Of a stretch of DNA of 64,000 bases, positions 1 through 64,000 are shown piece after piece. This DNA is from Halobacteriales archaeon YIM A00010 (GTDB lineage: Archaea > Halobacteriota > Halobacteria > Halobacteriales > Haloarculaceae), in contig JAKCFJ010000002.1 of assembly GCA_025041175.1 (NCBI GenBank), forward strand, positions 372,001 through 436,000, given 5' to 3'. Made by a program: the position numbers and the translations under genes. Positions within the stretch are counted from its first letter, which is position 1. Each line of letters begins with the position of its first letter. The notes beneath the pieces are model-generated. The model was not told the DNA's origin. It did not search any database and was given only the letters and a program-made list of their open reading frames with translations.

Positions 1-1794
1 CATCTTCGGGATGAGATACAGCGCATCCTCGGTGCCATTGATAACGGGATCTGGGGCGTCGAGATTCCAGTTGGCTGCGTTGTAGGCACCGGCGTCGGGC
101 TGATACATCGCCTCGATCTGTGGAACGTGCTGGTTCCACCACCACATCAGCTCCTTGTGGTACGTATCCTCGTTTGTGATCTGCCACTGGCGGATGTGTT
201 CCTCGATATTGATCTCCTTGGTGCCGTTTGCGCCCTCGGGGTCACCCACCGGCATCGGGATCTCCGCGTTCATCGGGAAGTGCGCGATCGACTTGATCCA
301 CACCGGCACCAGATCCAGCGCCCACATCGCGCGGATGCCGTTGGCCGAAGAGCCATCCGGCATGATGTCGTACTCGCCGGCCTGGCGGCGCTCGTCGAAG
401 GTTGCGTCATCGACCTGCTCCTGGCTGGTGGCGATGCCGAAGTCGTTGAGGTTCTGTTTCAACACGCCGATATCCTTCCGATCGGCGCCGTTCATGACAT
501 TGACTTCGAAGCGCTCGCCGTTTGGTCTGAGCCAGTTGCCGTCGCCGTCGCGGCTGTAGCCCGCTCCTTCGAGCAACTCGGTGGCGCGTTCGGTGTTGTT
601 CTGGCCGTATTTGGTGAAATCCGACACCCACTCTGCGGATTTGTGAGTGTTGTTTTCGAGCACGGGACCGGGAATCCGACACGGCGGATGGTCGAAGATC
701 TCGTTGATCCCCTGGAGCAACTCGGTGACCTGCTGGCGGTCGAAGACGTGACAGACCGCCTTCCGGACGTTCCGGTCGGTGAACGGCGTGTCGTAGCTCA
801 CGCCCTCCCCGCAGTTGAACGTGAACAGCTTGTTGGTGGAGAAGTTCTCCTTGATAAGGGTGTGTTCTTCGGGGAGCTGGCCCTTCACGTCGTCGGCCAC
901 TGGGAACATGGTGTGGGCGGCGTCCACCTTGTTGTTGATGTACGGTTGGGTGGGCTTTGTCTGCTCGTACAGATTTATCACGTACTCGTCGAAGTTGATG
1001 TTGTCGGCGTTGGGATGGTCTTCGTAGACCGAAAACACCATCTCGGTGTCGCCGATGTTTTCGACCTCGAATGGCCCGTTGCCCACAGCATCTTGCAACA
1101 GCGGCTCGCCCGTGGTTGTGATCTCCTCGAGCACTGATTCCGTGTCGTTGCCACTTTCCAGCTGCTCTAGCCAGCCGCTCCACTGGTCGTCGGAGTGTTT
1201 GGTGAAGATGCCACGGCTCACATCGCCGATCAGATCTGAGACCGCGTTCTCGACCGCGACCTTGTCGGTCACCGGGTCGTGGAGGCCGATCCGGACGGTC
1301 TGTTCGTCTGGAGCCTCTGCGCTGGCGATGAACTGGTGGGGGCGCTCGTCGTCTTCGGCCTGGTACTCCAGGATTCTCAGCGAGATCTTGAGCTGTGTCA
1401 CCCAATCGTCGGCCACCACCTGATCACCGTCGTGCCAGGTCCAATCTTCGGAGAAGGTCAGCTCAAGGGTGGTGTCGTCGGGCATCCCCCAGTCAGTGGC
1501 GATCAGCCCGAACAGCTCGTCCGCAGACGGGCTATGAATCACGGGGCGATCGAAGATCAGCGCGCCCGGGTGCCACGTTCCGCGCTGGCTCTCGTTCCAC
1601 GGGTTAACGTGGCGCTTGGAGGGGATCGTTTTGCTGGTTTCCGGGTCGAACACCCGGAACCGGTTCGAATTGTTGCCGCTGCCGCTTTCGTTACCGCCGA
1701 GACAGCCAGCGAGCAGCGCCACTCCGCCGGCACCGTATTTGAGGACGGATCGTCGGGTGTGCTTGCTCGTTCGCCAGGTTGTACTATTCGGCAT
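1..1794 (-). CDS. Family 5 (dipeptide/oligosaccharide) ABC transporter substrate-binding lipoprotein, 3' end cut by window
   Basis: Extracellular solute-binding protein of the DppA/OppA type, 598 codons visible. It starts MPNSTTWRT, has a basic RRSVLKYG stretch and the lipobox LLAGC, so it is probably Tat-exported and lipid-anchored. It is closely related along its whole length to the gene immediately upstream (1888-3714), and by that comparison lacks only about ten C-terminal residues, beyond base 1. ATG at 1794 is chosen because an A/T-rich TATA-like box lies at about 1819-1829, the right spacing for a leaderless transcript. Permease and ATPase genes may follow to the left of the window. 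In context the ligand is more likely a pectin-derived oligosaccharide than a peptide; that is inference. Confidence 0.9.
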   Translation of the reverse strand, partial: MPNSTTWRTSKHTRRSVLKYGAGGVALLAGCLGGNESGSGNNSNRFRVFDPETSKTIPSKRHVNPWNESQRGTWHPGALIFDRPVIHSPSADELFGLIATDWGMPDDTTLELTFSEDWTWHDGDQVVADDWVTQLKISLRILEYQAEDDERPHQFIASAEAPDEQTVRIGLHDPVTDKVAVENAVSDLIGDVSRGIFTKHSDDQWSGWLEQLESGNDTESVLEEITTTGEPLLQDAVGNGPFEVENIGDTEMVFSVYEDHPNADNINFDEYVINLYEQTKPTQPYINNKVDAAHTMFPVADDVKGQLPEEHTLIKENFSTNKLFTFNCGEGVSYDTPFTDRNVRKAVCHVFDRQQVTELLQGINEIFDHPPCRIPGPVLENNTHKSAEWVSDFTKYGQNNTERATELLEGAGYSRDGDGNWLRPNGERFEVNVMNGADRKDIGVLKQNLNDFGIATSQEQVDDATFDERRQAGEYDIMPDGSSANGIRAMWALDLVPVWIKSIAHFPMNAEIPMPVGDPEGANGTKEINIEEHIRQWQITNEDTYHKELMWWWNQHVPQIEAMYQPDAGAYNAANWNLDAPDPVINGTEDALYLIPKM

Positions 1795-1887
1795 GCCCCA
1801 TAATGACGGGAGGGGGTACATATATTTAACTATAGCTGATAGTCGTATTTCACATAACAATCTCGGAGAAGCTTCCGTCGGTGGCTC

Positions 1888-3714
1888 TCAGCCGGTGTGT
1901 TCGATGGTGGCCTCATTCATCTTCGGCAGCAGGTACAGCAGGTCTTCGACGCCCTGGATAATGGTGTCATCGCCGTTGAGCGACCAGTTGGCTGCGTTGT
2001 AGGCGCCTGCGTCGGGCTGGTAGAGTACCTCCATCTGTGGGACGAACTGGTTCCACCACCACATCAGTTCCTTGTGATACTGGCTTTCTTCGGTTGCGAG
2101 CCACTGGCGGATGTGCTCCTCGATATTGATCTCCTTGGTGCCGTTTGCGCCCTCGGGGTCACCCACCGGCATCGGGAGCTCCGCGTCCATCGAGAAGTGG
2201 ATGATCGAGCTGAGCCAGCTCGGGACCAGATCGGGCTCCCACATCGCGATGATTCCGTTGGCCGAGGATCTGTCGTACATCATGTCATACTCGCCGGCCT
2301 GGCGGCGCTCGTCGAAGGTTGCGTCATCGACCTGCTCCTGGCTGGTGGCGATGCCGAAATCGTTGAGGTTCTGTTTCAACACGCCGAAATGCTTCCGGTC
2401 GGCGCCGTTCATGACATTGATCTCGAAGCGCTCGCCGTCAGGAGTGAGCCAGTTGCCGTCGCCGTCGCGGCTGTAGCCCGCTCCTTCGAGCAACTCGGTG
2501 GCGCGTTCGGTGTTGTTCTGGCCGTATTTGGTGAAATCCGACACCCAATTTGTGGCCTCGTGGCTACCCTCCGAGAGCACGCTGCCCGGAACGCGACACG
2601 GCGGATAGTCGAAGATCTTGTTGATTCCCTGGAGCAGCCCTTCGACCTGCTGGCGGTCGAAGACGTGACAGACCGCCTTCCGGACGTTCCGGTCGGTGAA
2701 CGGCGTGTCGTAGCTCACGCCCTCCCCGCAGTTGAAGGCAAACAGCTCGTTGATCGAGAGCTGCTGTCTGATCAGGGTGTGTTCCTCGGGGAGCAGGCCC
2801 TTCTCGTCGTCGGCCACCGGAAAGTGGATGTGAGCGGCGTCCACCTCATTGTTGGAGTAGGACTGAACCGGATTTTCCGGCTGGAAGACATGGACCGAAC
2901 ACTCCTCAAAGTTGATAGTGTCCGCGTTGGGGTGATCGTCGTACCGCTCGAACACTGCGGTGGTGTCGCTGACGTCGGCCACCTCGAACGGCCCGTTGCC
3001 GACGGCGTCTTCCAGTGACGGTTTCTCCGCGGTGGTGATCTCCTCAACCACGGCGGACAGTTCGTCGCCCTCACTGTTCTGGAGCCGCTCGTGCCACTCG
3101 CTCCACTGATCGTCAGTGTGTTTGGTGAAAATCCCCCGAGCTTCGTCGCCCCCCAGATCCGAGACCACGGTGTTGACGGCGTAGTTGGTGGCCAGTGGCT
3201 CGTGGAGCTCGATGCGGGCGGTCTGTTCGTCGACTGCCTCCGCGCCGGCGATGAACTGGTGGGGACGCGCGCCCTCTTTTGCCTGCGAGCCCAGGATCCC
3301 CAGGGCGATCTGTATCTGCATCACCCAGTCGTCGGCCACAACGGGATCGCCGTCGTGCCAGGTCCATTGATCGGAAAAGGTCAGCTCCAGGGTGGTGTCG
3401 TCGGGCTTGGTCCAGTCAGTGGCGACCAGACCGAACAGATCACCCTTCACCGGGGAGTAGACCACGGGACGATCGTAGATCAGTGCGCCCGGATGCCACG
3501 CCCCCCGCTTCGAGGGGTTCCAGGGATTGCACTGGCGCTGGGTCAGTGCTGTGGCGCCCGTCTCCGGATCCAGCATCCGAAACCGGGAACTGGATGAGCC
3601 ATCGCTCGAGCCGCCCAGACAACCCGCCAGAAGCCCAACGGCACCGGCTGTTCCGTATCGCAGGACATCCCGACGGCTCTTGCGGGAATTCAACCTATTC
3701 GTCATTCCAGACAT
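1888..3714 (-). CDS. Family 5 ABC transporter substrate-binding lipoprotein (paralogue of the gene at 1-1794)
   Basis: About 608 residues. Starts MSGMTNRLN, followed by KSRRDVLRYG (twin arginine) and the lipobox LLAGC, then a full SBP_bac_5 fold. Long stretches, such as the segments around 2280-2530 and 2640-2740, are almost base-identical to the next gene downstream, so the pair is a recent tandem duplication or has been homogenised. An upstream in-frame start at 3756 exists, but a TTTAAAT box near 3738-3744 fits ATG 3714 (or 3705) as a leaderless start. It follows the DapA-like gene by about 60 bases on the same strand and may serve uptake of the substrate that enzyme chain consumes. Confidence 0.92.
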   Translation of the reverse strand: MSGMTNRLNSRKSRRDVLRYGTAGAVGLLAGCLGGSSDGSSSSRFRMLDPETGATALTQRQCNPWNPSKRGAWHPGALIYDRPVVYSPVKGDLFGLVATDWTKPDDTTLELTFSDQWTWHDGDPVVADDWVMQIQIALGILGSQAKEGARPHQFIAGAEAVDEQTARIELHEPLATNYAVNTVVSDLGGDEARGIFTKHTDDQWSEWHERLQNSEGDELSAVVEEITTAEKPSLEDAVGNGPFEVADVSDTTAVFERYDDHPNADTINFEECSVHVFQPENPVQSYSNNEVDAAHIHFPVADDEKGLLPEEHTLIRQQLSINELFAFNCGEGVSYDTPFTDRNVRKAVCHVFDRQQVEGLLQGINKIFDYPPCRVPGSVLSEGSHEATNWVSDFTKYGQNNTERATELLEGAGYSRDGDGNWLTPDGERFEINVMNGADRKHFGVLKQNLNDFGIATSQEQVDDATFDERRQAGEYDMMYDRSSANGIIAMWEPDLVPSWLSSIIHFSMDAELPMPVGDPEGANGTKEINIEEHIRQWLATEESQYHKELMWWWNQFVPQMEVLYQPDAGAYNAANWSLNGDDTIIQGVEDLLYLLPKMNEATIEHTG

Positions 3715-3774
3715 GCGTCCTACTGATGGGTCATCACATTTAAATCTATCCCTCAAACAGGGAAAGATCGCGGA

Positions 3775-4710
3775 TTACAACCGATCGAGATCGTCGAGGA
3801 TCCGTCGGAGCTGCTCGCGCTCCTCGTGGTCGATCTGCTCTTGGGGCGGCAACACGGTGTCGTACTCGAACACGCCCTGCATCTTCAGCGCTGCCTTCGT
3901 GCGGGCGCGGTAGCGCCCTTCCGGCTCCCCGAAGACGTGGTTGGTCAGCGGGAGCAGCTGCTCACGGATCTCGCGGGCACGCTCCATGTCGTCGTCGTGG
4001 ACAGCTCGGATCTTCTCGACGTGGAGATCAGGAACGAGGTTCGCGTAGCCGATGAGTCCGGTCTCGGCGCCGAGCTGGTAGGCGTGGGTGAGGAACGTGT
4101 CGTTGCCCGTCATGATCGTGCAGTCGTCCCGAAGGTGATCGACCGCGCGGATCGTCCGATCGTAGCGAATCGGGTCGAACGAGGCCTCCTTGAACCCGAT
4201 GACGCGGGGGAGCTTGCAGATTTCGACGTGCGCGCTGATCGGCAGCCCCGGACTTCCCCAGGTCGGGAACTGGAAGTTGATCAGCGGCATGTCGACAGCC
4301 TCACCGACGTGCTCGAAGTGGTTGATCGCCTCCTGTGGGATCTGGTGGGAGTACACGTCGAGCGGGAGCAGCATAACGCCGTCCGCGCCGGCTTCCTTCG
4401 CCGTCCGAGCCAGCTTCGCGGCCTCGATGGAGCTCTCGCCGTAGACGCCGGCGAACACCGGCGTGTCGCCGGCCGCCGCGACGTGGGTCTCGACGACCTG
4501 CCGGTAGGTCTCCTCGTCTTGCATCTTCGTCTCGCCGGTGTGTGCGTTGGCGATGACCGCCGTGATGCCGTCGACGGAAACCAGACGCTCGACGTGACGA
4601 ACGAGATCGTCTTCGACGAGTTCGTAGTCGGGCGTCCACGGGTTCGCGGTCGCGGGGATGATTCCGCCTGCTATCCGTTCTTTGAGTCCTCGGAACTCCT
4701 CTTTCAGCAT
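3775..4710 (-). CDS. DapA/NanA-family dehydratase or aldolase (candidate 5-dehydro-4-deoxyglucarate dehydratase or KDG aldolase)
   Basis: A 311-residue class I (Schiff-base) aldolase-fold enzyme of the DHDPS/N-acetylneuraminate lyase family. Substrate loop NAHTGE (about 55-60) corresponds to the family GTTGE. Schiff-base lysine is K174 in IGFKEAS. The tyrosine that normally precedes NxP in the family is phenylalanine here (FQFP, F146). Biosynthetic DHDPS is unlikely in this setting. Uronate dehydrogenase, an enolase-superfamily dehydratase and an aldehyde dehydrogenase nearby suggest a keto-deoxy-sugar-acid dehydratase giving 2-oxoglutarate semialdehyde; a KDG aldolase is the main alternative. 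ATG 4710 fits a TATA-like CTTTTACT near 4738, with a palindromic operator centred 79 bases upstream. Confidence 0.88.
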   Translation of the reverse strand: MLKEEFRGLKERIAGGIIPATANPWTPDYELVEDDLVRHVERLVSVDGITAVIANAHTGETKMQDEETYRQVVETHVAAAGDTPVFAGVYGESSIEAAKLARTAKEAGADGVMLLPLDVYSHQIPQEAINHFEHVGEAVDMPLINFQFPTWGSPGLPISAHVEICKLPRVIGFKEASFDPIRYDRTIRAVDHLRDDCTIMTGNDTFLTHAYQLGAETGLIGYANLVPDLHVEKIRAVHDDDMERAREIREQLLPLTNHVFGEPEGRYRARTKAALKMQGVFEYDTVLPPQEQIDHEEREQLRRILDDLDRL

Positions 4711-4780
4711 GTTCTATCGAAAGAACACGACTGGCGAGTAAAAGCGTTCTGTTCGGACTGGTGTCACCGTATTCCTCTAT

Positions 4781-4799
4781 CGTTCCCCTTGTGGGAACG
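4781..4799. promoter_or_regulatory. Palindromic operator CGTTCCC-N5-GGGAACG (copy 1)
   Basis: Perfect 7-base inverted repeat CGTTCCC / GGGAACG with spacer CTTGT. Centre is 79-80 bases upstream of the predicted start of the DapA-like transcript. Copies with the same half-sites and spacer are at 5060-5078 and 15927-15943. Likely bound by a dimeric regulator; the IclR protein at 15120-15893 is the best candidate (inference). Confidence 0.7.
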
Positions 4800-5059
4800 A
4801 TTTGACAGCACAGCGTCGTAACTTTACAAACGTACTGCTGTAACTCCTCTGGCTACTGGCGGCTCTTCCCGTCCAAACGGCGAACGACAAAGCGGCTGGC
4901 GAGACGACGAAACGAATCACAGGATTTCCTCCTCGAACACGATTGGCGGTTGCCGGACCGGCGGTGATTCGTTCCCCCCATGCGAACTGACCGATGGCGA
5001 TACGGTGTTCGGTGTTCGTCCCGAGAGATGGCCGGTGTCACTCACTGTTTATCCGATTA

Positions 5060-5078
5060 CGTTCTCTCACTGGGAACG
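5060..5078. promoter_or_regulatory. Palindromic operator CGTTCTC-N5-GGGAACG (copy 2)
   Basis: Same arrangement as 4781-4799 with one mismatch in the left arm and spacer TCACT. Its centre lies about 80 bases before ATG 5149, matching the geometry of copy 1 at the divergent promoter. Confidence 0.68.
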
Positions 5079-5148
5079 GATCGTGTAATTCGTTTTATGA
5101 TAATGGCTGTTCGGATGTTTTATACTGTCGGATACGAATAGGTCGAAT

Positions 5149-6387
5149 ATGGAGATCACCGACGTGAGAGGGTATGCGTTGTCCTCCCCGATCGAACCGG
5201 TACAGGAACGACCGTTCTTCGGTGGCGTGCGACGGCTCCACAAGCGGGATGTGGTGCTCGTTGTGGTGGAGACGAAAAACGGCCGCCGCGGGGTTGCGAC
5301 GGCGGGCGCTTCGAGCTCCGCGATGCGCGAGTACTTCGAGGGCGACTCGCAGGGCACGTTCGCGGACATCGTCGAGACAGCCGTGGCCGACGTGCTCGTG
5401 GGTCGATCGATCGACGAGATCGAAGACGCCCACGAGCTATTGCAGACGATGGAGCTGCCGGTTCACCTCCGAACCGAAGCGATCTCGGCCATCGACGTGG
5501 CGTTGTACGATCTACGCGGGAAGGAACTGGGCGCGCCGATCTACGACCTGCTGGCCGAGGAGTGGGACACCGACCCGACGACCGAACTACCGCTGTACGC
5601 CAGCGCCGGGATGTACATGGATCCGGAGGGATACGTCGAGCAGGCCGCTGTGCTCAAGGAGCTCGGGTTTTTTGGCTACAAGTACCGGCCCGGTATCGGT
5701 CCCGAGGGCGACCGTCGGACGATCGACCTGCTGACCACGGCGGTCGACATGGAGATCATGCTCGACGTCCACACGTGGTGGAAGCTCGGGGAGTCCTACG
5801 GCCGCGACACCGTCCGGTCGCTGGTCGAACACGCCGCTGATCGGGGCGCTTACTGGATCGAGGAACCGGTCGAGCCCGACGACCACGCGGGGTACGTCGA
5901 GCTATCCGAGACCGGCGCGCCGCTGGCCGGTGGTGAGAGCGAGGAGTCGCCGTCGGGTCTGGTCGCCCTCGGCCAAACCGGTGGGGTCGACTTTCTGCAG
6001 GGCGACGTCCGCCATCACGAGGGCTTCACCGGCTGCCGGGCGGCGATTTCATTCTGTGCGGGTCTGGACGTGGAGTTCGTTCCGCACAACTTCGGCACCT
6101 GGCTCGGACTCCAGGCCAATGCGCATCTCGTCGCTGGGGCGCCCGAGGTCCGACTGCTCGAATACCCGGTGTTCGAGAACGATCCGGCGCTTTCTGACGC
6201 GGCGACCGATCCCGGGATGTACCCGTTCGACCTCGCGTTCGACATCATCGAGGGACAGCCGTCAATCGAAAATGGCCGCATGACCGTTTCGGACGCCCCC
6301 GGACTCGGCGTCGAGGTCGACCTCGATGTCGTCGAACAGTATCCGTTCGTCGACGGTCCGTGGACGGAGTTCCAGTACGGGACGTAG
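5149..6387 (+). CDS. Enolase-superfamily (mandelate racemase type) sugar-acid dehydratase or cycloisomerase
   Basis: 412 residues with the N-terminal capping domain and C-terminal barrel of the mandelate racemase/muconate lactonising family. Visible active-site elements: KYR (K178, R180) at the end of barrel strand 2; Mg ligands D206 in MLDVH, the IEEP glutamate at 238-239, and E263 in GGE; GDVR (D286); and catalytic H313 in PHNFG. The D/H dyad indicates the mandelate racemase subgroup. Neighbours make galactarate/galactarolactone, rhamnonate or a related aldonate plausible substrates; motif reading alone cannot separate these. Leaderless ATG, TATA at about 5119-5126, with the shared operator upstream. 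Confidence 0.9.
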   Translation: MEITDVRGYALSSPIEPVQERPFFGGVRRLHKRDVVLVVVETKNGRRGVATAGASSSAMREYFEGDSQGTFADIVETAVADVLVGRSIDEIEDAHELLQTMELPVHLRTEAISAIDVALYDLRGKELGAPIYDLLAEEWDTDPTTELPLYASAGMYMDPEGYVEQAAVLKELGFFGYKYRPGIGPEGDRRTIDLLTTAVDMEIMLDVHTWWKLGESYGRDTVRSLVEHAADRGAYWIEEPVEPDDHAGYVELSETGAPLAGGESEESPSGLVALGQTGGVDFLQGDVRHHEGFTGCRAAISFCAGLDVEFVPHNFGTWLGLQANAHLVAGAPEVRLLEYPVFENDPALSDAATDPGMYPFDLAFDIIEGQPSIENGRMTVSDAPGLGVEVDLDVVEQYPFVDGPWTEFQYGT

Positions 6388-6480
6388 TACCTCGACTCAG
6401 TCCTTCCTCTCGTTTCTCGGTATCGTCTGGATCTCCCGGACGCTGCAATCGGGGGTAGCTTTATCTCGTTGCCGATAGAG

Positions 6481-6942
6481 ATGACAGTTATGCAACGGGG
6501 ACTCGTCGTCATCGACGATACTGACGCACACAGACATCTCCTTGCCGAAGCCGGTTCGTTCGCCCGGAACGGGGACGCCGAACTCGTCGTCCTGGCGTGG
6601 ACGACCCCGAAAGCGGTCGAGGAGAGCAACGACGCGATCGAGTGGGTCGAAGAGATAGAGCGGACCACGTTCGAGGATACCGACGCAACAACCATGACAC
6701 GGGCGTTCGCTCGGGATTTCAGTGACGACGTGCTCGGCGACAGCGACATCGATATCGAGGTGGTCATCACCGACGAGGACGAGCGCGACGACGCGATCCT
6801 TTCGGCAGCCGATCGCCGCGGGTGTGATCACGTGTTTCTCGTCGGCCGGAAGCGGTCGCCGACCGGTAAGGCGATCTTCGGCAACGTTGCCCAGCGCGTC
6901 CTGTTGAACTTCGATGGTCCGGTGACCGTCGTGATGGAGTGA
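6481..6942 (+). CDS. Universal stress protein (UspA) family
   Basis: About 153 residues, single Usp domain. C-terminal nucleotide-loop signature G-R-K-R-S-P-T-G followed by nine residues and a small-residue turn (GRKRSPTGKAIFGNVAQRV), then hydrophobic PVTVVM. The N-terminal strand LVVIDDTD carries the usual acidic residue. ATG 6481 is preferred over a TTG further upstream; ATG 6490 is equally possible, with a TTTATC box near 6460. Not obviously part of the sugar pathway; it sits alone between the dehydratase and the aldehyde dehydrogenase. Confidence 0.85.
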   Translation: MTVMQRGLVVIDDTDAHRHLLAEAGSFARNGDAELVVLAWTTPKAVEESNDAIEWVEEIERTTFEDTDATTMTRAFARDFSDDVLGDSDIDIEVVITDEDERDDAILSAADRRGCDHVFLVGRKRSPTGKAIFGNVAQRVLLNFDGPVTVVME

Positions 6943-6979
6943 CGATGGGGGCAGGGTTTTCGAGCGGCTCGACGATCGA

Positions 6980-8431
6980 TCAGTAGTTCATGTACACCGT
7001 CTTCGTCGAGGTGAAGAAGTCCAGCCCGGCGTCGCCCTGCTCGCGGTAGGTATCCGTCGAGGACTGTTTGTAGCCACCGAAGGGGACGTGTAGTTCGAGA
7101 CCAGTCGTTTTCTCGTTGACTTTCGCCACGCCCGACTCGATGCGCTCGGCGAACCGGTTGGCCTCGGTCAGATCTTGCGTGACGATGCTCGCCGAGAGCC
7201 CGTACTCGACGTCGTTCGCAACGTCGATTCCCTCCTCGAAGCTCCCCACCCGCAACACCGCCAACACTGGGCCGAACACCTCCTCCTGGGCGATGGTCAT
7301 GTCACTGGTCACGCCGGAGAAGACGGTCGGCTCGACGTAGTAGCCATCGTCGTACTCACCGCCAGTGAGCCGCTCACCCCCCGTTTCGAGGGTCGCTCCG
7401 TCGTCGATGGCAACGTCGACGTACTCTAGCGTCGACTCAAGCTCGCTGCTCGTGACGTGGGGTCCCATGTCGGTGTCTTCGAGCCCGGGACCGATCTCGA
7501 TCGCCTCGGCGTATTCGGTGATCCCTGCGACGAAGTCGTCGTACACCTCCTCGTGGACGATCGCCCGCGAGCAGGCGGTACACGCCTGGCCGGTGACGCC
7601 GAACGCACCGGCCCCGACGATGTCGACCGCTTTGTCGATGTCGGCACTGGGCATGACGACCGTCGGGTTCTTGCCGCCCATCTCACACTGGACGCGCTTT
7701 AGGCCGTCGGTGGCGGCTTGTGCAACCGACATCCCGACCGCCGTGCTGCCGGTAAAGGAGACGGCGTCGATGCCCTCGTGTTCGGTGAGGGGTGCCCCGA
7801 TCTCGCTGCCGGAACCGGTGACGTAGTTGACGACGCCGTCGGGCAAGCCCGCCTCCTCGAGCGCCTCGATCAGCTTCCACGTGACGGTCGGCGCCGCGGA
7901 AGCGGGCTTGAGCACCGTCGTGTTGCCGGCCGCCAGCGCGGGTGCGAGCTTCCACGCCGGGATGGCGATGGGGTAGTTCCACGGCGTGATCAACGAGACG
8001 GTGCCCAGCGGCTCGCGCTTGGTGTGCAGCTGTTTGTCAGTGCCGCTGGGCGACTTGACAGCGCCGCCGAGGTCGCGGGCTTTCTCCGCGTAGTAGCCGA
8101 AGATGTCGATCGCACGCTGGACCTCGCCGCCGGCCTCGGTGAGCGTCTTGCCCTCCTCGCGCGTGAGCGTCTCGGTCAGCTCGTCCTTGCGCGATTCGAG
8201 CAGCTGTGCCGTTTCTTTGAGGATCGCTCCCCGTGACGGTCCCGGCGTCGTCGCCCACTCCTCCTGTGCGGCGACTGCGGCTTGGATTGCCGCGTGGGCG
8301 TCCGCGCCCGTCGACGCCTGGAATTTCCCGACGACTTCCCCGGTGTTGGCGGGATTTCGAACCTGAAACGTGTCTCCGGACCGCGATTCGATCCACTCTC
8401 CGTCGACGTAGTTACGGTGTACTGTCGACAT
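6980..8431 (-). CDS. NAD(P)-dependent aldehyde dehydrogenase, candidate 2-oxoglutarate semialdehyde dehydrogenase
   Basis: 483 residues, ALDH superfamily. TPWNYP (N151) binds the oxyanion, FTGST (about 226-230) is the cofactor loop, E250 lies in EMGGKNP and the nucleophile is C284 in GQACTA. Chosen start MSTVHRNYV at 8431; an in-frame start at 8458 is less like the family N-terminus. In the oxidative pentose and uronate routes known in haloarchaea and bacteria an enzyme of this family makes 2-oxoglutarate from its semialdehyde, and that role fits the DapA-like and uronate dehydrogenase neighbours. Succinate-semialdehyde or another aldehyde cannot be ruled out. Confidence 0.92.
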   Translation of the reverse strand: MSTVHRNYVDGEWIESRSGDTFQVRNPANTGEVVGKFQASTGADAHAAIQAAVAAQEEWATTPGPSRGAILKETAQLLESRKDELTETLTREEGKTLTEAGGEVQRAIDIFGYYAEKARDLGGAVKSPSGTDKQLHTKREPLGTVSLITPWNYPIAIPAWKLAPALAAGNTTVLKPASAAPTVTWKLIEALEEAGLPDGVVNYVTGSGSEIGAPLTEHEGIDAVSFTGSTAVGMSVAQAATDGLKRVQCEMGGKNPTVVMPSADIDKAVDIVGAGAFGVTGQACTACSRAIVHEEVYDDFVAGITEYAEAIEIGPGLEDTDMGPHVTSSELESTLEYVDVAIDDGATLETGGERLTGGEYDDGYYVEPTVFSGVTSDMTIAQEEVFGPVLAVLRVGSFEEGIDVANDVEYGLSASIVTQDLTEANRFAERIESGVAKVNEKTTGLELHVPFGGYKQSSTDTYREQGDAGLDFFTSTKTVYMNY

Positions 8432-8555
8432 TCGAATAATGGTTTTGCGCTTCCTCACACGAACGTTCGTCTTCCGGCAATACTAGCGGCAGAAAGATCG
8501 ACAGCAAGCGGTTTGGCCACGCACGGATAGATCGGCTGTCGATACAAATCTCAGT

Positions 8556-8578
8556 TCCCCGCTGATCCGCGGGAACCC
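8556..8578. promoter_or_regulatory. Inverted repeat GTTCCCCGC / GCGGGAAC
   Basis: GTTCCC and GGGAAC half-sites as in the 4781 operator, but separated by eleven bases rather than five. It lies between the aldehyde dehydrogenase start (8431) and the small membrane protein gene (8615), just upstream of the TATA box of the latter. May be a variant site of the same regulon or a coincidence. Confidence 0.35.
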
Positions 8579-8614
8579 CAATCGATTTATACAACGGTGA
8601 GTAACTGCGTGGTA

Positions 8615-8854
8615 ATGGGTTCCACACGAAACGCGGCAGAGCCGACTCGTCTTCGAGAGACAGTGATCGATCCCATCAGCGACTCCGTTCTGTTGAAACT
8701 GGCAACGGCGGGTATGTTGCTGTTCGTCTCCGGTTGGTTTCTGGATGTGGGATTCAACGAGGGCGTCTGGGCGGCGATGTTCGGTGCCTGGGGTGTTGGG
8801 CTGATGCTCGTCGGGCTGAGCTGTTATGGATTCATCTGGTGGCGACGGCACTAA
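8615..8854 (+). CDS. Small two-helix membrane protein, unknown function
   Basis: 79 residues. An N-terminal polar segment is followed by two hydrophobic helices (roughly residues 28-45 and 50-72) ending in a WWRRH cap. I do not recognise the family. ATG 8615 is chosen over an upstream GTG because a TTTATAC box at 8586-8592 sits 25 bases before it. The stop overlaps the stop of the convergent gene at 8851 by four bases. Confidence 0.6.
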   Translation: MGSTRNAAEPTRLRETVIDPISDSVLLKLATAGMLLFVSGWFLDVGFNEGVWAAMFGAWGVGLMLVGLSCYGFIWWRRH

Positions 8855-9288
8855 CCGTCCCAGGCGGTGAGCTGTGAGACGCCCTGCTCGTTTGGCTGCC
8901 GCTGGAGGGAGAGCCCCGACAGCTTCCGGATCGTCACCTCGCCCAGAACGTTGATCTCACAGCCCGGTTCCAGGTGGCCGCCGACGGTCCGCTCGCCGTC
9001 GAACGCGGTCACGTGGAGGTGTGGCTCGCCGTCCGCGACGACCCCGTTGATGTCGGTGACTTCCCACGCGCCCGTTAGCTCGAGGTCGACGTTGCGATCG
9101 GCCCGGTCGGGTAGATCCGTCCGATCGACGTAGTGGATATTCAGCGTGCTGAACGTTCCGATGCCGGTGACGACGGCACCGGTGTCGACGTCGTGCTCCG
9201 TACAGGCGCGTTCGATCGATTCCAGCGCCATGTCGCCGCGATCGAGACGGACGATCACGTGTCCGTCGTCGGATTCGAACGATTCCAT
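8851..9288 (-). CDS. PPC/DUF296-domain protein (archaeal stand-alone PCC protein)
   Basis: 145 residues matching the plant and prokaryote conserved (PPC, DUF296) domain: an early LDRGDMALESIE segment, then VVTGIGTFS, the HLHVT strand, and GGHLEPGCEINVLGEV near the end. In plants this domain is attached to AT-hook proteins; stand-alone prokaryotic copies are small trimeric proteins of unclear role. ATG 9288 is used because residues encoded further upstream are low-complexity and unlike the family. It lies 46 bases after the Gfo/Idh gene on the same strand, probably co-transcribed. Confidence 0.8.
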   Translation of the reverse strand: MESFESDDGHVIVRLDRGDMALESIERACTEHDVDTGAVVTGIGTFSTLNIHYVDRTDLPDRADRNVDLELTGAWEVTDINGVVADGEPHLHVTAFDGERTVGGHLEPGCEINVLGEVTIRKLSGLSLQRQPNEQGVSQLTAWDG

Positions 9289-9334
9289 CGTATGCTCCCG
9301 TGGACCGGCCGCAGAATAAAGCTTGTTGTGGCAG

Positions 9335-10372
9335 TCAGTCGGGGCTGTCCTCGGGCAGCGCATACCGCCCGGTGAGATCGACCCGTTCGCCGGTGCGGCC
9401 CGACTCGTAGGCCGCCATCGTGACGAGCGTCGTCTCGAACGCGTCCCGGACCGTGATGGGCGGCTGTGTCCCCTCGCGGACCGACTCGGTGAACGCGTGG
9501 GCTTTGGTCTGTCGCCCGTGGTAATCGAGCGACGGGTGGTGTTCGGTGCTCTCGGCGTCGATCGTGTAGCCGGTGCGTTCTTTCCAGTCGCGGCCCTCGA
9601 GGTAGACGGCACCGTTGTCGTCCCAGATGTGGATGTGTTCGCGGGTACACGCCACTACGCCTGTGTCCGAGACGCTGGCGACCGCGCCGTTGTCGAACTC
9701 GATGGTGATCGACGACTGGGTGTCGAACACCTGCTCCTCGTCGTGGAAGACGACGGTGGCGTCGACGCCGGTCGGTTCGAGTCCTGTTACCCAGAGGATC
9801 GCGTCGATGACGTGGGAGCCGACGTTCAGGAGGTGGCCACCGCCGCTCAGCTGTGGATCCATCCGCCAGTCGTCCATGGTTTCGTAGTACGAACGCCAGT
9901 CGTGGGTAATCTCACCGGTGATGAACGTCGGATCGGCGTCGCCCGCCGCCCACCGCTCGTGGGCCTCGATGAACGCGGGGTTCAGGTGTCGCTGGTAGCC
10001 CACCATCACTACTTGGTCGGTCCGCTGGTCGCGCCGGTAGAGGTCGCGGGCGTCCTCGACGTTCGTCGCCAGGGGTTTCTCACACAGCACGTGGAGATCC
10101 CGATCGAGCGCCGCGACCGTCTGGTCGTAGTGGAGTCCGTTGGGCGTGGCGATCGCCACCGCGTCGAGCGCGGCCGCGTCGAGCATCGTCTCGTAGCCGG
10201 TGTGGCCGGTCACGTCGTCGAATTCCTGGGCTGCCTCGGTCACGTTCTCCTCGTTGATATCGGCCACTGCGACCAGTTCGGCGTCCGACACGCTCTCGAA
10301 CTGACGGCCGAGGCGGATGCCGAGGCTTCCGAGTCCGACGAGTCCGACGCGCAGATCGTGTGATTTGTCCAT
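9335..10372 (-). CDS. Gfo/Idh/MocA-family NAD(P)-dependent sugar dehydrogenase
   Basis: 345 residues. N-terminal Rossmann fold with VGLVGLGSLG, the CEKPLA motif of the family (the lysine lies at the catalytic site) and a C-terminal alpha/beta domain with GGGHLLNVGSHVID. Oxidises or epimerises a sugar, sugar acid or inositol-like substrate; in this locus galactose, galacturonate or rhamnose are candidates. ATG 10372 is preferred to ATG 10387 because the TTATAG box at 10401-10406 predicts a transcription start near 10377. Confidence 0.88.
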   Translation of the reverse strand: MDKSHDLRVGLVGLGSLGIRLGRQFESVSDAELVAVADINEENVTEAAQEFDDVTGHTGYETMLDAAALDAVAIATPNGLHYDQTVAALDRDLHVLCEKPLATNVEDARDLYRRDQRTDQVVMVGYQRHLNPAFIEAHERWAAGDADPTFITGEITHDWRSYYETMDDWRMDPQLSGGGHLLNVGSHVIDAILWVTGLEPTGVDATVVFHDEEQVFDTQSSITIEFDNGAVASVSDTGVVACTREHIHIWDDNGAVYLEGRDWKERTGYTIDAESTEHHPSLDYHGRQTKAHAFTESVREGTQPPITVRDAFETTLVTMAAYESGRTGERVDLTGRYALPEDSPD

Positions 10373-10441
10373 GTCGTGATCACGCATACATGCAAATCAC
10401 CTATAATTGTTTTGCTCGATCAGCTCTCGATCCGGGATGTC

Positions 10442-11983
10442 TCACGAGTGTTCGATCGTCGCGTCGCTGTCGGGAGCCACCTCGACAGCGTCGGCCAACG
10501 AGCCGTGAGACCCTGCCGTCGAGATAGTGTGCGTGTCGGGTCCGTGCGCCAGCAAGAACAGCCCTTCTTCCGGAGCACAGCCCCGAACGCGGGTCGTCGC
10601 AACGTCGCGCAACGAGACGACGGGAGCGTCCGCCGCGTCGGACACCAGCCCGTCGATCGTCACGCGGTCGGTCTCCTCGAACCGCAGTGCTGGGCCGTCG
10701 GCCGTCCGGATCCGCACGTCACGAAAGGAAACGTCGGCGATCGACTTACAGAACAGCCCGTGGACCTGCTCGTAGCCGTCGGCCATCGCGGGAGCGAGAT
10801 CCGTCGCGTCGAGATCGCGGGTGGCGTCGATCCGGACATCGGAAAAGGAGATGCCCTCGAAACGCTGCTCGGGCAGTCCGGCGAGGAAGCCGGCCGTCTC
10901 GACGTTGCGGGCAGTGATCGAGGTGAACGACACGTTCCGCACCATCGGCGTCCCCGCGTCCACTGGCTGGGGATCGCTGTCCAGCGGGGTGAAGTAGTAG
11001 CCGTTGATGACGAACGGACACGCAACCCGTCGCATGACGATGGTGTCGAACCGGAGATCCTCGACCACGCCCCCGCGGTCTCGCTGGGTCTTGATCCGCA
11101 CGCCGCGATCGGTGTCCGTGAACGTGCAGTTCGTGACCGTCACGTCCCGAACGTCACCGGACATCTCGCTGCCGATGACGACGCCACCGTGGCCGGACTC
11201 GACGGTGCAGTTCGTGACGGTGATCCCCGAGGCCGGCTCGTCGATCGCACGGCCCTCTTCGTTCTTTCCGGACTTGATACAGATCGCGTCGTCGCCCGCG
11301 TTGATGTGCGTGTCGCTGATCCGAACGGACCGCGAGGAGTCGATGTCGATCCCGTCGCCGTTGGGCGCGTCGGCCGGGTTCTCGATGGTGGCGTCGTGGA
11401 TCGTGACGTTCTCGGAGTAGACGACGTGGGTGTTCCAGAACGGCGAGTTCCGCAGCGTCACACCCGAAATGCTGACGTTTTCCGACTCTGAGACCTGGCA
11501 CAGCGGGGGCCGGTGGGTGAAGCTGCTGACGTCGTCCGTCTTCTCGTTTCGGCGCTCGAACTCGGCCAGCCGGTCCTGTAGTCCCTCGGGACGTTCGGCG
11601 GTGGACTGGTCGTAGAACGACCACCAGTACGCGCCGTTGCCGTCGATCGTTCCCCGGCCGGTGATCGTGACGTTCTCGGCGTTGTCGACGAACAGACAGG
11701 GGTGAAAACCGGCTTGCTCCCAGCCTTCCCAGCGGCTCCGGACCGTCGGAAACGCGTCGTAGTCGCCGACAAAGCGCAGCGTTGCCCCCGGAGCCAGGCG
11801 CAGCGTCGTGTGGTCACCGACCCGGAGCGGACCGGTCGTATACGTGCCCGGGGGCACGTACACCGTCCCGCCCGCCCCAGCACACGCATCGAGCGCCGCT
11901 CGAATCGCGTCCGTGTCGGGATCGTCCGTACCACTCGCGCCGTACTCGCGGATGTCGAATCGGCTCGTCTCAGGCGCTGTCAT
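10442..11983 (-). CDS. GH28 polygalacturonase, apparently cytoplasmic
   Basis: 513 residues. Glycoside hydrolase family 28 beta-helix with the hallmark motifs in order: NGDGID (about 208-213), GDDAI (D231, D232), GHGG (H265) and RIKT (296-299). These give the three catalytic aspartates, the histidine and the RIK subsite motif, so the enzyme should be active. The start MTAPETSRFDIREYG has no signal peptide, which suggests an intracellular exo-type enzyme acting on imported oligogalacturonides. A CTTATC box at about 12009-12014 lies 25 bases upstream of ATG 11983; longer reading frames are therefore rejected. Divergent from the PL1 lyase gene at 12100. Confidence 0.93.
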   Translation of the reverse strand: MTAPETSRFDIREYGASGTDDPDTDAIRAALDACAGAGGTVYVPPGTYTTGPLRVGDHTTLRLAPGATLRFVGDYDAFPTVRSRWEGWEQAGFHPCLFVDNAENVTITGRGTIDGNGAYWWSFYDQSTAERPEGLQDRLAEFERRNEKTDDVSSFTHRPPLCQVSESENVSISGVTLRNSPFWNTHVVYSENVTIHDATIENPADAPNGDGIDIDSSRSVRISDTHINAGDDAICIKSGKNEEGRAIDEPASGITVTNCTVESGHGGVVIGSEMSGDVRDVTVTNCTFTDTDRGVRIKTQRDRGGVVEDLRFDTIVMRRVACPFVINGYYFTPLDSDPQPVDAGTPMVRNVSFTSITARNVETAGFLAGLPEQRFEGISFSDVRIDATRDLDATDLAPAMADGYEQVHGLFCKSIADVSFRDVRIRTADGPALRFEETDRVTIDGLVSDAADAPVVSLRDVATTRVRGCAPEEGLFLLAHGPDTHTISTAGSHGSLADAVEVAPDSDATIEHS

Positions 11984-12099
11984 CGTCCGGGTATTTCGTG
12001 GGGCAAAGATAAGCGTGTCGCCGTCCCCGAACGTATCGGGCACGTTTCGTGGAAACACTTATCAATGAGCATGATAACACCAAAGACGGCACACAACCG
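11984..12099. promoter_or_regulatory. Divergent promoter of GH28 and PL1 genes
   Basis: 116 bases between two pectin genes. TATA-like boxes occur at about 12009-12014 (leftward) and about 12058-12062 (rightward). A short palindrome GTTTC-GTG-GAAAC at 12044-12056 sits between them and could bind a common regulator. Confidence 0.55.
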
Positions 12100-14199
12100 A
12101 TGAGATTCGACAGACGTTCATTCCTTCGAGCGATCGGAGCGGGAACTGTTGCCACAGTCGCGCCGACGGCGTTCGGCGGCGCGGCCACGGCGGCGACGGT
12201 CATCACGATCCGCGGCGGCGGCGCCGACATCTGGAACACGGAAGACGCCTTCCACTTCTACTACGAGACGGTGGAGGGTGACTTCGACGTCCGGGTGCAC
12301 AACACGGCGCTCGAAAACACGGATCCCAACGCGAAGACCGGCATCATGATCCGGGAGTCGCTGGATCCCGGGGCGAAGAACGTGATGCTCCGGCGAACAC
12401 CGAACGGTGCGGTCTCCTTGCAGTGGCGGCCCGAGTCCGGTGGGGAGACGGTCAGCACGACGTCGGGCGGCGAAGACGAGAGCGAGGTCGACGGCGGGAG
12501 CATCGACGCGGAGTGGCTGCGCCTCTCTCGGCGCGGCGGCGCGTTCGAAGCGTACGGTTCGGACGACGGGACGGACTGGACGCAAATCGCGCGCCTCGAC
12601 GCGGTCGAACTGAGCGACGCTGCCGCTGTCGGTCTTCCGATCACGAGCCACAACGTCGGCGTGCGCTGTACGGCCCAGCTGCGGGATCTCTCCGGCATCG
12701 ATCCGGACGCCAACCGGGACGTCGGCGACGTCTCAGTAGCGGGGAGCGTCGGCGTCGAGGAGGGTGTTCCTTTCGTCACTACTGGTGGAGCGTCCGACGT
12801 GACGGCCACAGAGGCGACGCTACGCGGCAGACTGACCGACCTGGGCGGGGCCGACTCGGCCGAATGCTCCGTCGAATACCGGCAAGTGCCGACCGAAGCG
12901 TGGACAGCGACGCCCGCGCGGACCCTCACGGAGCCAGAGGCGTTCGACGTTCGTCTCAAGGATCTCACGAGCAGGCGGTACTACGAGTACCGCGCGGTCG
13001 TCGAGACGAGCGACGGCAACCGCGCGGTCGGCTCCTCGGAAACGGTCGGAACGCCCAGCCGGTCGAACGGTACTCCCCCTGCGAACGGTCCGGAAAGCGC
13101 ATCGCGCGTGGATCTCGCCGATGGGTTCGCCGACCCGGCTCCGTGGTTGGACGACGATACGCCCGTGATCCCGGTGACCGAGCCGACGCGGCGTCAGCTG
13201 ACGGCCGCGATCGGCGTCGACGGGCCGCGGCTGGTCGTTTTCGAAACCAGCGGCACCGTCGATCTCGAGCAACAACGCCTGACGATTGTCAACGACGAGC
13301 TGTATCTCGCCGGCCAGACCGCTCCGTCGCCGGGCATCACGCTCGTCCGGGGGGATCTCTGGATCGGCGCCGACGACTGTGTGGTCCAACACCTCCGTGT
13401 TCGTCCGGGCGACGCTGGCTTGACGGAGGAAAGCGACTGGGAGCCCGACGGGATCAGGACCGGAGACGGCACCGAAAACAACGTCGTCGATCACTGTACG
13501 TCGACCTGGGCGGTCGACGAGAACCTCTCGGTCGGGTACGACACCCACAACACCACCGTGTCGAACTGCCTGGTCGCCGAACCGCTCCAGGACGCCACCC
13601 ACCACAAGGGCGATCACGGCTACGGCTCGCTGATCGGCAACGGGGCCGAGAACGTCACGCTCGCGGGCAACGTCTGGGCACACAACTACGACCGGAATCC
13701 GCGGCTCAAGGAGGGAACCCGCACCGTCGTGGCGAACAACGTTATCTACCACTACAACGACGGTATCTGGATGGATCCGGACACGGCGGCGAGCATCGAG
13801 AGCAACGTCTTCCGACGACCAGTCAGCAACCAGCCCAACGTCTTCGGGGACGGGGCGGCCGTGCTCGCGGACAACGCGCTCGAAAACGCCGCCAATCCGA
13901 TGGTCGGCGACGGGATTACCCGACTCGACGCCCGACCGCTGTGGCCGCCGGATCTCGAAGCGATCGGATCGGACACCGTCGTCGAACACGACCTCGCGAA
14001 CGCCGGCGCGCGGCCGGCCGACCGGACCGCTCACGACGAGCGCGTGCTCCAGCAGCTCCGCACGGGCGAGGGATCGTACATCGACGGCCAGGTGGAGGTC
14101 GGCGGCTACCCCGATCTCGATGTCGTCACCCACGGACTGTCCGTCCCTCAAAGCGGCACGCGAGCCTGGCTCCGCGCGAAGGCGCGCACCGTCGAATAA
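12100..14199 (+). CDS. Tat-exported multidomain PL1-type pectate lyase
   Basis: 699 residues. Signal MRFDRRSFLRAIGAG has a twin-arginine motif and an Ala-rich cleavage region. Residues about 33-215 form a DUF1349/concanavalin-like beta domain (GIMIRESLDPGAKN, DGTDWTQIA, VGLPITSHN). Residues about 230-325 look like a fibronectin type III domain (TATEATLRGRL). Residues about 340-699 are a right-handed beta-helix pectate lyase: VVFETSGTVDL, AGQTAPSPGI, VVDHCTSTWAVDE, and NPRLK with the conserved catalytic arginine. The same lyase domain occurs in the gene at 17418. Expected to cleave polygalacturonan outside the cell by calcium-dependent beta-elimination. Confidence 0.92.
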   Translation: MRFDRRSFLRAIGAGTVATVAPTAFGGAATAATVITIRGGGADIWNTEDAFHFYYETVEGDFDVRVHNTALENTDPNAKTGIMIRESLDPGAKNVMLRRTPNGAVSLQWRPESGGETVSTTSGGEDESEVDGGSIDAEWLRLSRRGGAFEAYGSDDGTDWTQIARLDAVELSDAAAVGLPITSHNVGVRCTAQLRDLSGIDPDANRDVGDVSVAGSVGVEEGVPFVTTGGASDVTATEATLRGRLTDLGGADSAECSVEYRQVPTEAWTATPARTLTEPEAFDVRLKDLTSRRYYEYRAVVETSDGNRAVGSSETVGTPSRSNGTPPANGPESASRVDLADGFADPAPWLDDDTPVIPVTEPTRRQLTAAIGVDGPRLVVFETSGTVDLEQQRLTIVNDELYLAGQTAPSPGITLVRGDLWIGADDCVVQHLRVRPGDAGLTEESDWEPDGIRTGDGTENNVVDHCTSTWAVDENLSVGYDTHNTTVSNCLVAEPLQDATHHKGDHGYGSLIGNGAENVTLAGNVWAHNYDRNPRLKEGTRTVVANNVIYHYNDGIWMDPDTAASIESNVFRRPVSNQPNVFGDGAAVLADNALENAANPMVGDGITRLDARPLWPPDLEAIGSDTVVEHDLANAGARPADRTAHDERVLQQLRTGEGSYIDGQVEVGGYPDLDVVTHGLSVPQSGTRAWLRAKARTVE

Positions 14200-14213
14200 A
14201 CCGAGAGCGACGC

Positions 14214-15053
14214 TCACTCGGGCGGACCGTCCCACTGCTCGCCGTCGTCCTGTGGCTCGTAGCCGATCCGGCTCCGTGCGTGTTCGATATCGAACCACCG
14301 ACGCCGGTTGTCGCTGACGCCGTAGAAGGTCCCGTACTCGACCGATGTATCCCGGAGACAGCAGTCCACTTGGTGGGCGAAGTCCCGCCGTGATTGCCAG
14401 ATCGCCTTCATCCGCGCGACCGTCCGGTCGTACTCGTCGCTGTCCCGTTCGAACGAACCGTCCTCGACTCCCTGTTCGGCGTTGCCGTACGGATGATCGT
14501 ACGGCCCCATGTTGACCGCCCCCACCCGAAGCGCGTAAAACTGCCGCGGATACTCGTGGTTTTCGACGTAGTAGCGCCCGAGCGCCTCGCCGAAGCATTT
14601 CGAGACGCCGTACAACGAATCCGGTCGGACCGGATCGGTGTGGTCGACGGTGAGATCGAACCCCGTGGTGTAGATCTCCGGGGCGAACTCCGTCTCGTAC
14701 ATCCCGACAGCGTGGTTCGAGGAGATGAACACGAACGAGTCGAGTCGTTTCGTTCGGGCCGCCTCCAGCGCGTTGTACATACCGATGACGTTCGGTTCGA
14801 ACACGTCGTTCCACGCCCCGTCAGTGAACGGGTAGGCCGCCATGTGAACCATCGCGTCCTGCCCGTCCGCCGCCGACACGAGCGCGTCGCGGTCGGCTAC
14901 GTCGGCCACGATCGTGTCGTACCCGCCGTACGGATGATCCTCCGGCCGATCCGATCGGTTGAGATGCGTGAAGTCGTACCCCACGCCGTCGTGGAGGTGG
15001 TCGATAACGGCGGTTCCACAGCGACCGTACGCTCCGGTCATCAACACGTCCAT
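14214..15053 (-). CDS. udh: Uronate dehydrogenase (NAD-dependent, extended SDR)
   Basis: 279 residues. Glycine-rich TGAYGRCG at 6-13, SSNHAVG (S111, S112), and YGVSK with catalytic Y148 and K152 in the longer string LYGVSKCFGE. The SSNH, LYGVSKCFGE and YGVSDN motifs closely resemble bacterial uronate dehydrogenases as I remember them, more than general UDP-sugar epimerases. Converts D-galacturonate (or glucuronate) to the aldarolactone with NAD, the first step of the oxidative route. TTTAATAG at about 15075-15082 places a leaderless start at ATG 15053. Convergent with the PL1 gene, and downstream of the IclR gene. Confidence 0.87.
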   Translation of the reverse strand: MDVLMTGAYGRCGTAVIDHLHDGVGYDFTHLNRSDRPEDHPYGGYDTIVADVADRDALVSAADGQDAMVHMAAYPFTDGAWNDVFEPNVIGMYNALEAARTKRLDSFVFISSNHAVGMYETEFAPEIYTTGFDLTVDHTDPVRPDSLYGVSKCFGEALGRYYVENHEYPRQFYALRVGAVNMGPYDHPYGNAEQGVEDGSFERDSDEYDRTVARMKAIWQSRRDFAHQVDCCLRDTSVEYGTFYGVSDNRRRWFDIEHARSRIGYEPQDDGEQWDGPPE

Positions 15054-15087
15054 ACCGAGTTCTGTACGGAACAGCTATTAAATGAAT

Positions 15088-15108
15088 GGGTGATCGCAAC
15101 GATCGCCC
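15088..15108. promoter_or_regulatory. Inverted repeat GATCG-TTG-CGATC upstream of udh
   Basis: Read on the minus strand, GGGCGATCG and CGATCACCC flank TTG. It lies between the IclR stop and the udh TATA box, centred about 45 bases before the udh start. Either an operator for udh or a hairpin ending the IclR transcript. Confidence 0.4.
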
Positions 15109-15119
15109 ACGGGTGCAGT

Positions 15120-15893
15120 TCACGAGAACTTGGTGTTGAGTTCGATGACGTTCGCGGCTCGCTTGACGTGAGCGGAAAATTCCTCGTGGATGCGCTCGTC
15201 GGTGAACCGGCTCGACGGACCGGTGACGCTGATGGCCCCTAACACCGTCTCGCCGCGCTTGACCGGTGCGGAGACACACCGCAACCCCTCGATATTCTCC
15301 TCGTCGTCGATCCCGTACCCGCGCTCTGCGATAACGTCGAGCTCCTCGTACAACTCCTCAGGACCCGTGATCGTCCGCGGCGTGAAGCCCGTGTACTCCA
15401 TCGACTCGACAATCTCCTCCGTTCGGGAAGCGGGCGTGTACGCCAGTATCGTCTTGCCGAGCGACGTCGAGTACATCGGCTGCTGGATGCCCACGCGCGA
15501 GCGCGTCTCGACCGCCTGCTCCCCGGTCGATTTATAAAGATAGCTGATCATTCCGTGCTCTTCGATGGCGAACTGGGCGATCTCCCCGGTCTCATCGGCG
15601 AGTTTGTCGACTTCACTCGAGATGACGTCGTAGTTGCCGATCTGTTCACGAACGCTGTTCGCCATGTCGAGAATCCGAAGGCTCAGCCGGTAGCCCTCGG
15701 GTTCTTGCACCAGGATGTTGCGCTCGGTGAGCGTCTGGAGGTGGCTGTAAATCGTGCTTTTCGAGTGACCGAGCTCCTCGGCCAGCTCCGTCACACCGAC
15801 GGTGTCCCGTTCCTGGAGCACCTCGATGATGTTGAACGCGATCGTCACCGACCGGATCGTTCGCCCCGGATGGTCGTTTTTCCGTACCGTCAT
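15120..15893 (-). CDS. IclR-family transcriptional regulator
   Basis: 257 residues. N-terminal winged HTH (about 14-65) with VTELAEELGHSKSTIYSHLQTL, then the IclR effector domain (LGKTILAYTP, GLRCVSAPV, GAISVTGPSSR). ATG 15893 is preferred over 15905 because the TATATAG box near 15917-15923 predicts that start. A GTTCCC-N5-GGGAAG site at 15927-15943 abuts the TATA box, suggesting autoregulation, and the same motif precedes the two sugar-acid genes near 5 kb. Haloarchaeal IclR proteins are known to control sugar catabolism, for example xylose/arabinose, so it probably senses a uronate-derived intermediate. Confidence 0.9.
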   Translation of the reverse strand: MTVRKNDHPGRTIRSVTIAFNIIEVLQERDTVGVTELAEELGHSKSTIYSHLQTLTERNILVQEPEGYRLSLRILDMANSVREQIGNYDVISSEVDKLADETGEIAQFAIEEHGMISYLYKSTGEQAVETRSRVGIQQPMYSTSLGKTILAYTPASRTEEIVESMEYTGFTPRTITGPEELYEELDVIAERGYGIDDEENIEGLRCVSAPVKRGETVLGAISVTGPSSRFTDERIHEEFSAHVKRAANVIELNTKFS

Positions 15894-15926
15894 GCTCTCC
15901 CACATGTACTCTATCTATATAATGTT

Positions 15927-15943
15927 GTTCCCGTCTGGGGAAG
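15927..15943. promoter_or_regulatory. Operator GTTCCC-N5-GGGAAG (copy 3) between IclR and LLM oxidoreductase genes
   Basis: Half-sites and five-base spacer (GTCTG) match the copies at 4781 and 5060. Centre is 42 bases before the predicted IclR transcript start, and about 78-84 bases before the rightward gene at 16019, so one site could repress the regulator and activate the oxidoreductase. Confidence 0.65.
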
Positions 15944-16018
15944 CTGACGCCGGAGGACCCCGGCGACGAGTGAGCACAAGAGGTAAGTAGTAGTCAGACT
16001 GAGGTGGTGTAGATCGCT

Positions 16019-17005
16019 ATGAAGTTCGGCTTCTTTCCGATCGAAGGTGGCGACGCCTGGGACGGCGTCGTCGAACAGTGCCGATTGGCCGAGGAACTCG
16101 GGTTTGAGGCGTGCTGGGTCAACGACCACCAGGCGACGGAGGGTGACAACTACTGGCCGTCCCCGCTGGTTCGCCTGACGAGCATTGCCGAGGGCACCGA
16201 GTCGCTCGAGCTGGTCACCTCGGTGCTCATCCTCCCGCTGTACCATCCGTTGCACGTCGCCCAGGAGGCGGCGATGGTGGACAACATCTCGAACGGCCGG
16301 CTCACGCTCGGGGTCGGGCTCGGCTACGTGGAAAAGGAGTTCGACGCGTTCGGCGTTCCGATGTCCGAGCGTGCCGGACGGATGATCGAGGGGCTGCAGT
16401 TTCTCGACGAGTTCCTCGCTGCCGAGGAGCCGATCAGCTTTTCGTGTCCGTTCTTCGAGGTCGATGACTGGCAACCACTTCCACAGACCGCCCAGGAGCC
16501 GCGGCCGACGCTGTGGGTCGGCGGCTGGGGCGACAAACAGCTCGCCCGGTCGGTGTCGTTCAGCGACGCGTGGGTGCCCGGCGTGGTCGCCGACCTCGAG
16601 GCGGTCGAACAGCGCAAGGACAAACAACGCGAGCGGGTGGCCGACGCCGACCAAGAGTGGGACTCGATGGATCATCCTCTGATGCGCGAGGCCGTCATCG
16701 GTGAAACCGAAGCCGACGTGATGGAGCGAAAGGAGTATCTCCACCGCACGTACCGCGACGAGTACGGGGGCGAGTTCTCCCACCCGCTGATGAGCGCCGA
16801 TTCGGTCGAGGAGTTCTCCGAACTCGCCGACGATCGGTTCATCTACGGCACGCCCGAGCAGATCATCGAGCAGATTGAGGCGATCCAGGACCGCTTTGCG
16901 CTGAACCAGCTCGCGCTGCGCTTTCACCACTCGGGGATGCCCCCGCAACTGGTCGAAGACCAACTGCGACTGTTCGGAGAAGAGGTCATCCCTGCGTTCG
17001 ACTGA
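16019..17005 (+). CDS. Luciferase-like (LLM-class) flavin- or F420-dependent oxidoreductase
   Basis: 328 residues with the bacterial-luciferase TIM barrel: MKFGFFP start, VTSVLILPLYHPLHVAQEAAMVDNISNGRLTLGVGLGY (the nonprolyl-cis region and phosphate-binding GRLTLGVG), and LWVGGWGDKQLARS. Haloarchaea have both FMN and F420, and the cofactor cannot be fixed by eye. Divergently transcribed from the IclR gene and flanked by pectin genes, so it may oxidise a sugar-derived compound; the substrate is unknown. Confidence 0.88.
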   Translation: MKFGFFPIEGGDAWDGVVEQCRLAEELGFEACWVNDHQATEGDNYWPSPLVRLTSIAEGTESLELVTSVLILPLYHPLHVAQEAAMVDNISNGRLTLGVGLGYVEKEFDAFGVPMSERAGRMIEGLQFLDEFLAAEEPISFSCPFFEVDDWQPLPQTAQEPRPTLWVGGWGDKQLARSVSFSDAWVPGVVADLEAVEQRKDKQRERVADADQEWDSMDHPLMREAVIGETEADVMERKEYLHRTYRDEYGGEFSHPLMSADSVEEFSELADDRFIYGTPEQIIEQIEAIQDRFALNQLALRFHHSGMPPQLVEDQLRLFGEEVIPAFD

Positions 17006-17417
17006 TCGATCACCCTCGTGTCCATCGAATGCGTTCCCGGTAGGCGAACGATCGGTCGGTCGTCGCCGTCCGGTCGCGGCTTCGAACACCGAAATCACCG
17101 TCCGAGCACGGCAGACGGACGCTGTGGCGGATCGATCCGTTTGTTCGTAGCGAATCAGACGACGAACAGCGGTAGAACGACTCTACCCCGAATATCACGC
17201 GAGCGGAGAGGAAGATGTGAACCGATTCCCGCGAGCAGTCGCCGATAGCCACTGAAACCGTTACGATAGTACGTCTGTAATCGTTCGGTAAGTGGGAATC
17301 TGGAGTCGAACGTCCAGTTGGGCGTTCAACCGACACACCACGTTTTCTGTACAATAGTAATATAAACTAGGATAAATTTATTGTCTATGTTGTATTTTAC
17401 CATAGTGGTGTCTATTC
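17006..17417. other. Intergenic region upstream of the second PL1 lyase
   Basis: Roughly 410 bases without a credible gene. The first 250 bases are GC-rich. The last 80 are very A/T-rich with several TATA-like runs (for example around 17360-17395) serving the gene at 17418. An imperfect inverted repeat AACGTCC / GGGCGTT lies at 17309-17326. Confidence 0.6.
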
Positions 17418-19127
17418 ATGACACACGACAGACGCACGTTTTTGCGTGCGATCGCAGCCGGGAGTATTGCAAGCACCGTGCTCGGTGGGACTGCCACGGG
17501 GACAACGCCCGCCGAGGGCGGTGAAACGTTCGATCGATCGTCCTTCCACGGCGGCGACGGCTTCGCCACGATGGGGCCGTGGCTCGAGGACGGAGTCGAC
17601 GTGTACACGATCACGGAACCGACGCGGGAGGCCGTCGAAGCAGCGTTCACCGCGAGCGGTTCGCGCGTGGTCGTTTTCGAGACCAGCGGCACCATCGATC
17701 TGGGCAACGAGAGGTTGGCGATTACGGAGGATAACTGTTGGGTAGCGGGGCAGACCGCACCCTCGCCGGGAATCACCTTCATCAAGGGGATGGTGCAGGT
17801 GGATGCCGACAACTGCGTCGTCCAGCACGTTCGGTCGCGGATCGGTCCGGGTGACGGGTCGATCCAGAGTAACGACGCGATCAACACCCAGGACGACACC
17901 CAGAACAACGTGCTCGACCACGTGACGGCCTCGTGGGGCGTCGACGAGTGTCTCTCGGTGGGGTACGACACCCAGGACACGACCGTCACCAACTGCCTCG
18001 CTTACGAGGGACTGTGGGATCCCTACGGCGACGGCGCCGACCACAACTACGGCACGCTCATCGGTGACGGCGCGTCGAACGTCACGTTCGCTGGCAACGT
18101 CTGGGCCAAGATACGCGGTCGCGTGCCGCGGCTCAAAAGCGACACCGAGACCGTTATCGTCAACAATCTCGCGTACTTCTTCGACGAATCGGCTAACATC
18201 GACAGTTCGGCGGTCACCAGCTTCGTCGGCAACGGCTACACGGGGCTGACCGACACCGGCGACCAGATCCTCGAAGGAAGCCCGACGGCGTACTACACGG
18301 ACAACTACACCGCCGACCCGCCGCTCGAGGACACCGACTTCGCCGGCACCGACAGCGAGAGCTCGCCACCGCTGTGGCCGAGCGGTCTCAGCGAGATCCC
18401 CGCCGGCGATGTCGAGAGCCACAACCTCGCAACCGCCGGCGCACGACCGGCCGACCGCACCGACAACGACCAGCGAATCGTCAGCGAGATCGCCAATCGC
18501 GCCGGTAACGACCGCCTCGACAATCCCTACGACTACTGGGTTGGCCACCACGACGAGGTCGGCGGCTATCCCGCGCTCTCTGAGAACACCCACTCCCTCT
18601 CTGTGCCCGACAGCGGGCTTCGTGAGTGGCTCGAAGGATGGGCACAAGCCGTCGAAGAGGGCGGCTCGCCGCCCGACAACGGTGGCAACGGTGGTCCGAT
18701 CTCGACGGGGACCTACGAGATCGTAAACGTCAACAGCGGTCAGTTGCTTGAGGTCGCCAACGCCTCGACAGAGGACGGCGCGAACGTCCAACAGTGGCCC
18801 GCGAACGGGCACTCGACACAGCAATGGTACGTCGAAGAGGTCGCCGACGGCGAGTACCGACTGGTGAACGAAAACAGTGGTCAGTTGCTCGAGGTCGCCA
18901 ACGCCTCGACGGAGGACGGCACGAACGTTCGCCAATACTCGGACACCGGCTGCAGCTGCCAGCGTTGGTATATAAACGACGAGGAGGATGGCGTGTACAC
19001 GCTCGAGGCCGTTCACAGCAACAAGCTCGCCGATGTCGAGGGAACCTCGACAGAGGACGGCGCGAACGTCCTCCAGTGGCCAGACACCGGTAGCGGAAAC
19101 CAGCGATGGACGTTCGAATCGATGTGA
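17418..19127 (+). CDS. Tat-exported PL1-type pectate lyase with C-terminal ricin-type (CBM13) lectin domain
   Basis: 569 residues. MTHDRRTFLRAIAAG is a twin-arginine signal. The catalytic beta-helix (about 35-425) shares VVFETSGTIDL, AGQTAPSPGI, LDHVTASWGVDE and VPRLK (catalytic Arg) with the lyase at 12100, but lacks that protein's DUF1349 and FnIII domains. A Gly/Asn-rich linker (SPPDNGGNGG) leads to a beta-trefoil from about 431 to the end: three repeats each with a GQLLEV- or NKLADV-type strand and a QRW/QQW motif, typical of family 13 carbohydrate binding. Probably an extracellular polygalacturonan lyase held on its substrate by the lectin. Confidence 0.93.
   Translation: MTHDRRTFLRAIAAGSIASTVLGGTATGTTPAEGGETFDRSSFHGGDGFATMGPWLEDGVDVYTITEPTREAVEAAFTASGSRVVVFETSGTIDLGNERLAITEDNCWVAGQTAPSPGITFIKGMVQVDADNCVVQHVRSRIGPGDGSIQSNDAINTQDDTQNNVLDHVTASWGVDECLSVGYDTQDTTVTNCLAYEGLWDPYGDGADHNYGTLIGDGASNVTFAGNVWAKIRGRVPRLKSDTETVIVNNLAYFFDESANIDSSAVTSFVGNGYTGLTDTGDQILEGSPTAYYTDNYTADPPLEDTDFAGTDSESSPPLWPSGLSEIPAGDVESHNLATAGARPADRTDNDQRIVSEIANRAGNDRLDNPYDYWVGHHDEVGGYPALSENTHSLSVPDSGLREWLEGWAQAVEEGGSPPDNGGNGGPISTGTYEIVNVNSGQLLEVANASTEDGANVQQWPANGHSTQQWYVEEVADGEYRLVNENSGQLLEVANASTEDGTNVRQYSDTGCSCQRWYINDEEDGVYTLEAVHSNKLADVEGTSTEDGANVLQWPDTGSGNQRWTFESM
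18738..18920 (+). repeat. Internal DNA repeat in the ricin domain
   Basis: The 42-base segments 18738-18779 and 18879-18920 differ at only two or three positions, encoding the repeated GQLLEVANASTEDG strand. A shorter related unit follows near 19030-19065. This points to recent duplication of trefoil units. Confidence 0.7.
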
Positions 19128-19631
19128 CACGCGAATCGACGTAGACAGCGACCCAGCGCCCGAAACGCCCTGCGGCACAATCACTACCCCACGCCGTGCT
19201 CGCACCCAGTGGTCGGACGACCGGAAAGTGAACGATGGAGGACAACAGGCAGATTGATCGGACGACTATACGGAGGTAGAGCGATGACAGCACAAGGGGA
19301 TTTTCAGCAGCACCTCGATCGCCTCCGTCGAACGTCTTCCCGGGAGTACGATGGATAGACCGGATCGGCATTCGTGTCGTGGCAAGACGCTGTGCGACGG
19401 GAACTAGCGACAGACGAATGTCCGACGATACCGGACAGTACCCCCCGTCCCCGCCAGGGCGTCCGACGATACCGGACAGGGGCGCGGGCTGTTCCGGTCG
19501 ATTCGATCGCGTCGGCTCTCCCGTGGTCCGATCGGAGACGCCGCGCGCCGCTCTTCAGTATCGTCGAACGCCCTGCACACTGCTACTATTGCCCACGCTT
19601 AAGTAGTTACGGTGCTGTTACACGAGTCACC
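19128..19631. other. Long intergenic region with a 19-base repeat before the second IclR gene
   Basis: About 500 bases with no supported gene. The only clear structure is GTCCGACGATACCGGACAG, present twice (19420-19438 and 19461-19479). A CTTAAGT box near 19600 drives the gene at 19632. Confidence 0.6.
19420..19479. repeat. Two exact 19-base repeats, each a hyphenated palindrome (TCCG-N5-ACCGGA)
   Basis: Copies start 41 bases apart (19420 and 19461). Each has TGTCCG- or GTCCG-type and CGGAC-type arms. Related TCCG-N5-ACCGGA sites occur at 33209, 33321 and, one base off, 37006. Likely operator-like rather than coding. Confidence 0.55.
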
Positions 19632-20393
19632 ATGTCAAAATCGACTCCTATCCCGGTGAAGGCAGTCGGTGTGAGTTTCGAAGTCGTCAGCGCGCTCCAA
19701 CAGCTGGGAGTGGCCGGCGTCGGGGAGCTGGCAACCCACCTGGAGACGCCAAAGAGCACGATCCACGACCACCTCCGGACGCTCGAGGAACTGGAGCTGG
19801 TCGTCAACGACAACGGCCGGTACCGGATCGGAACGAAGTTCCTCGAGTTCGGTGGATACGCTCGACAGCGGATGAAGATCTACGAGGTGGCTCGCCCGGA
19901 GATCGTGAAGCTGGCCGAGCGGACCGGCGAGCACGCCAACCTCATGATCGAAGAGCACGGACAGGGCGTGTTCCTCTTCAAATCCGAAGGAACCGACGCG
20001 GTCCAACTCGATACGTACAACGGCTACCGGGTCCCGCTCCAGACGACCGCGATGGGAAAAGCCATCCTCGCCCACCTTCCGGAGGAACGGGTCCGAGCTG
20101 TGCTCGATTGCCACGGGATGCCACAAATAACCGACACCACCATCACCTCCGAGACGGAGCTGTTCGAGGAACTCGAACAGATCCGAAAACAGGGCTACGC
20201 GCGGGACCGAGAGGAGCGGGTCAGGGGGATGCGGTGTGTCGGAGCCCCGGTCCTCAAGGATGGAACGGTGTTGGGAGCGATCAGCGTCTCGGGACCGAAA
20301 AGCCGTATGCAGGGCCAGCGCTTTGACACCGAAATCCCGAACCACGTGCTCAGAACCGCGAACGTCATCGAGGTGAACATGGCCTACGCGTGA
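19632..20393 (+). CDS. IclR-family transcriptional regulator
   Basis: 253 residues: winged HTH at about 12-60 (GVGELATHLETPKSTIHDHLRTL), then the effector-binding domain (TTAMGKAILAHLPEE, GMRCVGAPVL, GAISVSGPKSR). ATG 19632 is selected over longer readings because MSKSTPIPVKAV immediately precedes the HTH and a TATA-like CTTAAGT lies about 27 bases upstream. It sits between the ricin-domain lyase and the oligosaccharide transporter operon, so it is a good candidate regulator of either, possibly via the repeated sites at 19420-19479. Confidence 0.9.
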   Translation: MSKSTPIPVKAVGVSFEVVSALQQLGVAGVGELATHLETPKSTIHDHLRTLEELELVVNDNGRYRIGTKFLEFGGYARQRMKIYEVARPEIVKLAERTGEHANLMIEEHGQGVFLFKSEGTDAVQLDTYNGYRVPLQTTAMGKAILAHLPEERVRAVLDCHGMPQITDTTITSETELFEELEQIRKQGYARDREERVRGMRCVGAPVLKDGTVLGAISVSGPKSRMQGQRFDTEIPNHVLRTANVIEVNMAYA

Positions 20394-20418
20394 CCGACCA
20401 GCCCGGCGCGATCGGTGT

Positions 20419-20643
20419 TCATCCGAGCGCGTGCCAGAGCGCGGACGCTCCATAAACCACGAGCGTCCCGACGATCATCGAGAGTCCCCACAGGCCGAGC
20501 AGGCCACTGATTTCGCCCGTGGCGACGAATCCGCCGAGAGCGACCAGTACGATGCCGATCCCCATCACGACCCACGAGAGCGGGCGTCCGGGGATCGAAT
20601 CGGTCACAGCGCGGGCGTCGCGGTCGCTCGTTTCAGGAGTCAT
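20419..20643 (-). CDS. Small two-helix membrane protein, unknown function
   Basis: 74 residues with two Gly-rich transmembrane helices (about 23-42 and 46-70). It follows the transporter ATPase gene by 50 bases on the same strand and may be a last operon member. I do not recognise the family. Confidence 0.6.
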   Translation of the reverse strand: MTPETSDRDARAVTDSIPGRPLSWVVMGIGIVLVALGGFVATGEISGLLGLWGLSMIVGTLVVYGASALWHALG

Positions 20644-20693
20644 CGGTCCTCGCCTCCGGCGTCGGTGTGTACATCGTCTTCCATCTCTCGCGT

Positions 20694-21746
20694 TCAGTCA
20701 TGCAACGGCTCACTCTCCCAGTACTCGTGGCTCTCGTCGCTCCGGAAGCACTGACTGTCGTGGTCGGGACCGACGGCGTACGGTTCGGGGTGGGACTCAC
20801 GGCACGCTTCCCGCGCATTCGGACACCGCGTGTGGAAGCGACAACCCGCCGGCGGGTTCGTCGGGTCGGGCACGTCGATCTCCCTGATCGGCACGTCCTC
20901 CTCGCGCTCCTCGTACAGCTCCGGCGTCGCCCACTTCAACACCTTCGTATAGGGGTGTTGGGGGTTCTCGAGGATCTCCTCGACCGGTCCGATCTCGACG
21001 ATCTCGCCCAGATACATCACGGCGATCCGGCCGCCGGCTTGCTGTGCGATGTAGCGGGCGTTCGAGAGATCGTGGGAGATGAACAGAAACGACGTGTCAA
21101 ACACCGACTGCAGGTCGAGCATGATGTCCATCATCTCGACGCGCAGCGACACGTCGAGCGCGCTGATCGCCTCGTCAGCGAGGATCATATCGGGATTCAG
21201 CAGGAGCGCCCTGACCAGCACGACCCGCTGTTGCTCGCCACCTGAGAGCTGGTGTGGATACCGGTTCACGAAATCTTCGGGCGGCGACATGCCGACGTGT
21301 TCGAGCAGCGTGAGAATGCGTTCCTCGCGCTCCTCGTAGCCCAGCTCCGGCTGCCACTTCTTGAGCGGCAGCATCAGCGATGTGAGCACGCGCTGATTGG
21401 GGTTGAGCGCGCTGCCGGGATCCTGGTGGATGATCTGGAGCGAGCGGCGGATCTCCTCGAACGGGATCCGGACCGCACCGCGGTCCTTGCGGGCGTCCCA
21501 GACGTCTTGGCCCCGGTAGGAGACGGAGCCGCTGGTCGGGCGTTGGGAACCGATAGCGGCCTTCCCAAGCGTCGATTTGCCACAGCCGCTCTCCCCGATC
21601 AGCGCCACAACGTCGTTCTCGCCGACATCGAGGGAAACGTCGTCGACCGCCCGGACCGGCTGCTCGTTCGACAGGAGATCGAGCGTCCCGCCGGAGCTGT
21701 TGAACTCGACGGTCACGCCGTCCATCGAGAGGAGCGGCTCACTCAT
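20694..21746 (-). CDS. Oligopeptide/oligosaccharide ABC transporter ATP-binding protein (DppF/OppF type)
   Basis: 350 residues. Walker A GESGCGKSTL, Q-loop region, signature LSGGEQQRV, Walker B MILADE, and the C-terminal oligo_HPY extension with PAGCRFHTRCPNA, typical of this subfamily (Fe-S-like cysteines). ATG 21746 is chosen because it lies in ATGAGTGA, overlapping the stop of the upstream ATPase gene, a translationally coupled arrangement also used elsewhere in this operon. Powers import through the permeases at 22892-24893. Confidence 0.93.
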   Translation of the reverse strand: MSEPLLSMDGVTVEFNSSGGTLDLLSNEQPVRAVDDVSLDVGENDVVALIGESGCGKSTLGKAAIGSQRPTSGSVSYRGQDVWDARKDRGAVRIPFEEIRRSLQIIHQDPGSALNPNQRVLTSLMLPLKKWQPELGYEEREERILTLLEHVGMSPPEDFVNRYPHQLSGGEQQRVVLVRALLLNPDMILADEAISALDVSLRVEMMDIMLDLQSVFDTSFLFISHDLSNARYIAQQAGGRIAVMYLGEIVEIGPVEEILENPQHPYTKVLKWATPELYEEREEDVPIREIDVPDPTNPPAGCRFHTRCPNAREACRESHPEPYAVGPDHDSQCFRSDESHEYWESEPLHD

Positions 21747-22767
21747 CGATGACACCCCGTGGCCTGTTTCGGATCGTGATCTCGTCCGGCACGTCCGCGT
21801 GGTAGTGACAGGACGCCTCGTGGTTCGCTCGAACGTCCATCAGTCCGGGTTCGGTAGCGCGACACTGCTCGTCGGCCATCGGACAGCGCGGGTGGTACGA
21901 ACAGCCCGAGATGTACTCGACCGGGTCGGGCTTGGTCCCCTCGATCGTTTGAATCTCCTCGGGCGGCGTCGTAAGGTCCGGCGTCGTCGAAAGCAGTGCC
22001 CGCGTGTAGGGGTGTCCACTGTGGTGGAGCAGCTCCTGCGTCCCGGCGATCTCGACGAAATCAAACGCGTACATCACCGCCATCCTGTCCGCGATCTTCG
22101 TCAACAGCGGCAGGTCGTGAGTGATGAACACCAGCGTGAGTTCGAACGTCGCCTGGATCTCCCGAAGGAGGTTGATGATCGACCGCTGCATGAGCAGATC
22201 CAGCGCCGCGGTCGGTTCATCGAGGATCAGCACCTCCGGCTCGAGGATGAGACTCAGCGCGATGAGCGCGCGCTGTCGCATTCCACCCGAGAGCTCGTGT
22301 GGATACGACTCAAACACGCGGTCGGGATCCAAATACAGCTGTTCGAGGATCCCAGTCCCGCGCTCCATGCCCGCCGGAACGTCGTAGCCGTGGTCTTGCA
22401 ACGTCTCCCGGAAGTGCTCGCGGATCGACATCACGGGGTTGAACGAGGTCATCGCCCCCTGGAACACCATTGCGATCTGCTCCCACCGGAACCGGCGCAG
22501 CGCTTCGGGATCGAGATCCAGCACCGAGACCGGATCGCCGTTTTCGGGATGGTAGATCACCTCGCCGGACGCTCCGCCCGGCTCGGGGATCGCGTCGAGC
22601 AACGACAGCGCGACCATCGACTTGCCGCTCCCGCTCTCACCGACGATGCCCAGGGTTTCCTCGCGGTACACGTCGAGATCGACGTTTCTGACGACGTTCG
22701 ACTCGCCGCGCTCGACGTCGAACGTGACTTCGAGGTCGCGGATCTCGATGGCAACGTCGTCGGTCAT
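21739..22767 (-). CDS. Oligopeptide/oligosaccharide ABC transporter ATP-binding protein (DppD/OppD type)
   Basis: 342 residues. Walker A GESGSGKS, signature LSGGMRQR, Walker B LILDEPTAALD, and the C-terminal oligo_HPY motif (SGCSYHPRCPMA). Partner of the following ATPase. Between this gene and the permease gene upstream lies a 101-base inverted-repeat element (22792-22892), so the operon is interrupted but not broken. Confidence 0.93.
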   Translation of the reverse strand: MTDDVAIEIRDLEVTFDVERGESNVVRNVDLDVYREETLGIVGESGSGKSMVALSLLDAIPEPGGASGEVIYHPENGDPVSVLDLDPEALRRFRWEQIAMVFQGAMTSFNPVMSIREHFRETLQDHGYDVPAGMERGTGILEQLYLDPDRVFESYPHELSGGMRQRALIALSLILEPEVLILDEPTAALDLLMQRSIINLLREIQATFELTLVFITHDLPLLTKIADRMAVMYAFDFVEIAGTQELLHHSGHPYTRALLSTTPDLTTPPEEIQTIEGTKPDPVEYISGCSYHPRCPMADEQCRATEPGLMDVRANHEASCHYHADVPDEITIRNRPRGVIDE

Positions 22768-22791
22768 CGTCGATCACCCGTCGCAGTACTC

Positions 22792-22892
22792 ATACTGTCG
22801 GACAGAGGTGATTGACTATCGGATGCTGATGAACCGCTAGACAGCAGCTGGATGGTCCGTCGGAATCCGTCCGTGGCTCTGTCCGACAGTAT
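22792..22892 (-). mobile_element. MITE-like element copy A (101 bp)
   Basis: Perfect 16-base terminal inverted repeats ATACTGTCGGACAGAG / CTCTGTCCGACAGTAT around about 69 bases with no coding capacity. Same family as 39081-39181 (complementary orientation) and 52603-52696. It lies inside the transporter operon, and its last base is part of the permease stop codon. No clear target duplication is visible. Confidence 0.85.
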
Positions 22893-23881
22893 CATCCAGC
22901 CACCTCCTCGTCCTCGTCGATCGTTTCCGCGTGGCGTGCCTGGAGACGCACGTTGAAGATAGCGTCCATCGCTTGTGAGAGCAACACGAACGCGAACGAC
23001 ATCAGTATGATGGTAATCATCGGGAACACGAGCCAGGGAAGCAACTCCGACCGCGTCAGCGCGTTCTCCTGGTAGGCGAGGTTCATGAGCACACCCCAGT
23101 TGTACGTCGTGAACGGAAGAATGCCCAGGAAGTACAGCGCCACCGACTCGAAGATCACGCGCCGGGAGGTCAGCGCCGCGTTGACGAGGATGAACGGCAT
23201 GAGTTGGCCGGCCACGTCCCGCCGGAGTATCGACGGCGTTGGAAGCCCCATGATCCGCGAGGCCTCGACGTAGCTCTCCTCGCGGATGCTGAGCACCTGC
23301 GACCGCACCGTCCGGGCGAGTCCCGGCCACATGTCGATTCCGAGAAACACGCCGACGACGAAAGGGTTCGTCGGCTGGAAGATCGCCGTGATGACGATGA
23401 TGAGCGGCAGTCCCGGGATCGTGATGATCATGTCCGCCAGCATCATCAACAGCGCGTCGACCCAGGTCCCCCGCATGAACCCCGAGAGCAGACCGACGAC
23501 CGCCGCCACGCCGACAGCGACGATGGCCCCCGCGAAGATCATCCGGAACATGTCCGGCGTCGCGTGGATGATCTGGTCGAGGATGGACCGTCCATACAGG
23601 TCGGTGCCCAGCGGATACGCCACGTGCTGGAACGGTGCTTCCAGCTTGGGATGGTCCCCCGAGGACGGTTTCTTCGCCAGCCAGACGCCGACCGTCCCCA
23701 TGAGAGCGTAGAGCACGAGAATCCCCCCAGCCACGACGGCGCGCCAGTCGTGGAGTGCGATCCGGAGCGGAGCCAGCACCGTCACGTCGAGCGTGCGTTT
23801 CAGTCGCGCCGACCGGGACGGCGGTTCCCGGTCAGCGTCGTCGAACAGTTCCTCGAAGTCGAGTTCGTCCGTGTCACTCAT
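22892..23881 (-). CDS. ABC transporter permease (DppC/OppC type)
   Basis: 329 residues. A charged cytoplasmic N-terminus, one helix (about 50-70), then the five-helix binding-protein-dependent transport domain with the EAA-like loop SYVEASRIMGLPTPSILRRDV. ATG 23881 is embedded in ATGAGTGA overlapping the upstream permease stop, so it is preferred over 23890. The stop codon TGA uses the terminal base of a MITE-like element. Confidence 0.92.
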   Translation of the reverse strand: MSDTDELDFEELFDDADREPPSRSARLKRTLDVTVLAPLRIALHDWRAVVAGGILVLYALMGTVGVWLAKKPSSGDHPKLEAPFQHVAYPLGTDLYGRSILDQIIHATPDMFRMIFAGAIVAVGVAAVVGLLSGFMRGTWVDALLMMLADMIITIPGLPLIIVITAIFQPTNPFVVGVFLGIDMWPGLARTVRSQVLSIREESYVEASRIMGLPTPSILRRDVAGQLMPFILVNAALTSRRVIFESVALYFLGILPFTTYNWGVLMNLAYQENALTRSELLPWLVFPMITIILMSFAFVLLSQAMDAIFNVRLQARHAETIDEDEEVAG

Positions 23882-24893
23882 TCGATTCACCCGTCGAGAT
23901 GCGCGGATCGATGTACCCGTAGGTGAGATCCGCGAGGTAGATGGCGATCAGCGTGATCGTCGTGAACACGAGCAGCGTCCCCATCAACAGGGGGTAGTCG
24001 TGTAAGAGAACGGCGTCGTACAGCAGCTTGCCCATTCCGTTGTACGCGAAGATCTCCTCGACAACGACCGTGCTCGACAGCACACCGGCGATCCCGATCA
24101 TAAACTGGGTGTACAGCGGTAGCACCGAGTTCCGACCGACGTACTGCATTGCAACGCGAGAGCGCCGCAGGCCACGGAGCTCTGCCACGCGGACGTAGTC
24201 GTCGCCGAGCACACGGATCGCGTTGCCCCGCATGGTGAGCGCGCCGCCCGTCGCAAGGATCCCCATCGAGACCACCGGCAGCACGGCGTGCCGAACGACG
24301 CTGCCCATGTACTCCAGCGTGAATCCGGGATCGACGAACGTCCCATACCGGCCGTTGATCGGGAACAGGGAGTATTTGATGCCCAGAACGTAGACGAGGA
24401 CGATCGCAAAGATGTAGTACGGCACCGAGTTGAGAAGGATCACTCCCGTCGAGGACACCGAGTCAAACAGGGAGCGTTCCTTATACGCCATCGCTGCCCC
24501 GAGAAACAGGCTCACCGCGTAGCCCATGGTGAGCGCGTAGACCCCGATAAACATGGTCCATGGAGCACGCTGGAGGATCAGGTCCAACACCGGCTCACCC
24601 TGGTAGATCGAGGTGCCCATGTCCCCCTCGACGAGCAGCGAGTGGAGGTAGTTGTAGTACTGGACGTGGAGCGGTTGGTCCGGATTGACGTTCGCGTAGT
24701 GTTCGACCATCTCGTTCAGGAGGTCGAGGCTCACCGATCCCCCGACATCCCCCGACTCGGCCAGGATCATCGCGCGCATCGCCTCGGCCGGTCCGCCCGG
24801 CATCGCCTGGTAGAGCACGAACGTGAGCGTCACGGTCGCGAAAAACGTGAAGACCATCTGGCCCGTGCGTTTCAGGACGTATCGTGGATGCAT
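23874..24893 (-). CDS. ABC transporter permease (DppB/OppB type)
   Basis: 339 residues, six predicted helices. It begins with MHPRYVLKRTGQMVFTFFATVTLTFVLY, the typical N-terminal helix, has the QAMPGGP motif, and the cytoplasmic loop DDYVRVAELRGLRRSRVAMQ equivalent to the EAA motif. It begins three bases after the binding-protein gene stop, and its 3' end overlaps the next permease. One operon with 20694-26714. Confidence 0.93.
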   Translation of the reverse strand: MHPRYVLKRTGQMVFTFFATVTLTFVLYQAMPGGPAEAMRAMILAESGDVGGSVSLDLLNEMVEHYANVNPDQPLHVQYYNYLHSLLVEGDMGTSIYQGEPVLDLILQRAPWTMFIGVYALTMGYAVSLFLGAAMAYKERSLFDSVSSTGVILLNSVPYYIFAIVLVYVLGIKYSLFPINGRYGTFVDPGFTLEYMGSVVRHAVLPVVSMGILATGGALTMRGNAIRVLGDDYVRVAELRGLRRSRVAMQYVGRNSVLPLYTQFMIGIAGVLSSTVVVEEIFAYNGMGKLLYDAVLLHDYPLLMGTLLVFTTITLIAIYLADLTYGYIDPRISTGESNE

Positions 24894-24896
24894 GTG

Positions 24897-26714
24897 TTAC
24901 TCGGCGCGGTCGATCCAGCCGTGCATAAGCGCGGTTTCACCGGGTCGATCCATGTCGAGTTTGACGTTCTCCTCGTCACCTGATGGGAAGTCGTACGCTT
25001 CGACGTCGCCCCACGAACCGCTGCGTTCCTCGATCCAGAGCAGATTTGGCAGATCGAAGTTGAACCACTGGACGAGCGTCCGCGTCATCTCTCGCACCTC
25101 GTCTTCGGAGCCTGCCACCGGGAGATCCGCCATGAGCTGGGCCGGCTCGATGGTGACGCCGTCGCCCTGGATCTCGCTCGCCCCGACCTCCGAGGGAATC
25201 TCGAGTTCGAACGGGATGCCCGTGACACCCGTCTCCGCGTCGCTGCTCGGATCGCCCACCTCGACGCCGTAGAAGTCGTTCGAGTAATACGAGGTCGGAT
25301 GCCATAGGGCAGCCGCAACGTGCCAAATCCACCACATGTCGTGGTCGTACTGCTCCAGGGTCTGGTAGTAGTCGGTCGATCCGACGGTCGTCACGTCCAT
25401 CCCGAAGCCGAACGCTTCGAGCTGATCGCTGACGACGACGCCCACGGAGGACTGGAACTGGCCGTCGTTGGTCAGGAAGCTGAATTCGACGGGGGTCCCG
25501 TTCCCGTCGAGCCACGAGCCGTCTTCCCGCGTGTAGCCCGCCCCCTCCAACAGGTCGACAGCCCCCGACTCGTCGGCCTCGATGGGGTACTCGATCAACT
25601 GGTCGACCCAGCCCTCACCGAGATATTTCTCGTGGATCGACGACCGGAGACCGGTTTGTACCGCCGGCGGATCGCCGACGAGACCGGCCTCCACCGCGGC
25701 GTCGACTATCGGGCCGAGATCTAACGCGTGCGCGATCGCCCGCCGGACCGGACGCTTGGCCAGGTGTTCGTTCTTCCAGTTGAACGCGATCTTCTGCGTT
25801 CTGAACCACTCTATTTCCTTCCAGTTCTGGAGGTTGTCCGGGTAGTCGCCCCGGTCGACTTCACCGATCAGCCCCTCGGGGTACATATCGATCTCGTCGT
25901 TGACCTCCATTGCGCGGAGGTTCTCCGTTGCAATCTCGGAGATGAGGCGCACGCGCTCGACGTTCGTTTGCTCCGCGAGCGGGTGGTCCTCGTACAGCTC
26001 GAAAGCCGTATCGCTGTTGCTCCAATCGACGACCTCGTAGGGTCCGTTGCCCAGGCCCTCTTCTGATAGCTGATCGATCGGGATCTGGAACTCGCGCAGC
26101 TCGTCGATGACAGTGTCCCGTTCGTTCTGTGTCGTCGCGTCTTGGAGCCGTTCGAGATACTCCCCGTAGATCCAGCGTGGTGTGGTCAGCTTCCCGAAGG
26201 TCTGGTCGGTGAGATCCGCCCGCATCAGGTTGGGCGTCACATCCCCTTTGAACGTCCGCTCGATGGTGTAGTCGTCGACCAGAACGTTCTCCTTGATATC
26301 CGACGCCTCCGGATCCTGCAGCCGACGGATCTCTAGATACGTCCAGTAGTCTTCGGCCGTGAGATCGTCGCCGCTCCACCACGAGTAGTTCTCGGGAAAC
26401 TCGATCACGAGCGTGCTTCCGTCGACCGAAAGGCTCTCGGGCAGATCCGGCCAGACGTTTCCTTTGACGTCGCCTTTGGCGATGTAGTGGTGGGTCTGAT
26501 CCTGAATGCTGTGTGCGAAGTTCGACTGCCGGAAGATGTTGAACTGGACCTCCGTGGGCGATCGGCCGAACGCGTAGACGAACTCCTCGTCGTCGCCGCT
26601 CCCACCGCCCAAACAGCCCGCCAGACCTGCGATTCCGGCTGCGCCCGCCACAGCCATGAACTCTCTTCGGCGAAGCCTCTCTACCCCCCCTGCGTTCCGG
26701 TGTTGGGATGTCAT
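24897..26714 (-). CDS. Family 5 ABC transporter substrate-binding lipoprotein
   Basis: 605 residues. RLRRREFMAVAGAAG (twin arginine) then the lipobox LAGC at about 34; the rest is an SBP_bac_5 fold. First gene of the operon with two permeases and two ATPases. It is only distantly similar to the two binding proteins at the left edge, so the locus has at least two ligand specificities. In hyperthermophiles and Halobacteria dipeptide-type binding proteins often bind oligosaccharides; given the pectin genes on both sides, a pectic oligosaccharide is the probable ligand. Confidence 0.92.
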   Translation of the reverse strand: MTSQHRNAGGVERLRRREFMAVAGAAGIAGLAGCLGGGSGDDEEFVYAFGRSPTEVQFNIFRQSNFAHSIQDQTHHYIAKGDVKGNVWPDLPESLSVDGSTLVIEFPENYSWWSGDDLTAEDYWTYLEIRRLQDPEASDIKENVLVDDYTIERTFKGDVTPNLMRADLTDQTFGKLTTPRWIYGEYLERLQDATTQNERDTVIDELREFQIPIDQLSEEGLGNGPYEVVDWSNSDTAFELYEDHPLAEQTNVERVRLISEIATENLRAMEVNDEIDMYPEGLIGEVDRGDYPDNLQNWKEIEWFRTQKIAFNWKNEHLAKRPVRRAIAHALDLGPIVDAAVEAGLVGDPPAVQTGLRSSIHEKYLGEGWVDQLIEYPIEADESGAVDLLEGAGYTREDGSWLDGNGTPVEFSFLTNDGQFQSSVGVVVSDQLEAFGFGMDVTTVGSTDYYQTLEQYDHDMWWIWHVAAALWHPTSYYSNDFYGVEVGDPSSDAETGVTGIPFELEIPSEVGASEIQGDGVTIEPAQLMADLPVAGSEDEVREMTRTLVQWFNFDLPNLLWIEERSGSWGDVEAYDFPSGDEENVKLDMDRPGETALMHGWIDRAE

Positions 26715-26871
26715 AAACTACCGTCTGTCAATGTTCACGGTGAGGCCCACATAAATCCTTTCATTGGGTGAGATCCGGCTCCCACTGCCCCGGCCGGGAT
26801 CCCCCGGGCCTTACCCCGATCGCTCGACTGGGAATCGAAAGCTTTGCACCCACAGCGATGAAGACTCGCGT

Positions 26872-27093
26872 ATGGACCGGGATCGAGCCGTCGACGCGCT
26901 CTGTCAGTCCGCGCGGGGGCTGCAGTTCCTGTTCGTCGTTTCGCTCGTTTCGATCGGCGTCCTGCTCGCCTCTCTCCGGGTCGTCGATCCCGGATCAGCG
27001 ACGTTCGTCCTCGCGTGGGTGCAGCTCGCCACGTTCGCGGTGATCCTCGCCGTCACAGGGAGCGCGCTAGCGATCTGCGTCCGCTGGAGTTAG
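26872..27093 (+). CDS. Small two-helix membrane protein, unknown function
   Basis: 73 residues. Starts MDRDRAVDALCQSARGL, with hydrophobic helices at about 18-36 and 46-70. ATG 26872 follows an AAAGCTTTG box by about 27 bases, supporting a leaderless start. Not recognised; the third such small membrane protein in this part of the window. Confidence 0.6.
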   Translation: MDRDRAVDALCQSARGLQFLFVVSLVSIGVLLASLRVVDPGSATFVLAWVQLATFAVILAVTGSALAICVRWS

Positions 27094-27147
27094 GACACGC
27101 CTCACCGGTGGGTAGTCTTTTGTCTTTCCGACGGCATCTTCGATCCG

Positions 27148-28323
27148 ATGGGAACCAATCTGCGCCAGGGACCCCACGCCGGCCGAGTGCTGGGCTCCGA
27201 ACGGGAGACCTACGACGATCCGGAGACGGGCGTCCGCGTAACGCGACTGACCAACGATCCCGACGCCGACAGCCGCCATCTCTACTTCACCGAGAACGGC
27301 TGGTACGACGGCGGTCGACGGCTTCTCGTCCGTTCGGACCGTGGTGGGAGCGACGATCTGTACGCCGTCGATCTCGATGGCGGCGGGATAACGCAGCTGA
27401 CCGACCTGCCGGCGGGCATCACTGGGATCACGAGGGTCGAGGGAACGGGGATCGCCCTGTTCTGGCACGACGCGACCCTCCTCTCGCTGGATCTCGAATC
27501 GCTCGCTGTGACCGCGCTGTACGACTGTCCGGCGGGGTACACTGGGAGCATCGCGGCGGGCACGGCCGACGGCGAGCGGGCGGTGGCCGCCATCTCCGAA
27601 AGGGTCGATGTCGACGGTTCCGGAGATCGGGACGCGTGGATCGCCGCCCGCCACGCCGCAGAACCCCACTCACAGGTGGTTTCCGTGCCGATCGAGGGCG
27701 GCGAGCCGACCGTCCACGTCGATGCGAACTGTTGGCTGGGCCACGTCAACGCCTCGCCGACCCGGCCGGAGCTAGTCACGTACTGCGAGGAGGGACCGTG
27801 GGAGGACGTCGACCGGATCCGGGGGCTGAATCTGGCAACCGACGAGACGTGGCGGATCCGGCCTACTGGACCCGAGACTGCCGTGGGTCACGAGTACTGG
27901 CTGGCCGACGGCGAACGCGTCGGCTACCACGGTTGGCGGGGGACCCGTGACGATCCGGACGCCTTTTTCGGAGTGGTTCGGTACGACGGCGAGAACGTCC
28001 GCGAGCACCCTGCTCCCGACATTTACACGCATTTCCACAGCAACAGCCGGGATCTCGTCGTCGGCGATGGGACCTACCGCGGCGCGCCCTACGACATCCT
28101 TTGGAAGCGGGACCCGAACACCGGTGCGTACGACGTGCCGCGCAAGCTCGTCGAACACGGCTGGAGCGGGGACGACGACGTGCACCCCCACTCGAGGCTG
28201 AGCCCCGACGACGAACACGTGGTCTTCGACAGCTCCCGCGGTGGGACCGGCAGCGATGTGTATCTCGCGGCGCTCGACGATCCCGAGGAACTGCCGGCGT
28301 TCGACGGTCTCGCGCAGCGGTAG
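27148..28323 (+). CDS. PL22 oligogalacturonate lyase
   Basis: 391 residues forming a seven-bladed propeller-like protein: repeated strands such as RRLLVRSDRGG and DDLYAVDLDGG, then GHEYWLADG, THFHSNS and DVHPHSRLSPDDEHVVFDSS. The histidine-rich motifs are those that hold the catalytic metal in oligogalacturonate lyases. There is no signal peptide, so it acts inside the cell, splitting (unsaturated) digalacturonate from the PL1/GH28 system to 5-keto-4-deoxyuronate and galacturonate. Convergent with the GH42 gene, three bases apart. Confidence 0.9.
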   Translation: MGTNLRQGPHAGRVLGSERETYDDPETGVRVTRLTNDPDADSRHLYFTENGWYDGGRRLLVRSDRGGSDDLYAVDLDGGGITQLTDLPAGITGITRVEGTGIALFWHDATLLSLDLESLAVTALYDCPAGYTGSIAAGTADGERAVAAISERVDVDGSGDRDAWIAARHAAEPHSQVVSVPIEGGEPTVHVDANCWLGHVNASPTRPELVTYCEEGPWEDVDRIRGLNLATDETWRIRPTGPETAVGHEYWLADGERVGYHGWRGTRDDPDAFFGVVRYDGENVREHPAPDIYTHFHSNSRDLVVGDGTYRGAPYDILWKRDPNTGAYDVPRKLVEHGWSGDDDVHPHSRLSPDDEHVVFDSSRGGTGSDVYLAALDDPEELPAFDGLAQR

Positions 28324-28326
28324 CGT

Positions 28327-30321
28327 TCACTCTCCCATTCGGACTGAGAGATTATCGATCAGATCGCCCTCGGCCACGGCGAGATCGAACGGTTCGATCG
28401 TCGCGCTGCCGACGCGCCACGCGACATGGGTCTCGACTTCGATGGGGACGCTCGTGAAGTTCGTCACCCACGTGTGGCCGTCGCGCACGGCGGCACGGAC
28501 GCCGTCAGGCAACCGCTCCGAGCGGTCAATTCCACTGCGTGCGAGCAGCGATTCCACCAATTCGTCAGCGAGATCGCGTTCGGGCCAGACGCCACAGTAG
28601 ACGGCGTGTCCGTTTCCGACGGTGTTGCGCACCGCCGCCGTGTGCCCGTCCCTTCGGCCGCCGTCGTACGCCAGGATCTGAACGGCGGCGTCGGCGTCGA
28701 GCCGTTCGGCCCACGTCCGGAACGCGTACTCCTCGGTTTCTCCAACCCGAACGACGGTTCGTTCGAGCTGCTCGGGTGTCGTCTCGTGTTCCTCGACGGT
28801 CGCGCCGACGAGGGCCACCAGCGATCCGGGACGAGACGCGCGGAGCTTGTTCTGCTCGTCTTTCACGCCCGATCGTGGGCCGAGTAGCAACTCCCCACCC
28901 GCCTCGACATACTCGGTGAGGTGCGTGGCCAGCTCGTCGCTCACGATATGGAGCGTCGGGGCGACGACGGCACCGTAGTCCGCGAGCGACGCGGTCGGCT
29001 GGACGACGTCGACCTGCACGCCGCGCGCCCGGAGTGCACGGTAGAACGATCGTATGAGCGCCCAGTAGTCGAGGTCGGGTGCGTGTGGCTGCTCCTCGAG
29101 CGCCCAGAGGCTCTCGTAGTCGTGGAGGAGCGCGACCGGCGCGTCGATGGGACCCACCTCGAACAGCTCGTCGGCAGCCTCTACGGCGTCGTGGTAGCCC
29201 CGATCGGGCGAACCGTCCCGCTTGCGGAGTCCAGCGTGGTACTGCTCCTGGCCTTCGAGACACCGCCGCCACCGGAAATAGACGACGGCGTCCGCGCCGT
29301 GAGCGACGGCGTGGTGTGCCCACAGCCGCATCGCGCCCGCTGCGGGTTGGGGCGAGTGCGGCGGCCAGTTGATGTCGCCCGGCTGCTGCTCCATCACCCA
29401 AAACGGACGCCCCAGAACGCCCCGGTGCAGGTCGTGGTTGAACGAGAGCAGGTCCGGGTCGCCGGCCGTGAGTCGATCCGGCGGTGTTCGTCCGTCGGTC
29501 GTTTCCTGGACGTGCCCCGTCGGGTAGGAGTCCCACGAGACCAGATCGAGATCGTCGGCCATCTCGTACAGGTCGATCCACGGGAACAGGTGCATGAAGT
29601 TGTGCGTGACGAACCAGTCGTCGTACTCGCGCAGCAGCTCCGCTTGCAGCCGGTTGTACTCGACGATGCTGTCCGAACAAAACCGGCGGTAGTTGAGCAG
29701 TAGGGAGGGGTGGTCCTGAGCTGGCGTCGGACGCGGCACATCGGCCTGCTCGATGCTGTCGTACTGCTGGCTCCAGAACGCCGTTCCCCACGCGTCGTTG
29801 AGCGCGTCGGCGTCGCCGTACCGCTCGCCCAGCCAGTCGCGGAAGGCCGCGCTACAGTCCTTACAGTAGCAGTCCGCAGTACCGTGACAGCCGTATTCGT
29901 TGTCGGTCTGCCACCCGACCACGTGGGAGACGCCGGCGTACCGGCTCGCCATCGCGCGGACGACGCGTTCTGTCTCCTCGCGGTACGCCGGGGAGTTGAC
30001 GCAGTAGTGTCTGCGGCTGCCAACGTTTCTGACCGTTCCGTCCCGATCCGTCTGCAGGATCTCGGGGCGCTCTTCGACGAGCCACTGCGGCGGTGAGGCT
30101 GTCGGCGTACACAGGACGACGCTCATCCCGTACTCGCCGACAAGCGCGATGATCTCGTCCAACCACTCGAAGTCGAACGCGCCGCGTTCGGGTTCGAGCC
30201 GTCCCCACGAGAGTTCGGCCATGCGGACGTATTCCAACCCCGCGTCGGCCATCTCCCGCACGTCTGTCTCCCACCGTTCCCGCGGCCAGTGCTCCGGGTA
30301 GTAACACACTCCGATCGACAT
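28327..30321 (-). CDS. GH42 beta-galactosidase
   Basis: 664 residues, family 42 with its three domains (barrel, flavodoxin-like trimerisation domain, small C-terminal beta domain). Acid/base E142 in TDNEYGC and nucleophile E311 in WVMEQQPG. Cysteines C107, C151, C153 and C156 form the zinc site known in this family. MSIGVCYYPEHWP at 30321 matches the conserved N-terminus; the in-frame codons upstream do not. No signal peptide. Would remove galactose from galactan or arabinogalactan side-chain fragments of rhamnogalacturonan I. Divergent from the rhamnosidase gene. Confidence 0.94.
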   Translation of the reverse strand: MSIGVCYYPEHWPRERWETDVREMADAGLEYVRMAELSWGRLEPERGAFDFEWLDEIIALVGEYGMSVVLCTPTASPPQWLVEERPEILQTDRDGTVRNVGSRRHYCVNSPAYREETERVVRAMASRYAGVSHVVGWQTDNEYGCHGTADCYCKDCSAAFRDWLGERYGDADALNDAWGTAFWSQQYDSIEQADVPRPTPAQDHPSLLLNYRRFCSDSIVEYNRLQAELLREYDDWFVTHNFMHLFPWIDLYEMADDLDLVSWDSYPTGHVQETTDGRTPPDRLTAGDPDLLSFNHDLHRGVLGRPFWVMEQQPGDINWPPHSPQPAAGAMRLWAHHAVAHGADAVVYFRWRRCLEGQEQYHAGLRKRDGSPDRGYHDAVEAADELFEVGPIDAPVALLHDYESLWALEEQPHAPDLDYWALIRSFYRALRARGVQVDVVQPTASLADYGAVVAPTLHIVSDELATHLTEYVEAGGELLLGPRSGVKDEQNKLRASRPGSLVALVGATVEEHETTPEQLERTVVRVGETEEYAFRTWAERLDADAAVQILAYDGGRRDGHTAAVRNTVGNGHAVYCGVWPERDLADELVESLLARSGIDRSERLPDGVRAAVRDGHTWVTNFTSVPIEVETHVAWRVGSATIEPFDLAVAEGDLIDNLSVRMGE

Positions 30322-30412
30322 GGGTTCGTGTTTGTCCCATCTCACATAACTGTTGCCGTGGTGTTCCGACCGCGAGCGACACGTTTTATTTCTCGCCATT
30401 CGTCGGACGACC
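30322..30412. promoter_or_regulatory. Divergent promoter of GH42 and GH78 genes
   Basis: 91 bases. TTTTATTTC at about 30384-30392 serves the rightward rhamnosidase (leaderless ATG 30413). A/T-poor sequence near 30345 serves the leftward gene, whose TATA box is less clear. Confidence 0.5.
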
Positions 30413-33100
30413 ATGAGCGATCGGCCGATCGACCTCAGAACGGAGTACGCACACGACCCACTCGGCATCGACGAGCCGAACCCGGTCCTCCGGTGGCGGG
30501 TAGAAACGGACCGTCGGGGCGCCCGTCAATCGGCGTTTCGCGTCCTCGTCGCCTCTGCTCCCGACCGCCTCGAGCCGGGAGCGGCGGACGTGTGGGATTC
30601 GAGCCAACGGTGCTCCGATCGTCCGGCGGTCGAGTACGACGGCCCGGCGCTGGCCGCCGGCGAGCGCTACCACTGGACGGTCCGGGTGTGGGACGCGGCC
30701 GGCCGGGCCAGCGCGTGGAGTGACCCCGCGGCGTGGGAGACGGGACTGCTCGGAGCCGACGATTGGGACGCGTCGTGGATCCGTCGGTCCCGGAGCAGCG
30801 ACGAGCACGGACACTTTTCCTGTTTCAGGCGGCCGGTCGCGGTGGCCGGCGAGATCGAGCGCGCCCGTGCGTACGTCTCGGCCAGCCACCAGTACGCGCT
30901 GTCGATCAACGGTGAGCCCGTCGACCGGGGCCAGGCGTTCGCGTACCCCGACTACCAGTACTACAAAACCCTCGACGTGACGGATCGTCTCACCCCTGGC
31001 GACAACGTTCTCGGCGTCGTGCACGCCCACCACGGCGCGGGCCAGGGCCGTCCCGCGAGCGAGCCGGGCTTTATCCTCCAGCTCGTCATCGACTTCGCTG
31101 ATGGGAATTCGCGGACCGTGGTGACCGACGACAGCTGGGAAACGACCGCCGGCCCGTGGCTCGACGCGCCGCTCCGCAACGGGGAGATCGCCGAACCGGT
31201 TGAGATCGTCGACGGTCGACGGCTGGCTCCCGGCTGGGACGAGCCCGGACTCGACGCCGCGTGGGAGCCTGCAGAGGTCGTCGGCGTCCACCCGACTGAG
31301 CCGTGGGAGCGGCTGGTGGCTCAGAACCGCGCGGTCACGCACACGACGATCGAGCCCGAATCCGTCGAGCGGCTCGAATCGGGATCGGTTGTATTCGATT
31401 TCGGGCGCGTTTACGCCGGCCGGCCGGTCGTTCGCTTCGAATCGGGAACGGCGGGTCACCGCGTCGAGCTGCGCGCCGGCTACCGCCGGGAGGACGGCGC
31501 GGTTGTCGGAGAGGGAACCCAGGCCACGGACATGCGGTACGGCTACGTCCAGCGCGACGGTTCCCAGGTGTTTCGCCCCTTCAACTACCTCGGACTGCGC
31601 TACCTGCAGATCGACGATCCTGGCGAGGCGCTCTCCCGCGAGCAGGTGTCGCTCGTTGCCTCCCACAACGCGGTTCCCGACAGGAGGGCAGCGACGTTCG
31701 ACTCCTCGAATCCGGTGCTCGATGAGGTGGTCGAGCTGGCCCGCCACTCCGCGCTGTACGGCTGTCAGGAGGGGTTCGTCGACACCCCGACCCGTGAGAA
31801 AGGCCAGTTCCTGCTGGACGCGTGCAACGTCTCGCGTGTGACCACGGTCGCCTTCCGGGAGCGCCGGCTGAGCCGGGGGGCCATTCGGGAGTTCGTCCGG
31901 TCCCACTACCGGTACTGGGCGCCCGAGGGCCGTCTCAACGCCGTCTACCCCAACGGCGACGGCAAACGGGACATCCCCGATTTCACCGCGGCGTTTCCGG
32001 AGTGGGTGTGGCGGTACTATCTGGTCGCCGACGACCGGCGCGTGCTCGACACAGCCTACCCCGTCGTCCGTGTCGTCGTCGATTACATCCTCCGTCACGT
32101 CGATCCCGACACCGGGCTGGTGACGGAGATCAGCGGCGGCGAGGGCGGTCCCTACGAGGCGGGAATCGTGGATTGGCCCCCCGAAATGCGGTACGGCTAC
32201 GACCGGGAGTGGCCGGCCCTGACGACGATCAACCTCCTCGGGGTGAACGCCCTGCAGCGCGCCGCGTCCATCGCCGCCGAACTCGACCGACCGGAGCCGG
32301 AGCTGTCGTACTTCCGTGAGCGACGGGGAGCGCTCGAAACGGCGATCCTCGATCGTCTCCACGATGGGGATCTGTTCGTCGACGGCTGTGACGCCCACGC
32401 TGCCAGCGACCACGCCTCCCAACACGCCAACGCCCTCGCGCTCGCGGTCGGGATCGTTCCCAAACCGTCGGTCGAGACCGTGACCGAGCACGTCATCGAC
32501 GCGGGCATACGGATGGGTCCGATGATGGTGCCGTGGCTGCTGGAAGCGCTCCAAACCGTCGAGCGGCCGGCTGCGGTGGTCGAGTTGCTCACCGATCCCA
32601 CGCAGGACGGCTGGGCGAAGGTGCTACGACGCAATGGGACGTTCACGTGGGAGTCGTGGCACTGTGGCGACGACGCGCTTCCGGACCGAGCACGCAGAAA
32701 CCGGAGCGAATCCCACGCCATGGGCGCGACGGTGTTCACCTACGTTCTTCAGGCGTTGCTCGGCGTCCGGTTCGGGGAGCACGCCGATCGACAGCTCCGC
32801 ATTCGTCCGCCAGCCGGCGGACTCGATCGAGCAACCGGGCGGGTCCCAACCGAGTGCGGTGAGGTCGCCGTCTCCTGGGAACGGGAGCAGGGACTCACGC
32901 TCTCCGTAACGATCCCGTGGAACACCACCGCGACCGTCGTGCTCCCCGACCAGCCCGAACGCGTCGCTGTCGACGGAACGGTTCTGGATCCGGACGCCCC
33001 GGCGTGCGAATCCGAACTGTCCGGCGTCGACGCCGTTCGCACCGGCGGGACCGTGGAAATCGACATCGCTACCGGCACGTACCGGATCACCACTGGATGA
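30413..33100 (+). CDS. GH78 alpha-L-rhamnosidase
   Basis: 895 residues with the multidomain layout of bacterial family 78: N-terminal Ig-like domain (ENPVLRWRV-type DEPNPVLRWRV, residues about 18-28), carbohydrate-binding beta domains, the (alpha/alpha)6 barrel with EGFVDTPTREKGQFLLD and DFTAAFPEWVWRYYL, and a C-terminal beta-sandwich (RIRPPAGGLDRATGRVPT). No signal peptide, so probably intracellular hydrolysis of rhamnose-containing oligosaccharides released from rhamnogalacturonan I by the PL11 lyase. ATG 30413 is about 25 bases after the TATA box. Confidence 0.93.
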   Translation: MSDRPIDLRTEYAHDPLGIDEPNPVLRWRVETDRRGARQSAFRVLVASAPDRLEPGAADVWDSSQRCSDRPAVEYDGPALAAGERYHWTVRVWDAAGRASAWSDPAAWETGLLGADDWDASWIRRSRSSDEHGHFSCFRRPVAVAGEIERARAYVSASHQYALSINGEPVDRGQAFAYPDYQYYKTLDVTDRLTPGDNVLGVVHAHHGAGQGRPASEPGFILQLVIDFADGNSRTVVTDDSWETTAGPWLDAPLRNGEIAEPVEIVDGRRLAPGWDEPGLDAAWEPAEVVGVHPTEPWERLVAQNRAVTHTTIEPESVERLESGSVVFDFGRVYAGRPVVRFESGTAGHRVELRAGYRREDGAVVGEGTQATDMRYGYVQRDGSQVFRPFNYLGLRYLQIDDPGEALSREQVSLVASHNAVPDRRAATFDSSNPVLDEVVELARHSALYGCQEGFVDTPTREKGQFLLDACNVSRVTTVAFRERRLSRGAIREFVRSHYRYWAPEGRLNAVYPNGDGKRDIPDFTAAFPEWVWRYYLVADDRRVLDTAYPVVRVVVDYILRHVDPDTGLVTEISGGEGGPYEAGIVDWPPEMRYGYDREWPALTTINLLGVNALQRAASIAAELDRPEPELSYFRERRGALETAILDRLHDGDLFVDGCDAHAASDHASQHANALALAVGIVPKPSVETVTEHVIDAGIRMGPMMVPWLLEALQTVERPAAVVELLTDPTQDGWAKVLRRNGTFTWESWHCGDDALPDRARRNRSESHAMGATVFTYVLQALLGVRFGEHADRQLRIRPPAGGLDRATGRVPTECGEVAVSWEREQGLTLSVTIPWNTTATVVLPDQPERVAVDGTVLDPDAPACESELSGVDAVRTGGTVEIDIATGTYRITTG

Positions 33101-33396
33101 CTGATCCCTGGATATCATCCGATATCGTCGTAATTGTACTAATACCGGCTGCTATGGCTGTAGGATCTCTGAAGATATCGTCTGTACCGATTTAATTTCC
33201 GAAGACTGTCCGTTATTACCGGATTTCGATCCAAGCGCTTTCGATGTCCGCGAGCGCGTCGCAGCGCTGTGGATCGTGACGGGGTAGAGCCACCACCCTT
33301 CTCGATCCGTATCGCTCGCGTCCGGCATTACCGGAAGTGGTCGACGCTCCGGGCGACGGGTGTCACAGCCGGTTCGTGCATCCGCCGATCATCGGG
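33101..33396. other. Convergent intergenic region with two TCCG-N5-ACCGGA palindromes
   Basis: No gene is supported. It contains repeated GATATC sequences near 33110-33125 and palindromic sites at 33209-33223 and 33321-33335 that resemble those near 19.4 kb and 37.0 kb. Unusually, these sites lie between two gene ends rather than at a promoter. Confidence 0.5.
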
Positions 33397-34626
33397 CTAC
33401 CCACAGAACGTGTTCCCGCTGACGGTCGTACTCGACGCGTACGTTTCGATGTCGATCCTGTTGCCACAGAAGCTGTTGTCGATGATGGCGTTGTCCTCCG
33501 TGTCCGGTCCAGTCTCGTACACCCCGTAATCGTTGGCGTCGATCCGGAGGTTCTGAACCGTGACGTTCCGGGTGTGTGGATGGGCGTCGGAACTCCGGGA
33601 GTCGATGCGGATCCCTTCGCCCCGGTTGTTCGTGATGGTGCCACCATCGACAGCGGTGTCCCGCGTGTCCTGGATGAGAGCGCCCGATTCACAGCCCTCG
33701 ATGTACACGTTGGAGACAGTGATGCCGTAGCTGCCCGAGACGGTGAACAGCCCCCTGCCACAGTCGACCGCCCGAAGCTCGTCGAGCTGGACGTTTGGAC
33801 CGCAGCCGTTGGCACAACGGAAGCCGGCGTAGCCGCCGCCCTCGTCCGCGCGGGTGGCGTCCACGTACCCGACGGTCGCGTCGGTCGTGTCGTTCAACAG
33901 CAAGCCACAGCCCCCGGTGTCGACGGTCTCGACGGTTCCAATGCCGACGCCGTCGACGCCGTACGTCTCGACAGCGTGGTGGGCCGCGCCCTCGATGAAC
34001 GCGTATTCGAGACCGAACTCTCGCGTCCGGCCCGCTCCGCCGCTGTCGTCGACGCGGATGCCGAGACCCACGTCGGTCGTTTCGTACAGCGACATCTCGA
34101 TGGTCCCGAGCGCCACGTCCGAACAGCTCTTGATCCAGATCCCGTATCTGGGGTTGCCCTCGACGCGGAGATTTTGGATCTCGATCGACTCGGCGTTCTC
34201 GGCCTCGAACGGAACGACGAGATCCTCGCCCGTGTCCTCGACAAAGATCGTCCCGTTGTGGTCGATGACCGTGTGGCTGTCGAGCCGGACCGATTTGACC
34301 GAACTCGTCGGGCCGAACGTTCCGGAGTTCTTGATGAGCACCCGCTCTTTGGCGGTTCGTCCGTCGGTGAGGCTGTCGACCGCCGCCTGTATCGCGTCCC
34401 GGTAGCTCCCGCCGGAGTACACCGTGGCACCGCCGTTCGTGGCGTACCACGTGCCGTCCGTTTCGTACACTTCAGCGTCGTGACTGCTCGCGCTCCCCGT
34501 CCCCGCAATGCCGAGCGCGAGAAGCCCGCTCCCCCCGAGCTGCAACGCGCGCCGGCGGGTGATCGATCGTGACTCGGACGCTGTGCGATCCTTCCCAGTG
34601 CTGAATGATAAGGTATCTCTTACCAC
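33397..34626 (-). CDS. Tat-exported right-handed parallel beta-helix protein, putative pectic-polymer enzyme
   Basis: 409 residues. It begins at GTG 34626 with SRSITRRRALQLGGSGLLALGIAG, a twin-arginine signal. The mature part consists of short N/D/G-rich beta-helix coils (IEIQNLRVEGN, VGIGTVETVDTGG, ITVSNVYIEGCESGALIQ, VTVQNLRIDANDYG). Such helices occur in pectate lyases, GH28 and related enzymes, but I see none of the GH28 aspartate motifs or the PL1 arginine motif, so activity is unproven. GTG is the only in-frame start before the signal, and a TTTATTAAG box about 25 bases upstream supports it. Confidence 0.8.
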   Translation of the reverse strand: MVRDTLSFSTGKDRTASESRSITRRRALQLGGSGLLALGIAGTGSASSHDAEVYETDGTWYATNGGATVYSGGSYRDAIQAAVDSLTDGRTAKERVLIKNSGTFGPTSSVKSVRLDSHTVIDHNGTIFVEDTGEDLVVPFEAENAESIEIQNLRVEGNPRYGIWIKSCSDVALGTIEMSLYETTDVGLGIRVDDSGGAGRTREFGLEYAFIEGAAHHAVETYGVDGVGIGTVETVDTGGCGLLLNDTTDATVGYVDATRADEGGGYAGFRCANGCGPNVQLDELRAVDCGRGLFTVSGSYGITVSNVYIEGCESGALIQDTRDTAVDGGTITNNRGEGIRIDSRSSDAHPHTRNVTVQNLRIDANDYGVYETGPDTEDNAIIDNSFCGNRIDIETYASSTTVSGNTFCG

Positions 34627-34714
34627 AAAATTTGTTTATATCCAATACTTAATAAAATTAATTGAATAAAAATTACACTCCATTCGGGCTTGTTCGGGGC
34701 GACGCCGCGATCCA

Positions 34715-35728
34715 TCACCGGATGGCTTGGAGTTTCGCGGCGAGGTTCTCTCCCATTCTGATCATCGCGTTGTCGCCGGGGTGGACGAGGTCGGTGGTGA
34801 GCCCGCCGATGTCGGGGAGGATTTCCGGCCCTTCGAACAGGTGAACGTTGTCGGGAGCGTCGGCAACGACCTCCTCGAGCACCTCCCGGAACCGTTCGCA
34901 GTGTCCGTTCTCGTCTTCGCCCACGCGAACGTCGCGGGCGTTCGGATAGATCGTGATACACGCGATCGGTTTGGCGGGGTTGGCATCGGCGATGGTGTCG
35001 ACCATGTGGGCGGCGCGCTGGCGGAACTCCTCTGCGGGGAACCGATCGACCATGTTCACCGACAGCGCGAGCGTCGCCACGTCCCAATCCTCGCGGGCAA
35101 TGTGTTCGGCCATCGCCGCGTCGCAGTAGGCCGTGCCACACGAACCGAGGTTGATCGGATCGACCCCGAGCCGGCGGGCGGTCTGGTTGACGTAGGTGAG
35201 ATGTTCGGCCACCGACGCTTCCCCCTCGGTAATCGACGTGCCGTACGCCAGATACCGCTCGTCGGGGGTTTCCCCGTCGGCGGGTGGCCGGTGGTCGCCT
35301 TCGACGCCGTGGTAGCAAACGTGTGCCCCGCGGTGCTCGCCGGGGAGCACGAGCCGGCAGACGCGGGGATCGTACGCGAGTGGGTCGAGCGCACCGGGAC
35401 GAAGGTCCGTGAGCGACTCGGGAACGGCGAGTTCGATGGTCGTCGGCCCGGGACCGACCGCGTGCTCCTCGCCCTGGATCGGTCCCCAGAACACGCGAAC
35501 GAGGCTTTCCGCCGCGCGGGCGGTGGGGACCGTCGAGAGCGTTACCCTGACCGTGTCGTCCGGAACGAACCGGAGTTCGACCCCCGCCGGATGGCGCATT
35601 CTGGTCTGTGCCCCCTCGTTCAACGCCGTGCGAACGCGTTCTGGAACGCGCTGGAGAACCTGTCCGTCCACTCCATCGATCGTCCGGCACTCACCAACGT
35701 TGTGAAACTCGATTCCGTCGCGTTGCAT
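34715..35728 (-). CDS. SGNH/GDSL-family esterase, candidate pectin deacetylase
   Basis: 337 residues. A beta-rich N-terminal domain (about 1-150) is followed by an SGNH hydrolase domain: block I AYGTSITEG with nucleophile S165, a glycine block at GSCGTAY, SVNMVDRF, and the C-terminal DLVHPGDN with the Asp/His pair. Likely removes acetyl groups from galacturonan or rhamnogalacturonan fragments, given the neighbours. No signal peptide. Start MQRDGIEFHN at 35728; a GATATTTAC box near 35752 supports it. Confidence 0.82.
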   Translation of the reverse strand: MQRDGIEFHNVGECRTIDGVDGQVLQRVPERVRTALNEGAQTRMRHPAGVELRFVPDDTVRVTLSTVPTARAAESLVRVFWGPIQGEEHAVGPGPTTIELAVPESLTDLRPGALDPLAYDPRVCRLVLPGEHRGAHVCYHGVEGDHRPPADGETPDERYLAYGTSITEGEASVAEHLTYVNQTARRLGVDPINLGSCGTAYCDAAMAEHIAREDWDVATLALSVNMVDRFPAEEFRQRAAHMVDTIADANPAKPIACITIYPNARDVRVGEDENGHCERFREVLEEVVADAPDNVHLFEGPEILPDIGGLTTDLVHPGDNAMIRMGENLAAKLQAIR

Positions 35729-35834
35729 ACCGGCTGAGTGTGCCCTACTCGTAAATATCCATCGCGTCGGGCGGCGGGGCGTACTCCCAAACCCATTTAT
35801 AGCTGGTAAACGCACCCTCTGTGAGAGCGGTTCC

Positions 35835-35840
35835 AAGGAG
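35835..35840 (+). promoter_or_regulatory. Shine-Dalgarno AAGGAG before the zinc alcohol dehydrogenase
   Basis: AAGGAG ends ten bases before ATG 35851. A CATTTATAG box at 35793-35801 predicts transcription from about 35826, giving a roughly 25-base leader that contains it. Most other genes here look leaderless, so this leadered start is unusual. Confidence 0.5.
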
Positions 35841-35850
35841 TTACTCGTGT

Positions 35851-36885
35851 ATGAAACAGATCGTCCAAACCGGTCCAGAATCCGTGGAAGTACAGCAAGG
35901 AAATCGTCCGTCGCCCGGTCCCAACGAGGCGTTGGTTCGCGTTCACACTGCCGGGCTGTGTGGCAGCGACGCCCACGCCTACAAGTACGAAGGCGGCTAC
36001 GAGTGGATCCCCATCCCGCGAATCATGGGCCACGAATACTCCGGTGAAGTCGTGGCAGTCGGCGAGCAGGTGACGGGCGTTGCGGAGGGAGAGCGCGTTG
36101 TCGAGGAGCCGATTCACCACTGTGGTGACTGCTTCCAGTGTGACAACGGCCAGGAGAACGTCTGTCAGAACTTTTCCATCACCGGAATGCACCGAGACGG
36201 AGCCTACGCCGATTACACCGTGGTCGAACCCCAGCACCTCCATTCGATTCCCGACGGGGTCGGGCTTCGTGAGGCGGCGATCACGGAGCCGACCAGCATC
36301 GCCGCCCGGGCGGTGTTCTCTCAGTCGACCGTGACGCCCGGTGATACGGTGCTGGTTGAAGGCCCGGGACCCATCGGTTCGCTGGTCGCGTGTATCGCCG
36401 ACTCGATGGGCGCGAACGTGCTCGTCTCCGGACTCAGTCGGGACACGACGGCCCGACTGCCACGGCTGGAATCGATCGGTCTCGACACGATCGACGTGGA
36501 GTCGGAATCGCTCGAGGAACGAATCGAGGGACGAACCGACGGGTTGGGTTTCGACGTGGTCTTCGACACGACGGGACACCGGAGTGGACTCGAAACCGCT
36601 GTCGAAGTCACCCGTAAGGGGGGACAGATCGTCGTGGTCGGACTCCCCGGCGATCCCAGCAACCTCTTCATGACTCCCGTCGTTCGTGGGGAGATCGAGA
36701 TGAACACTTCCTATGGCTCGACGTGGACGAACTTCGAACAAGCGCTCCGACTGATGGAAAACGGCACCATCGACGCTCACGACATCACTGACACCTCCGT
36801 TTCGGTGTCCGATCCGGCGACGGCGTTCGAGGCGTTCCTCGACTCCGAGGTCATCAAACCCCTGTTCAGCTTCAACGGGACGTAG
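35851..36885 (+). CDS. Zinc-dependent medium-chain alcohol/polyol/sugar dehydrogenase
   Basis: 344 residues, MDR superfamily. Catalytic zinc ligands C37 and H61-E62 (GHEYSGEV); structural zinc cysteines C91, C94, C97 and C105; Rossmann segment VEGPGPIGSLVA, an alanine/serine variant of GxGxxG. Related to sorbitol, threonine and rhamnose-type dehydrogenases. In this locus it could oxidise a sugar or keto-acid intermediate from rhamnose or galactose; substrate unknown. Divergent from the SGNH esterase. Confidence 0.88.
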   Translation: MKQIVQTGPESVEVQQGNRPSPGPNEALVRVHTAGLCGSDAHAYKYEGGYEWIPIPRIMGHEYSGEVVAVGEQVTGVAEGERVVEEPIHHCGDCFQCDNGQENVCQNFSITGMHRDGAYADYTVVEPQHLHSIPDGVGLREAAITEPTSIAARAVFSQSTVTPGDTVLVEGPGPIGSLVACIADSMGANVLVSGLSRDTTARLPRLESIGLDTIDVESESLEERIEGRTDGLGFDVVFDTTGHRSGLETAVEVTRKGGQIVVVGLPGDPSNLFMTPVVRGEIEMNTSYGSTWTNFEQALRLMENGTIDAHDITDTSVSVSDPATAFEAFLDSEVIKPLFSFNGT

Positions 36886-36955
36886 CGACGACTCGACACC
36901 CACGTCCGATCCCACCGGACGAGGCCACCCGATCCGTGAGCAGCCACTGTCGCAT

Positions 36956-36979
36956 CATTACATACGTACGTTCGTAATG
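36956..36979. promoter_or_regulatory. 24-base near-perfect palindrome upstream of PL11 gene
   Basis: Arms CATTAC and GTAATG enclose an ACGTACGT core, with one mismatched pair across the dyad. It is between the dehydrogenase stop and the PL11 start, about 130 bases from the latter. Likely an operator for an unidentified dimeric protein. Confidence 0.5.
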
Positions 36980-37005
36980 GAAACGGTGGCGAGAACGAAG
37001 TCACG

Positions 37006-37020
37006 TCCGGTATTACCGAC
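37006..37020. promoter_or_regulatory. TCCG-N5-ACCG palindromic site before PL11 gene
   Basis: TCCGGTATTACCGAC, a close match to the sites at 19421, 19462, 33209 and 33321. Its centre is about 86 bases before the predicted start of the PL11 transcript. Confidence 0.45.
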
Positions 37021-37099
37021 CACGCGTCAGTATCTCTGTTCATTCATCAAAAGATTTTTAACAATCCACTATAAATGAGGGTTGGAGGAGTTGATAGCA

Positions 37100-39040
37100 A
37101 TGGAAGACGGAGACGCGGATGCAGACACGGTTTTCGGCAGTCGATTCAGTCGTCGTTCGTTCGTCAGTGCGTCGGGACTGGTGTTGGCCGGGAGCGTGTT
37201 CGAAACGACGGGGATCGGAACGGCAAACGCTCGGGCTTCGCGCCGCGGAGGGCCGCCACGGCAGATGGAGTCGCTCGATCGGGGGCTCGTGGCGGTCCCG
37301 GTGGACGAAGGGGTGTTGGTCCGGTGGCGGCTGCTCGGAACGGATCCCGATCGGATCGGATTCCACCTCTACCGCGACGGCAAGAAGGTGAATCGCGCAC
37401 CGATCCGGGACCGCACGAACTACCTCGATTCCGACGGAGCGGCGTCCTCGACGTACTCGCTGCGAGTGGTCGGGACCGACGAGCCGTCAGTAGCGACGAC
37501 GGAGGTGTGGGATCAAAACTACCGGGAGCTCCCGCTGAACAAGCCTGACGACACCGTCGGTCACGACGGGTCTACGGTGACATACAGCGCCAACGACGCC
37601 AGCGTGGGCGATCTCACGGGCGATGGAAGCTACGACATCGTGCTCAAATGGTCCCCCTCGAACGCCAAAGACAACGCCCACGAGGGGCACACTGAGAACG
37701 TGTATCTCGATGGGTACCAGCTGGATGGCACCTTCATGTGGCGGATCGATCTCGGGCGGAACATCCGGGCAGGAGCGCATTACACGCCGTATCTCGTCTA
37801 CGATTTCGACGGCGACGGGATCGCGGAGGTCGCCGTGCGAACGTCGGACAGCGCTGTCGACGGCGTTGGAACCACCATCGGCGATCCCGACGCCGACTAC
37901 CGCAACGATGCGGGACGGATCCTGACGGGACCGGAGTATCTCACCGTGTTCGACGGCGAGACGGGCGAACAACGCACGACGATCGACTTCGAACCGGCGA
38001 GGGGTGACGTTTCGGACTGGGGCGACAGCTACGGCAACCGCGTCGATCGGTTCCTCGCGGGCGTCGCATATCTGGACGGCGAACGCCCCAGCATTGTCAT
38101 GACCCGCGGGTACTACGAGAAGACCATGCTGGCTGCCTTCGACTACCGGGATGGTGAGCTGCGCCAGCGGTGGCTCTTCGACAGCGACGATTCCGGCAAC
38201 AGCGCCTACACCGGACAGGGCAATCACCAACTCAGCGTCGCGGATGTCGACAGCGACGGTCGTGACGAGATCGTCTACGGCGCGATGGTCGTGGATCACG
38301 ACGGCACGGGGCTGTACTCAACCGGGTGGGGCCACGGCGACGCGCTGCACGTCGGGGACTTCGCGCCCGACCGGCCGGGGTTGGAAGTCTTCCAGGTCCA
38401 CGAACCGACGAGTGCTCCTTACGGCGCGTCGTTCCGGGACGCAGGGACGGGCGAGTTGATCTGGGGCGAACACACCGGCGAGGACACCGGCCGAGGGATG
38501 ATCGCCGACATCGATCCGACCCACGAGGGCGCCGAGGCGTGGGGGTGGGGCGTCGACACCCACACCGTTGACGGCGAGACGATCGCCGATCCCATTTCGT
38601 CAGTTAACTTCGGCATCTGGTGGACGGGGGATCTCCAGCGCGAACTCCTCGATCACGACTGGGACGAGGACGCCGAGATCGGTGTCGGCAAGATCGATCG
38701 GTGGAACCACGCGTCGGCGGAGCTTGAAACGCTGCTCACGTTCGACGGGACGTATTCGAACAATTACACGAAGGGGACTCCGTGTTTGTCGGCCGACATC
38801 CTGGGGGACTGGCGGGAGGAGGTGCTCTGGCGGACCGAGGACAGCAGCGCGCTCCGGATCTATGCGACGACCCACCAGACCGACCACCGGATTCCCACGC
38901 TGATGCACGATCCCCAGTACCGAACGAGCGTGGCGTGGCAGAACGCGGGCTACAACCAACCACCCCATCCGAGCTTCTACATCGGAACCGGCATGGACGA
39001 ACCGGAACCGCCGAACATCGAACCTGTCGACGAGGGTTGA
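37100..39040 (+). CDS. PL11 rhamnogalacturonan lyase (Tat-exported)
   Basis: 646 residues. Signal FSRRSFVSASGLVLAG has twin arginines. The mature part is an eight-bladed propeller with calcium-binding D-x-D-x-D loops (DFDGDGIAEV, DVDSDGRDEI), WSPSNAKDNAHEG, VAVRTSDSAVDG, GDSYGNRVDRFLAG and GQGNHQLSVADV, all characteristic of family 11. Cleaves the rhamnogalacturonan I backbone outside the cell, supplying substrate for the GH78 and GH4 enzymes. ATG 37100 has both a TATAAA box at 37070-37075, implying a leaderless start, and a GGAGGAG sequence at 37084-37090. Confidence 0.93.
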   Translation: MEDGDADADTVFGSRFSRRSFVSASGLVLAGSVFETTGIGTANARASRRGGPPRQMESLDRGLVAVPVDEGVLVRWRLLGTDPDRIGFHLYRDGKKVNRAPIRDRTNYLDSDGAASSTYSLRVVGTDEPSVATTEVWDQNYRELPLNKPDDTVGHDGSTVTYSANDASVGDLTGDGSYDIVLKWSPSNAKDNAHEGHTENVYLDGYQLDGTFMWRIDLGRNIRAGAHYTPYLVYDFDGDGIAEVAVRTSDSAVDGVGTTIGDPDADYRNDAGRILTGPEYLTVFDGETGEQRTTIDFEPARGDVSDWGDSYGNRVDRFLAGVAYLDGERPSIVMTRGYYEKTMLAAFDYRDGELRQRWLFDSDDSGNSAYTGQGNHQLSVADVDSDGRDEIVYGAMVVDHDGTGLYSTGWGHGDALHVGDFAPDRPGLEVFQVHEPTSAPYGASFRDAGTGELIWGEHTGEDTGRGMIADIDPTHEGAEAWGWGVDTHTVDGETIADPISSVNFGIWWTGDLQRELLDHDWDEDAEIGVGKIDRWNHASAELETLLTFDGTYSNNYTKGTPCLSADILGDWREEVLWRTEDSSALRIYATTHQTDHRIPTLMHDPQYRTSVAWQNAGYNQPPHPSFYIGTGMDEPEPPNIEPVDEG

Positions 39041-39080
39041 TAGAGACTGTTGTGAGTATGTTCGGCACGGTCGTTGAGTG

Positions 39081-39181
39081 ATACTGTCGGACAGAGCCAC
39101 GTACGGACTGAGACGGAATATCCAGCTGCTGACAGGCAGTTCACTAATATCTGATATTCAAGCATCTCTGTCCGACAGTAT
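39081..39181 (+). mobile_element. MITE-like element copy B (101 bp)
   Basis: Same 16-base terminal inverted repeats and length as copy A, with a related interior (shared GACGGA and ATCCAGCTGCTG). It lies between the PL11 and Gfo/Idh genes without touching either reading frame. No open frame of its own, so any movement would need a transposase in trans. Confidence 0.85.
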
Positions 39182-39354
39182 GATGACTGCTCTGGGGTTT
39201 CACGAATCGTTCTGTGTCGTCACAGCGGGACGGAATCACAACAGTCCCTATGATAGGGTCGTCGCTCGCGTGCCCCCGTCGGTTCCCCGCTCCCGAAAGC
39301 GGCCAGCGACCGGATGACCACAAGCCATTTGTTCGTCTGCATACATCGGAATTC

Positions 39355-40443
39355 ATGGATCGCGTTACACTCGGCATCGTCGGCTGTGGAACGATCAGCG
39401 ACGTGTATTTCGAGGCAGCGAACGAGTTCGACGTTCTGGAAACCGCAGCTTGTGCCGACCTCGAGACCGACCGAGCCGAGGCGAAAGCCGATGAATACGG
39501 GGTTCCGACCGTCGCCACGACCGAGGAGCTGCTCGCCGACCCCGCGATCGATGTGGCGGTGATCCTGACCCCGCCCTCGACGCACGGCGACCTCCTCGTG
39601 CGTGCGCTGGAGAGCGACACGCACGCGTACACGGAGAAGCCGCTAGCGACGTCGATGGCCGAGGGACGGGAGATCCTCCGGACGGCAAACGAAAACGATC
39701 TCCTCGTTGGCAGCGCTCCTGACACCGTCCTCGGCACCGGGTTACAGACCTGTCGTGACGTGCTCGAAGCGGGACAGATCGGAGAGCCGGTCGGTGCTGT
39801 CGCGTCGTGGGCGAACCACGGCCACGAGCACTGGCACCCGAACCCGGATCTCTACTACCAGGAGGGTGGAGGGCCGCTGTTCGACATGGGACCGTACTAC
39901 CTCACGGCGCTTGTCGGGCTGCTCGGTCCGGTGAGCGCCGTTGCGGGCGCTACGCATGCGGCGTTCACAGAGCGGACGATCACCAGCGATCCCCGACAGG
40001 GGGAGACGATCGACGTTGACGTCCCGACCCACGAGACGGGCACGCTCACGTTCGAGAACGGGACCACGGGAACGCTGCTGATGAGCTTCGACGTGTGGGA
40101 GTCAACGGTAACGGGGTTCGAGATATACGGAACGGAGGGCACCCTCGAACTCACCAACCCCAACCGCTTCGACGGCGCGCCGCGCGTTCACGTCAACGGC
40201 CAAGCGCACGAGGTTTCGGTGACCCGGGACCAGCCGGGACAACAACGCGGACTGGGACTTCTCGACCTCGCGTACGCGCTCGAAACCGACTGGGAGCACT
40301 GGACCAGTGCCGAGTTGGGGCTCCACGTGCTCGAAATCATGGCGGGAATCCGCGACTCCGGTGACGCGAACGAGTACGTCGAACTGTCGACCGCCCCGAA
40401 ACGACCGCCGTCCGTTCCGGACGGCTTCCCGAACGAACTGTAG
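39355..40443 (+). CDS. Gfo/Idh/MocA-family NAD(P)-dependent sugar dehydrogenase
   Basis: 362 residues. Rossmann motif GIVGCGTIS, the YTEKPLA motif with the conserved lysine, and GGPLFDMGPYYLTALV in the substrate domain. It differs from the family member at 9335, so the two probably act on different sugars; galactose and rhamnose would be released by the neighbouring GH42 and GH78 enzymes. MDRVTLGIVG at 39355 begins directly at the Rossmann strand and is preferred over longer readings. Confidence 0.88.
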   Translation: MDRVTLGIVGCGTISDVYFEAANEFDVLETAACADLETDRAEAKADEYGVPTVATTEELLADPAIDVAVILTPPSTHGDLLVRALESDTHAYTEKPLATSMAEGREILRTANENDLLVGSAPDTVLGTGLQTCRDVLEAGQIGEPVGAVASWANHGHEHWHPNPDLYYQEGGGPLFDMGPYYLTALVGLLGPVSAVAGATHAAFTERTITSDPRQGETIDVDVPTHETGTLTFENGTTGTLLMSFDVWESTVTGFEIYGTEGTLELTNPNRFDGAPRVHVNGQAHEVSVTRDQPGQQRGLGLLDLAYALETDWEHWTSAELGLHVLEIMAGIRDSGDANEYVELSTAPKRPPSVPDGFPNEL

Positions 40444-40470
40444 GGATTCCCGAACCGAGAACGCGGAGTC

Positions 40471-41883
40471 TCACTCCAACACTGCCGCGCGGAGATCGTA
40501 ATCGGTGAAGTACTCGCGTTCGGTCTCGACCAGCTGGGCGAACAGTTCGCGCGCGTCCTCTCGGGGGATGGTCACGAGCGGGTCGTTGAGAAAGGCCTCG
40601 AACGCGAGGTCGAGATCACCCTCGAACCCGGCCTCGATGAGCGTTTCCTGGTTGGTGACGTGACGCTCGACCATGCTCCGGATCTGGGGGGAGAGGCCGC
40701 CGGCACACAGGGGCGTGACGCCTTTGCCGGTGAGCAAGGCGTTGGTCTCGACGACAGCGCCCGTCGGTAGGTCGGGGATCTGTCCCTCGTTCGGGTGGTT
40801 GAGGTGGGTTTTGAACGGTTCGATACCGACCAGCGCGCGCATAATCTCGACGGCTTCCTCCCACGAATCGTCGAACTCGAACTCCTCGTCGCCGGCGAGA
40901 TACTGCTCCATCTTGTCGGGGCCTTCCTCACCGACGCGGGCAGAGCTGGGGGTGAGGCGGATGCCCCACCGCTGGATCTCCTCGGGTTCGTCGATGGCGA
41001 GATACCACGGGACGAACTCCGCGAGGTGTCGGTCGCCAGCCGCGCCCAACACCCCGAACCGGTCGTACAGATCGAACGCGATCTGAAAGTTGTTGACCCA
41101 GTAGGATTCGTCCGCCATGTCGCCGGGTTCGTAGCCCGGCAGTGGCCGACGGCGTTCGAGTTCGGCGTCGAGATACTGGTAGAGATCGTGGTCGCGCCAG
41201 TAGGCCGAATCGATCCACGTGAAGTGGTTGATCCCTTTGACAGTAATATCGATCTCCTCGCGGCCCACGTCCCCGGCCGCCACGTGGCGCTCGGCGATCT
41301 CCGCAAACAGGTCCTGGAAGGGATGCACTTCGTGACAGAGGCCGATGGCGTTAATCTCCGGGTACGCCTCATAAAGCGCGCGGGTGCAGACCGTCATCGG
41401 GTTGGTGTAGTTGATCACCCACGCGTCGGGGCACTCCCTGCGGACCGTGGCGGCGATTTCGCGGTACTGGGGGATCGCCCGGAGTGCCCGGATCGTGCCA
41501 CCGGGTCCGACCGTGTCGCCCACCGTTTGGTAGAGTCCGTACTCCCGTGGAACGTCGAGATCGTGTTTGAACGTCTCCTCGGGGGGATCCTGGATCGAAC
41601 AGATCACGAAATCCACGCCGGAAAGCGCGGCGTCCATCTCCCGGTAGGCCTCGAATCGCCAGTTTCCGACCGCGTCGTCGCGGTCCATCACTCGGTTGCC
41701 GAACTCGGCGTTGCGCGCGGCGGCTGCGTGGTCGACGTCGTAGAGGGCCACTTCTCCACCGAGATCCGGACACTGTCCGAGGTCGTTGATGAGGGTGTGC
41801 GCCCACCCCTGGCTGCCACCACCGACGTAGCCGATCTTCAGCTCCGAAGCCACTGCTCCGTCTCTGCGTCCTAGCTCGTGCAT
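40471..41883 (-). CDS. GH4 NAD- and metal-dependent glycosidase, candidate alpha-galacturonidase
   Basis: 470 residues. N-terminal Rossmann GYVGGGSQGWA binds NAD, NYTNPM (N161) contacts substrate, and GLCHEV (C183) plus GINHFTW supply the metal ligands, as in family 4, which works through an oxidation-elimination mechanism. The family includes alpha-glucosidases, alpha-galactosidases and alpha-galacturonidases; the last fits the rhamnogalacturonan neighbours (Bacillus rhamnogalacturonan clusters also contain a GH4 galacturonidase). ATG 41883 suits the TATA box at about 41909-41914. Divergent from the hydrolase at 41963. Confidence 0.9.
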   Translation of the reverse strand: MHELGRRDGAVASELKIGYVGGGSQGWAHTLINDLGQCPDLGGEVALYDVDHAAAARNAEFGNRVMDRDDAVGNWRFEAYREMDAALSGVDFVICSIQDPPEETFKHDLDVPREYGLYQTVGDTVGPGGTIRALRAIPQYREIAATVRRECPDAWVINYTNPMTVCTRALYEAYPEINAIGLCHEVHPFQDLFAEIAERHVAAGDVGREEIDITVKGINHFTWIDSAYWRDHDLYQYLDAELERRRPLPGYEPGDMADESYWVNNFQIAFDLYDRFGVLGAAGDRHLAEFVPWYLAIDEPEEIQRWGIRLTPSSARVGEEGPDKMEQYLAGDEEFEFDDSWEEAVEIMRALVGIEPFKTHLNHPNEGQIPDLPTGAVVETNALLTGKGVTPLCAGGLSPQIRSMVERHVTNQETLIEAGFEGDLDLAFEAFLNDPLVTIPREDARELFAQLVETEREYFTDYDLRAAVLE

Positions 41884-41962
41884 GCACACGTGGTTCGAAC
41901 CCGGAGCGATATAGCTGTTGGCACTCGACAGCTATACGGTCGCTCCGCCGTAGCTACCGGGC
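41884..41962. promoter_or_regulatory. Symmetric divergent promoter with nested inverted repeats
   Basis: Arms TATAGCTGT (41910-41918) and ACAGCTATA (41928-41936) are perfect inverted repeats nine bases apart, each containing the TATA box of one of the two divergent genes. GGAGCG (41903-41908) and CGCTCC (about 41941-41946) extend the symmetry outwards. Both predicted transcripts begin within a few bases of their ATG. Confidence 0.7.
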
Positions 41963-42988
41963 ATGGATGACGTGTTCGATCCCGAGGGGTTCCAGCGTCG
42001 GTTGTACTGTGAAACGATTCGCAAACACGAGTACGACTCCCAGACTGGGACGGCGTTCGCCGACTGGCAGGACGCTGCTCGTGAGGATCTCCGGACAGTG
42101 CTCGGGCACCACGTGATTCGAGAACACCCTGGCGGTGCGAGGCCACGACGATCGGAGACGGTGACGTACGACGGATACGAGCGCCAGACGTGGCGCCTCC
42201 GGACCGAACGAGGCGTTCCAGTCCCGTTTTACGTGCTGGTCCCCACGGATTCGGACCCACCCTATCCCGTCGTGTTCACGATCCACGGTCACAACGACAC
42301 CGGTAAGGAACTCGTCGCGGGCACCGCCCACACCGAGGACCAACACGAAGCGATCCACGAACAGCGCCGCGACACGGCCATCCAGGCGGTGCATCGGGGG
42401 TACGCGGCGATCGCCCCGGACATGCGGGGATTCGGGGCGCTCGCGGATTCGAATTCGAATGGGGGGCGGGCGTGTACGCACATGCAGAAAACGGCCCAGC
42501 TGTACGGCCGGTCGCTCCTCGGAGAACGGGTTTGGGACGTGTTACAGCTGGTAGACTTCGCCGAGCGTCGGTCGATCCTCGACGCCTCCCGGATCGGGAT
42601 AACGGGCCATTCCAGTGGCGGAGCAGTCGCCTTGTTCGCGGCCGCGCTCGACGAGCGGTTTGGGGTCGTGGCTCCGAACGCCTATTTCTGTGCGCTCGGT
42701 GATTCCATCGTTCCGATCGACCATTGTGTGTGTAACCACGTTCCGGGCCTGCTTCGGCTCGGGGAGCTGTGGGACATCGCCGGTCTCATCGCCCCCCGAT
42801 CGATCGCCGTCGCCACCGGCGAGCACGACCGGATCGTTCCCGTCGAAGGAACGCGTCGTGCGTTCGAGAACCTCCAAGAGATATACGCGGCAGTCAGTTC
42901 CCAGGACCGGTGTGAACTGTACGTCGGCTGTGACGGCCACCGATTTTACCCCGACGGCGTCTGGCCGTTCGTTCGCGACCATCTGTGA
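41963..42988 (+). CDS. Alpha/beta hydrolase (acetyl-esterase or dienelactone-hydrolase like)
   Basis: 341 residues. VVFTIHGH oxyanion strand, nucleophile elbow GHSSGG, a late acid in GEHDRIVP and histidine in DGHRFYP. A long N-terminal segment and the DMRGFG motif resemble abhydrolase_7/acetyl xylan esterase-type enzymes used on plant polysaccharides. No signal peptide. Shares a symmetric promoter with the GH4 gene, so it may deacetylate the same oligosaccharides before they are hydrolysed. Confidence 0.82.
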   Translation: MDDVFDPEGFQRRLYCETIRKHEYDSQTGTAFADWQDAAREDLRTVLGHHVIREHPGGARPRRSETVTYDGYERQTWRLRTERGVPVPFYVLVPTDSDPPYPVVFTIHGHNDTGKELVAGTAHTEDQHEAIHEQRRDTAIQAVHRGYAAIAPDMRGFGALADSNSNGGRACTHMQKTAQLYGRSLLGERVWDVLQLVDFAERRSILDASRIGITGHSSGGAVALFAAALDERFGVVAPNAYFCALGDSIVPIDHCVCNHVPGLLRLGELWDIAGLIAPRSIAVATGEHDRIVPVEGTRRAFENLQEIYAAVSSQDRCELYVGCDGHRFYPDGVWPFVRDHL

Positions 42989-43050
42989 CCGAACCGGCCT
43001 CGTCAGATCCCGTCTCCGGCGTTTCCGCCGGGAAATCACGGCGACCCCAA

Positions 43051-43689
43051 TCAGGCGGTTCCGGCCCAGCGGATTCCCCGGACGAGCAGCGACCGGACGC
43101 CGTCGTTGGCGAGAGCGGGCGTTCCGTGGCCGAGCGAACAGTAAAACACCCGTCCGTCGCCGTACGGCTTCGCCCACGCGACCGGCATATCGCCGTTTTC
43201 GGGGTGATCCATTCTGGCGAGGACCTGCACGTCGTCGTGATCGACAGCGTACGGTTCGTCCCAAACGGTAAACCCCTCGAGTCCCCCTGACACCGGGTGG
43301 TGGCTGTCGACGATGTTCACGTCGAACGTTCCCGGCTCGGGGTGGGAGAGGAAGTGGCCGCCCAACAGCGCCCGGAGTTCGGGCACCGGTTCCTCGCGCG
43401 TCCCATCGACGACGGTCGTGAGGTCGGCGGCGCAGTGAATGCCCGCGTAGCCGCCGCCGCTTTCGACGAACGAGAGCAGCCCCGTTCGTTGGTCGTCGGT
43501 GAGCGTGCTGTCGGTCGTGTAATCGATCAGAACGTCGGTGGTCAGGTCGCACAACGCGTCCCGGTCGGTCGTCAGCTCGACAGAGATTCCCTCGGCGTCG
43601 ATCGCCTGGCGAAGCGACGAACCGATCCGTTCGAGCCGGTGAAAGGGAAAGCGGTTCCCGCCGATCACGACCGTCTGTATGTCTGGCAT
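43051..43689 (-). CDS. ThuA-like (glutamine amidotransferase-fold) protein
   Basis: 212 residues matching the trehalose-utilisation ThuA family: VLIDYTT strand, FVESGGGYAGIHCAADL, LLGGHFLSHPEPG, and GDGRVFYCSLGHG near the end. These proteins adopt a class I amidotransferase fold and frequently occur in carbohydrate clusters, with roles described in disaccharide metabolism; the activity here is unknown. Start MPDIQTVVIGG at 43689 is chosen over an upstream start. Convergent with the hydrolase at 41963. Confidence 0.85.
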   Translation of the reverse strand: MPDIQTVVIGGNRFPFHRLERIGSSLRQAIDAEGISVELTTDRDALCDLTTDVLIDYTTDSTLTDDQRTGLLSFVESGGGYAGIHCAADLTTVVDGTREEPVPELRALLGGHFLSHPEPGTFDVNIVDSHHPVSGGLEGFTVWDEPYAVDHDDVQVLARMDHPENGDMPVAWAKPYGDGRVFYCSLGHGTPALANDGVRSLLVRGIRWAGTA

Positions 43690-43713
43690 GCGTTTCGGAT
43701 CACCGCACCGCAC

Positions 43714-44307
43714 TACCTAATGACTGTCGTTGCCAGCGAGTGCGTCGCCAATGAGAGACGAATCAAAAATATTTTCGCGTCTGTTTTGATGTCATTCCTG
43801 TCTATCACGGACGGTGGACGCCAGTTGTCTCACTCGAACGGCCACGCCAGCGAGCGCGTTCGGGATCGGACCGTTCCTTGGGGGCTCGGGCAAAACCGGC
43901 GTTTCCCGACTGTAGTGTGCGCAATCGCCGGCTCTCGGCTTTCGGGGAACGCTACTGCAACGCGGCCAGGGAGCTGATCCATTCCTACTCACCCAGTCTG
44001 GATGTGTCCATCCGCCACCACAGCACATCCATCTGCCGCTACGGGCGCATTCCAGTGAATATCGAACTCGATAAATGAGAAATTATTTCTAATTGTCTGT
44101 TCGAATTAGAGAGCCACAGCCATTCATATAAATTTTTTGTTATGTGATCCCGAAGGAGTTGGTCGAGAGAGTCGCTGCCCACGAGCCGACGAACTACCAC
44201 AGATTTCATTTGAAATCCGGTGTGGGGGTCGGCTTGTACGCTCGCCGTTCCCCCGACGATCACACCGCCGAGGCGTTCGTTCGAACTCCGGCCCGCGTCG
44301 TCCAGGG
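43714..44307. other. Long non-coding or decayed region
   Basis: About 590 bases at the end of the pectin locus. Composition switches from GC-rich (43800-44030) to A/T-rich (44070-44140). Apart from a short possible reading fragment at 44144, I find no gene. Its position suggests a boundary between two unrelated gene sets. Confidence 0.5.
44144..44302 (+). pseudogene. Possible 5' gene fragment of unknown protein
   Basis: GTG-initiated frame VIPKELVERVAAHEPTNY with protein-like composition for about 50 residues (ending FVRTPARVV), after which it continues antisense into the neighbouring esterase gene. A CATATAAATT box precedes it. I do not recognise the protein; it may be a remnant left when the rest was deleted. 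Confidence 0.3.
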
Positions 44308-45276
<969 letters not shown>

Positions 45277-45460
45277 CGTACGCGTCGGGATACCACGTCG
45301 TATCACTTAAATTATCGACTTCGGTGGGCGGAGTGACCGATTCGGATCCCGACGCGAGTGACGAACACCGAGCAGCGTCGTTCACTCACGGAAAACGCTA
45401 CGAACGCTCGAAGTGACGCGTGTACTGCTGTAACGGTGCGGAGTGTGTCGGTCTACTGAC

Positions 45461-46228
45461 TCAGTGGAACGTCAGATCGACCTCGATCGCGTTGGCGGCC
45501 GACAACAGGCGGTTCGGGAGTTCCCGCTCGTGCCAGTCGCCTTCGAGGCGCATCGCCGGGCCGGAGAGCGAGATCGCACCGCGTACGTTATCGCCGTTCA
45601 GGATCGGAACGCCGATCGCCGTTACGCCCGTCCGGTACTCCTCCCGGTTGAAGAAATACCCCCGCTCGCGCCCCTCACGAAGCTCCTCGTAGAGGCTATC
45701 GCGGTCAGTGATCGTGTTTTCCGTGAACCGCTTTAGCCCCCACTGACCGATGATCTCCTCGACGCGGTGCTGGGACAGGTGTGCGAGAATCGCCTTGCCG
45801 GACGACGAACAGTGCATGTAAGAGTGCGTTCCCACCCTGATGTCCGTTTGGACCGACCGGCTCCCCGCAGCCACACAGAGGGCCGTCGCAAGCCCGTGCT
45901 GTTCGACCATACAGAACACACGCTCACCGGTCTCTTCGGCCAGCTCCTTGACGGTAGGCTGGGCGACCTCGTACAGCGGTTGTGATCTCTTTACGTACGC
46001 ACCGAAGTTCACGAACCGAAGCCCGAGTTCGTATTGGTCCGCCTCGGAGACGACGAAACCGTTTTGGGCCAGCGTCGAAAGATGTGCGTGCGCCGTGCTT
46101 TTGGACATATCCAGATGATCGGCCAGTTCAGTGACCCCCGCCCCATCGAGCTGCCACAGCGCTTCGATGATCGTGAGCGTTTTTTCGACCGAGGTGAGCG
46201 TTTTCGGCGCGTCGTCGGTGGTTCCCAT
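45461..46228 (-). CDS. IclR-family transcriptional regulator
   Basis: 255 residues. Winged HTH with GVTELADHLDMSKSTAHAHLSTL, then the effector domain (CSSSGKAILAHLSQH, TAIGVPIL, GAISLSGPAMR). ATG 46228 is preferred to an earlier start since a CTTATTG box lies about 28 bases upstream. Divergent from the acyl-CoA ligase gene, so it probably regulates the fatty-acid genes, possibly via the palindrome at 46367-46386. Confidence 0.9.
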   Translation of the reverse strand: MGTTDDAPKTLTSVEKTLTIIEALWQLDGAGVTELADHLDMSKSTAHAHLSTLAQNGFVVSEADQYELGLRFVNFGAYVKRSQPLYEVAQPTVKELAEETGERVFCMVEQHGLATALCVAAGSRSVQTDIRVGTHSYMHCSSSGKAILAHLSQHRVEEIIGQWGLKRFTENTITDRDSLYEELREGRERGYFFNREEYRTGVTAIGVPILNGDNVRGAISLSGPAMRLEGDWHERELPNRLLSAANAIEVDLTFH

Positions 46229-46366
46229 GTGCAGTCCCTCGTCCTGATCCACAATAAGTCTGTTCGACACTGTCGAACGAAACCGGTCGTAGCGGTGGGG
46301 TCGTCGGTGGCGGGCCGTCCAGTCGCCTGTGCGTTACTGATCGATAGCCAAAGGCTTTTGAGATCC

Positions 46367-46386
46367 CACAGTTCATGATAACTGTG
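46367..46386. promoter_or_regulatory. Palindrome CACAGTT-N6-AACTGTG before the acyl-CoA ligase gene
   Basis: Perfect 7-base arms around CATGAT, ending seven bases before ATG 46394 and overlapping the expected transcription start. A protein bound here should block transcription, so this is a repressor operator candidate for the divergent IclR gene product. Confidence 0.6.
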
Positions 46387-46393
46387 ATCTACC

Positions 46394-47947
46394 ATGACAA
46401 ACCTCGTTAGTGACGTGGCCTCAACAGTCAAAACGCACGCCGGGGAGACGGCGCTCTGGTACGATGGTCAGGGCGTCAGCTACGACGCGTTCTGGTCACA
46501 GGTCCGTCAGTTCTCGGGAGCGCTCCAAGAGCGTGGCGTCGAGCCGGGCGATCGGGTCGCGATCTACCTCCCGAACCTCCCCCAGTTCGTCGTCGGCTTT
46601 TTCGGGACGCTGCACGCGGGCGGCGTCGTGGTGCCGATGAACCCCCAGTACAAGGCCCGTGAGATCGAGCACCTCCTTGCCGACAGCGAGGCGCGCGTCG
46701 TTCTGGCGCTCGGTGATCTCGTCCCGTACGTCGAGCAAGTGCGAGAGGAGACGGCCGTCGAGCACGTCGTCAGCGTCGGTGAGAGCGAGGATGCGGTGTC
46801 GCTGCCGGCGTTTCTCGCCGACAGCGACAGCGAGGGATACGTCGACCGCGCGGACGACGCTGTCGCGGTCCAGCCGTACACCTCGGGGACGACGGGAACG
46901 CCCAAGGGGGTGTTGCTCACCCACCGGAACCTCGCGTGGGACGCTCGGGCGGTCTCGAAGCTGATGGAGGGCGGTGTTCGTTCCGAGGATCGGTTCCTCG
47001 GGGCATTGCCGCTGTTCCACATCTACGGAATGACGGTCACAATGGTCGCCACCCTCTTCGAGGGCGGGTCGTACTACCCCGTTCCCGAATGGGACGCACA
47101 ACGTGTGTCATCGCTGATCGAGCGCCAGCAGCTGACGGTGATGCACGGCGTTCCGGCGATGTTCAACGACATGATCAATCAACCGGAGGCGGACGCGGAT
47201 CTCTCGTCGCTTCGCTTCGTGAACTCCGGCGGGAGCAGCCTCCCGATCGAGGTGTTAGAGCGGTTCGAAGATCTGTACGGGGTCGAGCTGTACGAGGGGT
47301 ACGGTCTGACCGAAACGAGTCCCGTCACCCACGCGAACCAGCCCGGCAGCAGGCGACCGGGGAGCATCGGACGACCGCTGGACGGCGTGGAGGCGAAAAT
47401 CGTCGACGGGGGGTTCGAGGAGCTGCCACCCGTCGAACGCGGCCCGCTCGCGGACGACGCTGATCTCGATTCCGTGACGGGAGAGCTCGTCGTTCACGGG
47501 CCGAACGTGATGAAGGGGTACGCCGACCTTCCGGCAGCCAACGAGGCGGCGTTCACCGAACGCGACGGGAAACGGTGGTTCCACACCGGTGACATCGGCT
47601 ACCACGACGAGGACGGCTTTTTCTACGTCGTTGACCGGGAAAAGCACACGATCAACACGGCTGGCTACAACGTGTATCCCAGAGAGGTCGAGGAACTCCT
47701 CTTCGAACACCCCGCGGTCGCGGACGCCGCTGTGGTGGGGGTCCCCGACGAGCGCCGCGGTGAAACCGTCGCGGCCTTCGTCGTTCCGGGCGAAACGGAG
47801 GCAACGCCCGAGGAACTCAAACAGTACTGCCTCGACAATCTCGCGGAGTACAAACACCCGCGGGAGGTCGAGTTCGTCGAAGAGCTGCCCAGAACCACCA
47901 CCGGAAAGGTCCAGAAGTTCGAGCTTCGCGGGGACTCCGACCAGTAA
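46394..47947 (+). CDS. Acyl-CoA synthetase (AMP-forming, long/medium-chain fatty acid ligase type)
   Basis: 517 residues, ANL superfamily. P-loop YTSGTTGTPKGV, A5 motif YGLTETSPV, A7 region WFHTGDIGY, hinge DREKHTINTAGYNVYPREVE and a C-terminal PRTTTGKVQK with the catalytic lysine. All motifs are intact. It activates a carboxylic acid to its CoA thioester, feeding the acyl-CoA dehydrogenase immediately downstream. Confidence 0.93.
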   Translation: MTNLVSDVASTVKTHAGETALWYDGQGVSYDAFWSQVRQFSGALQERGVEPGDRVAIYLPNLPQFVVGFFGTLHAGGVVVPMNPQYKAREIEHLLADSEARVVLALGDLVPYVEQVREETAVEHVVSVGESEDAVSLPAFLADSDSEGYVDRADDAVAVQPYTSGTTGTPKGVLLTHRNLAWDARAVSKLMEGGVRSEDRFLGALPLFHIYGMTVTMVATLFEGGSYYPVPEWDAQRVSSLIERQQLTVMHGVPAMFNDMINQPEADADLSSLRFVNSGGSSLPIEVLERFEDLYGVELYEGYGLTETSPVTHANQPGSRRPGSIGRPLDGVEAKIVDGGFEELPPVERGPLADDADLDSVTGELVVHGPNVMKGYADLPAANEAAFTERDGKRWFHTGDIGYHDEDGFFYVVDREKHTINTAGYNVYPREVEELLFEHPAVADAAVVGVPDERRGETVAAFVVPGETEATPEELKQYCLDNLAEYKHPREVEFVEELPRTTTGKVQKFELRGDSDQ

Positions 47948-48031
47948 CGCTCGGGCCATCGTTTTTCGCTACTCTCGCGGACAGCGCGCTAGTGGAGAAA
48001 ATACTTCACGCCGGGCGGCGATACCACGAGT

Positions 48032-49168
48032 ATGGCGTTCCATCTGTCCGACGAGCAGCAGGCAGTCCGTGACGTCGTCCGGGAGTTCGGTGAGAACGAG
48101 ATCCGGCCGGTGGCGCGCGAACACGACGAGTCGGGGCGCTACCCCCACGATCTCGTCGCTCAGGCGGCACAGTACGATCTGATCTCCCCCACGATCCCCG
48201 AGGAGTACGGGGGTGCAGGGATGGATCTGCTCAGCTCCGTGCTCGTTACTGAGGAGCTGTGGCGCGCCGATCCCGGTATCGGGAGCGCCATCGGCTCGCG
48301 GGGGTTCGGGAGCAGCATGATCCAGGCCTACGGCGACGAAGCGATGAAATCGGAGTGGCTCCCGAAGATCGCGTCCGGCGAATCGGCCAGTTGCTCGTGC
48401 ATCTCCGAGCCGGCACACGGTTCGAACGTCGCCGGGATCGAGACGCGCGCGGAGAAGGACGGGGACTGGGTGATCGATGGAAACAAGATGTGGATCACCA
48501 ACGGCACCGTCGCTGATGTCGCGGTCGTGATGGCGAAAACCGATCCCGGTGCCGGTCACCAGGGAATCACGGCGTTTCTCGTCGAAACCGACACGGCAGG
48601 CTTCGAGGCGACGAAGATCGACAACAAACTCGGCATCCGGGCGTCGGATCTCGCGGAGATCACGCTCACGGACGTTCGGGTGCCGGAAGACAACGTCATC
48701 GGTGAGGTGAACGAGGGGTTCTACCAGCTGATGAACTTTTTCGCCGGTGGCCGGACGAACGTGGCCGCCCAAGCGCTGGGTGCTGCACAGGCCGCTCTCG
48801 AGGAGGCGCAGGCGTACGCCAACGAGCGCGAGCAGGGCGGCCAGCTCATCAAGGAGTACCAAGCGATCGCGCACAAGATCGCGGAGATGGCGACCAGCGT
48901 CGAGGCCGCCCGCTCGCTCACCTACCGCGCCGCGAGCCACGTGATGGACGGGGAGGAGCGGGAGGCAACCAAATACGCCAGCATGGCGAAGCTGTTTTCA
49001 AGCGAGCACGCGGTGGACGTCGCGGACGAGGCGATTCAGGTCCACGGCGGCGCTGGCTACGTCACTGACCATCCCGTCGAGCGCTTCTACCGCGACGCCC
49101 GCATCACGAAGATCTACGAAGGCACGAGCGAAATCCAGAAAAACATCATCTCCGACGCGATCCTCTGA
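48032..49168 (+). CDS. Acyl-CoA dehydrogenase
   Basis: 378 residues, full-length FAD-dependent family. N-terminal helical domain, middle beta domain (CSCISEPAHGSNVA, WITNGTVADVAVVMAK), C-terminal helical domain with VHGGAGY and the catalytic base glutamate in YEGTSEIQ. Performs the first oxidation of beta-oxidation, producing enoyl-CoA. Lies 84 bases after the ligase on the same strand. Confidence 0.94.
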   Translation: MAFHLSDEQQAVRDVVREFGENEIRPVAREHDESGRYPHDLVAQAAQYDLISPTIPEEYGGAGMDLLSSVLVTEELWRADPGIGSAIGSRGFGSSMIQAYGDEAMKSEWLPKIASGESASCSCISEPAHGSNVAGIETRAEKDGDWVIDGNKMWITNGTVADVAVVMAKTDPGAGHQGITAFLVETDTAGFEATKIDNKLGIRASDLAEITLTDVRVPEDNVIGEVNEGFYQLMNFFAGGRTNVAAQALGAAQAALEEAQAYANEREQGGQLIKEYQAIAHKIAEMATSVEAARSLTYRAASHVMDGEEREATKYASMAKLFSSEHAVDVADEAIQVHGGAGYVTDHPVERFYRDARITKIYEGTSEIQKNIISDAIL

Positions 49169-49963
49169 TTATAGCTCGTTCCGGAGCCGTTCGGCGTCCT
49201 CGGCGTCGTGGCCACACGCCACCACCGCGTCGTGTCGGCGCTCGCGGTCTTTGAGCCATCGGAGGCTCTCGTACCACGCCCGCTTGTCCCAGAGCAGCCC
49301 CGCTCCCAGCGGGAGTTCGTCGTCGTAGTTCGTTCGCATGTACGCCTCATCACCCGCGACGAGCAGCGTCTCGTCCGCTAGCTCCACCTGCAGGCCGAGC
49401 AGCCCGGGTGTGTGGCCCGGCAGGTGCAGGAACTCGATCCCGGAAAAATGGGTTTCGCTCTCGCGGTGGATCACCTGCCAGTTCAGCTCGTGATCGAAGT
49501 CCGCCGCGACGTAGGCGTCGCTGCCGTAATCGGTGTTCGCGCTGTAGTAGGCGTGTTTGAGTTCTTGCTCGTGAACATACACGGGAACGTCGGTGCCAGC
49601 GAAGTTGTGCAACCCACCGGCGTGATCCAGATGGAGGTGCGATTGGATCACGGCGTCGATCTCCTCGACCGCGTAGCCCGCCGCCCGTAGATCGTCGGCC
49701 AAGACGTGCTCACCGGCGTCGTAGTGTTCGAACGCCGAGTACAGTTCCGCGGGCCAGTGTCCGTCTCCTGCCTCCGGATGCGAGCCGGTGTCCCAGAGGA
49801 TGGTCGCCTCGGGGTGATCGATAACGAGGTTGTACACCGGTCCCTCGCCCATCACCGGCTCGTGTGGCGGCTCCTCCGCGGTCGCCATCGCAAACCCCTC
49901 CACGATGTGGTTCATGTCGGTTCTGATGTGCCCGCGCTCGATCAGTTCGATCGTGATCTCCAT
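49169..49963 (-). CDS. Metallo-beta-lactamase-fold hydrolase, AHL-lactonase like
   Basis: 264 residues. SHLHLDHAGG gives the HxHxDH dinuclear metal motif, then HLPGHTPG, LLVAGDEAY and a late ACGHD, the spacing of the N-acyl-homoserine-lactonase branch. Such enzymes open lactones or hydrolyse esters; a signalling role is not implied. ATG 49963 is chosen because upstream in-frame residues are unlike any family member. Convergent with the acyl-CoA dehydrogenase (stops are adjacent). Confidence 0.87.
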   Translation of the reverse strand: MEITIELIERGHIRTDMNHIVEGFAMATAEEPPHEPVMGEGPVYNLVIDHPEATILWDTGSHPEAGDGHWPAELYSAFEHYDAGEHVLADDLRAAGYAVEEIDAVIQSHLHLDHAGGLHNFAGTDVPVYVHEQELKHAYYSANTDYGSDAYVAADFDHELNWQVIHRESETHFSGIEFLHLPGHTPGLLGLQVELADETLLVAGDEAYMRTNYDDELPLGAGLLWDKRAWYESLRWLKDRERRHDAVVACGHDAEDAERLRNEL

Positions 49964-50030
49964 CACACCCGCGACTCGACGCGCACACGGATAGCTGCCG
50001 ACGAAGCGGCGATTCGTTCCGGTTGCGTGA

Positions 50031-50846
50031 TCAGCCGTTCCGGATGACGCTGGCGAGGTCGCTGCCGACCTGTGAATCGCCGAGATACGCGAGATGGCCG
50101 CCGACCGACGAGGTAACGTCGACATCGGTGTAGTTCGCCGCACCGTCGCAGGGCGCGCCCTCCGTTCCGAGCGCCGTGTCGCCGATGCCGCCGTAGGCAG
50201 AGCCGACGGTCGAGTCGTTCTGTGAGTGGTAGTTCCGGACGGCTCCGCCGTTGGTTGCGATTCCGTCGTGCCACTGCCCACCCGAACAGACGGTCGACCC
50301 GTCCGCGGCGGCACCCATCCCGCCAATAGTGTCGATCTCGTAGCCCGCGATCTTCGTGGCCGTCCAGTAGACGACCCGACCGCCCAACGAGTGGCCGGTC
50401 AGCCGGACATTGCCCCCACCGCTGTCTTTGAACGCCTCGATGAGAGTTGCGACCTCCGCACCGACCCCTTCGGTGTCGCTTTCGGCGTCGGGGTACCAGA
50501 AGTTGGTCGCGGGCCACTCGATGGCGACAGCCGCGTCCGGCGAGTAGCCGGCTGCCTCGATGGAACCGAGAACGTCGCTCGCCTGGCTTCGAACCGTCGA
50601 GTCGCCAAACCATCCGTGAACGAACACGAACAGCTCGTTCACGACCGGCAGCGATCCATCGGCCTCGAACCCACCGAACAGGCTCTCTTCGATCTCGATG
50701 ACTTCCACGCTCTGGGCATCGGCGACCCCGGCGGCCGCCACTGGCCCGGCGAGTGCGGCGGTCCCGAGCCCCTTGAGCATGGCCCGCCTGCCGAGGGTGG
50801 TCGTTTCACTGCTCTCCGTTCGTCCCGTAATGGTGTTTTCTGACAT
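50031..50846 (-). CDS. Tat-exported alpha/beta hydrolase (lipase/esterase like)
   Basis: 271 residues. Twin-arginine signal TTLGRRAMLKGLGTAALAG, an Ala-rich region to about residue 45, then an alpha/beta hydrolase: FVFVHGWFGDS (oxyanion) and GHSLGG nucleophile elbow. The last histidine lies in GGHLAY. Resembles secreted haloarchaeal lipases. ATG 50846 has a CTTTTATTG box about 25 bases upstream. It could release fatty acids for the adjacent beta-oxidation genes. Confidence 0.85.
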   Translation of the reverse strand: MSENTITGRTESSETTTLGRRAMLKGLGTAALAGPVAAAGVADAQSVEVIEIEESLFGGFEADGSLPVVNELFVFVHGWFGDSTVRSQASDVLGSIEAAGYSPDAAVAIEWPATNFWYPDAESDTEGVGAEVATLIEAFKDSGGGNVRLTGHSLGGRVVYWTATKIAGYEIDTIGGMGAAADGSTVCSGGQWHDGIATNGGAVRNYHSQNDSTVGSAYGGIGDTALGTEGAPCDGAANYTDVDVTSSVGGHLAYLGDSQVGSDLASVIRNG

Positions 50847-51091
50847 GGGACACTGGATAATCGTCGCATTCACAATAAAAGTTTATTATGTCTATGGTCG
50901 GTATTTTAAATGATGGCGGTGAGATCGGTGTTCTGCACGTGGACCGCTGGTGGCGAGCCATCTGAGCGCGGCGTCGGACCATCCGTTCGCGTTTTTCACT
51001 CCCACCCGAAATTTTATTAATTCAGAACTACAACGACTGAGAGACCCGGTCGAAAGGATCGGGAGGAGCCGACAAAACCAGACGGGTAATC

Positions 51092-51778
51092 ATGCTGGAG
51101 ATTTCGTACGTCATCACTCCGGATCGCGGACACTTCGACAGGGCGGAACCGATCTTGTGGGACGTAGGGGTGCGTCTCGAATCCATTCACTCCATAGAGT
51201 TCGTCTCGGACGGATCGGTCGTGATCATCTACGAGATCGACGGAGCTGTCGACGATCTCCGGCGGTGTCTCGACGGGGCCCCCGAAAAGGTCGTCGACTA
51301 CGCCGTTGCTCACGATCGTGACCCGCTCGTTGTCCAGATCCGGTTTCATCCGGATGCGACGCTCGGGCAGTTGCTCTCGGTGCACCGTTCGTTCGGCGTT
51401 TCAGTGGAGTTTCCGATCCAGTACGTCGGACAGGATCCCACGAGCGTGGAGATCGTGGAGGTCGGTCCACAGGAGGAGCTTCACGGTCGCATTCGGGAAA
51501 CTCGGAAACGGGCGTCCGTTCACGTTCAGCACGTCCACCCCTACGATCCGACCACGCGGCGGCGGTTCGCAGAGCTCACGGAGCGACAGCAGGAAGTGTT
51601 GTGCACGGCGGTTCGAACCGGATACTACCGGGTGCCGCGAGAAACCACCCACGAGGACCTCGCCAGGGAGCTCGACTGTTGTGCCAGCACCGTCGGGCAG
51701 CATCTGCGCCGGATCGAAGCCCAACTCGTCGCCTCGATCCTGCCCGACCCGCTCCACGACAGCGAGGTGATTCCGTGA
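51092..51778 (+). CDS. HTH_10 (bacterio-opsin activator-like) transcriptional regulator
   Basis: 228 residues. The C-terminus (about 165-220) is the haloarchaeal HTH_10: LTERQQEVLCTAVRTGYYRVPRE-type string followed by LARELDCCASTVGQHLRR. The N-terminal 160 residues form a beta-rich sensor-like domain without a recognised ligand motif. It lies 44 bases upstream of the enoyl-CoA hydratase gene on the same strand and may regulate it. Confidence 0.9.
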   Translation: MLEISYVITPDRGHFDRAEPILWDVGVRLESIHSIEFVSDGSVVIIYEIDGAVDDLRRCLDGAPEKVVDYAVAHDRDPLVVQIRFHPDATLGQLLSVHRSFGVSVEFPIQYVGQDPTSVEIVEVGPQEELHGRIRETRKRASVHVQHVHPYDPTTRRRFAELTERQQEVLCTAVRTGYYRVPRETTHEDLARELDCCASTVGQHLRRIEAQLVASILPDPLHDSEVIP

Positions 51779-51822
51779 CCTGACCCGCGTACTTATTTGT
51801 GGATCGAACCCGACGGTAGCGC

Positions 51823-52596
51823 ATGGACGACGTAGAAACCGTTCTGATTGAGTTCGACGAGGAGAGCGGCGTTGGGACGATCACGCTGAACCGTCCGGAA
51901 TCGCTGAACGCGCTGAACGACCAGCTCTCTAGAGATGTCGTACGCGGGCTGCAGCGCCTCGAAGAGGAGGAACTTCGCGTCGCCGTGATCGAAGGGGCGG
52001 GCGAGAAGGCGTTCTGTGCGGGGGCGGACATCGGTGGTTTTTCGAGCGACTCCTCGGCCGAACGCTCCGAGCGGGCCGCCCACACGTTCGTTCCGGAGTT
52101 TCCGGTGCCGGTCGTGGCGAAGATCGACGGCTACTGTCTGGGTGGGGGTCTCGAACTCGCGCTGGCGTGTGACCTGCGGCTGGCGAGCGCCGACAGCGAG
52201 TTCGGCTTTCCGGAGGTGAACCTCGGGCTGTTGCCGGGTGCTGGTGGCGTCCAGTTCGTCACGAAACTGTGTGGCCCAGCCACCGCGATGGAGCTTGCCA
52301 TGCGCGGCGAGCACGTTTCCGCGGAGTGGGCCGCCGAGGAGGGGCTCGTGAACCACGTCTACCCGACCGACGAGTTCGAAGAACAGGTCGACACCTTCGT
52401 AACGCACCTGGCGGGCCAGGCACCGCTCGCGGTCCGCGCGATCAAGAAATCCGCGCGGATGGCCGTCCAATCGGGGCGAGCGGAGGGCCGCCGCTACGAC
52501 CGACAGCTGTTCGACGATCTGCTCACCACCGAGGACTTCGCGGAGGGCGCGGCGGCGTTCAGCGAGAATCGGGAGCCCGAATTCGAGGGGCGTTGA
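51823..52596 (+). CDS. Enoyl-CoA hydratase/isomerase family protein
   Basis: 257 residues, crotonase fold. Oxyanion loops AFCAGADIGGF and GLLPGAGGVQ; the second catalytic glutamate position is in the loop after FPEVNLG, where GLLPGAGG matches hydratases. The C-terminal helix region is complete. Hydrates trans-2-enoyl-CoA in beta-oxidation. Seven bases after its stop begins MITE-like copy C, then the convergent dehydrogenase gene. Confidence 0.92.
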   Translation: MDDVETVLIEFDEESGVGTITLNRPESLNALNDQLSRDVVRGLQRLEEEELRVAVIEGAGEKAFCAGADIGGFSSDSSAERSERAAHTFVPEFPVPVVAKIDGYCLGGGLELALACDLRLASADSEFGFPEVNLGLLPGAGGVQFVTKLCGPATAMELAMRGEHVSAEWAAEEGLVNHVYPTDEFEEQVDTFVTHLAGQAPLAVRAIKKSARMAVQSGRAEGRRYDRQLFDDLLTTEDFAEGAAAFSENREPEFEGR

Positions 52597-52602
52597 TCCG
52601 TT

Positions 52603-52696
52603 ATACTGTCGGCAGGTGATCGAATATCGGCTGCTGGTGACCCGTCAGACAGTGGCTGGATATTCCGTCGCAATCCGACCGTAGGTCCGACAGTAT
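52603..52696 (-). mobile_element. MITE-like element copy C (94 bp, degenerate)
   Basis: Outer termini ATACTGTCGG and CCGACAGTAT match copies A and B, and the interior shares GACGGAATATCCAGC with copy B, but several bases are lost next to both termini. Same orientation as copy A. Its right end coincides with the stop codon of the 3-hydroxyacyl-CoA dehydrogenase gene. Confidence 0.75.
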
Positions 52697-53430
52697 TATT
52701 CCCACTCCTCGCCGATGCCGCGCAGCGAGAGCGGACCGACAGGGAGGTTGTACCCCTCTTCGAGCGCCGTATCGACCTGTTCCTCCGTGGCGATTCCTTC
52801 ATCCACGATCCGTTGGGCCTCTCGCCGCATCGCCCCGTAACACCGGTTGGCGACGAAGCCGTACGAGCCGGGATCGTCACCGATGGCGACAGCAGTCTTG
52901 TCGAGTTCCTCCGCCAGATCTTGTGCGCGTTCGACGACCGCGTCGTCGGTCTGGGGCGCGCGGACGATCTCGACGAGCGACATCACTGGAACGGGATTGA
53001 AAAAGTGCGTCACCGCAACCCGAGAGGGATCTGACACGGCGTTTGCGATCGCCGTCACCGAGAAGCCGCTGGTGTTGGAGTACAGCGGCTGGTCGTCGGT
53101 GACGCTGTCGAGATCCCGGAACACCTGCCCTTTGACCGCCAGATCCTCGGTGACGGCTTCGATGACGAAGGCCGTTCCCTGCGTTGCGGCTTCGAGGTCG
53201 GTCGTGAACGTGAGCCGGTCGAGCGTCGCGTCGCGTTCTTCCTCCGTAAGGTGGCCCCCATCGACGGCGTCGTCGAGCCCGAAGCTGCCCGAAACGAGCC
53301 GCTCGCGGGCTTGGTCGGCTAGCTCCTCCGAGATCTCTCGGACGCGGACCTCGTACCCGTGTCGCGCGAGCACCTGTGCGATTCCGCTGCCCATGATGCC
53401 ACCACCGATGACTGCGACTGTTTCTGCCAT
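52696..53430 (-). CDS. 3-hydroxyacyl-CoA dehydrogenase, apparently C-terminally truncated
   Basis: 244 residues. NAD-binding GGGIMGSGIAQ, IEAVTEDL, NTSGFSVTAIA, THFFNPVPVM and GFVANRCYGAM match the family. Normal members are about 280-290 residues, and after a VGPL-type motif continue into a helical domain with LGRKTGRGFY-like ending. Here the protein stops eight residues after GPLSL (RGIGEEWE), at the MITE-like element. The loss of part of the dimerisation/substrate domain may impair activity. Start MAETVAVIGG at 53430 begins at the Rossmann strand. Confidence 0.88.
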   Translation of the reverse strand: MAETVAVIGGGIMGSGIAQVLARHGYEVRVREISEELADQARERLVSGSFGLDDAVDGGHLTEEERDATLDRLTFTTDLEAATQGTAFVIEAVTEDLAVKGQVFRDLDSVTDDQPLYSNTSGFSVTAIANAVSDPSRVAVTHFFNPVPVMSLVEIVRAPQTDDAVVERAQDLAEELDKTAVAIGDDPGSYGFVANRCYGAMRREAQRIVDEGIATEEQVDTALEEGYNLPVGPLSLRGIGEEWE

Positions 53431-53570
53431 GGATCTACCGTACACCGGTGGGGACTTAGGTGTTTTCAGGCGGGTGGCTGGCAGGCGGGCGGCGCTGCCC
53501 ACCCGTGAACTCATCGCGGCGTGTCTGCCGTGTCGTGTGGTTTTACGGTGGTGTGTGCGCATTGAACGAC
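53431..53570. promoter_or_regulatory. Divergent promoter of 3-hydroxyacyl-CoA and acyl-CoA dehydrogenase genes
   Basis: 140 bases. GGTTTTACGG at about 53539-53548 lies about 27 bases before ATG 53571. A leftward TATA box is not distinct. No clear palindrome seen. Confidence 0.4.
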
Positions 53571-54821
53571 ATGGAGTATCACGACTCCGAAACGGCGCGG
53601 GAGGTGGCGAATCGCGTACAGGCGTTCATGGACGAGGTTGTCCTCCCCAGGGAGCGGGAGGCGCTTGCGACCGGCGAGGCGATCACGACCGAGGAAATGG
53701 ACGGGTTCTGGGAAGAGGCCAAGGATCGGGACCTGTTCGCACCCCAGATGCCAGAAGAGTACGGCGGGCAGGGGCTGGACTTTCAGGACATGCTCCCGTC
53801 GTTCGAGCAGGTTGGCCGCTCGTTGATCGGGGCGCGCTCGATCCGCGCGAACGCACCCGACGAGGGCAACATGCACACCCTCGAACTGGCCGGCACTGAA
53901 CGACAGAAAGAGGAGTGGCTCCGCCCGCTCGTTCGGGGTGAGATCTCGTCGGGCTTTTCGATGACCGAGCCGATGCAGGGCGGCGGATCCGATCCGAAAA
54001 TGCTCAAAACCACCGCGCAGAAAGACGGCGACGAGTGGGTGATCAACGGCCACAAGTGGTGGACTACTGGTGGTATGAACGCCGATATCCTGCTGGTGAT
54101 GGCTCGGACCGATCCCGACGCCCACCCCTACGAGGGAACGTCGATCATCCTCGTGCCGGCAGACACCGAGGGCGTGACTGTCGTCCGAAACATCCCCCAC
54201 CTCGGCGGCCACGGAGTGACCGAACGGACGACCGGCCACGCCGAGATCAAATACGAGAACGTCCGCGTTCCGGTCGAAAACACGATCGGTCGGGAAGAAC
54301 AAGGGTTCCAGATCGCCCAGATGCGTTTGGGCGGTGGCCGGCTCACCCACTGCATGCGCTACTCGGGGATGGCCGAACGCGCGCTCGACATCGCAACGGC
54401 GTATCTCAGCGAGCGCGAGGCGTTCGGCACGAGCCTCGCCGACAAGCAGTCGTTGCGCCACCGGATCGCCGACGCAGAAACGAGGCTCCACGCCGCGCGG
54501 ACGATGGTCCGGCACGCGGCCCGCGAACTCGACCACAGCGAGGCCCGCATCGAGGTCGCAATGGCGAAGCTGTTCACCGCGAACGTCACCAACGACGTCA
54601 TCGATCTCGCTGTCCAGTGCTGTGGCGGCAACGGCATCGGGAAGGATCTCCCGCTGGCGCACTTCTACGAGCACGTCCGAGCGTTCCGCATCGTGGATGG
54701 GGCCGACGAGGTCCACCGCCGATCGATCGCCCGCTGGGCCTTCGATGACGTCGACGAGACCGAAATCCAGAACACGCTCCAGTTCGACGAGGAGCTGTGG
54801 GTCGACGAATTCGACAGGTAG
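53571..54821 (+). CDS. Acyl-CoA dehydrogenase
   Basis: 416 residues, slightly longer than the copy at 48032 and of a different subgroup. GFSMTEPMQGG and WTTGGMNADILLVMARTDP flavin region, RLGGGRLTHCMR, and CCGGNGIGKDLPLAHFYEHVRAFRIVDGADEVHRRSI near the end, where the base position reads D/E-V-H as in isovaleryl/long-chain-like relatives. ATG 53571 is chosen by the TATA box and by family length. Works with the ligase, hydratase and dehydrogenase of the cluster. Confidence 0.92.
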   Translation: MEYHDSETAREVANRVQAFMDEVVLPREREALATGEAITTEEMDGFWEEAKDRDLFAPQMPEEYGGQGLDFQDMLPSFEQVGRSLIGARSIRANAPDEGNMHTLELAGTERQKEEWLRPLVRGEISSGFSMTEPMQGGGSDPKMLKTTAQKDGDEWVINGHKWWTTGGMNADILLVMARTDPDAHPYEGTSIILVPADTEGVTVVRNIPHLGGHGVTERTTGHAEIKYENVRVPVENTIGREEQGFQIAQMRLGGGRLTHCMRYSGMAERALDIATAYLSEREAFGTSLADKQSLRHRIADAETRLHAARTMVRHAARELDHSEARIEVAMAKLFTANVTNDVIDLAVQCCGGNGIGKDLPLAHFYEHVRAFRIVDGADEVHRRSIARWAFDDVDETEIQNTLQFDEELWVDEFDR

Positions 54822-54951
54822 GAGGCGTTTCGGGTCCGATCGCTTTGCTTGACTACGGGAATAGACCTCCGTGACGCCGTCCGGGCGAGCTTCGGGGTTG
54901 CTCTCCGGCCACCCATAGCTATTTGAGTCCGGACGGAAATAACCGGTACGT

Positions 54952-55233
54952 ATGAGCGGGGATACGACGCACCGGGACTCGGAGGGAGCCGGTCTGGAAG
55001 ATATCCGCGAGGCGTCGGACGCGGTGGAGAAGTCCGCTACGTCCGTGATCGTCGAGAACGTTCGAGAACGGTGGCGAACCGCGGGCGCCATCGTCGTGCT
55101 GGCGGTCACTAGCGTCCTGCTGTTCCGCGTGGACGGAGGACTGTCGATCGACACACAAGTGTTCGCCGGGATCACTCTCCTCCTGTTGCTCTACTTCCTC
55201 GTGACGCTGCGCTCGGACGTCAGCATGGAGTGA
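54952..55233 (+). CDS. Small membrane protein, unknown function
   Basis: 93 residues: acidic soluble N-terminus (1-43) and two hydrophobic helices (about 45-60 and 67-86). Not recognised. It precedes the RDD-family gene by about 90 bases on the same strand. Confidence 0.65.
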   Translation: MSGDTTHRDSEGAGLEDIREASDAVEKSATSVIVENVRERWRTAGAIVVLAVTSVLLFRVDGGLSIDTQVFAGITLLLLLYFLVTLRSDVSME

Positions 55234-55321
55234 CTGTGGTCGATCCCGTCTTCGACGGAGGGGAAGATATTTTGCACACCCTGGTGAATGACTCCGCCAT
55301 GAACAGCGGGGCGGTGACACC

Positions 55322-55894
55322 GTGATCGACTTGAAACTAGACGGGTTTCTGCCGACCCGGCGGCAACCAGCGCCGGCACTGGAAACCGCGGACGACCGCG
55401 GCGTCCTGCTCGCCCGTGGCGGTGCGGCGGTGATCGACCTGTTCGTCTGCTACGTCCTGATCGAATTCCCGTTGATCTACGTTTCGAGCGTGGCGTTCAG
55501 CGGGCCCTACGAGGCGCTCGGGGGGTACGTCGTCGCCCTATCGTTGCTCGTGCTCCTTCCGATTTACGCCACCTACTCGTTCGTCTTCGAGTGGCGGTAC
55601 GGCCGAACACCGGGGAAGGTCAATCGCAACCTGCTAGTCGTCACGGCTGAGGGCCGCCCGTGCACCTACCGCGCTAGCGCCGTCCGGAACCTCTTTTTGT
55701 ACGTCGATCTTCTTGGCGTCCCGCCGCTCGTGGTCGGCTTCGTATCGGCCCTCACAACCGACGGTCGTCGCCTCGGCGACCACGCCGCCGGGACGATCGT
55801 CGCTCGCTCGGTGGCCCCGACGGATCGTAAGGAGGCGCTCTCGGCCGACACGGACAGTGCGTCCGGGCGGGCAGAAGGGTCACGCGAGAACTGA
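55322..55894 (+). CDS. RDD-family integral membrane protein
   Basis: 190 residues. RGGAAVIDLF (the R and D of the family name), several hydrophobic helices, FEWRYGRTPGKVNRNL, and RRLGDHAAGTIV near the end. RDD proteins are poorly characterised; some take part in ion exchange. The GTG at 55322 is taken as start since the RDD domain begins about 25 residues later. Confidence 0.85.
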   Translation: MIDLKLDGFLPTRRQPAPALETADDRGVLLARGGAAVIDLFVCYVLIEFPLIYVSSVAFSGPYEALGGYVVALSLLVLLPIYATYSFVFEWRYGRTPGKVNRNLLVVTAEGRPCTYRASAVRNLFLYVDLLGVPPLVVGFVSALTTDGRRLGDHAAGTIVARSVAPTDRKEALSADTDSASGRAEGSREN

Positions 55895-55908
55895 CGATCC
55901 GAGTGGAC

Positions 55909-56991
55909 TCAGGCGATCCGGACGCCGGAGTCGACATCAAACAGACGGATGTAGTCGGACTGGAAGACGAGCCCGTACTCCCCGCCGTTGCCCTCGAAGT
56001 CCGGGTCGGTGACGACGATCACCTCCCCGAACTCCGTCTCGAAGAAGCTGTGGGTCGCATCGCCCAGGGGCTCGTCTAGCAGGTGCGTCGCCGGGATGCC
56101 AGCCTCGGCGTCGTCGCTGACGGTGATGTATTGGGGCCGGAGGCCGACGCGGACGTCGTCGCCGCTCCACCCTTTGAGACCGTCGCTGACCTCGTACTCG
56201 TAGTCGCCGACCACCAGCGTGCCCCTCCCGTTGACGGCCCGAACCCTCCCGTCGAAGAACTGCGTCGACGGCTGACCGATGAACTGGCTGACGAACTTCG
56301 ATTCCGGCTCGTCGTAGATCTCCTTCGGCGGTGCGACCTGCTCTAGTTCGCCGTCGTTGATGACCGCAACGCGGTCGGACATCGTCATCGCCTCCTCCTG
56401 GTCGTGGGTCACGTACAGCGTCGGGCAGCCGATCTCGTCGGTCACTTTCTCGATGACCGGCCGCAGTTCCGCCTTGAGCTTGGCGTCGAGGTCCGACATG
56501 GGTTCGTCGAACAGGAAGACCTCCGGGTCGCGCACGAGCGACCGGCCGAGCGCGACGCGCTGTTGCTGACCGCCGGACAGCTCCGAGGGCATCTTCTCGA
56601 GTTGGTCCGTGATCTGGAGTAACCCTGCGGCCTCCTCGACGCGGGCGATGCGCTCTTTTCGGGAGAATCCGGCGATCTTGAGGCCGTAGGCCATGTTTTC
56701 CTGGACGCTCATGTGTGGGTACAGCGCGATGTCTTGGAAGAGCAACGCGATGTTGCGCTCTTGGACCGGGATCCCCGTCACGTCGCGCTCGCCGAAGTGG
56801 ATCGTGCCGCTCGTGGGCGTGTTCAGCCCCGCGACGCACCTGAGCGTCGTGGTTTTGCCACAGCCCGAGGGCCCTACCAGCGTCACGAATTCGCCGTCGG
56901 CGATGGTTAGGGTTACGTCGTCCACTGCGACGATTTCGTCGCCCGATTCCTCGTACACTTTCGTCAGATTCTGAATCGTGATGTCCGGCAT
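55909..56991 (-). CDS. CUT1-type sugar ABC transporter ATP-binding protein (MalK/UgpC type)
   Basis: 360 residues. Walker A GPSGCGKTT, signature LSGGQQQRV, Walker B VFLFDEPMSDLD, H-loop YVTHDQ, and a C-terminal regulatory OB-type (TOBE) domain from about 240. Last gene of a four-gene operon with two permeases and a binding protein. Energises import of an oligosaccharide or glycerol-phosphate-like substrate. Confidence 0.94.
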   Translation of the reverse strand: MPDITIQNLTKVYEESGDEIVAVDDVTLTIADGEFVTLVGPSGCGKTTTLRCVAGLNTPTSGTIHFGERDVTGIPVQERNIALLFQDIALYPHMSVQENMAYGLKIAGFSRKERIARVEEAAGLLQITDQLEKMPSELSGGQQQRVALGRSLVRDPEVFLFDEPMSDLDAKLKAELRPVIEKVTDEIGCPTLYVTHDQEEAMTMSDRVAVINDGELEQVAPPKEIYDEPESKFVSQFIGQPSTQFFDGRVRAVNGRGTLVVGDYEYEVSDGLKGWSGDDVRVGLRPQYITVSDDAEAGIPATHLLDEPLGDATHSFFETEFGEVIVVTDPDFEGNGGEYGLVFQSDYIRLFDVDSGVRIA

Positions 56992-57032
56992 GGGTCGTTG
57001 TGTCTTGTGTCAACTGTCGTTCTGTCGTGCTC

Positions 57033-57905
57033 TCAGAGGGCTCTGACCTGGAACCCCTTCAGCAGGTAGCTCTGCATGAAGTAGGCGAAGAGCAGCGGTG
57101 GCAGCGTCATGACCAGCGAGATCGCCATCAAGTGGGCGTCGGGTAGGAACTGCGCCTGCCCCATCGCACGGAGGACGCCGGGGGCGAACGTCGTGGTTTC
57201 GGTCGACGGCAGGAGAATCTGCGCGAACGTGAAGTCGTTCCAGGCGAGTGCGAAGGCGAATAGGGCCGCGGCGATGATCGCCGGCCGACACTGGGGAACG
57301 ACGACGTCGCGAAAGCCCCGCCAGCGCGAGGCGCCGTCGACCCACGCGGCCTCCTCGTGGGCCTCCGGAATCGTCATGATGTACTTCCACATCAGCCACA
57401 CCGCGAAGGGCATCGAGAGGGCCGATAGTGCGATAATGAGTCCGATGCGGGTGTCGAGCAGTCCGATGGACCGCCAGATCTGGTAGAGGGGGATTCCGAT
57501 GACGATGGGGCTGAAGAGGTACCCGATCAGGAGGATTCGTGCGAAGTTCTCCTTTTGGGGGAAGGACAGCCGTGCGAGGCCGTACCCGGCGATCAGCGAG
57601 ACGACGACGACCGTCACGATGGTGCCGATGGCCACCACGACCGTGTTAAACATGTAGGTGTACATCTCCGGATCCGCCAGGACCGCGAAGTTATCGAGCG
57701 TGAATATCTCGGGCAGGGGAAAGACAGTGACGGCGTCCTCGACTGTCTCGTACTCGGTGAAGGCGAGCTGGATCATCCAGTAGATCGGCCAGACGCCGAC
57801 GAGAACGATTATTGCGGTGCTGAGGAGCTTCAGCGCCTCGAACACCCGGCTTTCGCTGTCGTAGGAGAGGCCGAACATCCCTCCTGGTGGTTCGTTCGAG
57901 CTCAT
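57033..57905 (-). CDS. CUT1-type ABC transporter permease (MalG type)
   Basis: 290 residues, six helices, and the cytoplasmic EAA motif IPEAHEEAAWVDGASRWRGFRDVVVPQ. Its start codon overlaps the stop of the upstream permease (ATGA), indicating translational coupling. Confidence 0.93.
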   Translation of the reverse strand: MSSNEPPGGMFGLSYDSESRVFEALKLLSTAIIVLVGVWPIYWMIQLAFTEYETVEDAVTVFPLPEIFTLDNFAVLADPEMYTYMFNTVVVAIGTIVTVVVVSLIAGYGLARLSFPQKENFARILLIGYLFSPIVIGIPLYQIWRSIGLLDTRIGLIIALSALSMPFAVWLMWKYIMTIPEAHEEAAWVDGASRWRGFRDVVVPQCRPAIIAAALFAFALAWNDFTFAQILLPSTETTTFAPGVLRAMGQAQFLPDAHLMAISLVMTLPPLLFAYFMQSYLLKGFQVRAL

Positions 57906-58852
57906 GTGGTCGTCTCCACCTCCTCGCTCGGATTGAAGAGCTTGAAGTAGGCGATCGCCGACACCAGCAGGAACAGGAACATGACGACGGCGATCGCGTT
58001 GGCGAATCCGTAGGCCTGATCGGTGTAGACGGTCTTGTAGGCCAACACTGGGAGCGTGGTCGTGGCGTCACCGGGGCCCCCCTCCGTGAGCTGCCAAATG
58101 ATGTCGAACTTGTTGAACATGAAAATGGACCGGAGCAGGACGACGACCAGGATGATCCCCGTGAGACGTGGCAGCGTGATGTCCCGGAACATCTGCCACC
58201 GGTTCGCGCCGCACACCTTCGCTGCCTCGTAGAACCGGTTGGGTATCGCGCGCAGTTGCGCGAGGGTGAAGATGGTGATGAAGACGGAGAACTTCCAGCT
58301 GCCGATGAGGATCAACAACGGCATGGCCCACGTCCGCGACCCCAGCGGGGCTTCGGTAGCGCTCCACAGGTCGAATCCGGCCCCGAGCACCTGGAATACG
58401 CCCCCGGCCGGATCGAACACCCGGAGTGCCATCAGCGAGACGATGATCGTCGGAATCAGATAGGCCGTGAAGACCACCGCGGTGAGGAGCTTCTGACCGC
58501 GGGTGATGCGGTTGAGCACGAGCGCCATCCAGAGGCCAACGGCGAGCTGGATGAGGGTGCTGCCGACCATGTAGACAACTCCACGCCACAGCGAGCCCCA
58601 GAACGTGGCGATCTCCACGACCTCGTAGTAGTTCTCGAGGCCGATCCACACCCACTCGGGGCTGAGCGTGTGGATGTCGTGTAACGATGCCCAGAACGCG
58701 AAGGCGATCGGGAACACCGCGATGAGCACGTACAGTACGACGACGGGGAGAACGGTCCCGATCCCGACGACGGTCTCCCGACTCGCGGGCAGGCTGTCCC
58801 ACGGAATGTACGTCCTCCGAGATCGAATCGATTCTCCAGTTTCACCGGCCAT
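57902..58852 (-). CDS. CUT1-type ABC transporter permease (MalF type)
   Basis: 316 residues, six to seven helices, EAA-type loop IPNRFYEAAKVCGANRWQMFRDITLP. Follows the binding-protein gene by about 106 bases. Pairs with the MalG-type permease. Confidence 0.93.
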   Translation of the reverse strand: MAGETGESIRSRRTYIPWDSLPASRETVVGIGTVLPVVVLYVLIAVFPIAFAFWASLHDIHTLSPEWVWIGLENYYEVVEIATFWGSLWRGVVYMVGSTLIQLAVGLWMALVLNRITRGQKLLTAVVFTAYLIPTIIVSLMALRVFDPAGGVFQVLGAGFDLWSATEAPLGSRTWAMPLLILIGSWKFSVFITIFTLAQLRAIPNRFYEAAKVCGANRWQMFRDITLPRLTGIILVVVLLRSIFMFNKFDIIWQLTEGGPGDATTTLPVLAYKTVYTDQAYGFANAIAVVMFLFLLVSAIAYFKLFNPSEEVETTT

Positions 58853-58958
58853 ATCTAGGTATCCTCTGCGACCATATGTGGTAATCTCGTGGTCATCTGT
58901 GTACGATCCGTTCCGCGCCGAACGTGGTCAAACGAGGAACTGACATATCTGCGACTGA

Positions 58959-60371
58959 TTAGCCAAACTGCTCCTGGGCGTCCGCGAAGGCGTCTTCGAG
59001 TTGACCGAGGCCCCACTCGTAGGTCTCCTGGACGCTCATCGAGTCGGTGACGACGTTGTTGACCATCTCGCCGTAGAACCATTGGCGTTGCATGTACAGC
59101 GACTCGGGTGAGGAGATGTTGGCCTCGTCGACGTTGCCGTAGTGGTTGCCCCAGATCTCGTCCTGGCAGTGCTCCAGTTTCTCGAGTAGGTGCGGGTGGG
59201 CCTCGAAGATGTCCTGGTTCTGGAACGCCTCGGACGCCAGCACGTCGGCGTAGGTCGGCAGGAATCGGCCCGGATCCGTCCCGTAGAAGCTCACGGTCCG
59301 CTCCATGCTGTCGGCATAAAGCCACTCGAACCACTCCTTGGCGCCATCCGGATTCGTGCCGCCCGCGAAGATGTGGTAGCCGTCGGGCGCCGGGGCGCTC
59401 AGCCAGTTCTCGTTCTTGTCGATTTCCTCCCAGGTCGGGTACGCCTTGACCTGGGTTGCTTCGGCCAGTCCGCGCAAGGCGTCACTGTCCTCGGCCTCGG
59501 CCGTTTGTGCAGCCACACCGACCGGCCAGGCGTTGAGGTGGTAGCACTGGGCGTACTGGCCCTGGACCCACTGGCTGAGCGACTCCGACCAGCCGATGCT
59601 GGTCGGATCGGGCGAGTACTCGGCGAGGTCCTTCATGTACTGCAACACCGTCGTCACCTCCTTCTCGGGGAACTGCACCTCGAGTTCTTCGCGGGCGTCC
59701 GGATTTTTCCAACGAAGACCGATGCCGGAGACGCCCGCGCTCGCCAGGAGGACGAGGAACTCGTCCTGGCTCTTGCCGGTCGGCATTCCAGCTACCCCGT
59801 ACCCGCGCGCGTCGAAGTCGGATTCGTCGATGGCCTGGGCGTTGTCGAGGACGTCCTGGAAGGTTTCGGGCTTCTCCAGGCCGAGTTCTTCGTAGATGTC
59901 CGCCCGGTACTGGAAGTTCGAGACGTACAATCCGTGGGGGATTTGGTAGATTTCGTCCCCTTCCCCGAGGAACGCGTCGGTATTTATCTCCCCGTTGATC
60001 TCCTCGATCGACGCAACGACGGCGTTAACGGTGTCGAGCTGGCCGCTTTCCCAGATGTCGGCCACCTGATCGAACGTGGAGGTGTTCGTGTCCGGCGGCT
60101 CGCCCGCCTGGATCAGCTGGGCGAGCCTCCCCTCCTGGGTGCCGGACATCCCGCCTTCTTCGATGTTCATGCCGGTGTCAGTCTCCTCTTCGAACGCCGA
60201 CTCGAGCTCTCCCCAGAGCTCCTCCCAGGGGCCGGTGTAGTAGTCAGTGATGAAGTGGACCTCATCATCATCACTATCGCTGCCGCCACCCAGACAACCC
60301 GCTATTGATGCGGCGATTCCCGCACCGGCTCCTGCGAGTACCTGACGTCGATTGGGAGTATTTCTTGTCAT
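58959..60371 (-). CDS. Family 1 sugar ABC transporter substrate-binding lipoprotein
   Basis: 470 residues. NRRQVLAGAGAGIAASIAGC combines a twin-arginine motif with a lipobox cysteine at about 26; the remainder is an SBP_bac_1 (maltose-binding-protein) fold. First gene of the 55909-60371 operon. Ligand unknown; since it is distant from the pectin enzymes, a pectin link is only possible. Confidence 0.93.
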   Translation of the reverse strand: MTRNTPNRRQVLAGAGAGIAASIAGCLGGGSDSDDDEVHFITDYYTGPWEELWGELESAFEEETDTGMNIEEGGMSGTQEGRLAQLIQAGEPPDTNTSTFDQVADIWESGQLDTVNAVVASIEEINGEINTDAFLGEGDEIYQIPHGLYVSNFQYRADIYEELGLEKPETFQDVLDNAQAIDESDFDARGYGVAGMPTGKSQDEFLVLLASAGVSGIGLRWKNPDAREELEVQFPEKEVTTVLQYMKDLAEYSPDPTSIGWSESLSQWVQGQYAQCYHLNAWPVGVAAQTAEAEDSDALRGLAEATQVKAYPTWEEIDKNENWLSAPAPDGYHIFAGGTNPDGAKEWFEWLYADSMERTVSFYGTDPGRFLPTYADVLASEAFQNQDIFEAHPHLLEKLEHCQDEIWGNHYGNVDEANISSPESLYMQRQWFYGEMVNNVVTDSMSVQETYEWGLGQLEDAFADAQEQFG

Positions 60372-60776
60372 GCGTGATCAAGCATCACTTGCACACTGCT
60401 AACAGCCTAGTTGAAGTCATATAAAACTTCCTATTTTTCGAGGTCACTTGTACTAATAATTTACAAACGGTTGCTCCTTACTGTCCACGGAGGTGGCGCC
60501 AACGCGCAATTACCTGACGACGTTGCGGTTCTTCGAACACGTGCGCGAACTGTCCGTATCTCACCGATCGTGGTGATAGACGAAACTGACTACGGCCCCG
60601 ACTTCATCCAATTAGGCATCATCCGCTACACAGTGTGCGCAACCACACCGAACGCTGGCTCCAGAATGTAACCGTCGGATCGACACCTTCTACGCCTCGC
60701 TGGCCACGACGTTGAGACCACCAACACCTGGTTGTGGCAATCCGCTGACGTGGAACGCGTGCCTACCGGTGCCGTT
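60372..60776. other. Intergenic region containing a transposase remnant
   Basis: About 400 bases. The first 110 bases next to the binding-protein gene are A/T-rich and hold its promoter (for example TTATATGAC near 60420). The rest is mostly decayed coding sequence; see the remnant at 60611-60755. Confidence 0.5.
60611..60755 (+). pseudogene. Decayed IS6-like transposase C-terminal fragment
   Basis: Joining frames across one or two shifts gives SVRNHTERWLQNV, RRIDTFYASLA and HDVETTNTWLWQSA. The order R-N-x-x-E-R-W, R-R-x-x-x-F-Y, T-T-x-x-W-L resembles the end of the DDE domain of haloarchaeal IS6-type transposases, with the catalytic E in TERW. It is frameshifted and lacks the rest of the gene, so it is inactive. 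Confidence 0.45.
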
Positions 60777-62063
60777 TCAGTCCGCACGGAGGGGACGGTC
60801 CGTGTCGTTCACGCTCCCGAGCAGCGGGACCGACACCACTGCCAGACAGCTGAGGACGAGCACGGCACAGAGCGCGTAGGTCAGCCGGTAGCCAAACCAG
60901 AGATCGACGGCCGGAATAGCTACCAGCGGCCCGAGGCTGAGACCGACGTCGCCCATCCCGTTGTAGACGCCGCCCATCCGTCCGAGCTCCTCGCCGGGGG
61001 TGAGATCTCCGAGGATCGCCAGCAGCGCGGGCGCGGCCATCCCCATCCCGCCGCCGATGAGCACGATGGCCCCGAGAAGCGGTCCGAGCGCCGGAACGAA
61101 CGCGGTGAGGGAAAACCCCCCCGCCATCGAGAGGAAGGCAGGGATCGTCAGCAGCGTTCGATCGGACAGCATATCGGAGAGCCAGCCGGTGACGACCGTT
61201 GTCACGCCCGAGGTCACCACACCCAGCGCCATCACCGCACCGCTGATCCCGGCGGCCCCGAGCACTGCAAGCTCCATGTCGTGGGCGCTGGCGTACCGGG
61301 CGAGCGTCGAGAGGATGATCCCACCCCACAGAAATCGGAGCGTGAAGTTTCCAAACCCGACGGTGAGTACGGCTGGCCGGTCCCAGAGCAGGGCCGGAAG
61401 CTCACGAAGCCCCACCGAACGGCCGTCGGTAGGGCCGTGAACGTCGGGCAACACGAGCGTCGCCACCGTTCCAGCGAGCAGCGCGAGGATCCCTGCCGCG
61501 AGAAACGCGGTTTCCATTCCGAACAGGTCGGTCAACACTCCTCCCACGACCAATCCCGTGGGAAAGCCGAGCGACTGACCGCCGCGCATGTAGCCGATCC
61601 ACCGGCCTCGGTTGTCGTTCGTCGTCATGTGAGTGATCGTCGTGAACGCGCCAATGAAGACGAAGGCGCTGCCGATCCCCCAGAACAGCCGCGCCAGCAC
61701 GAAGACCAGCCCCGGCAGCGAAACGGTGCCGACGACCGGCACCGCGAGGACGGCTGTGGGCGTGTGAAGCCCCGCGATATACCCGAACGGGGCCAGCGCC
61801 TGGGTGAACAGCCCGGCGATCATCGGTATCCTTGCACCGAACCGGTCGATGATCGCGCCGGCTGGCGTGTTCATGACCAGTCGGGCGATGCGATTGGCTG
61901 AAAGGATGACGCTCAACAGCGCCGCGCTGATGAGTAGCCGCTCGTCCAACAGCGGCAGCGTCGGGAACGCCACACCCGTCGCCACGCCGCCGAAGAACAC
62001 GCCAGCGATCACGGCGAGCGCGATCGTTCTGATCTCACTCGTGGTGTACGACTCGTCGGTCAT
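60777..62063 (-). CDS. Major facilitator superfamily transporter
   Basis: 428 residues with about twelve hydrophobic helices. A conserved loop after helix 2 (NRIARLVMNTPAGAIIDRFGAR, corresponding to the MFS G-x-x-x-D-R-x-G-R-R motif) and a second after helix 8 (GWLSDMLSDRTLL). The substrate cannot be predicted. Upstream neighbour on the same strand is the SDR gene (43 bases). Confidence 0.9.
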   Translation of the reverse strand: MTDESYTTSEIRTIALAVIAGVFFGGVATGVAFPTLPLLDERLLISAALLSVILSANRIARLVMNTPAGAIIDRFGARIPMIAGLFTQALAPFGYIAGLHTPTAVLAVPVVGTVSLPGLVFVLARLFWGIGSAFVFIGAFTTITHMTTNDNRGRWIGYMRGGQSLGFPTGLVVGGVLTDLFGMETAFLAAGILALLAGTVATLVLPDVHGPTDGRSVGLRELPALLWDRPAVLTVGFGNFTLRFLWGGIILSTLARYASAHDMELAVLGAAGISGAVMALGVVTSGVTTVVTGWLSDMLSDRTLLTIPAFLSMAGGFSLTAFVPALGPLLGAIVLIGGGMGMAAPALLAILGDLTPGEELGRMGGVYNGMGDVGLSLGPLVAIPAVDLWFGYRLTYALCAVLVLSCLAVVSVPLLGSVNDTDRPLRAD

Positions 62064-62106
62064 CGCGGGCTACTGCCGTAGCGGCGAACGTACTCGGTTT
62101 CGAGCG

Positions 62107-62874
62107 TCACGCGAGACGAGGGGTGCCTTTGACCGGTATCGTTTCACCGACGAGGTACGACGACGCGGGACTGGCCAGAAACTGGGCGAGATCGGCGATC
62201 TCTTCGGGCCTGCCGATCGTCCGGTCGGGGGTAGTGCGGTCGATCGCCTCGCTGTCCGTCTCGATGTCCATCTGGGACCGAACGCCCTCGGTTGCGACTA
62301 GTCCGGGAGCGATGCAGTTCACCCACACGCCGTCTTCTGCCCACGCCGCGGCGACCGACCGAGTGAAATTGATGACGCCGGCCTTTGCAGCCCCGTAGTG
62401 GCTCATTCGACTGGAGCCGTGCTGGCCCGCGACGCTGGCCACGTTGATGATCCGTCCGCCGTCCGCTTGGCGCATCCGTTCGCCAACGAGTTGGGTGCAG
62501 TTGACGGTGCCGTGGAGGTTGATGTCCACGATCGTCTTCCAGCCGTTCTCACTGATCGCTTCCGGCGGCGCTTGGAAGCTCGCCCCGGCGTTGTTCACGA
62601 GCACGTCGATCGAGCCGAACGCTTCGACGGTCGTCTCTACCAGCGCGGCCACGGCCTCGCGGTCGGTCACGTCACACGCCACGGCGATCGCCTTCCCTTC
62701 CCCGCTCTCGGTGATCGCTTGGGCGACCGGTTCGACGTTTGCCGCCTCCCGAGAGGTGACGACGACGTTCGCGCCGCCGGCCGCGAACCGTTCGACGATC
62801 GCCCGCCCGATTCCGCTTGACGATCCCGTCACGACCGCCGTGGTGTCCGCGACGCTGAACCGGTCCGTCGTCAT
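62107..62874 (-). CDS. Short-chain dehydrogenase/reductase (3-oxoacyl reductase type)
   Basis: 255 residues, classical SDR. TGSSSGIG cofactor motif, NNAGAS, catalytic S and YGAAK (Y-x-x-x-K) after SVAGQHGSSRMSHYG, and a C-terminal GLVATEGV. Candidate 3-oxoacyl-CoA/ACP or sugar reductase. It is divergent from the MaoC-like gene, which favours an acyl-CoA role. Confidence 0.9.
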   Translation of the reverse strand: MTTDRFSVADTTAVVTGSSSGIGRAIVERFAAGGANVVVTSREAANVEPVAQAITESGEGKAIAVACDVTDREAVAALVETTVEAFGSIDVLVNNAGASFQAPPEAISENGWKTIVDINLHGTVNCTQLVGERMRQADGGRIINVASVAGQHGSSRMSHYGAAKAGVINFTRSVAAAWAEDGVWVNCIAPGLVATEGVRSQMDIETDSEAIDRTTPDRTIGRPEEIADLAQFLASPASSYLVGETIPVKGTPRLA

Positions 62875-63066
62875 ACGGCCTCCGCAACCATCGCTCTCGC
62901 TGTCGTGGTATTCTCACACATCGAACTCACGTTCAGTGGCCGAACGCATACGCTTTTCGTCGCCACCGTTATTGTCGTCCTCGACGAACAATTCAGAATG
63001 TGACACGCATGCATGCGGTTGTGCCGAGCCGACCAGCAACGAGGGCGAGACGACGGGGAGTGAGCG

Positions 63067-64000
63067 ATGCCGACTAAGCCACTCGGGGATCTCAAGGGGA
63101 TGATCGGGAGGTCCCGCCGTACCGTCGAGGGGTTCGAGGTAGAAGCCGGGAAGGTCGCGGAGTTCGCCCGGGCGGTCACCGATCCGGATTCCGTGTTTCT
63201 CGACGCGCAGACGGCCCACGAGCGCGGCCACGACTCGATCCCCGCGCCGCTGACGTTCACGCGCGTCGGGACGTTTCCGCGCTACCGTTCTGCGGGGATC
63301 GAGAGCGGCTTCGATCTCGGATTCCGGCCGGAGCACGTGCTCCACGGCGAGCAGTCCTACGAGTACGAACGGCCCGTTCGCGTCGGCGACGTGCTGAGCG
63401 GGACGACCACGCTGTCGGATCTGTACCAACGCGAGGGTGGACGCGCCGGCACGATGACGTTCGCCGTCTTCGAGACGATCTACACCGACCGGAACAGCGA
63501 GCGCGTGCTCACCGAGCGCGCGACGAGCATCGAAACGACGGGCGCGGTTGACGACGCAGGAGACCCATCGACGCCGACCGATCGGGGGGCGTCAACCGAT
63601 CACGAACGCACCACGATGGAGCCGCGATCGATCTCCCCCCGCGAGGGCGTGCCCGACGAGCGGGTCGGTGCGGAGGAGACGCCGACCGTGGGCGACACCG
63701 GCCCGACGATCACCGTCGAAGACGTAGAACGACGGGATTTCGTCCGGTACGCGGGCGCGAGCGGCGACTTCAACCCGATCCACTACGACGAGCCGTACGC
63801 GCGGGCGGCGGGCAACGACCGCGTGTTCGGCCAGGGAATGTTCACTGCGGGCGTCGTCTCGCGGGTTCTCACCGACTGGTTCGGGATCGACCGGATCGCG
63901 TCGTTCGGAGTGCGGTTTCGCTCGCGCGTGTTTCCCGGCGACACGATCATCGCGTCCGGCGAGATCGTCGATATCGAAGCCGACGAGGCGGCCGTCGAGC
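63067..64000 (+). CDS. Two-domain MaoC-like (hot-dog) dehydratase/hydratase, 3' end cut by window
   Basis: 311 residues visible. The N-terminal half is a FAS1/MaoC-N-like hot-dog (FARAVTDPDS, PAPLTFTR, LHGEQSYEYERPVRVGD). After an acidic linker (about 160-215) a canonical MaoC domain follows with the hydratase motif YAGASGDFNPIHYDE (catalytic Asp and His) and GQGMFTAG. Probably hydrates enoyl-CoA, as in (R)-specific hydratases. ATG 63067 begins MPTKPLGDLKG. The reading frame is open at base 64000, so the end is missing. Confidence 0.9.
   Translation, partial: MPTKPLGDLKGMIGRSRRTVEGFEVEAGKVAEFARAVTDPDSVFLDAQTAHERGHDSIPAPLTFTRVGTFPRYRSAGIESGFDLGFRPEHVLHGEQSYEYERPVRVGDVLSGTTTLSDLYQREGGRAGTMTFAVFETIYTDRNSERVLTERATSIETTGAVDDAGDPSTPTDRGASTDHERTTMEPRSISPREGVPDERVGAEETPTVGDTGPTITVEDVERRDFVRYAGASGDFNPIHYDEPYARAAGNDRVFGQGMFTAGVVSRVLTDWFGIDRIASFGVRFRSRVFPGDTIIASGEIVDIEADEAAVE

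Follow-up and report, generated by a model that had tools for sequence, protein, structure and literature searches.

Oxidation of hexuronates to 2-oxoglutarate is a class of pathway known from bacteria, and the closest described system is that of Agrobacterium tumefaciens, which employs Udh, Gli, Gci, KdgD and a KGSA dehydrogenase (PMC6353982). We found no archaeal oxidative galacturonate route described in the searchable literature, which is not proof of absence, and a predicted galacturonate degradation has been mentioned for Halomicroarcula, the genes not being given (PMC8600319). According to recent work, use of pectin or other uronate polysaccharides has not been demonstrated for any haloarchaeon, and the pectinase-bearing haloarchaea tested so far displayed no or marginal growth on pectin or galacturonate (PMC9726719, PMC12343721); Sorokin and co-workers likewise state that haloarchaeal growth on uronate polysaccharides is yet to be demonstrated. 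The stretch of DNA analysed here (henceforth the window) comprises 64,000 nucleotides, positions 372001-436000 of C2, a 1.02-Mb replicon of a haloarchaeal genome (G000) of 5.97 Mb in seven contigs. We consider it likely that most of a haloarchaeal pectin/galacturonate island, with an oxidative, non-phosphorylated route to 2-oxoglutarate as its core, lies within the window. The route would be a new, archaeal variant of the known bacterial pathway. It shares with the A. tumefaciens pathway the enzyme classes and the end product, and includes an enolase-superfamily protein 40% identical to Gci (ENO2), a DapA-family protein that scores best against KdgD models (DapB) and a KGSA dehydrogenase (KGSADH). 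It differs in being archaeal, in drawing its short-chain dehydrogenase (SDR) from a separate haloarchaeal group, in having an extra enolase (ENO1), in that DapB and ENO2 score below equivalog cut-offs, and in that the dyad Asp of Gci is Asn in ENO2.

The first-pass annotation of the window had proposed that four genes between 3775 and 15053 encode a complete oxidative galacturonate route. All four open reading frames were found (3775-4710, 6980-8458 and 14214-15053 on the minus strand, 5149-6387 on the plus strand), and Pfam and NCBIfam searches placed their products in the proposed enzyme families far beyond chance, namely DHDPS (4.6e-36) for 3775, MR_MLE (1.7e-39) for 5149, Aldedh (1.8e-172) for 6980 and Epimerase (2.8e-17) together with the NCBIfam model Azf (2.1e-55) for 14214. 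The strands of the four alternate, so they do not form one operon, and the genes of the island as a whole occupy both strands. Since a GH28 protein, two pectate-lyase-like proteins, an IclR-family regulator, a Gfo/Idh oxidoreductase, a PCC-domain protein and a UspA-like protein are encoded around them, the context is clearly one of pectin. The features concerned, in window coordinates, are:

3775-4710, minus strand: DapA-family accessory enzyme, probably not KdgD (TIGR03249 score, Phe146, rarity)
5149-6387, plus strand: ENO1, enolase-superfamily (MR group) enzyme, conserved, metal ligands and His-Asp kept
6469-6942, plus strand: UspA-like protein, island-conserved (PF00582, 3.9e-15), located after ENO1/ENO2 in relatives
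6980-8458, minus strand: KGSADH, 2,5-dioxovalerate (2-oxoglutarate semialdehyde) dehydrogenase, putative last step
8851-9303, minus strand: PCC-domain protein, island-conserved (PF03479, 2.9e-20; 51-88% in relatives)
9335-10387, minus strand: Gfo/Idh oxidoreductase, island-conserved, rival candidate for the first oxidation (PF01408, 1.3e-25)
10442-12058, minus strand: GH28 polygalacturonase-family protein (PF00295, 7e-47; PglA model, 269 of 600 bits)
12049-14199, plus strand: PL1a, pectate-lyase-like protein (NF041900 PelZ, 239 of 840 bits; no Pfam match at 1e-5)
14214-15053, minus strand: SDR, candidate uronate dehydrogenase for step 1 (fold match, Azf model score, clade, context)
17418-19127, plus strand: PL1b, second pectate-lyase-like protein, with a C-terminal ricin-B lectin domain (PF14200, 1.7e-39, for the lectin part)
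40471-41889, minus strand: GH4 glycosidase (PF02056, 1.2e-48)

PL1b co-occurs in the loci of relatives, and six Haloferax loci have the Gfo/Idh gene adjacent to DapB and ENO1. The GH4 family takes in alpha-galacturonidases and alpha-galactosidases; related GH4 genes, assigned to the family by eye, occur in the island of genome G193 and in one Haloferax locus. The window also encodes a luciferase-like monooxygenase (16019-17005, plus strand) that is 73-91% conserved in several islands and, near the island, an ABC transporter of the oligopeptide type that has a binding protein of its own (20694-26714, minus strand; family by eye), for which uptake of oligogalacturonides is plausible.

The first step would fall to SDR 14214, whose label as a uronate dehydrogenase is plausible but unproven. 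Chains of uronate dehydrogenases take ranks 1-5 among the solved structures matched by its predicted model (Z 26.2-27.4), ahead of all others; as an Azf structure is absent among these matches, the ranking does not discriminate against Azf. Its nearest sequence model in NCBIfam is in fact that of haloarchaeal Azf (NF041293), reached with 187.8 bits against a cut-off of 400. With Azf (PMC8506132) the window protein shares close relationship and the SDR catalytic residues (S111, Y148 and K152, all invariant), and its Arg214 is in register with an anion-binding Arg that Azf also has. It differs from Azf in its island context, in lacking the NLTX2H and YERG motifs and in a conserved insertion of ~20 residues in the NLTX2H loop, which fits the beta6-alpha10 loop insertion of the uncharacterised ‘group 2’ of the same study (PMC8506132). 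In an unrooted tree the bacterial Udh proteins sit on a branch of 2.13, and the window SDR belongs to a haloarchaeal clade distinct from Azf. This supported clade has 24 rows, and those sampled members whose context is known adjoin island genes, which favours, without proving, a uronate substrate; relatives further away in the wider group occupy unrelated genomic places. Scores against PDB sequences did not separate the three SDR paralogues of this genome (Azf 105, window SDR 91 and a copy on C4 76 bits). On sequence grounds we place SDR 14214 in a haloarchaeal group that is uncharacterised and neighbours the glucose-6-phosphate dehydrogenase Azf.

That the SDR is instead an Azf-like sugar-phosphate dehydrogenase, the first oxidation of the uronate being carried out by Gfo/Idh 9335, is in our view unlikely. 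Besides the Azf model score, this reading has in its favour that the His of the NLTX2H loop is kept as DHP in the alignment and that in Haloferax loci it is the Gfo/Idh gene, not the SDR gene, that adjoins ENO1. However, the genome encodes a separate, true Azf that scores 456 bits and so exceeds the cut-off of 400, in several islands the SDR occurs and Gfo/Idh does not, and the Haloferax genomes in question encode the SDR, at 71-72%, in another place, which in one examined case adjoins DapB and KGSADH. Replacement of the SDR by Gfo/Idh as a general rule, considered in view of the Haloferax loci with no SDR near ENO1, was rejected on account of these SDR copies elsewhere.

For the second step of the oxidative route, the family proposed for the 5149 product stands, but ENO1 is not the nearest match to Gci. 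It aligns to Agrobacterium Gci (4ggb) with 82.6 bits and 31.4% identity over the aligned part, whereas ENO2 is 40.4% identical to the same protein (E 7.9e-70). In the window genome ENO2 is absent from the gap after ENO1 and is found at C2:325736-326872, 45 kb upstream and outside the window. K164 and K166 (the KxK motif), D194, E220 and E246 (metal ligands) and H296 (the catalytic His) of ENO2 are invariant in 24 sequences, and Asn269 replaces the dyad Asp of Gci (QPD, the partner of the catalytic His) in all 24. ENO1 retains the metal ligands and the His-Asp pair, and has K178-Y179-R180 in place of the KxK of the MR group, as do its relatives displayed in the alignment. Close relatives of ENO1 occur in 35 haloarchaeal loci (47-82% identity), in many of which ENO2, DapB, the UspA-like gene and the SDR are neighbours. 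Judged by these residues and matches, ENO1 is probably an acid-sugar or lactone dehydratase/cycloisomerase.

The gene set is strongly conserved. Among 195 genomes of the order, with presence scored at the thresholds used, the SDR was found in 51, DapB in 36, ENO1 in 25, ENO2 in 17 and the 3775-type DapA in 3. DapB was present in 23 of the 25 genomes with ENO1 versus 13 of the 170 others (p=1e-18), the SDR in 21 of the 25 versus 30 of the 170 (p=9e-11), both p values ignoring shared ancestry, and all 17 genomes with ENO2 had DapB. In nine genomes the SDR, ENO1, ENO2 and DapB lie within 12 kb. Lactonase genes were observed in two relatives: in G070 (C8:92001-103000) an IclR gene, KGSADH, DapB, the SDR and a beta-propeller lactonase stand in a row beside uxaC, which suggests a lactonase variant of the route, and a Natrialba island (L042, 16573-17637, minus strand) contains a PF10282 lactonase that is absent between the PCC and Gfo/Idh genes of the window.

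The third step had been ascribed to the 3775 protein as the keto-deoxy-aldarate dehydratase, and this is probably wrong. The KdgD model TIGR03249 gives it 71.8 bits, well short of the cut-off of 373.95, and the KdgD structure 4ur7 is not among its best 60 PDB matches. The Schiff-base residue Lys174 is kept, but Phe146, invariant in seven orthologues, stands where the DapA fold, KdgD included, has its catalytic Tyr; the predicted structure is poor (pLDDT 58.8). DapB, encoded at C2:366343-367281, 8.5 kb from the 3775 gene and outside the window, is the better candidate. The KdgD-type models TIGR03249 (127.2 of 373.95 bits) and NF002958 (150.8 of 278) are its two best NCBIfam families, yet both scores are below cut-off; 4ur7 is its third PDB match, and alignment with this structure shows the Schiff-base Lys and Tyr-x-Arg to be kept. 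Moreover, all the examined genomes with a 3775-type gene (this one, G193, G013 and five named genomes) also encode DapB, either next to that gene or in another place. Being rare and always accompanied by DapB, the 3775 protein is an extra and not a general KdgD, and its features mark it as a putative accessory of the island. Replacement of DapB by the 3775 protein in Natrialba was considered and rejected, DapB being present there at 79%.

Two of the four steps have their best candidates (ENO2 and DapB) outside the window, so the proposal of a route complete within 3775-15053 is unsupported. We regard as quite unlikely the version in which the window genes alone suffice, ENO1 acting as the galactarate or lactone dehydratase and the 3775 protein as KdgD. 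The 3775 gene and ENO1 are divergent neighbours with three copies of a palindrome (described below) between them, loci of Natrialba, Halocatena and Halostagnicola retain both, and the conserved Lys174 is also in keeping with this version. Against it stand the KdgD scores, the loss of the Tyr, the unfailing company of DapB and a 3775 type found in 3 of 195 genomes when ENO1 is found in 25.

The palindrome, GTTCCC-N5-GGGAAC, came from a gapped-palindrome scan of upstream regions of the island; a k-mer scan for common upstream words gave nothing above shuffles. Its copies and the candidate regulator in the window are:

4782-4798, no strand: palindrome GTTCCCCTTGTGGGAAC, between the divergent DapA and ENO1 genes, 0 mismatches
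4971-4987, no strand: palindrome copy, DapA/ENO1 intergenic, 1 mismatch
5061-5077, no strand: palindrome copy, ~80 bp before ENO1, 1 mismatch
15120-15905, minus strand: IclR1, IclR-family protein, putative regulator of the island (BhcR 148.7 and KdgR 143.1 bits, both below cut-off)
15927-15943, no strand: palindrome copy in the interval from IclR1 to the luciferase-like gene, 1 mismatch
17033-17049, no strand: palindrome copy upstream of the pectate-lyase-like gene 17418, 1 mismatch

At up to 1 mismatch the window contains 6 matches versus 0.25 expected, and none of 100 shuffles reached 6. In the loci of relatives (816 kb) a spacer of 5 gave 84 matches, and each other spacer from 0 to 12 gave one to seven. 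On the whole of C2 the preference for this spacer is weak (11 matches versus 3-9), so that the signal there lies in position and not in number: eight of the 11 are intergenic and adjoin ENO2, DapB, DapA/ENO1 (three), IclR1, PL1b and a distant pair of pectate-lyase-like genes. Four of these eight come from the regions that suggested the motif, and the other four constitute an independent test. The copies by ENO2 and DapB sit at the 3' ends of the genes, not at promoters, and in 9 of 11 relative loci a copy is centred 27-42 bp ahead of the start of the IclR1 orthologue. At 17 bp the palindrome fits the operator type of group 1 IclR regulators (GKTYC...GRAMC, 17-18 bp, near the regulator's genes), for which the consensus GKTYCRYW3-4RYGRAMC has been given (PMC8222616). 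As with KdgR, the gamma-proteobacterial pectin regulator of the IclR family, an IclR-family protein is encoded beside pectin genes with a palindromic site, but the site is of group 1 type and not a KdgR box, and the KdgR model score is 143 of 275 bits. A second palindrome, TTACA-N10-TGTAA, was also seen, with 44 sites on C2 at up to 1 mismatch (e.g. at 4824 and 17261 of the window) and 24 perfect copies at spacer 10 versus at most 1 at other spacers; it is broader than the island and is possibly the site of another sugar regulator.

The first-pass annotation had also reported that the enzymes of the reductive route were not seen. For UxaC this applies to the window but not to the genome, which encodes it elsewhere. 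A full-length UxaC (C3:351605-352948; L097 8602-9966, plus strand; 531 bits, cut-off 387) lies beside a D-mannonate oxidoreductase-like SDR (361 bits, cut-off 281), and on C2 a GH67 alpha-glucuronidase and a UxuA-like gene (about 934610-937775; L102 8610-11775, plus strand) precede a UxaC fragment interrupted by an in-frame TGA (C2:937820-938092); this is probably a glucuronoxylan locus in which one UxaC copy has decayed. These genes lend some support to galacturonate being used mainly by a reductive isomerase route encoded elsewhere, with the island serving another purpose, but we consider this very unlikely: GH67 and the mannonate enzymes make them look like a glucuronate branch, and the GTTCCC-N5-GGGAAC palindrome was not found at them. 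Furthermore, a test of 14 island genomes showed UxaC to be absent from 9, including three Natrialba and two Haloferax, and for these the oxidative route is the evident candidate. We are similarly doubtful of a merged pectin route differing from that of bacteria, in which ENO1 would be a D-galacturonate dehydratase forming 5-keto-4-deoxy-galacturonate (also the pectate-lyase product), the SDR or Gfo/Idh would oxidise this in one step to 5-keto-4-deoxy-glucarate for DapB, the lactone being bypassed, and the 3775 protein would act on a lyase-derived side product.

The last step would fall to the 6980 protein, whose start at 8431 (MSTVHRNY...) is likelier than that at 8458. It scores 852.2 bits against the curated NF052305 model for haloarchaeal 2,5-dioxovalerate dehydrogenase (cut-off 750), which bears out its proposed place in the route. 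The genome has three genes of this kind. The window KGSADH is 69-87% identical to most copies in the islands of relatives (two are at 63-64%) and 62.5% identical to the paralogue of the xylan locus (C2:890852), the latter in a separate comparison because that row was left out of the KGSADH tree; this difference argues for a uronate rather than a pentose role. The third 2,5-dioxovalerate dehydrogenase (L032, C4:261001-281000) was seen beside another Azf-like SDR and near genes resembling, by eye, 6-phosphogluconate dehydrogenase and ribose-5-phosphate isomerase. An oxidative pentose route for arabinose or xylose from pectin side chains (an enolase-type pentonate dehydratase, a DapA-type keto-deoxy-pentonate dehydratase and 2-oxoglutarate semialdehyde dehydrogenase) would use the same enzyme classes and share the aldehyde dehydrogenase family, but is highly improbable given these identities, the conserved GH28 and pectate lyase neighbours (in G070 uxaC and a lactonase), the Gci-like ENO2 and the xylan locus, in which the palindrome was not found at up to 1 mismatch.

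Overall, the oxidative galacturonate route to 2-oxoglutarate is well supported by its pectinase context, a KGSADH above cut-off and the conserved gene set, although two of the genes first assigned to it are probably the wrong ones and none of the SDR, ENO1, ENO2 and DapB reaches a curated equivalog cut-off. From the identities of the genes, their conservation and clustering and the shared motif, all of which are direct observations, we infer the substrates, activities and reaction order as follows. Extracellular GH28 and pectate lyases would free galacturonate from pectin; SDR 14214 would oxidise it at C1 to galactarolactone; ENO2, ENO1 or both would convert the lactone or the aldarate to 3-deoxy-2-keto-hexarate; the KdgD-like DapB would dehydrate and decarboxylate this to 2-oxoglutarate semialdehyde; and KGSADH 6980 would yield 2-oxoglutarate. 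IclR1 probably governs the gene set through the candidate GTTCCC-N5-GGGAAC sites.

Pectinase genes are frequent in haloarchaeal genomes. The SDR, ENO1, ENO2, DapB and KGSADH, together with the palindrome, provide a gene-level hypothesis on galacturonate use (whether it takes place, by which steps and under which inducer), one that extends to the genetically tractable Haloferax, and the uncharacterised sister group of Azf thereby gains a testable function.

Follow-up and report, generated by a model that had tools for sequence, protein, structure and literature searches.

Two divergent genes in the window (the whole 64,000-nucleotide stretch of haloarchaeal DNA analyzed here), one for a GH4 glycosidase and one for an alpha/beta hydrolase, are separated by DNA in which a TATA-like sequence facing one gene recurs as its mirror image facing the other. 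Does this symmetry mark the binding site of a regulator that controls both genes, or two promoters standing back to back? The initial annotation described near-mirror promoters inside perfect inverted repeats and placed a single regulator at their center.

Gene cluster, start codons, and layout of the inverted repeat

The two genes belong to a haloarchaeal rhamnogalacturonan/sugar locus that encodes a family 11 rhamnogalacturonan lyase, a Gfo/Idh/MocA oxidoreductase, the GH4 protein, the alpha/beta hydrolase, a ThuA-domain protein, a LipP1-type lipase, and an IclR-family regulator. The next gene is ACS, whose product we take to resemble an acyl-CoA synthetase. Coordinates are collected in Table 1. 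The match of the GH4 protein to the alpha-galactosidase subfamily scores under its cutoff. Because many related GH4 proteins share the N-terminus MHxL, ATG 41883 is preferred over GTG 41889 as the GH4 start. The hydrolase frame opens with ATGGAC, as it also does in three relatives from another genus (L003, L005, and L010). The start codons are 80 nt apart when counted from ATG 41883; the earlier estimate that the transcripts begin roughly 75 bases apart fits the distance from GTG 41889 to ATG 41963, but not that from the better-supported GH4 start. Such spacing is ordinary in this genome, where 13 of 158 gaps separating divergent genes measure 60-100 nt.

Table 1. Genes and sequence elements at the GH4/hydrolase locus, numbered by position in the window.
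Feature	Position	Strand	Remarks
GH4 glycosidase gene	40471-41883	-	Start ATG 41883, from N-terminus comparison; Pfam PF02056 and PF11975, NCBIfam
Outer left arm, CGGAGCGA	41902-41909	none	8 of 8 bases complementary to 41940-41947
16-nt GH4 promoter block, GTGCCAACAGCTATAT (putative BRE/TATA)	41909-41924	-	Identical in three Halocatena-group genomes
Inner left arm, TATAGCTGT	41910-41918	-	Putative GH4 BRE/TATA, -35 to -27 of ATG 41883; 9 of 9 bases complementary to 41928-41936
Center, 9 nt	41919-41927	none	Non-palindromic
Inner right arm, ACAGCTATA	41928-41936	+	Putative hydrolase BRE/TATA, -35 to -27 of ATG 41963
CGG bulge	41937-41939	none	Breaks the register of inner and outer arms
Outer right arm, TCGCTCCG	41940-41947	none	Exact complement of the outer left arm
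Alpha/beta hydrolase gene (Abhydrolase_7 / AXE1-like)	41963-42988	+	Start ATG 41963
ThuA-domain gene	43051-43713	-	
IclR-family regulator gene	45461-46270		
IclR/ACS palindrome, CACAGTTCATGATAACTGTG	46367-46386		CACAGTT-N6-AACTGTG; perfect 7-nt inverted repeat with a 6-nt center

Between 41902 and 41947 the sequence reads CGGAGCGA-TATAGCTGT-9 nt-ACAGCTATA-CGG-TCGCTCCG. The outer arm adjoins the inner arm on the left, and CGG stands between them on the right, which offsets the register by 3 nt. The perfection that had been claimed therefore holds for the inner arms and for the outer arms taken separately, but CGG breaks their continuity, which makes the whole a quasi-palindrome bearing a 3-nt bulge rather than a single continuous perfect repeat. 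Folded as single-stranded DNA, it reaches -17.7 kcal/mol, compared with a mean of -8.0 for shuffled sequences (z = -4.8).

The inner arm by itself is unremarkable and common by chance. Perfect 9-nt repeats with a 3-12-nt spacer occur five times in the window, against a mean of 5.0 in 40 first-order Markov sequences, and 176 times in a 1.08-Mb sample of the same genome. The inner and outer arms combined are rare. With outer arms counted if they are at least 7 nt long and within 4 nt of the inner arms, the combination occurs once in the window, at one of the 176 inner repeats in the genome sample, and nowhere in 2.56 Mb of first-order Markov sequence. The single case in the genome sample is a perfect palindrome, 50 nt or longer, centered on GGAATTCC (L045:6757). 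The exact motif had no match in 100 shuffles, and a search of the 5.97-Mb genome with up to 3 mismatches returned the palindrome at this single place.

No second copy of the 73-nt intergenic gap was found in the genome, where the remaining matches span 14-21 nt with E values of 0.38 or worse. The outer arms at their 30-nt spacing have no further exact copy there either, other places carrying 2 mismatches. A mobile element or repeat family was rejected on these grounds. An RNA element was likewise rejected, as no Rfam match was found between 36000 and 48000 and the repeat would be untranscribed if both mRNAs are leaderless.

Register and likeness of the two arms

Both inner arms lie at exactly -35 to -27 from the start codons of the genes they face. 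The genome-wide signal comes from the upstream regions, 50 nt or longer, of 570 ATG genes that a home-made ORF scorer called in 1.13 Mb of this genome. In these regions, the frequency of A rises to 0.34-0.38 at -35 to -33, and A+T reaches 0.59-0.64 at -29 to -26. The arms thus occupy the genome's BRE/TATA positions, and the simplest reading is that they serve two leaderless genes as core promoters; in such genes, a BRE/TATA is expected approximately 27-35 nt before the start codon. This placement supports the near-mirror divergent promoters of the initial annotation. In a position matrix built from the 570 regions, GH4 and hydrolase included, the GH4 promoter falls at percentile 72 and the hydrolase promoter at percentile 56; among 5000 random places, 2.3% score as high as the former and 6.2% as high as the latter. 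When read on the + strand, the left arm scores 2.21, with an implied start at 41944, and the right arm scores 1.69.

Leaderless transcripts make up 72% of the protein-coding transcripts of Haloferax volcanii (PMC4983044). The leaderless promoters described for that species resemble the arms in position and makeup, whereas their proposed motifs are CGAAA and TTWT and the core here is ACAGCTATA (PMC4983044). The present locus also differs from the usual haloarchaeal leaderless core promoter in having two identical cores with 9 nt between them.

A run of at least 9 identical bases in register is found in 36 of 162,165 pairs of upstream regions (2.2e-4, present pair included). Of the 61 divergent pairs whose gaps measure 40-250 nt, the GH4/hydrolase pair shares 9 nt in register, and the runner-up shares 5. 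This likeness exceeds usual chance, though it was picked after the fact. Just two of the 570 genes have the exact ACAGCTATA ahead of them, in both cases at -35, and these fit GH4 and the hydrolase. Cores reading CAGCTAT are also found upstream of ThuA in two relatives (G042 and G043) and upstream of more distant GH4 genes (L031 and L062).

We consider it quite likely that the region consists of two outward haloarchaeal core promoters back to back, with each gene served by its near arm. Each 9-nt arm, reading ACAGCTATA toward the nearer gene, would be that gene's BRE/TATA. TBP and TFB would bind the near arm, and RNA polymerase would start at the start codon or no more than a few bases from it, producing a leaderless mRNA. 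With TATA centers approximately 23 bp apart and BREs facing inward, each initiation complex would probably compete with or constrain the other. The symmetry can be explained without a dedicated regulator. Counting against this reading, the left arm on the + strand outscores the right arm in the matrix, so that the hydrolase could use the far arm, the 9-nt in-register identity is unexpected for two unrelated promoters at the frequency given above, and core promoters leave the outer arms unaccounted for.

Conservation among relatives

The 16-nt GH4 block is identical in all three genomes that have this gene cluster, and the opposite, mirror arm is missing in two of them, G042 and G043; only the GH4 side is conserved. 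When up to 3 mismatches to the inner palindrome were allowed, a search across the seven genomes of the genus came up empty in both G042 and G043; outside the window genome, only G040 and G041 gave hits, a single one in each, with 3 mismatches. The outer left arm is not conserved, as the two relatives read TTTCTTTG or TCTCTCTG toward GH4. Upstream of GH4 in G043 (L149:7477-7618), GGTACCAAC is followed by GGTGCCAAC, their starts 13 nt apart, the two forming a near-repeat that adjoins the BRE.

The gene order from the lyase to ACS is kept in the two closest relatives, G042 and G043, but the hydrolase is not between ThuA and GH4. Instead, ThuA lies directly upstream of GH4 in the same direction, 142 and 147 nt away. 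Among the genomes compared, only the window genome has the hydrolase at this place. Both relatives carry a related hydrolase elsewhere (57-59% identical). In a tree of nine hydrolases, one of them from a locus cut at a contig end that was left out of the upstream comparison (L009), the window copy falls outside those of its genus's other four hydrolase-bearing genomes, on a long branch whose placement is rated unsure. A survey of 146 genomes of the family found 9 with the hydrolase (E up to 1e-30) and 24 with GH4 (E up to 1e-60); where both share a contig outside the window genome, they are more than 10 kb apart by listed positions. A genome-contig scan with the hydrolase as query found no relative, and the scan with GH4 gave 80 loci. 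Twelve of these (L061-L072) were compared by blast and by their upstream regions, and the other 68, from bacteria and more distant archaea, were left out.

With ThuA next to GH4 in both relatives that have the cluster, the hydrolase was probably inserted at this place, or else lost in both of them. The mirror arm appears to be lineage-specific, along with the gene that it would serve. The ends of the insertion cannot be placed because the flanking stretches do not align significantly. For the stretch upstream of the GH4 block, 34 of 300 shuffles aligned as well as G043 and 249 of 300 as well as G042; for the 68-nt stretch on the ThuA side, 162 of 300 and 108 of 300 shuffles aligned as well as the two relatives.

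The same comparisons bear on whether the inverted repeat is an operator. A dimeric regulator, for example the IclR-family protein encoded at 45461-46270, could bind the repeat, overlap both TATA boxes, and control the two genes jointly. The rarity of the combined arms, the position of GH4/hydrolase as the most alike of the 61 divergent pairs, and the IclR-family gene in the same conserved cluster favor such an arrangement. However, an operator should keep both half-sites where its target gene and regulator are kept, and the mirror arm is missing in both relatives that retain the GH4 block, the IclR gene, and the remaining cluster. Further copies would be expected at other regulon genes, and the 5.97-Mb genome holds none at up to 3 mismatches, which is a weak point because single-copy local operators exist. 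A single regulator bound at the center and controlling both genes equally, as initially proposed, is not supported, for these reasons and because the central 9 nt are non-palindromic. Relatives without a hydrolase at the locus cannot show the absence of a hydrolase-side operator, and the repeat may be a young operator specific to this lineage. On balance, joint control through the repeat is unlikely.

Another palindrome in the cluster provides a standard for this judgment. CACAGTTCATGATAACTGTG lies between IclR and ACS, just ahead of the ACS start and 4.4 kb from the mirror arms, from which it differs in sequence and layout. It is identical and single-copy in the three of seven genus genomes that have the cluster and absent from the other four, and its position and conservation mark it as a good candidate for the operator of the IclR protein. 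Since it is conserved in all three cluster genomes, it behaves as an operator should and serves as a positive control for the mirror arms, and its constancy argues further against an operator role for them. A literature search on haloarchaeal IclR palindromes found nothing relevant.

The symmetry could also reflect how the hydrolase promoter arose. We think it very improbable that the newly arrived hydrolase took its promoter from the neighboring core promoter through inverted copying, in which case the quasi-palindrome would be the trace of a divergent promoter being born within one Halocatena lineage. In the form of local inverted duplication considered here, likewise very improbable, a template switch after the hydrolase's arrival between ThuA and GH4 would have copied the GH4 promoter, supplying the newcomer with one and leaving the quasi-palindrome. 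Such an event would fit a hydrolase that is found here only in the window genome and is not close to those of the two relatives, the adjacency of ThuA and GH4 in those relatives, and an arm identical in both sequence and register. However, just 17 bases pair, with a 3-nt offset and little likeness beyond them, the GH4-side outer arm is itself unconserved, and convergence on a common core would yield the inner arm without copying. Also very improbable is that each gene, or the hydrolase only, takes the far arm as its TATA, giving overlapping promoters and short leaders: the left arm does score 2.21 on the + strand and would leave the hydrolase a leader of approximately 19 nt, but in the case of GH4 only the near arm is conserved, and the near arms match the genome-wide register.

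Relation to known promoter systems

Read as two outward core promoters, the locus holds a divergent pair that is real and neatly symmetric but largely ordinary in kind. Back-to-back archaeal TATA/BRE elements are easily mistaken for a regulator palindrome, and comparison of relatives tells them apart. If the mirror arm was indeed copied from its neighbor, the locus would be a compact example of promoter gain by a newly placed gene.

The gvpA-gvpD region of Halobacterium likewise has two outward BRE/TATA promoters within one short gap (PMC4390858). There, the starts are 108 bp apart and the TATA-BRE elements 35 bp apart, compared with 9 nt between the arms here, and overlapping sites for the activator GvpE lie between the elements, whereas the present locus has no room for two 20-nt sites (PMC4390858). 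Activator sites beside each BRE that overlap centrally were not found in the 9-nt non-palindromic center.

Bidirectional symmetric promoters were reportedly described by Warman and others in 2021. They share with the present locus divergent transcription, proposed here, from symmetric DNA. In E. coli, bidirectional promoters use one shared element on both strands (PMC12825309). In contrast, the haloarchaeal locus has two separate TATA-like arms, and 80 nt separate its start codons. The near arms fit best, but the + strand reading of the left arm scores as well.
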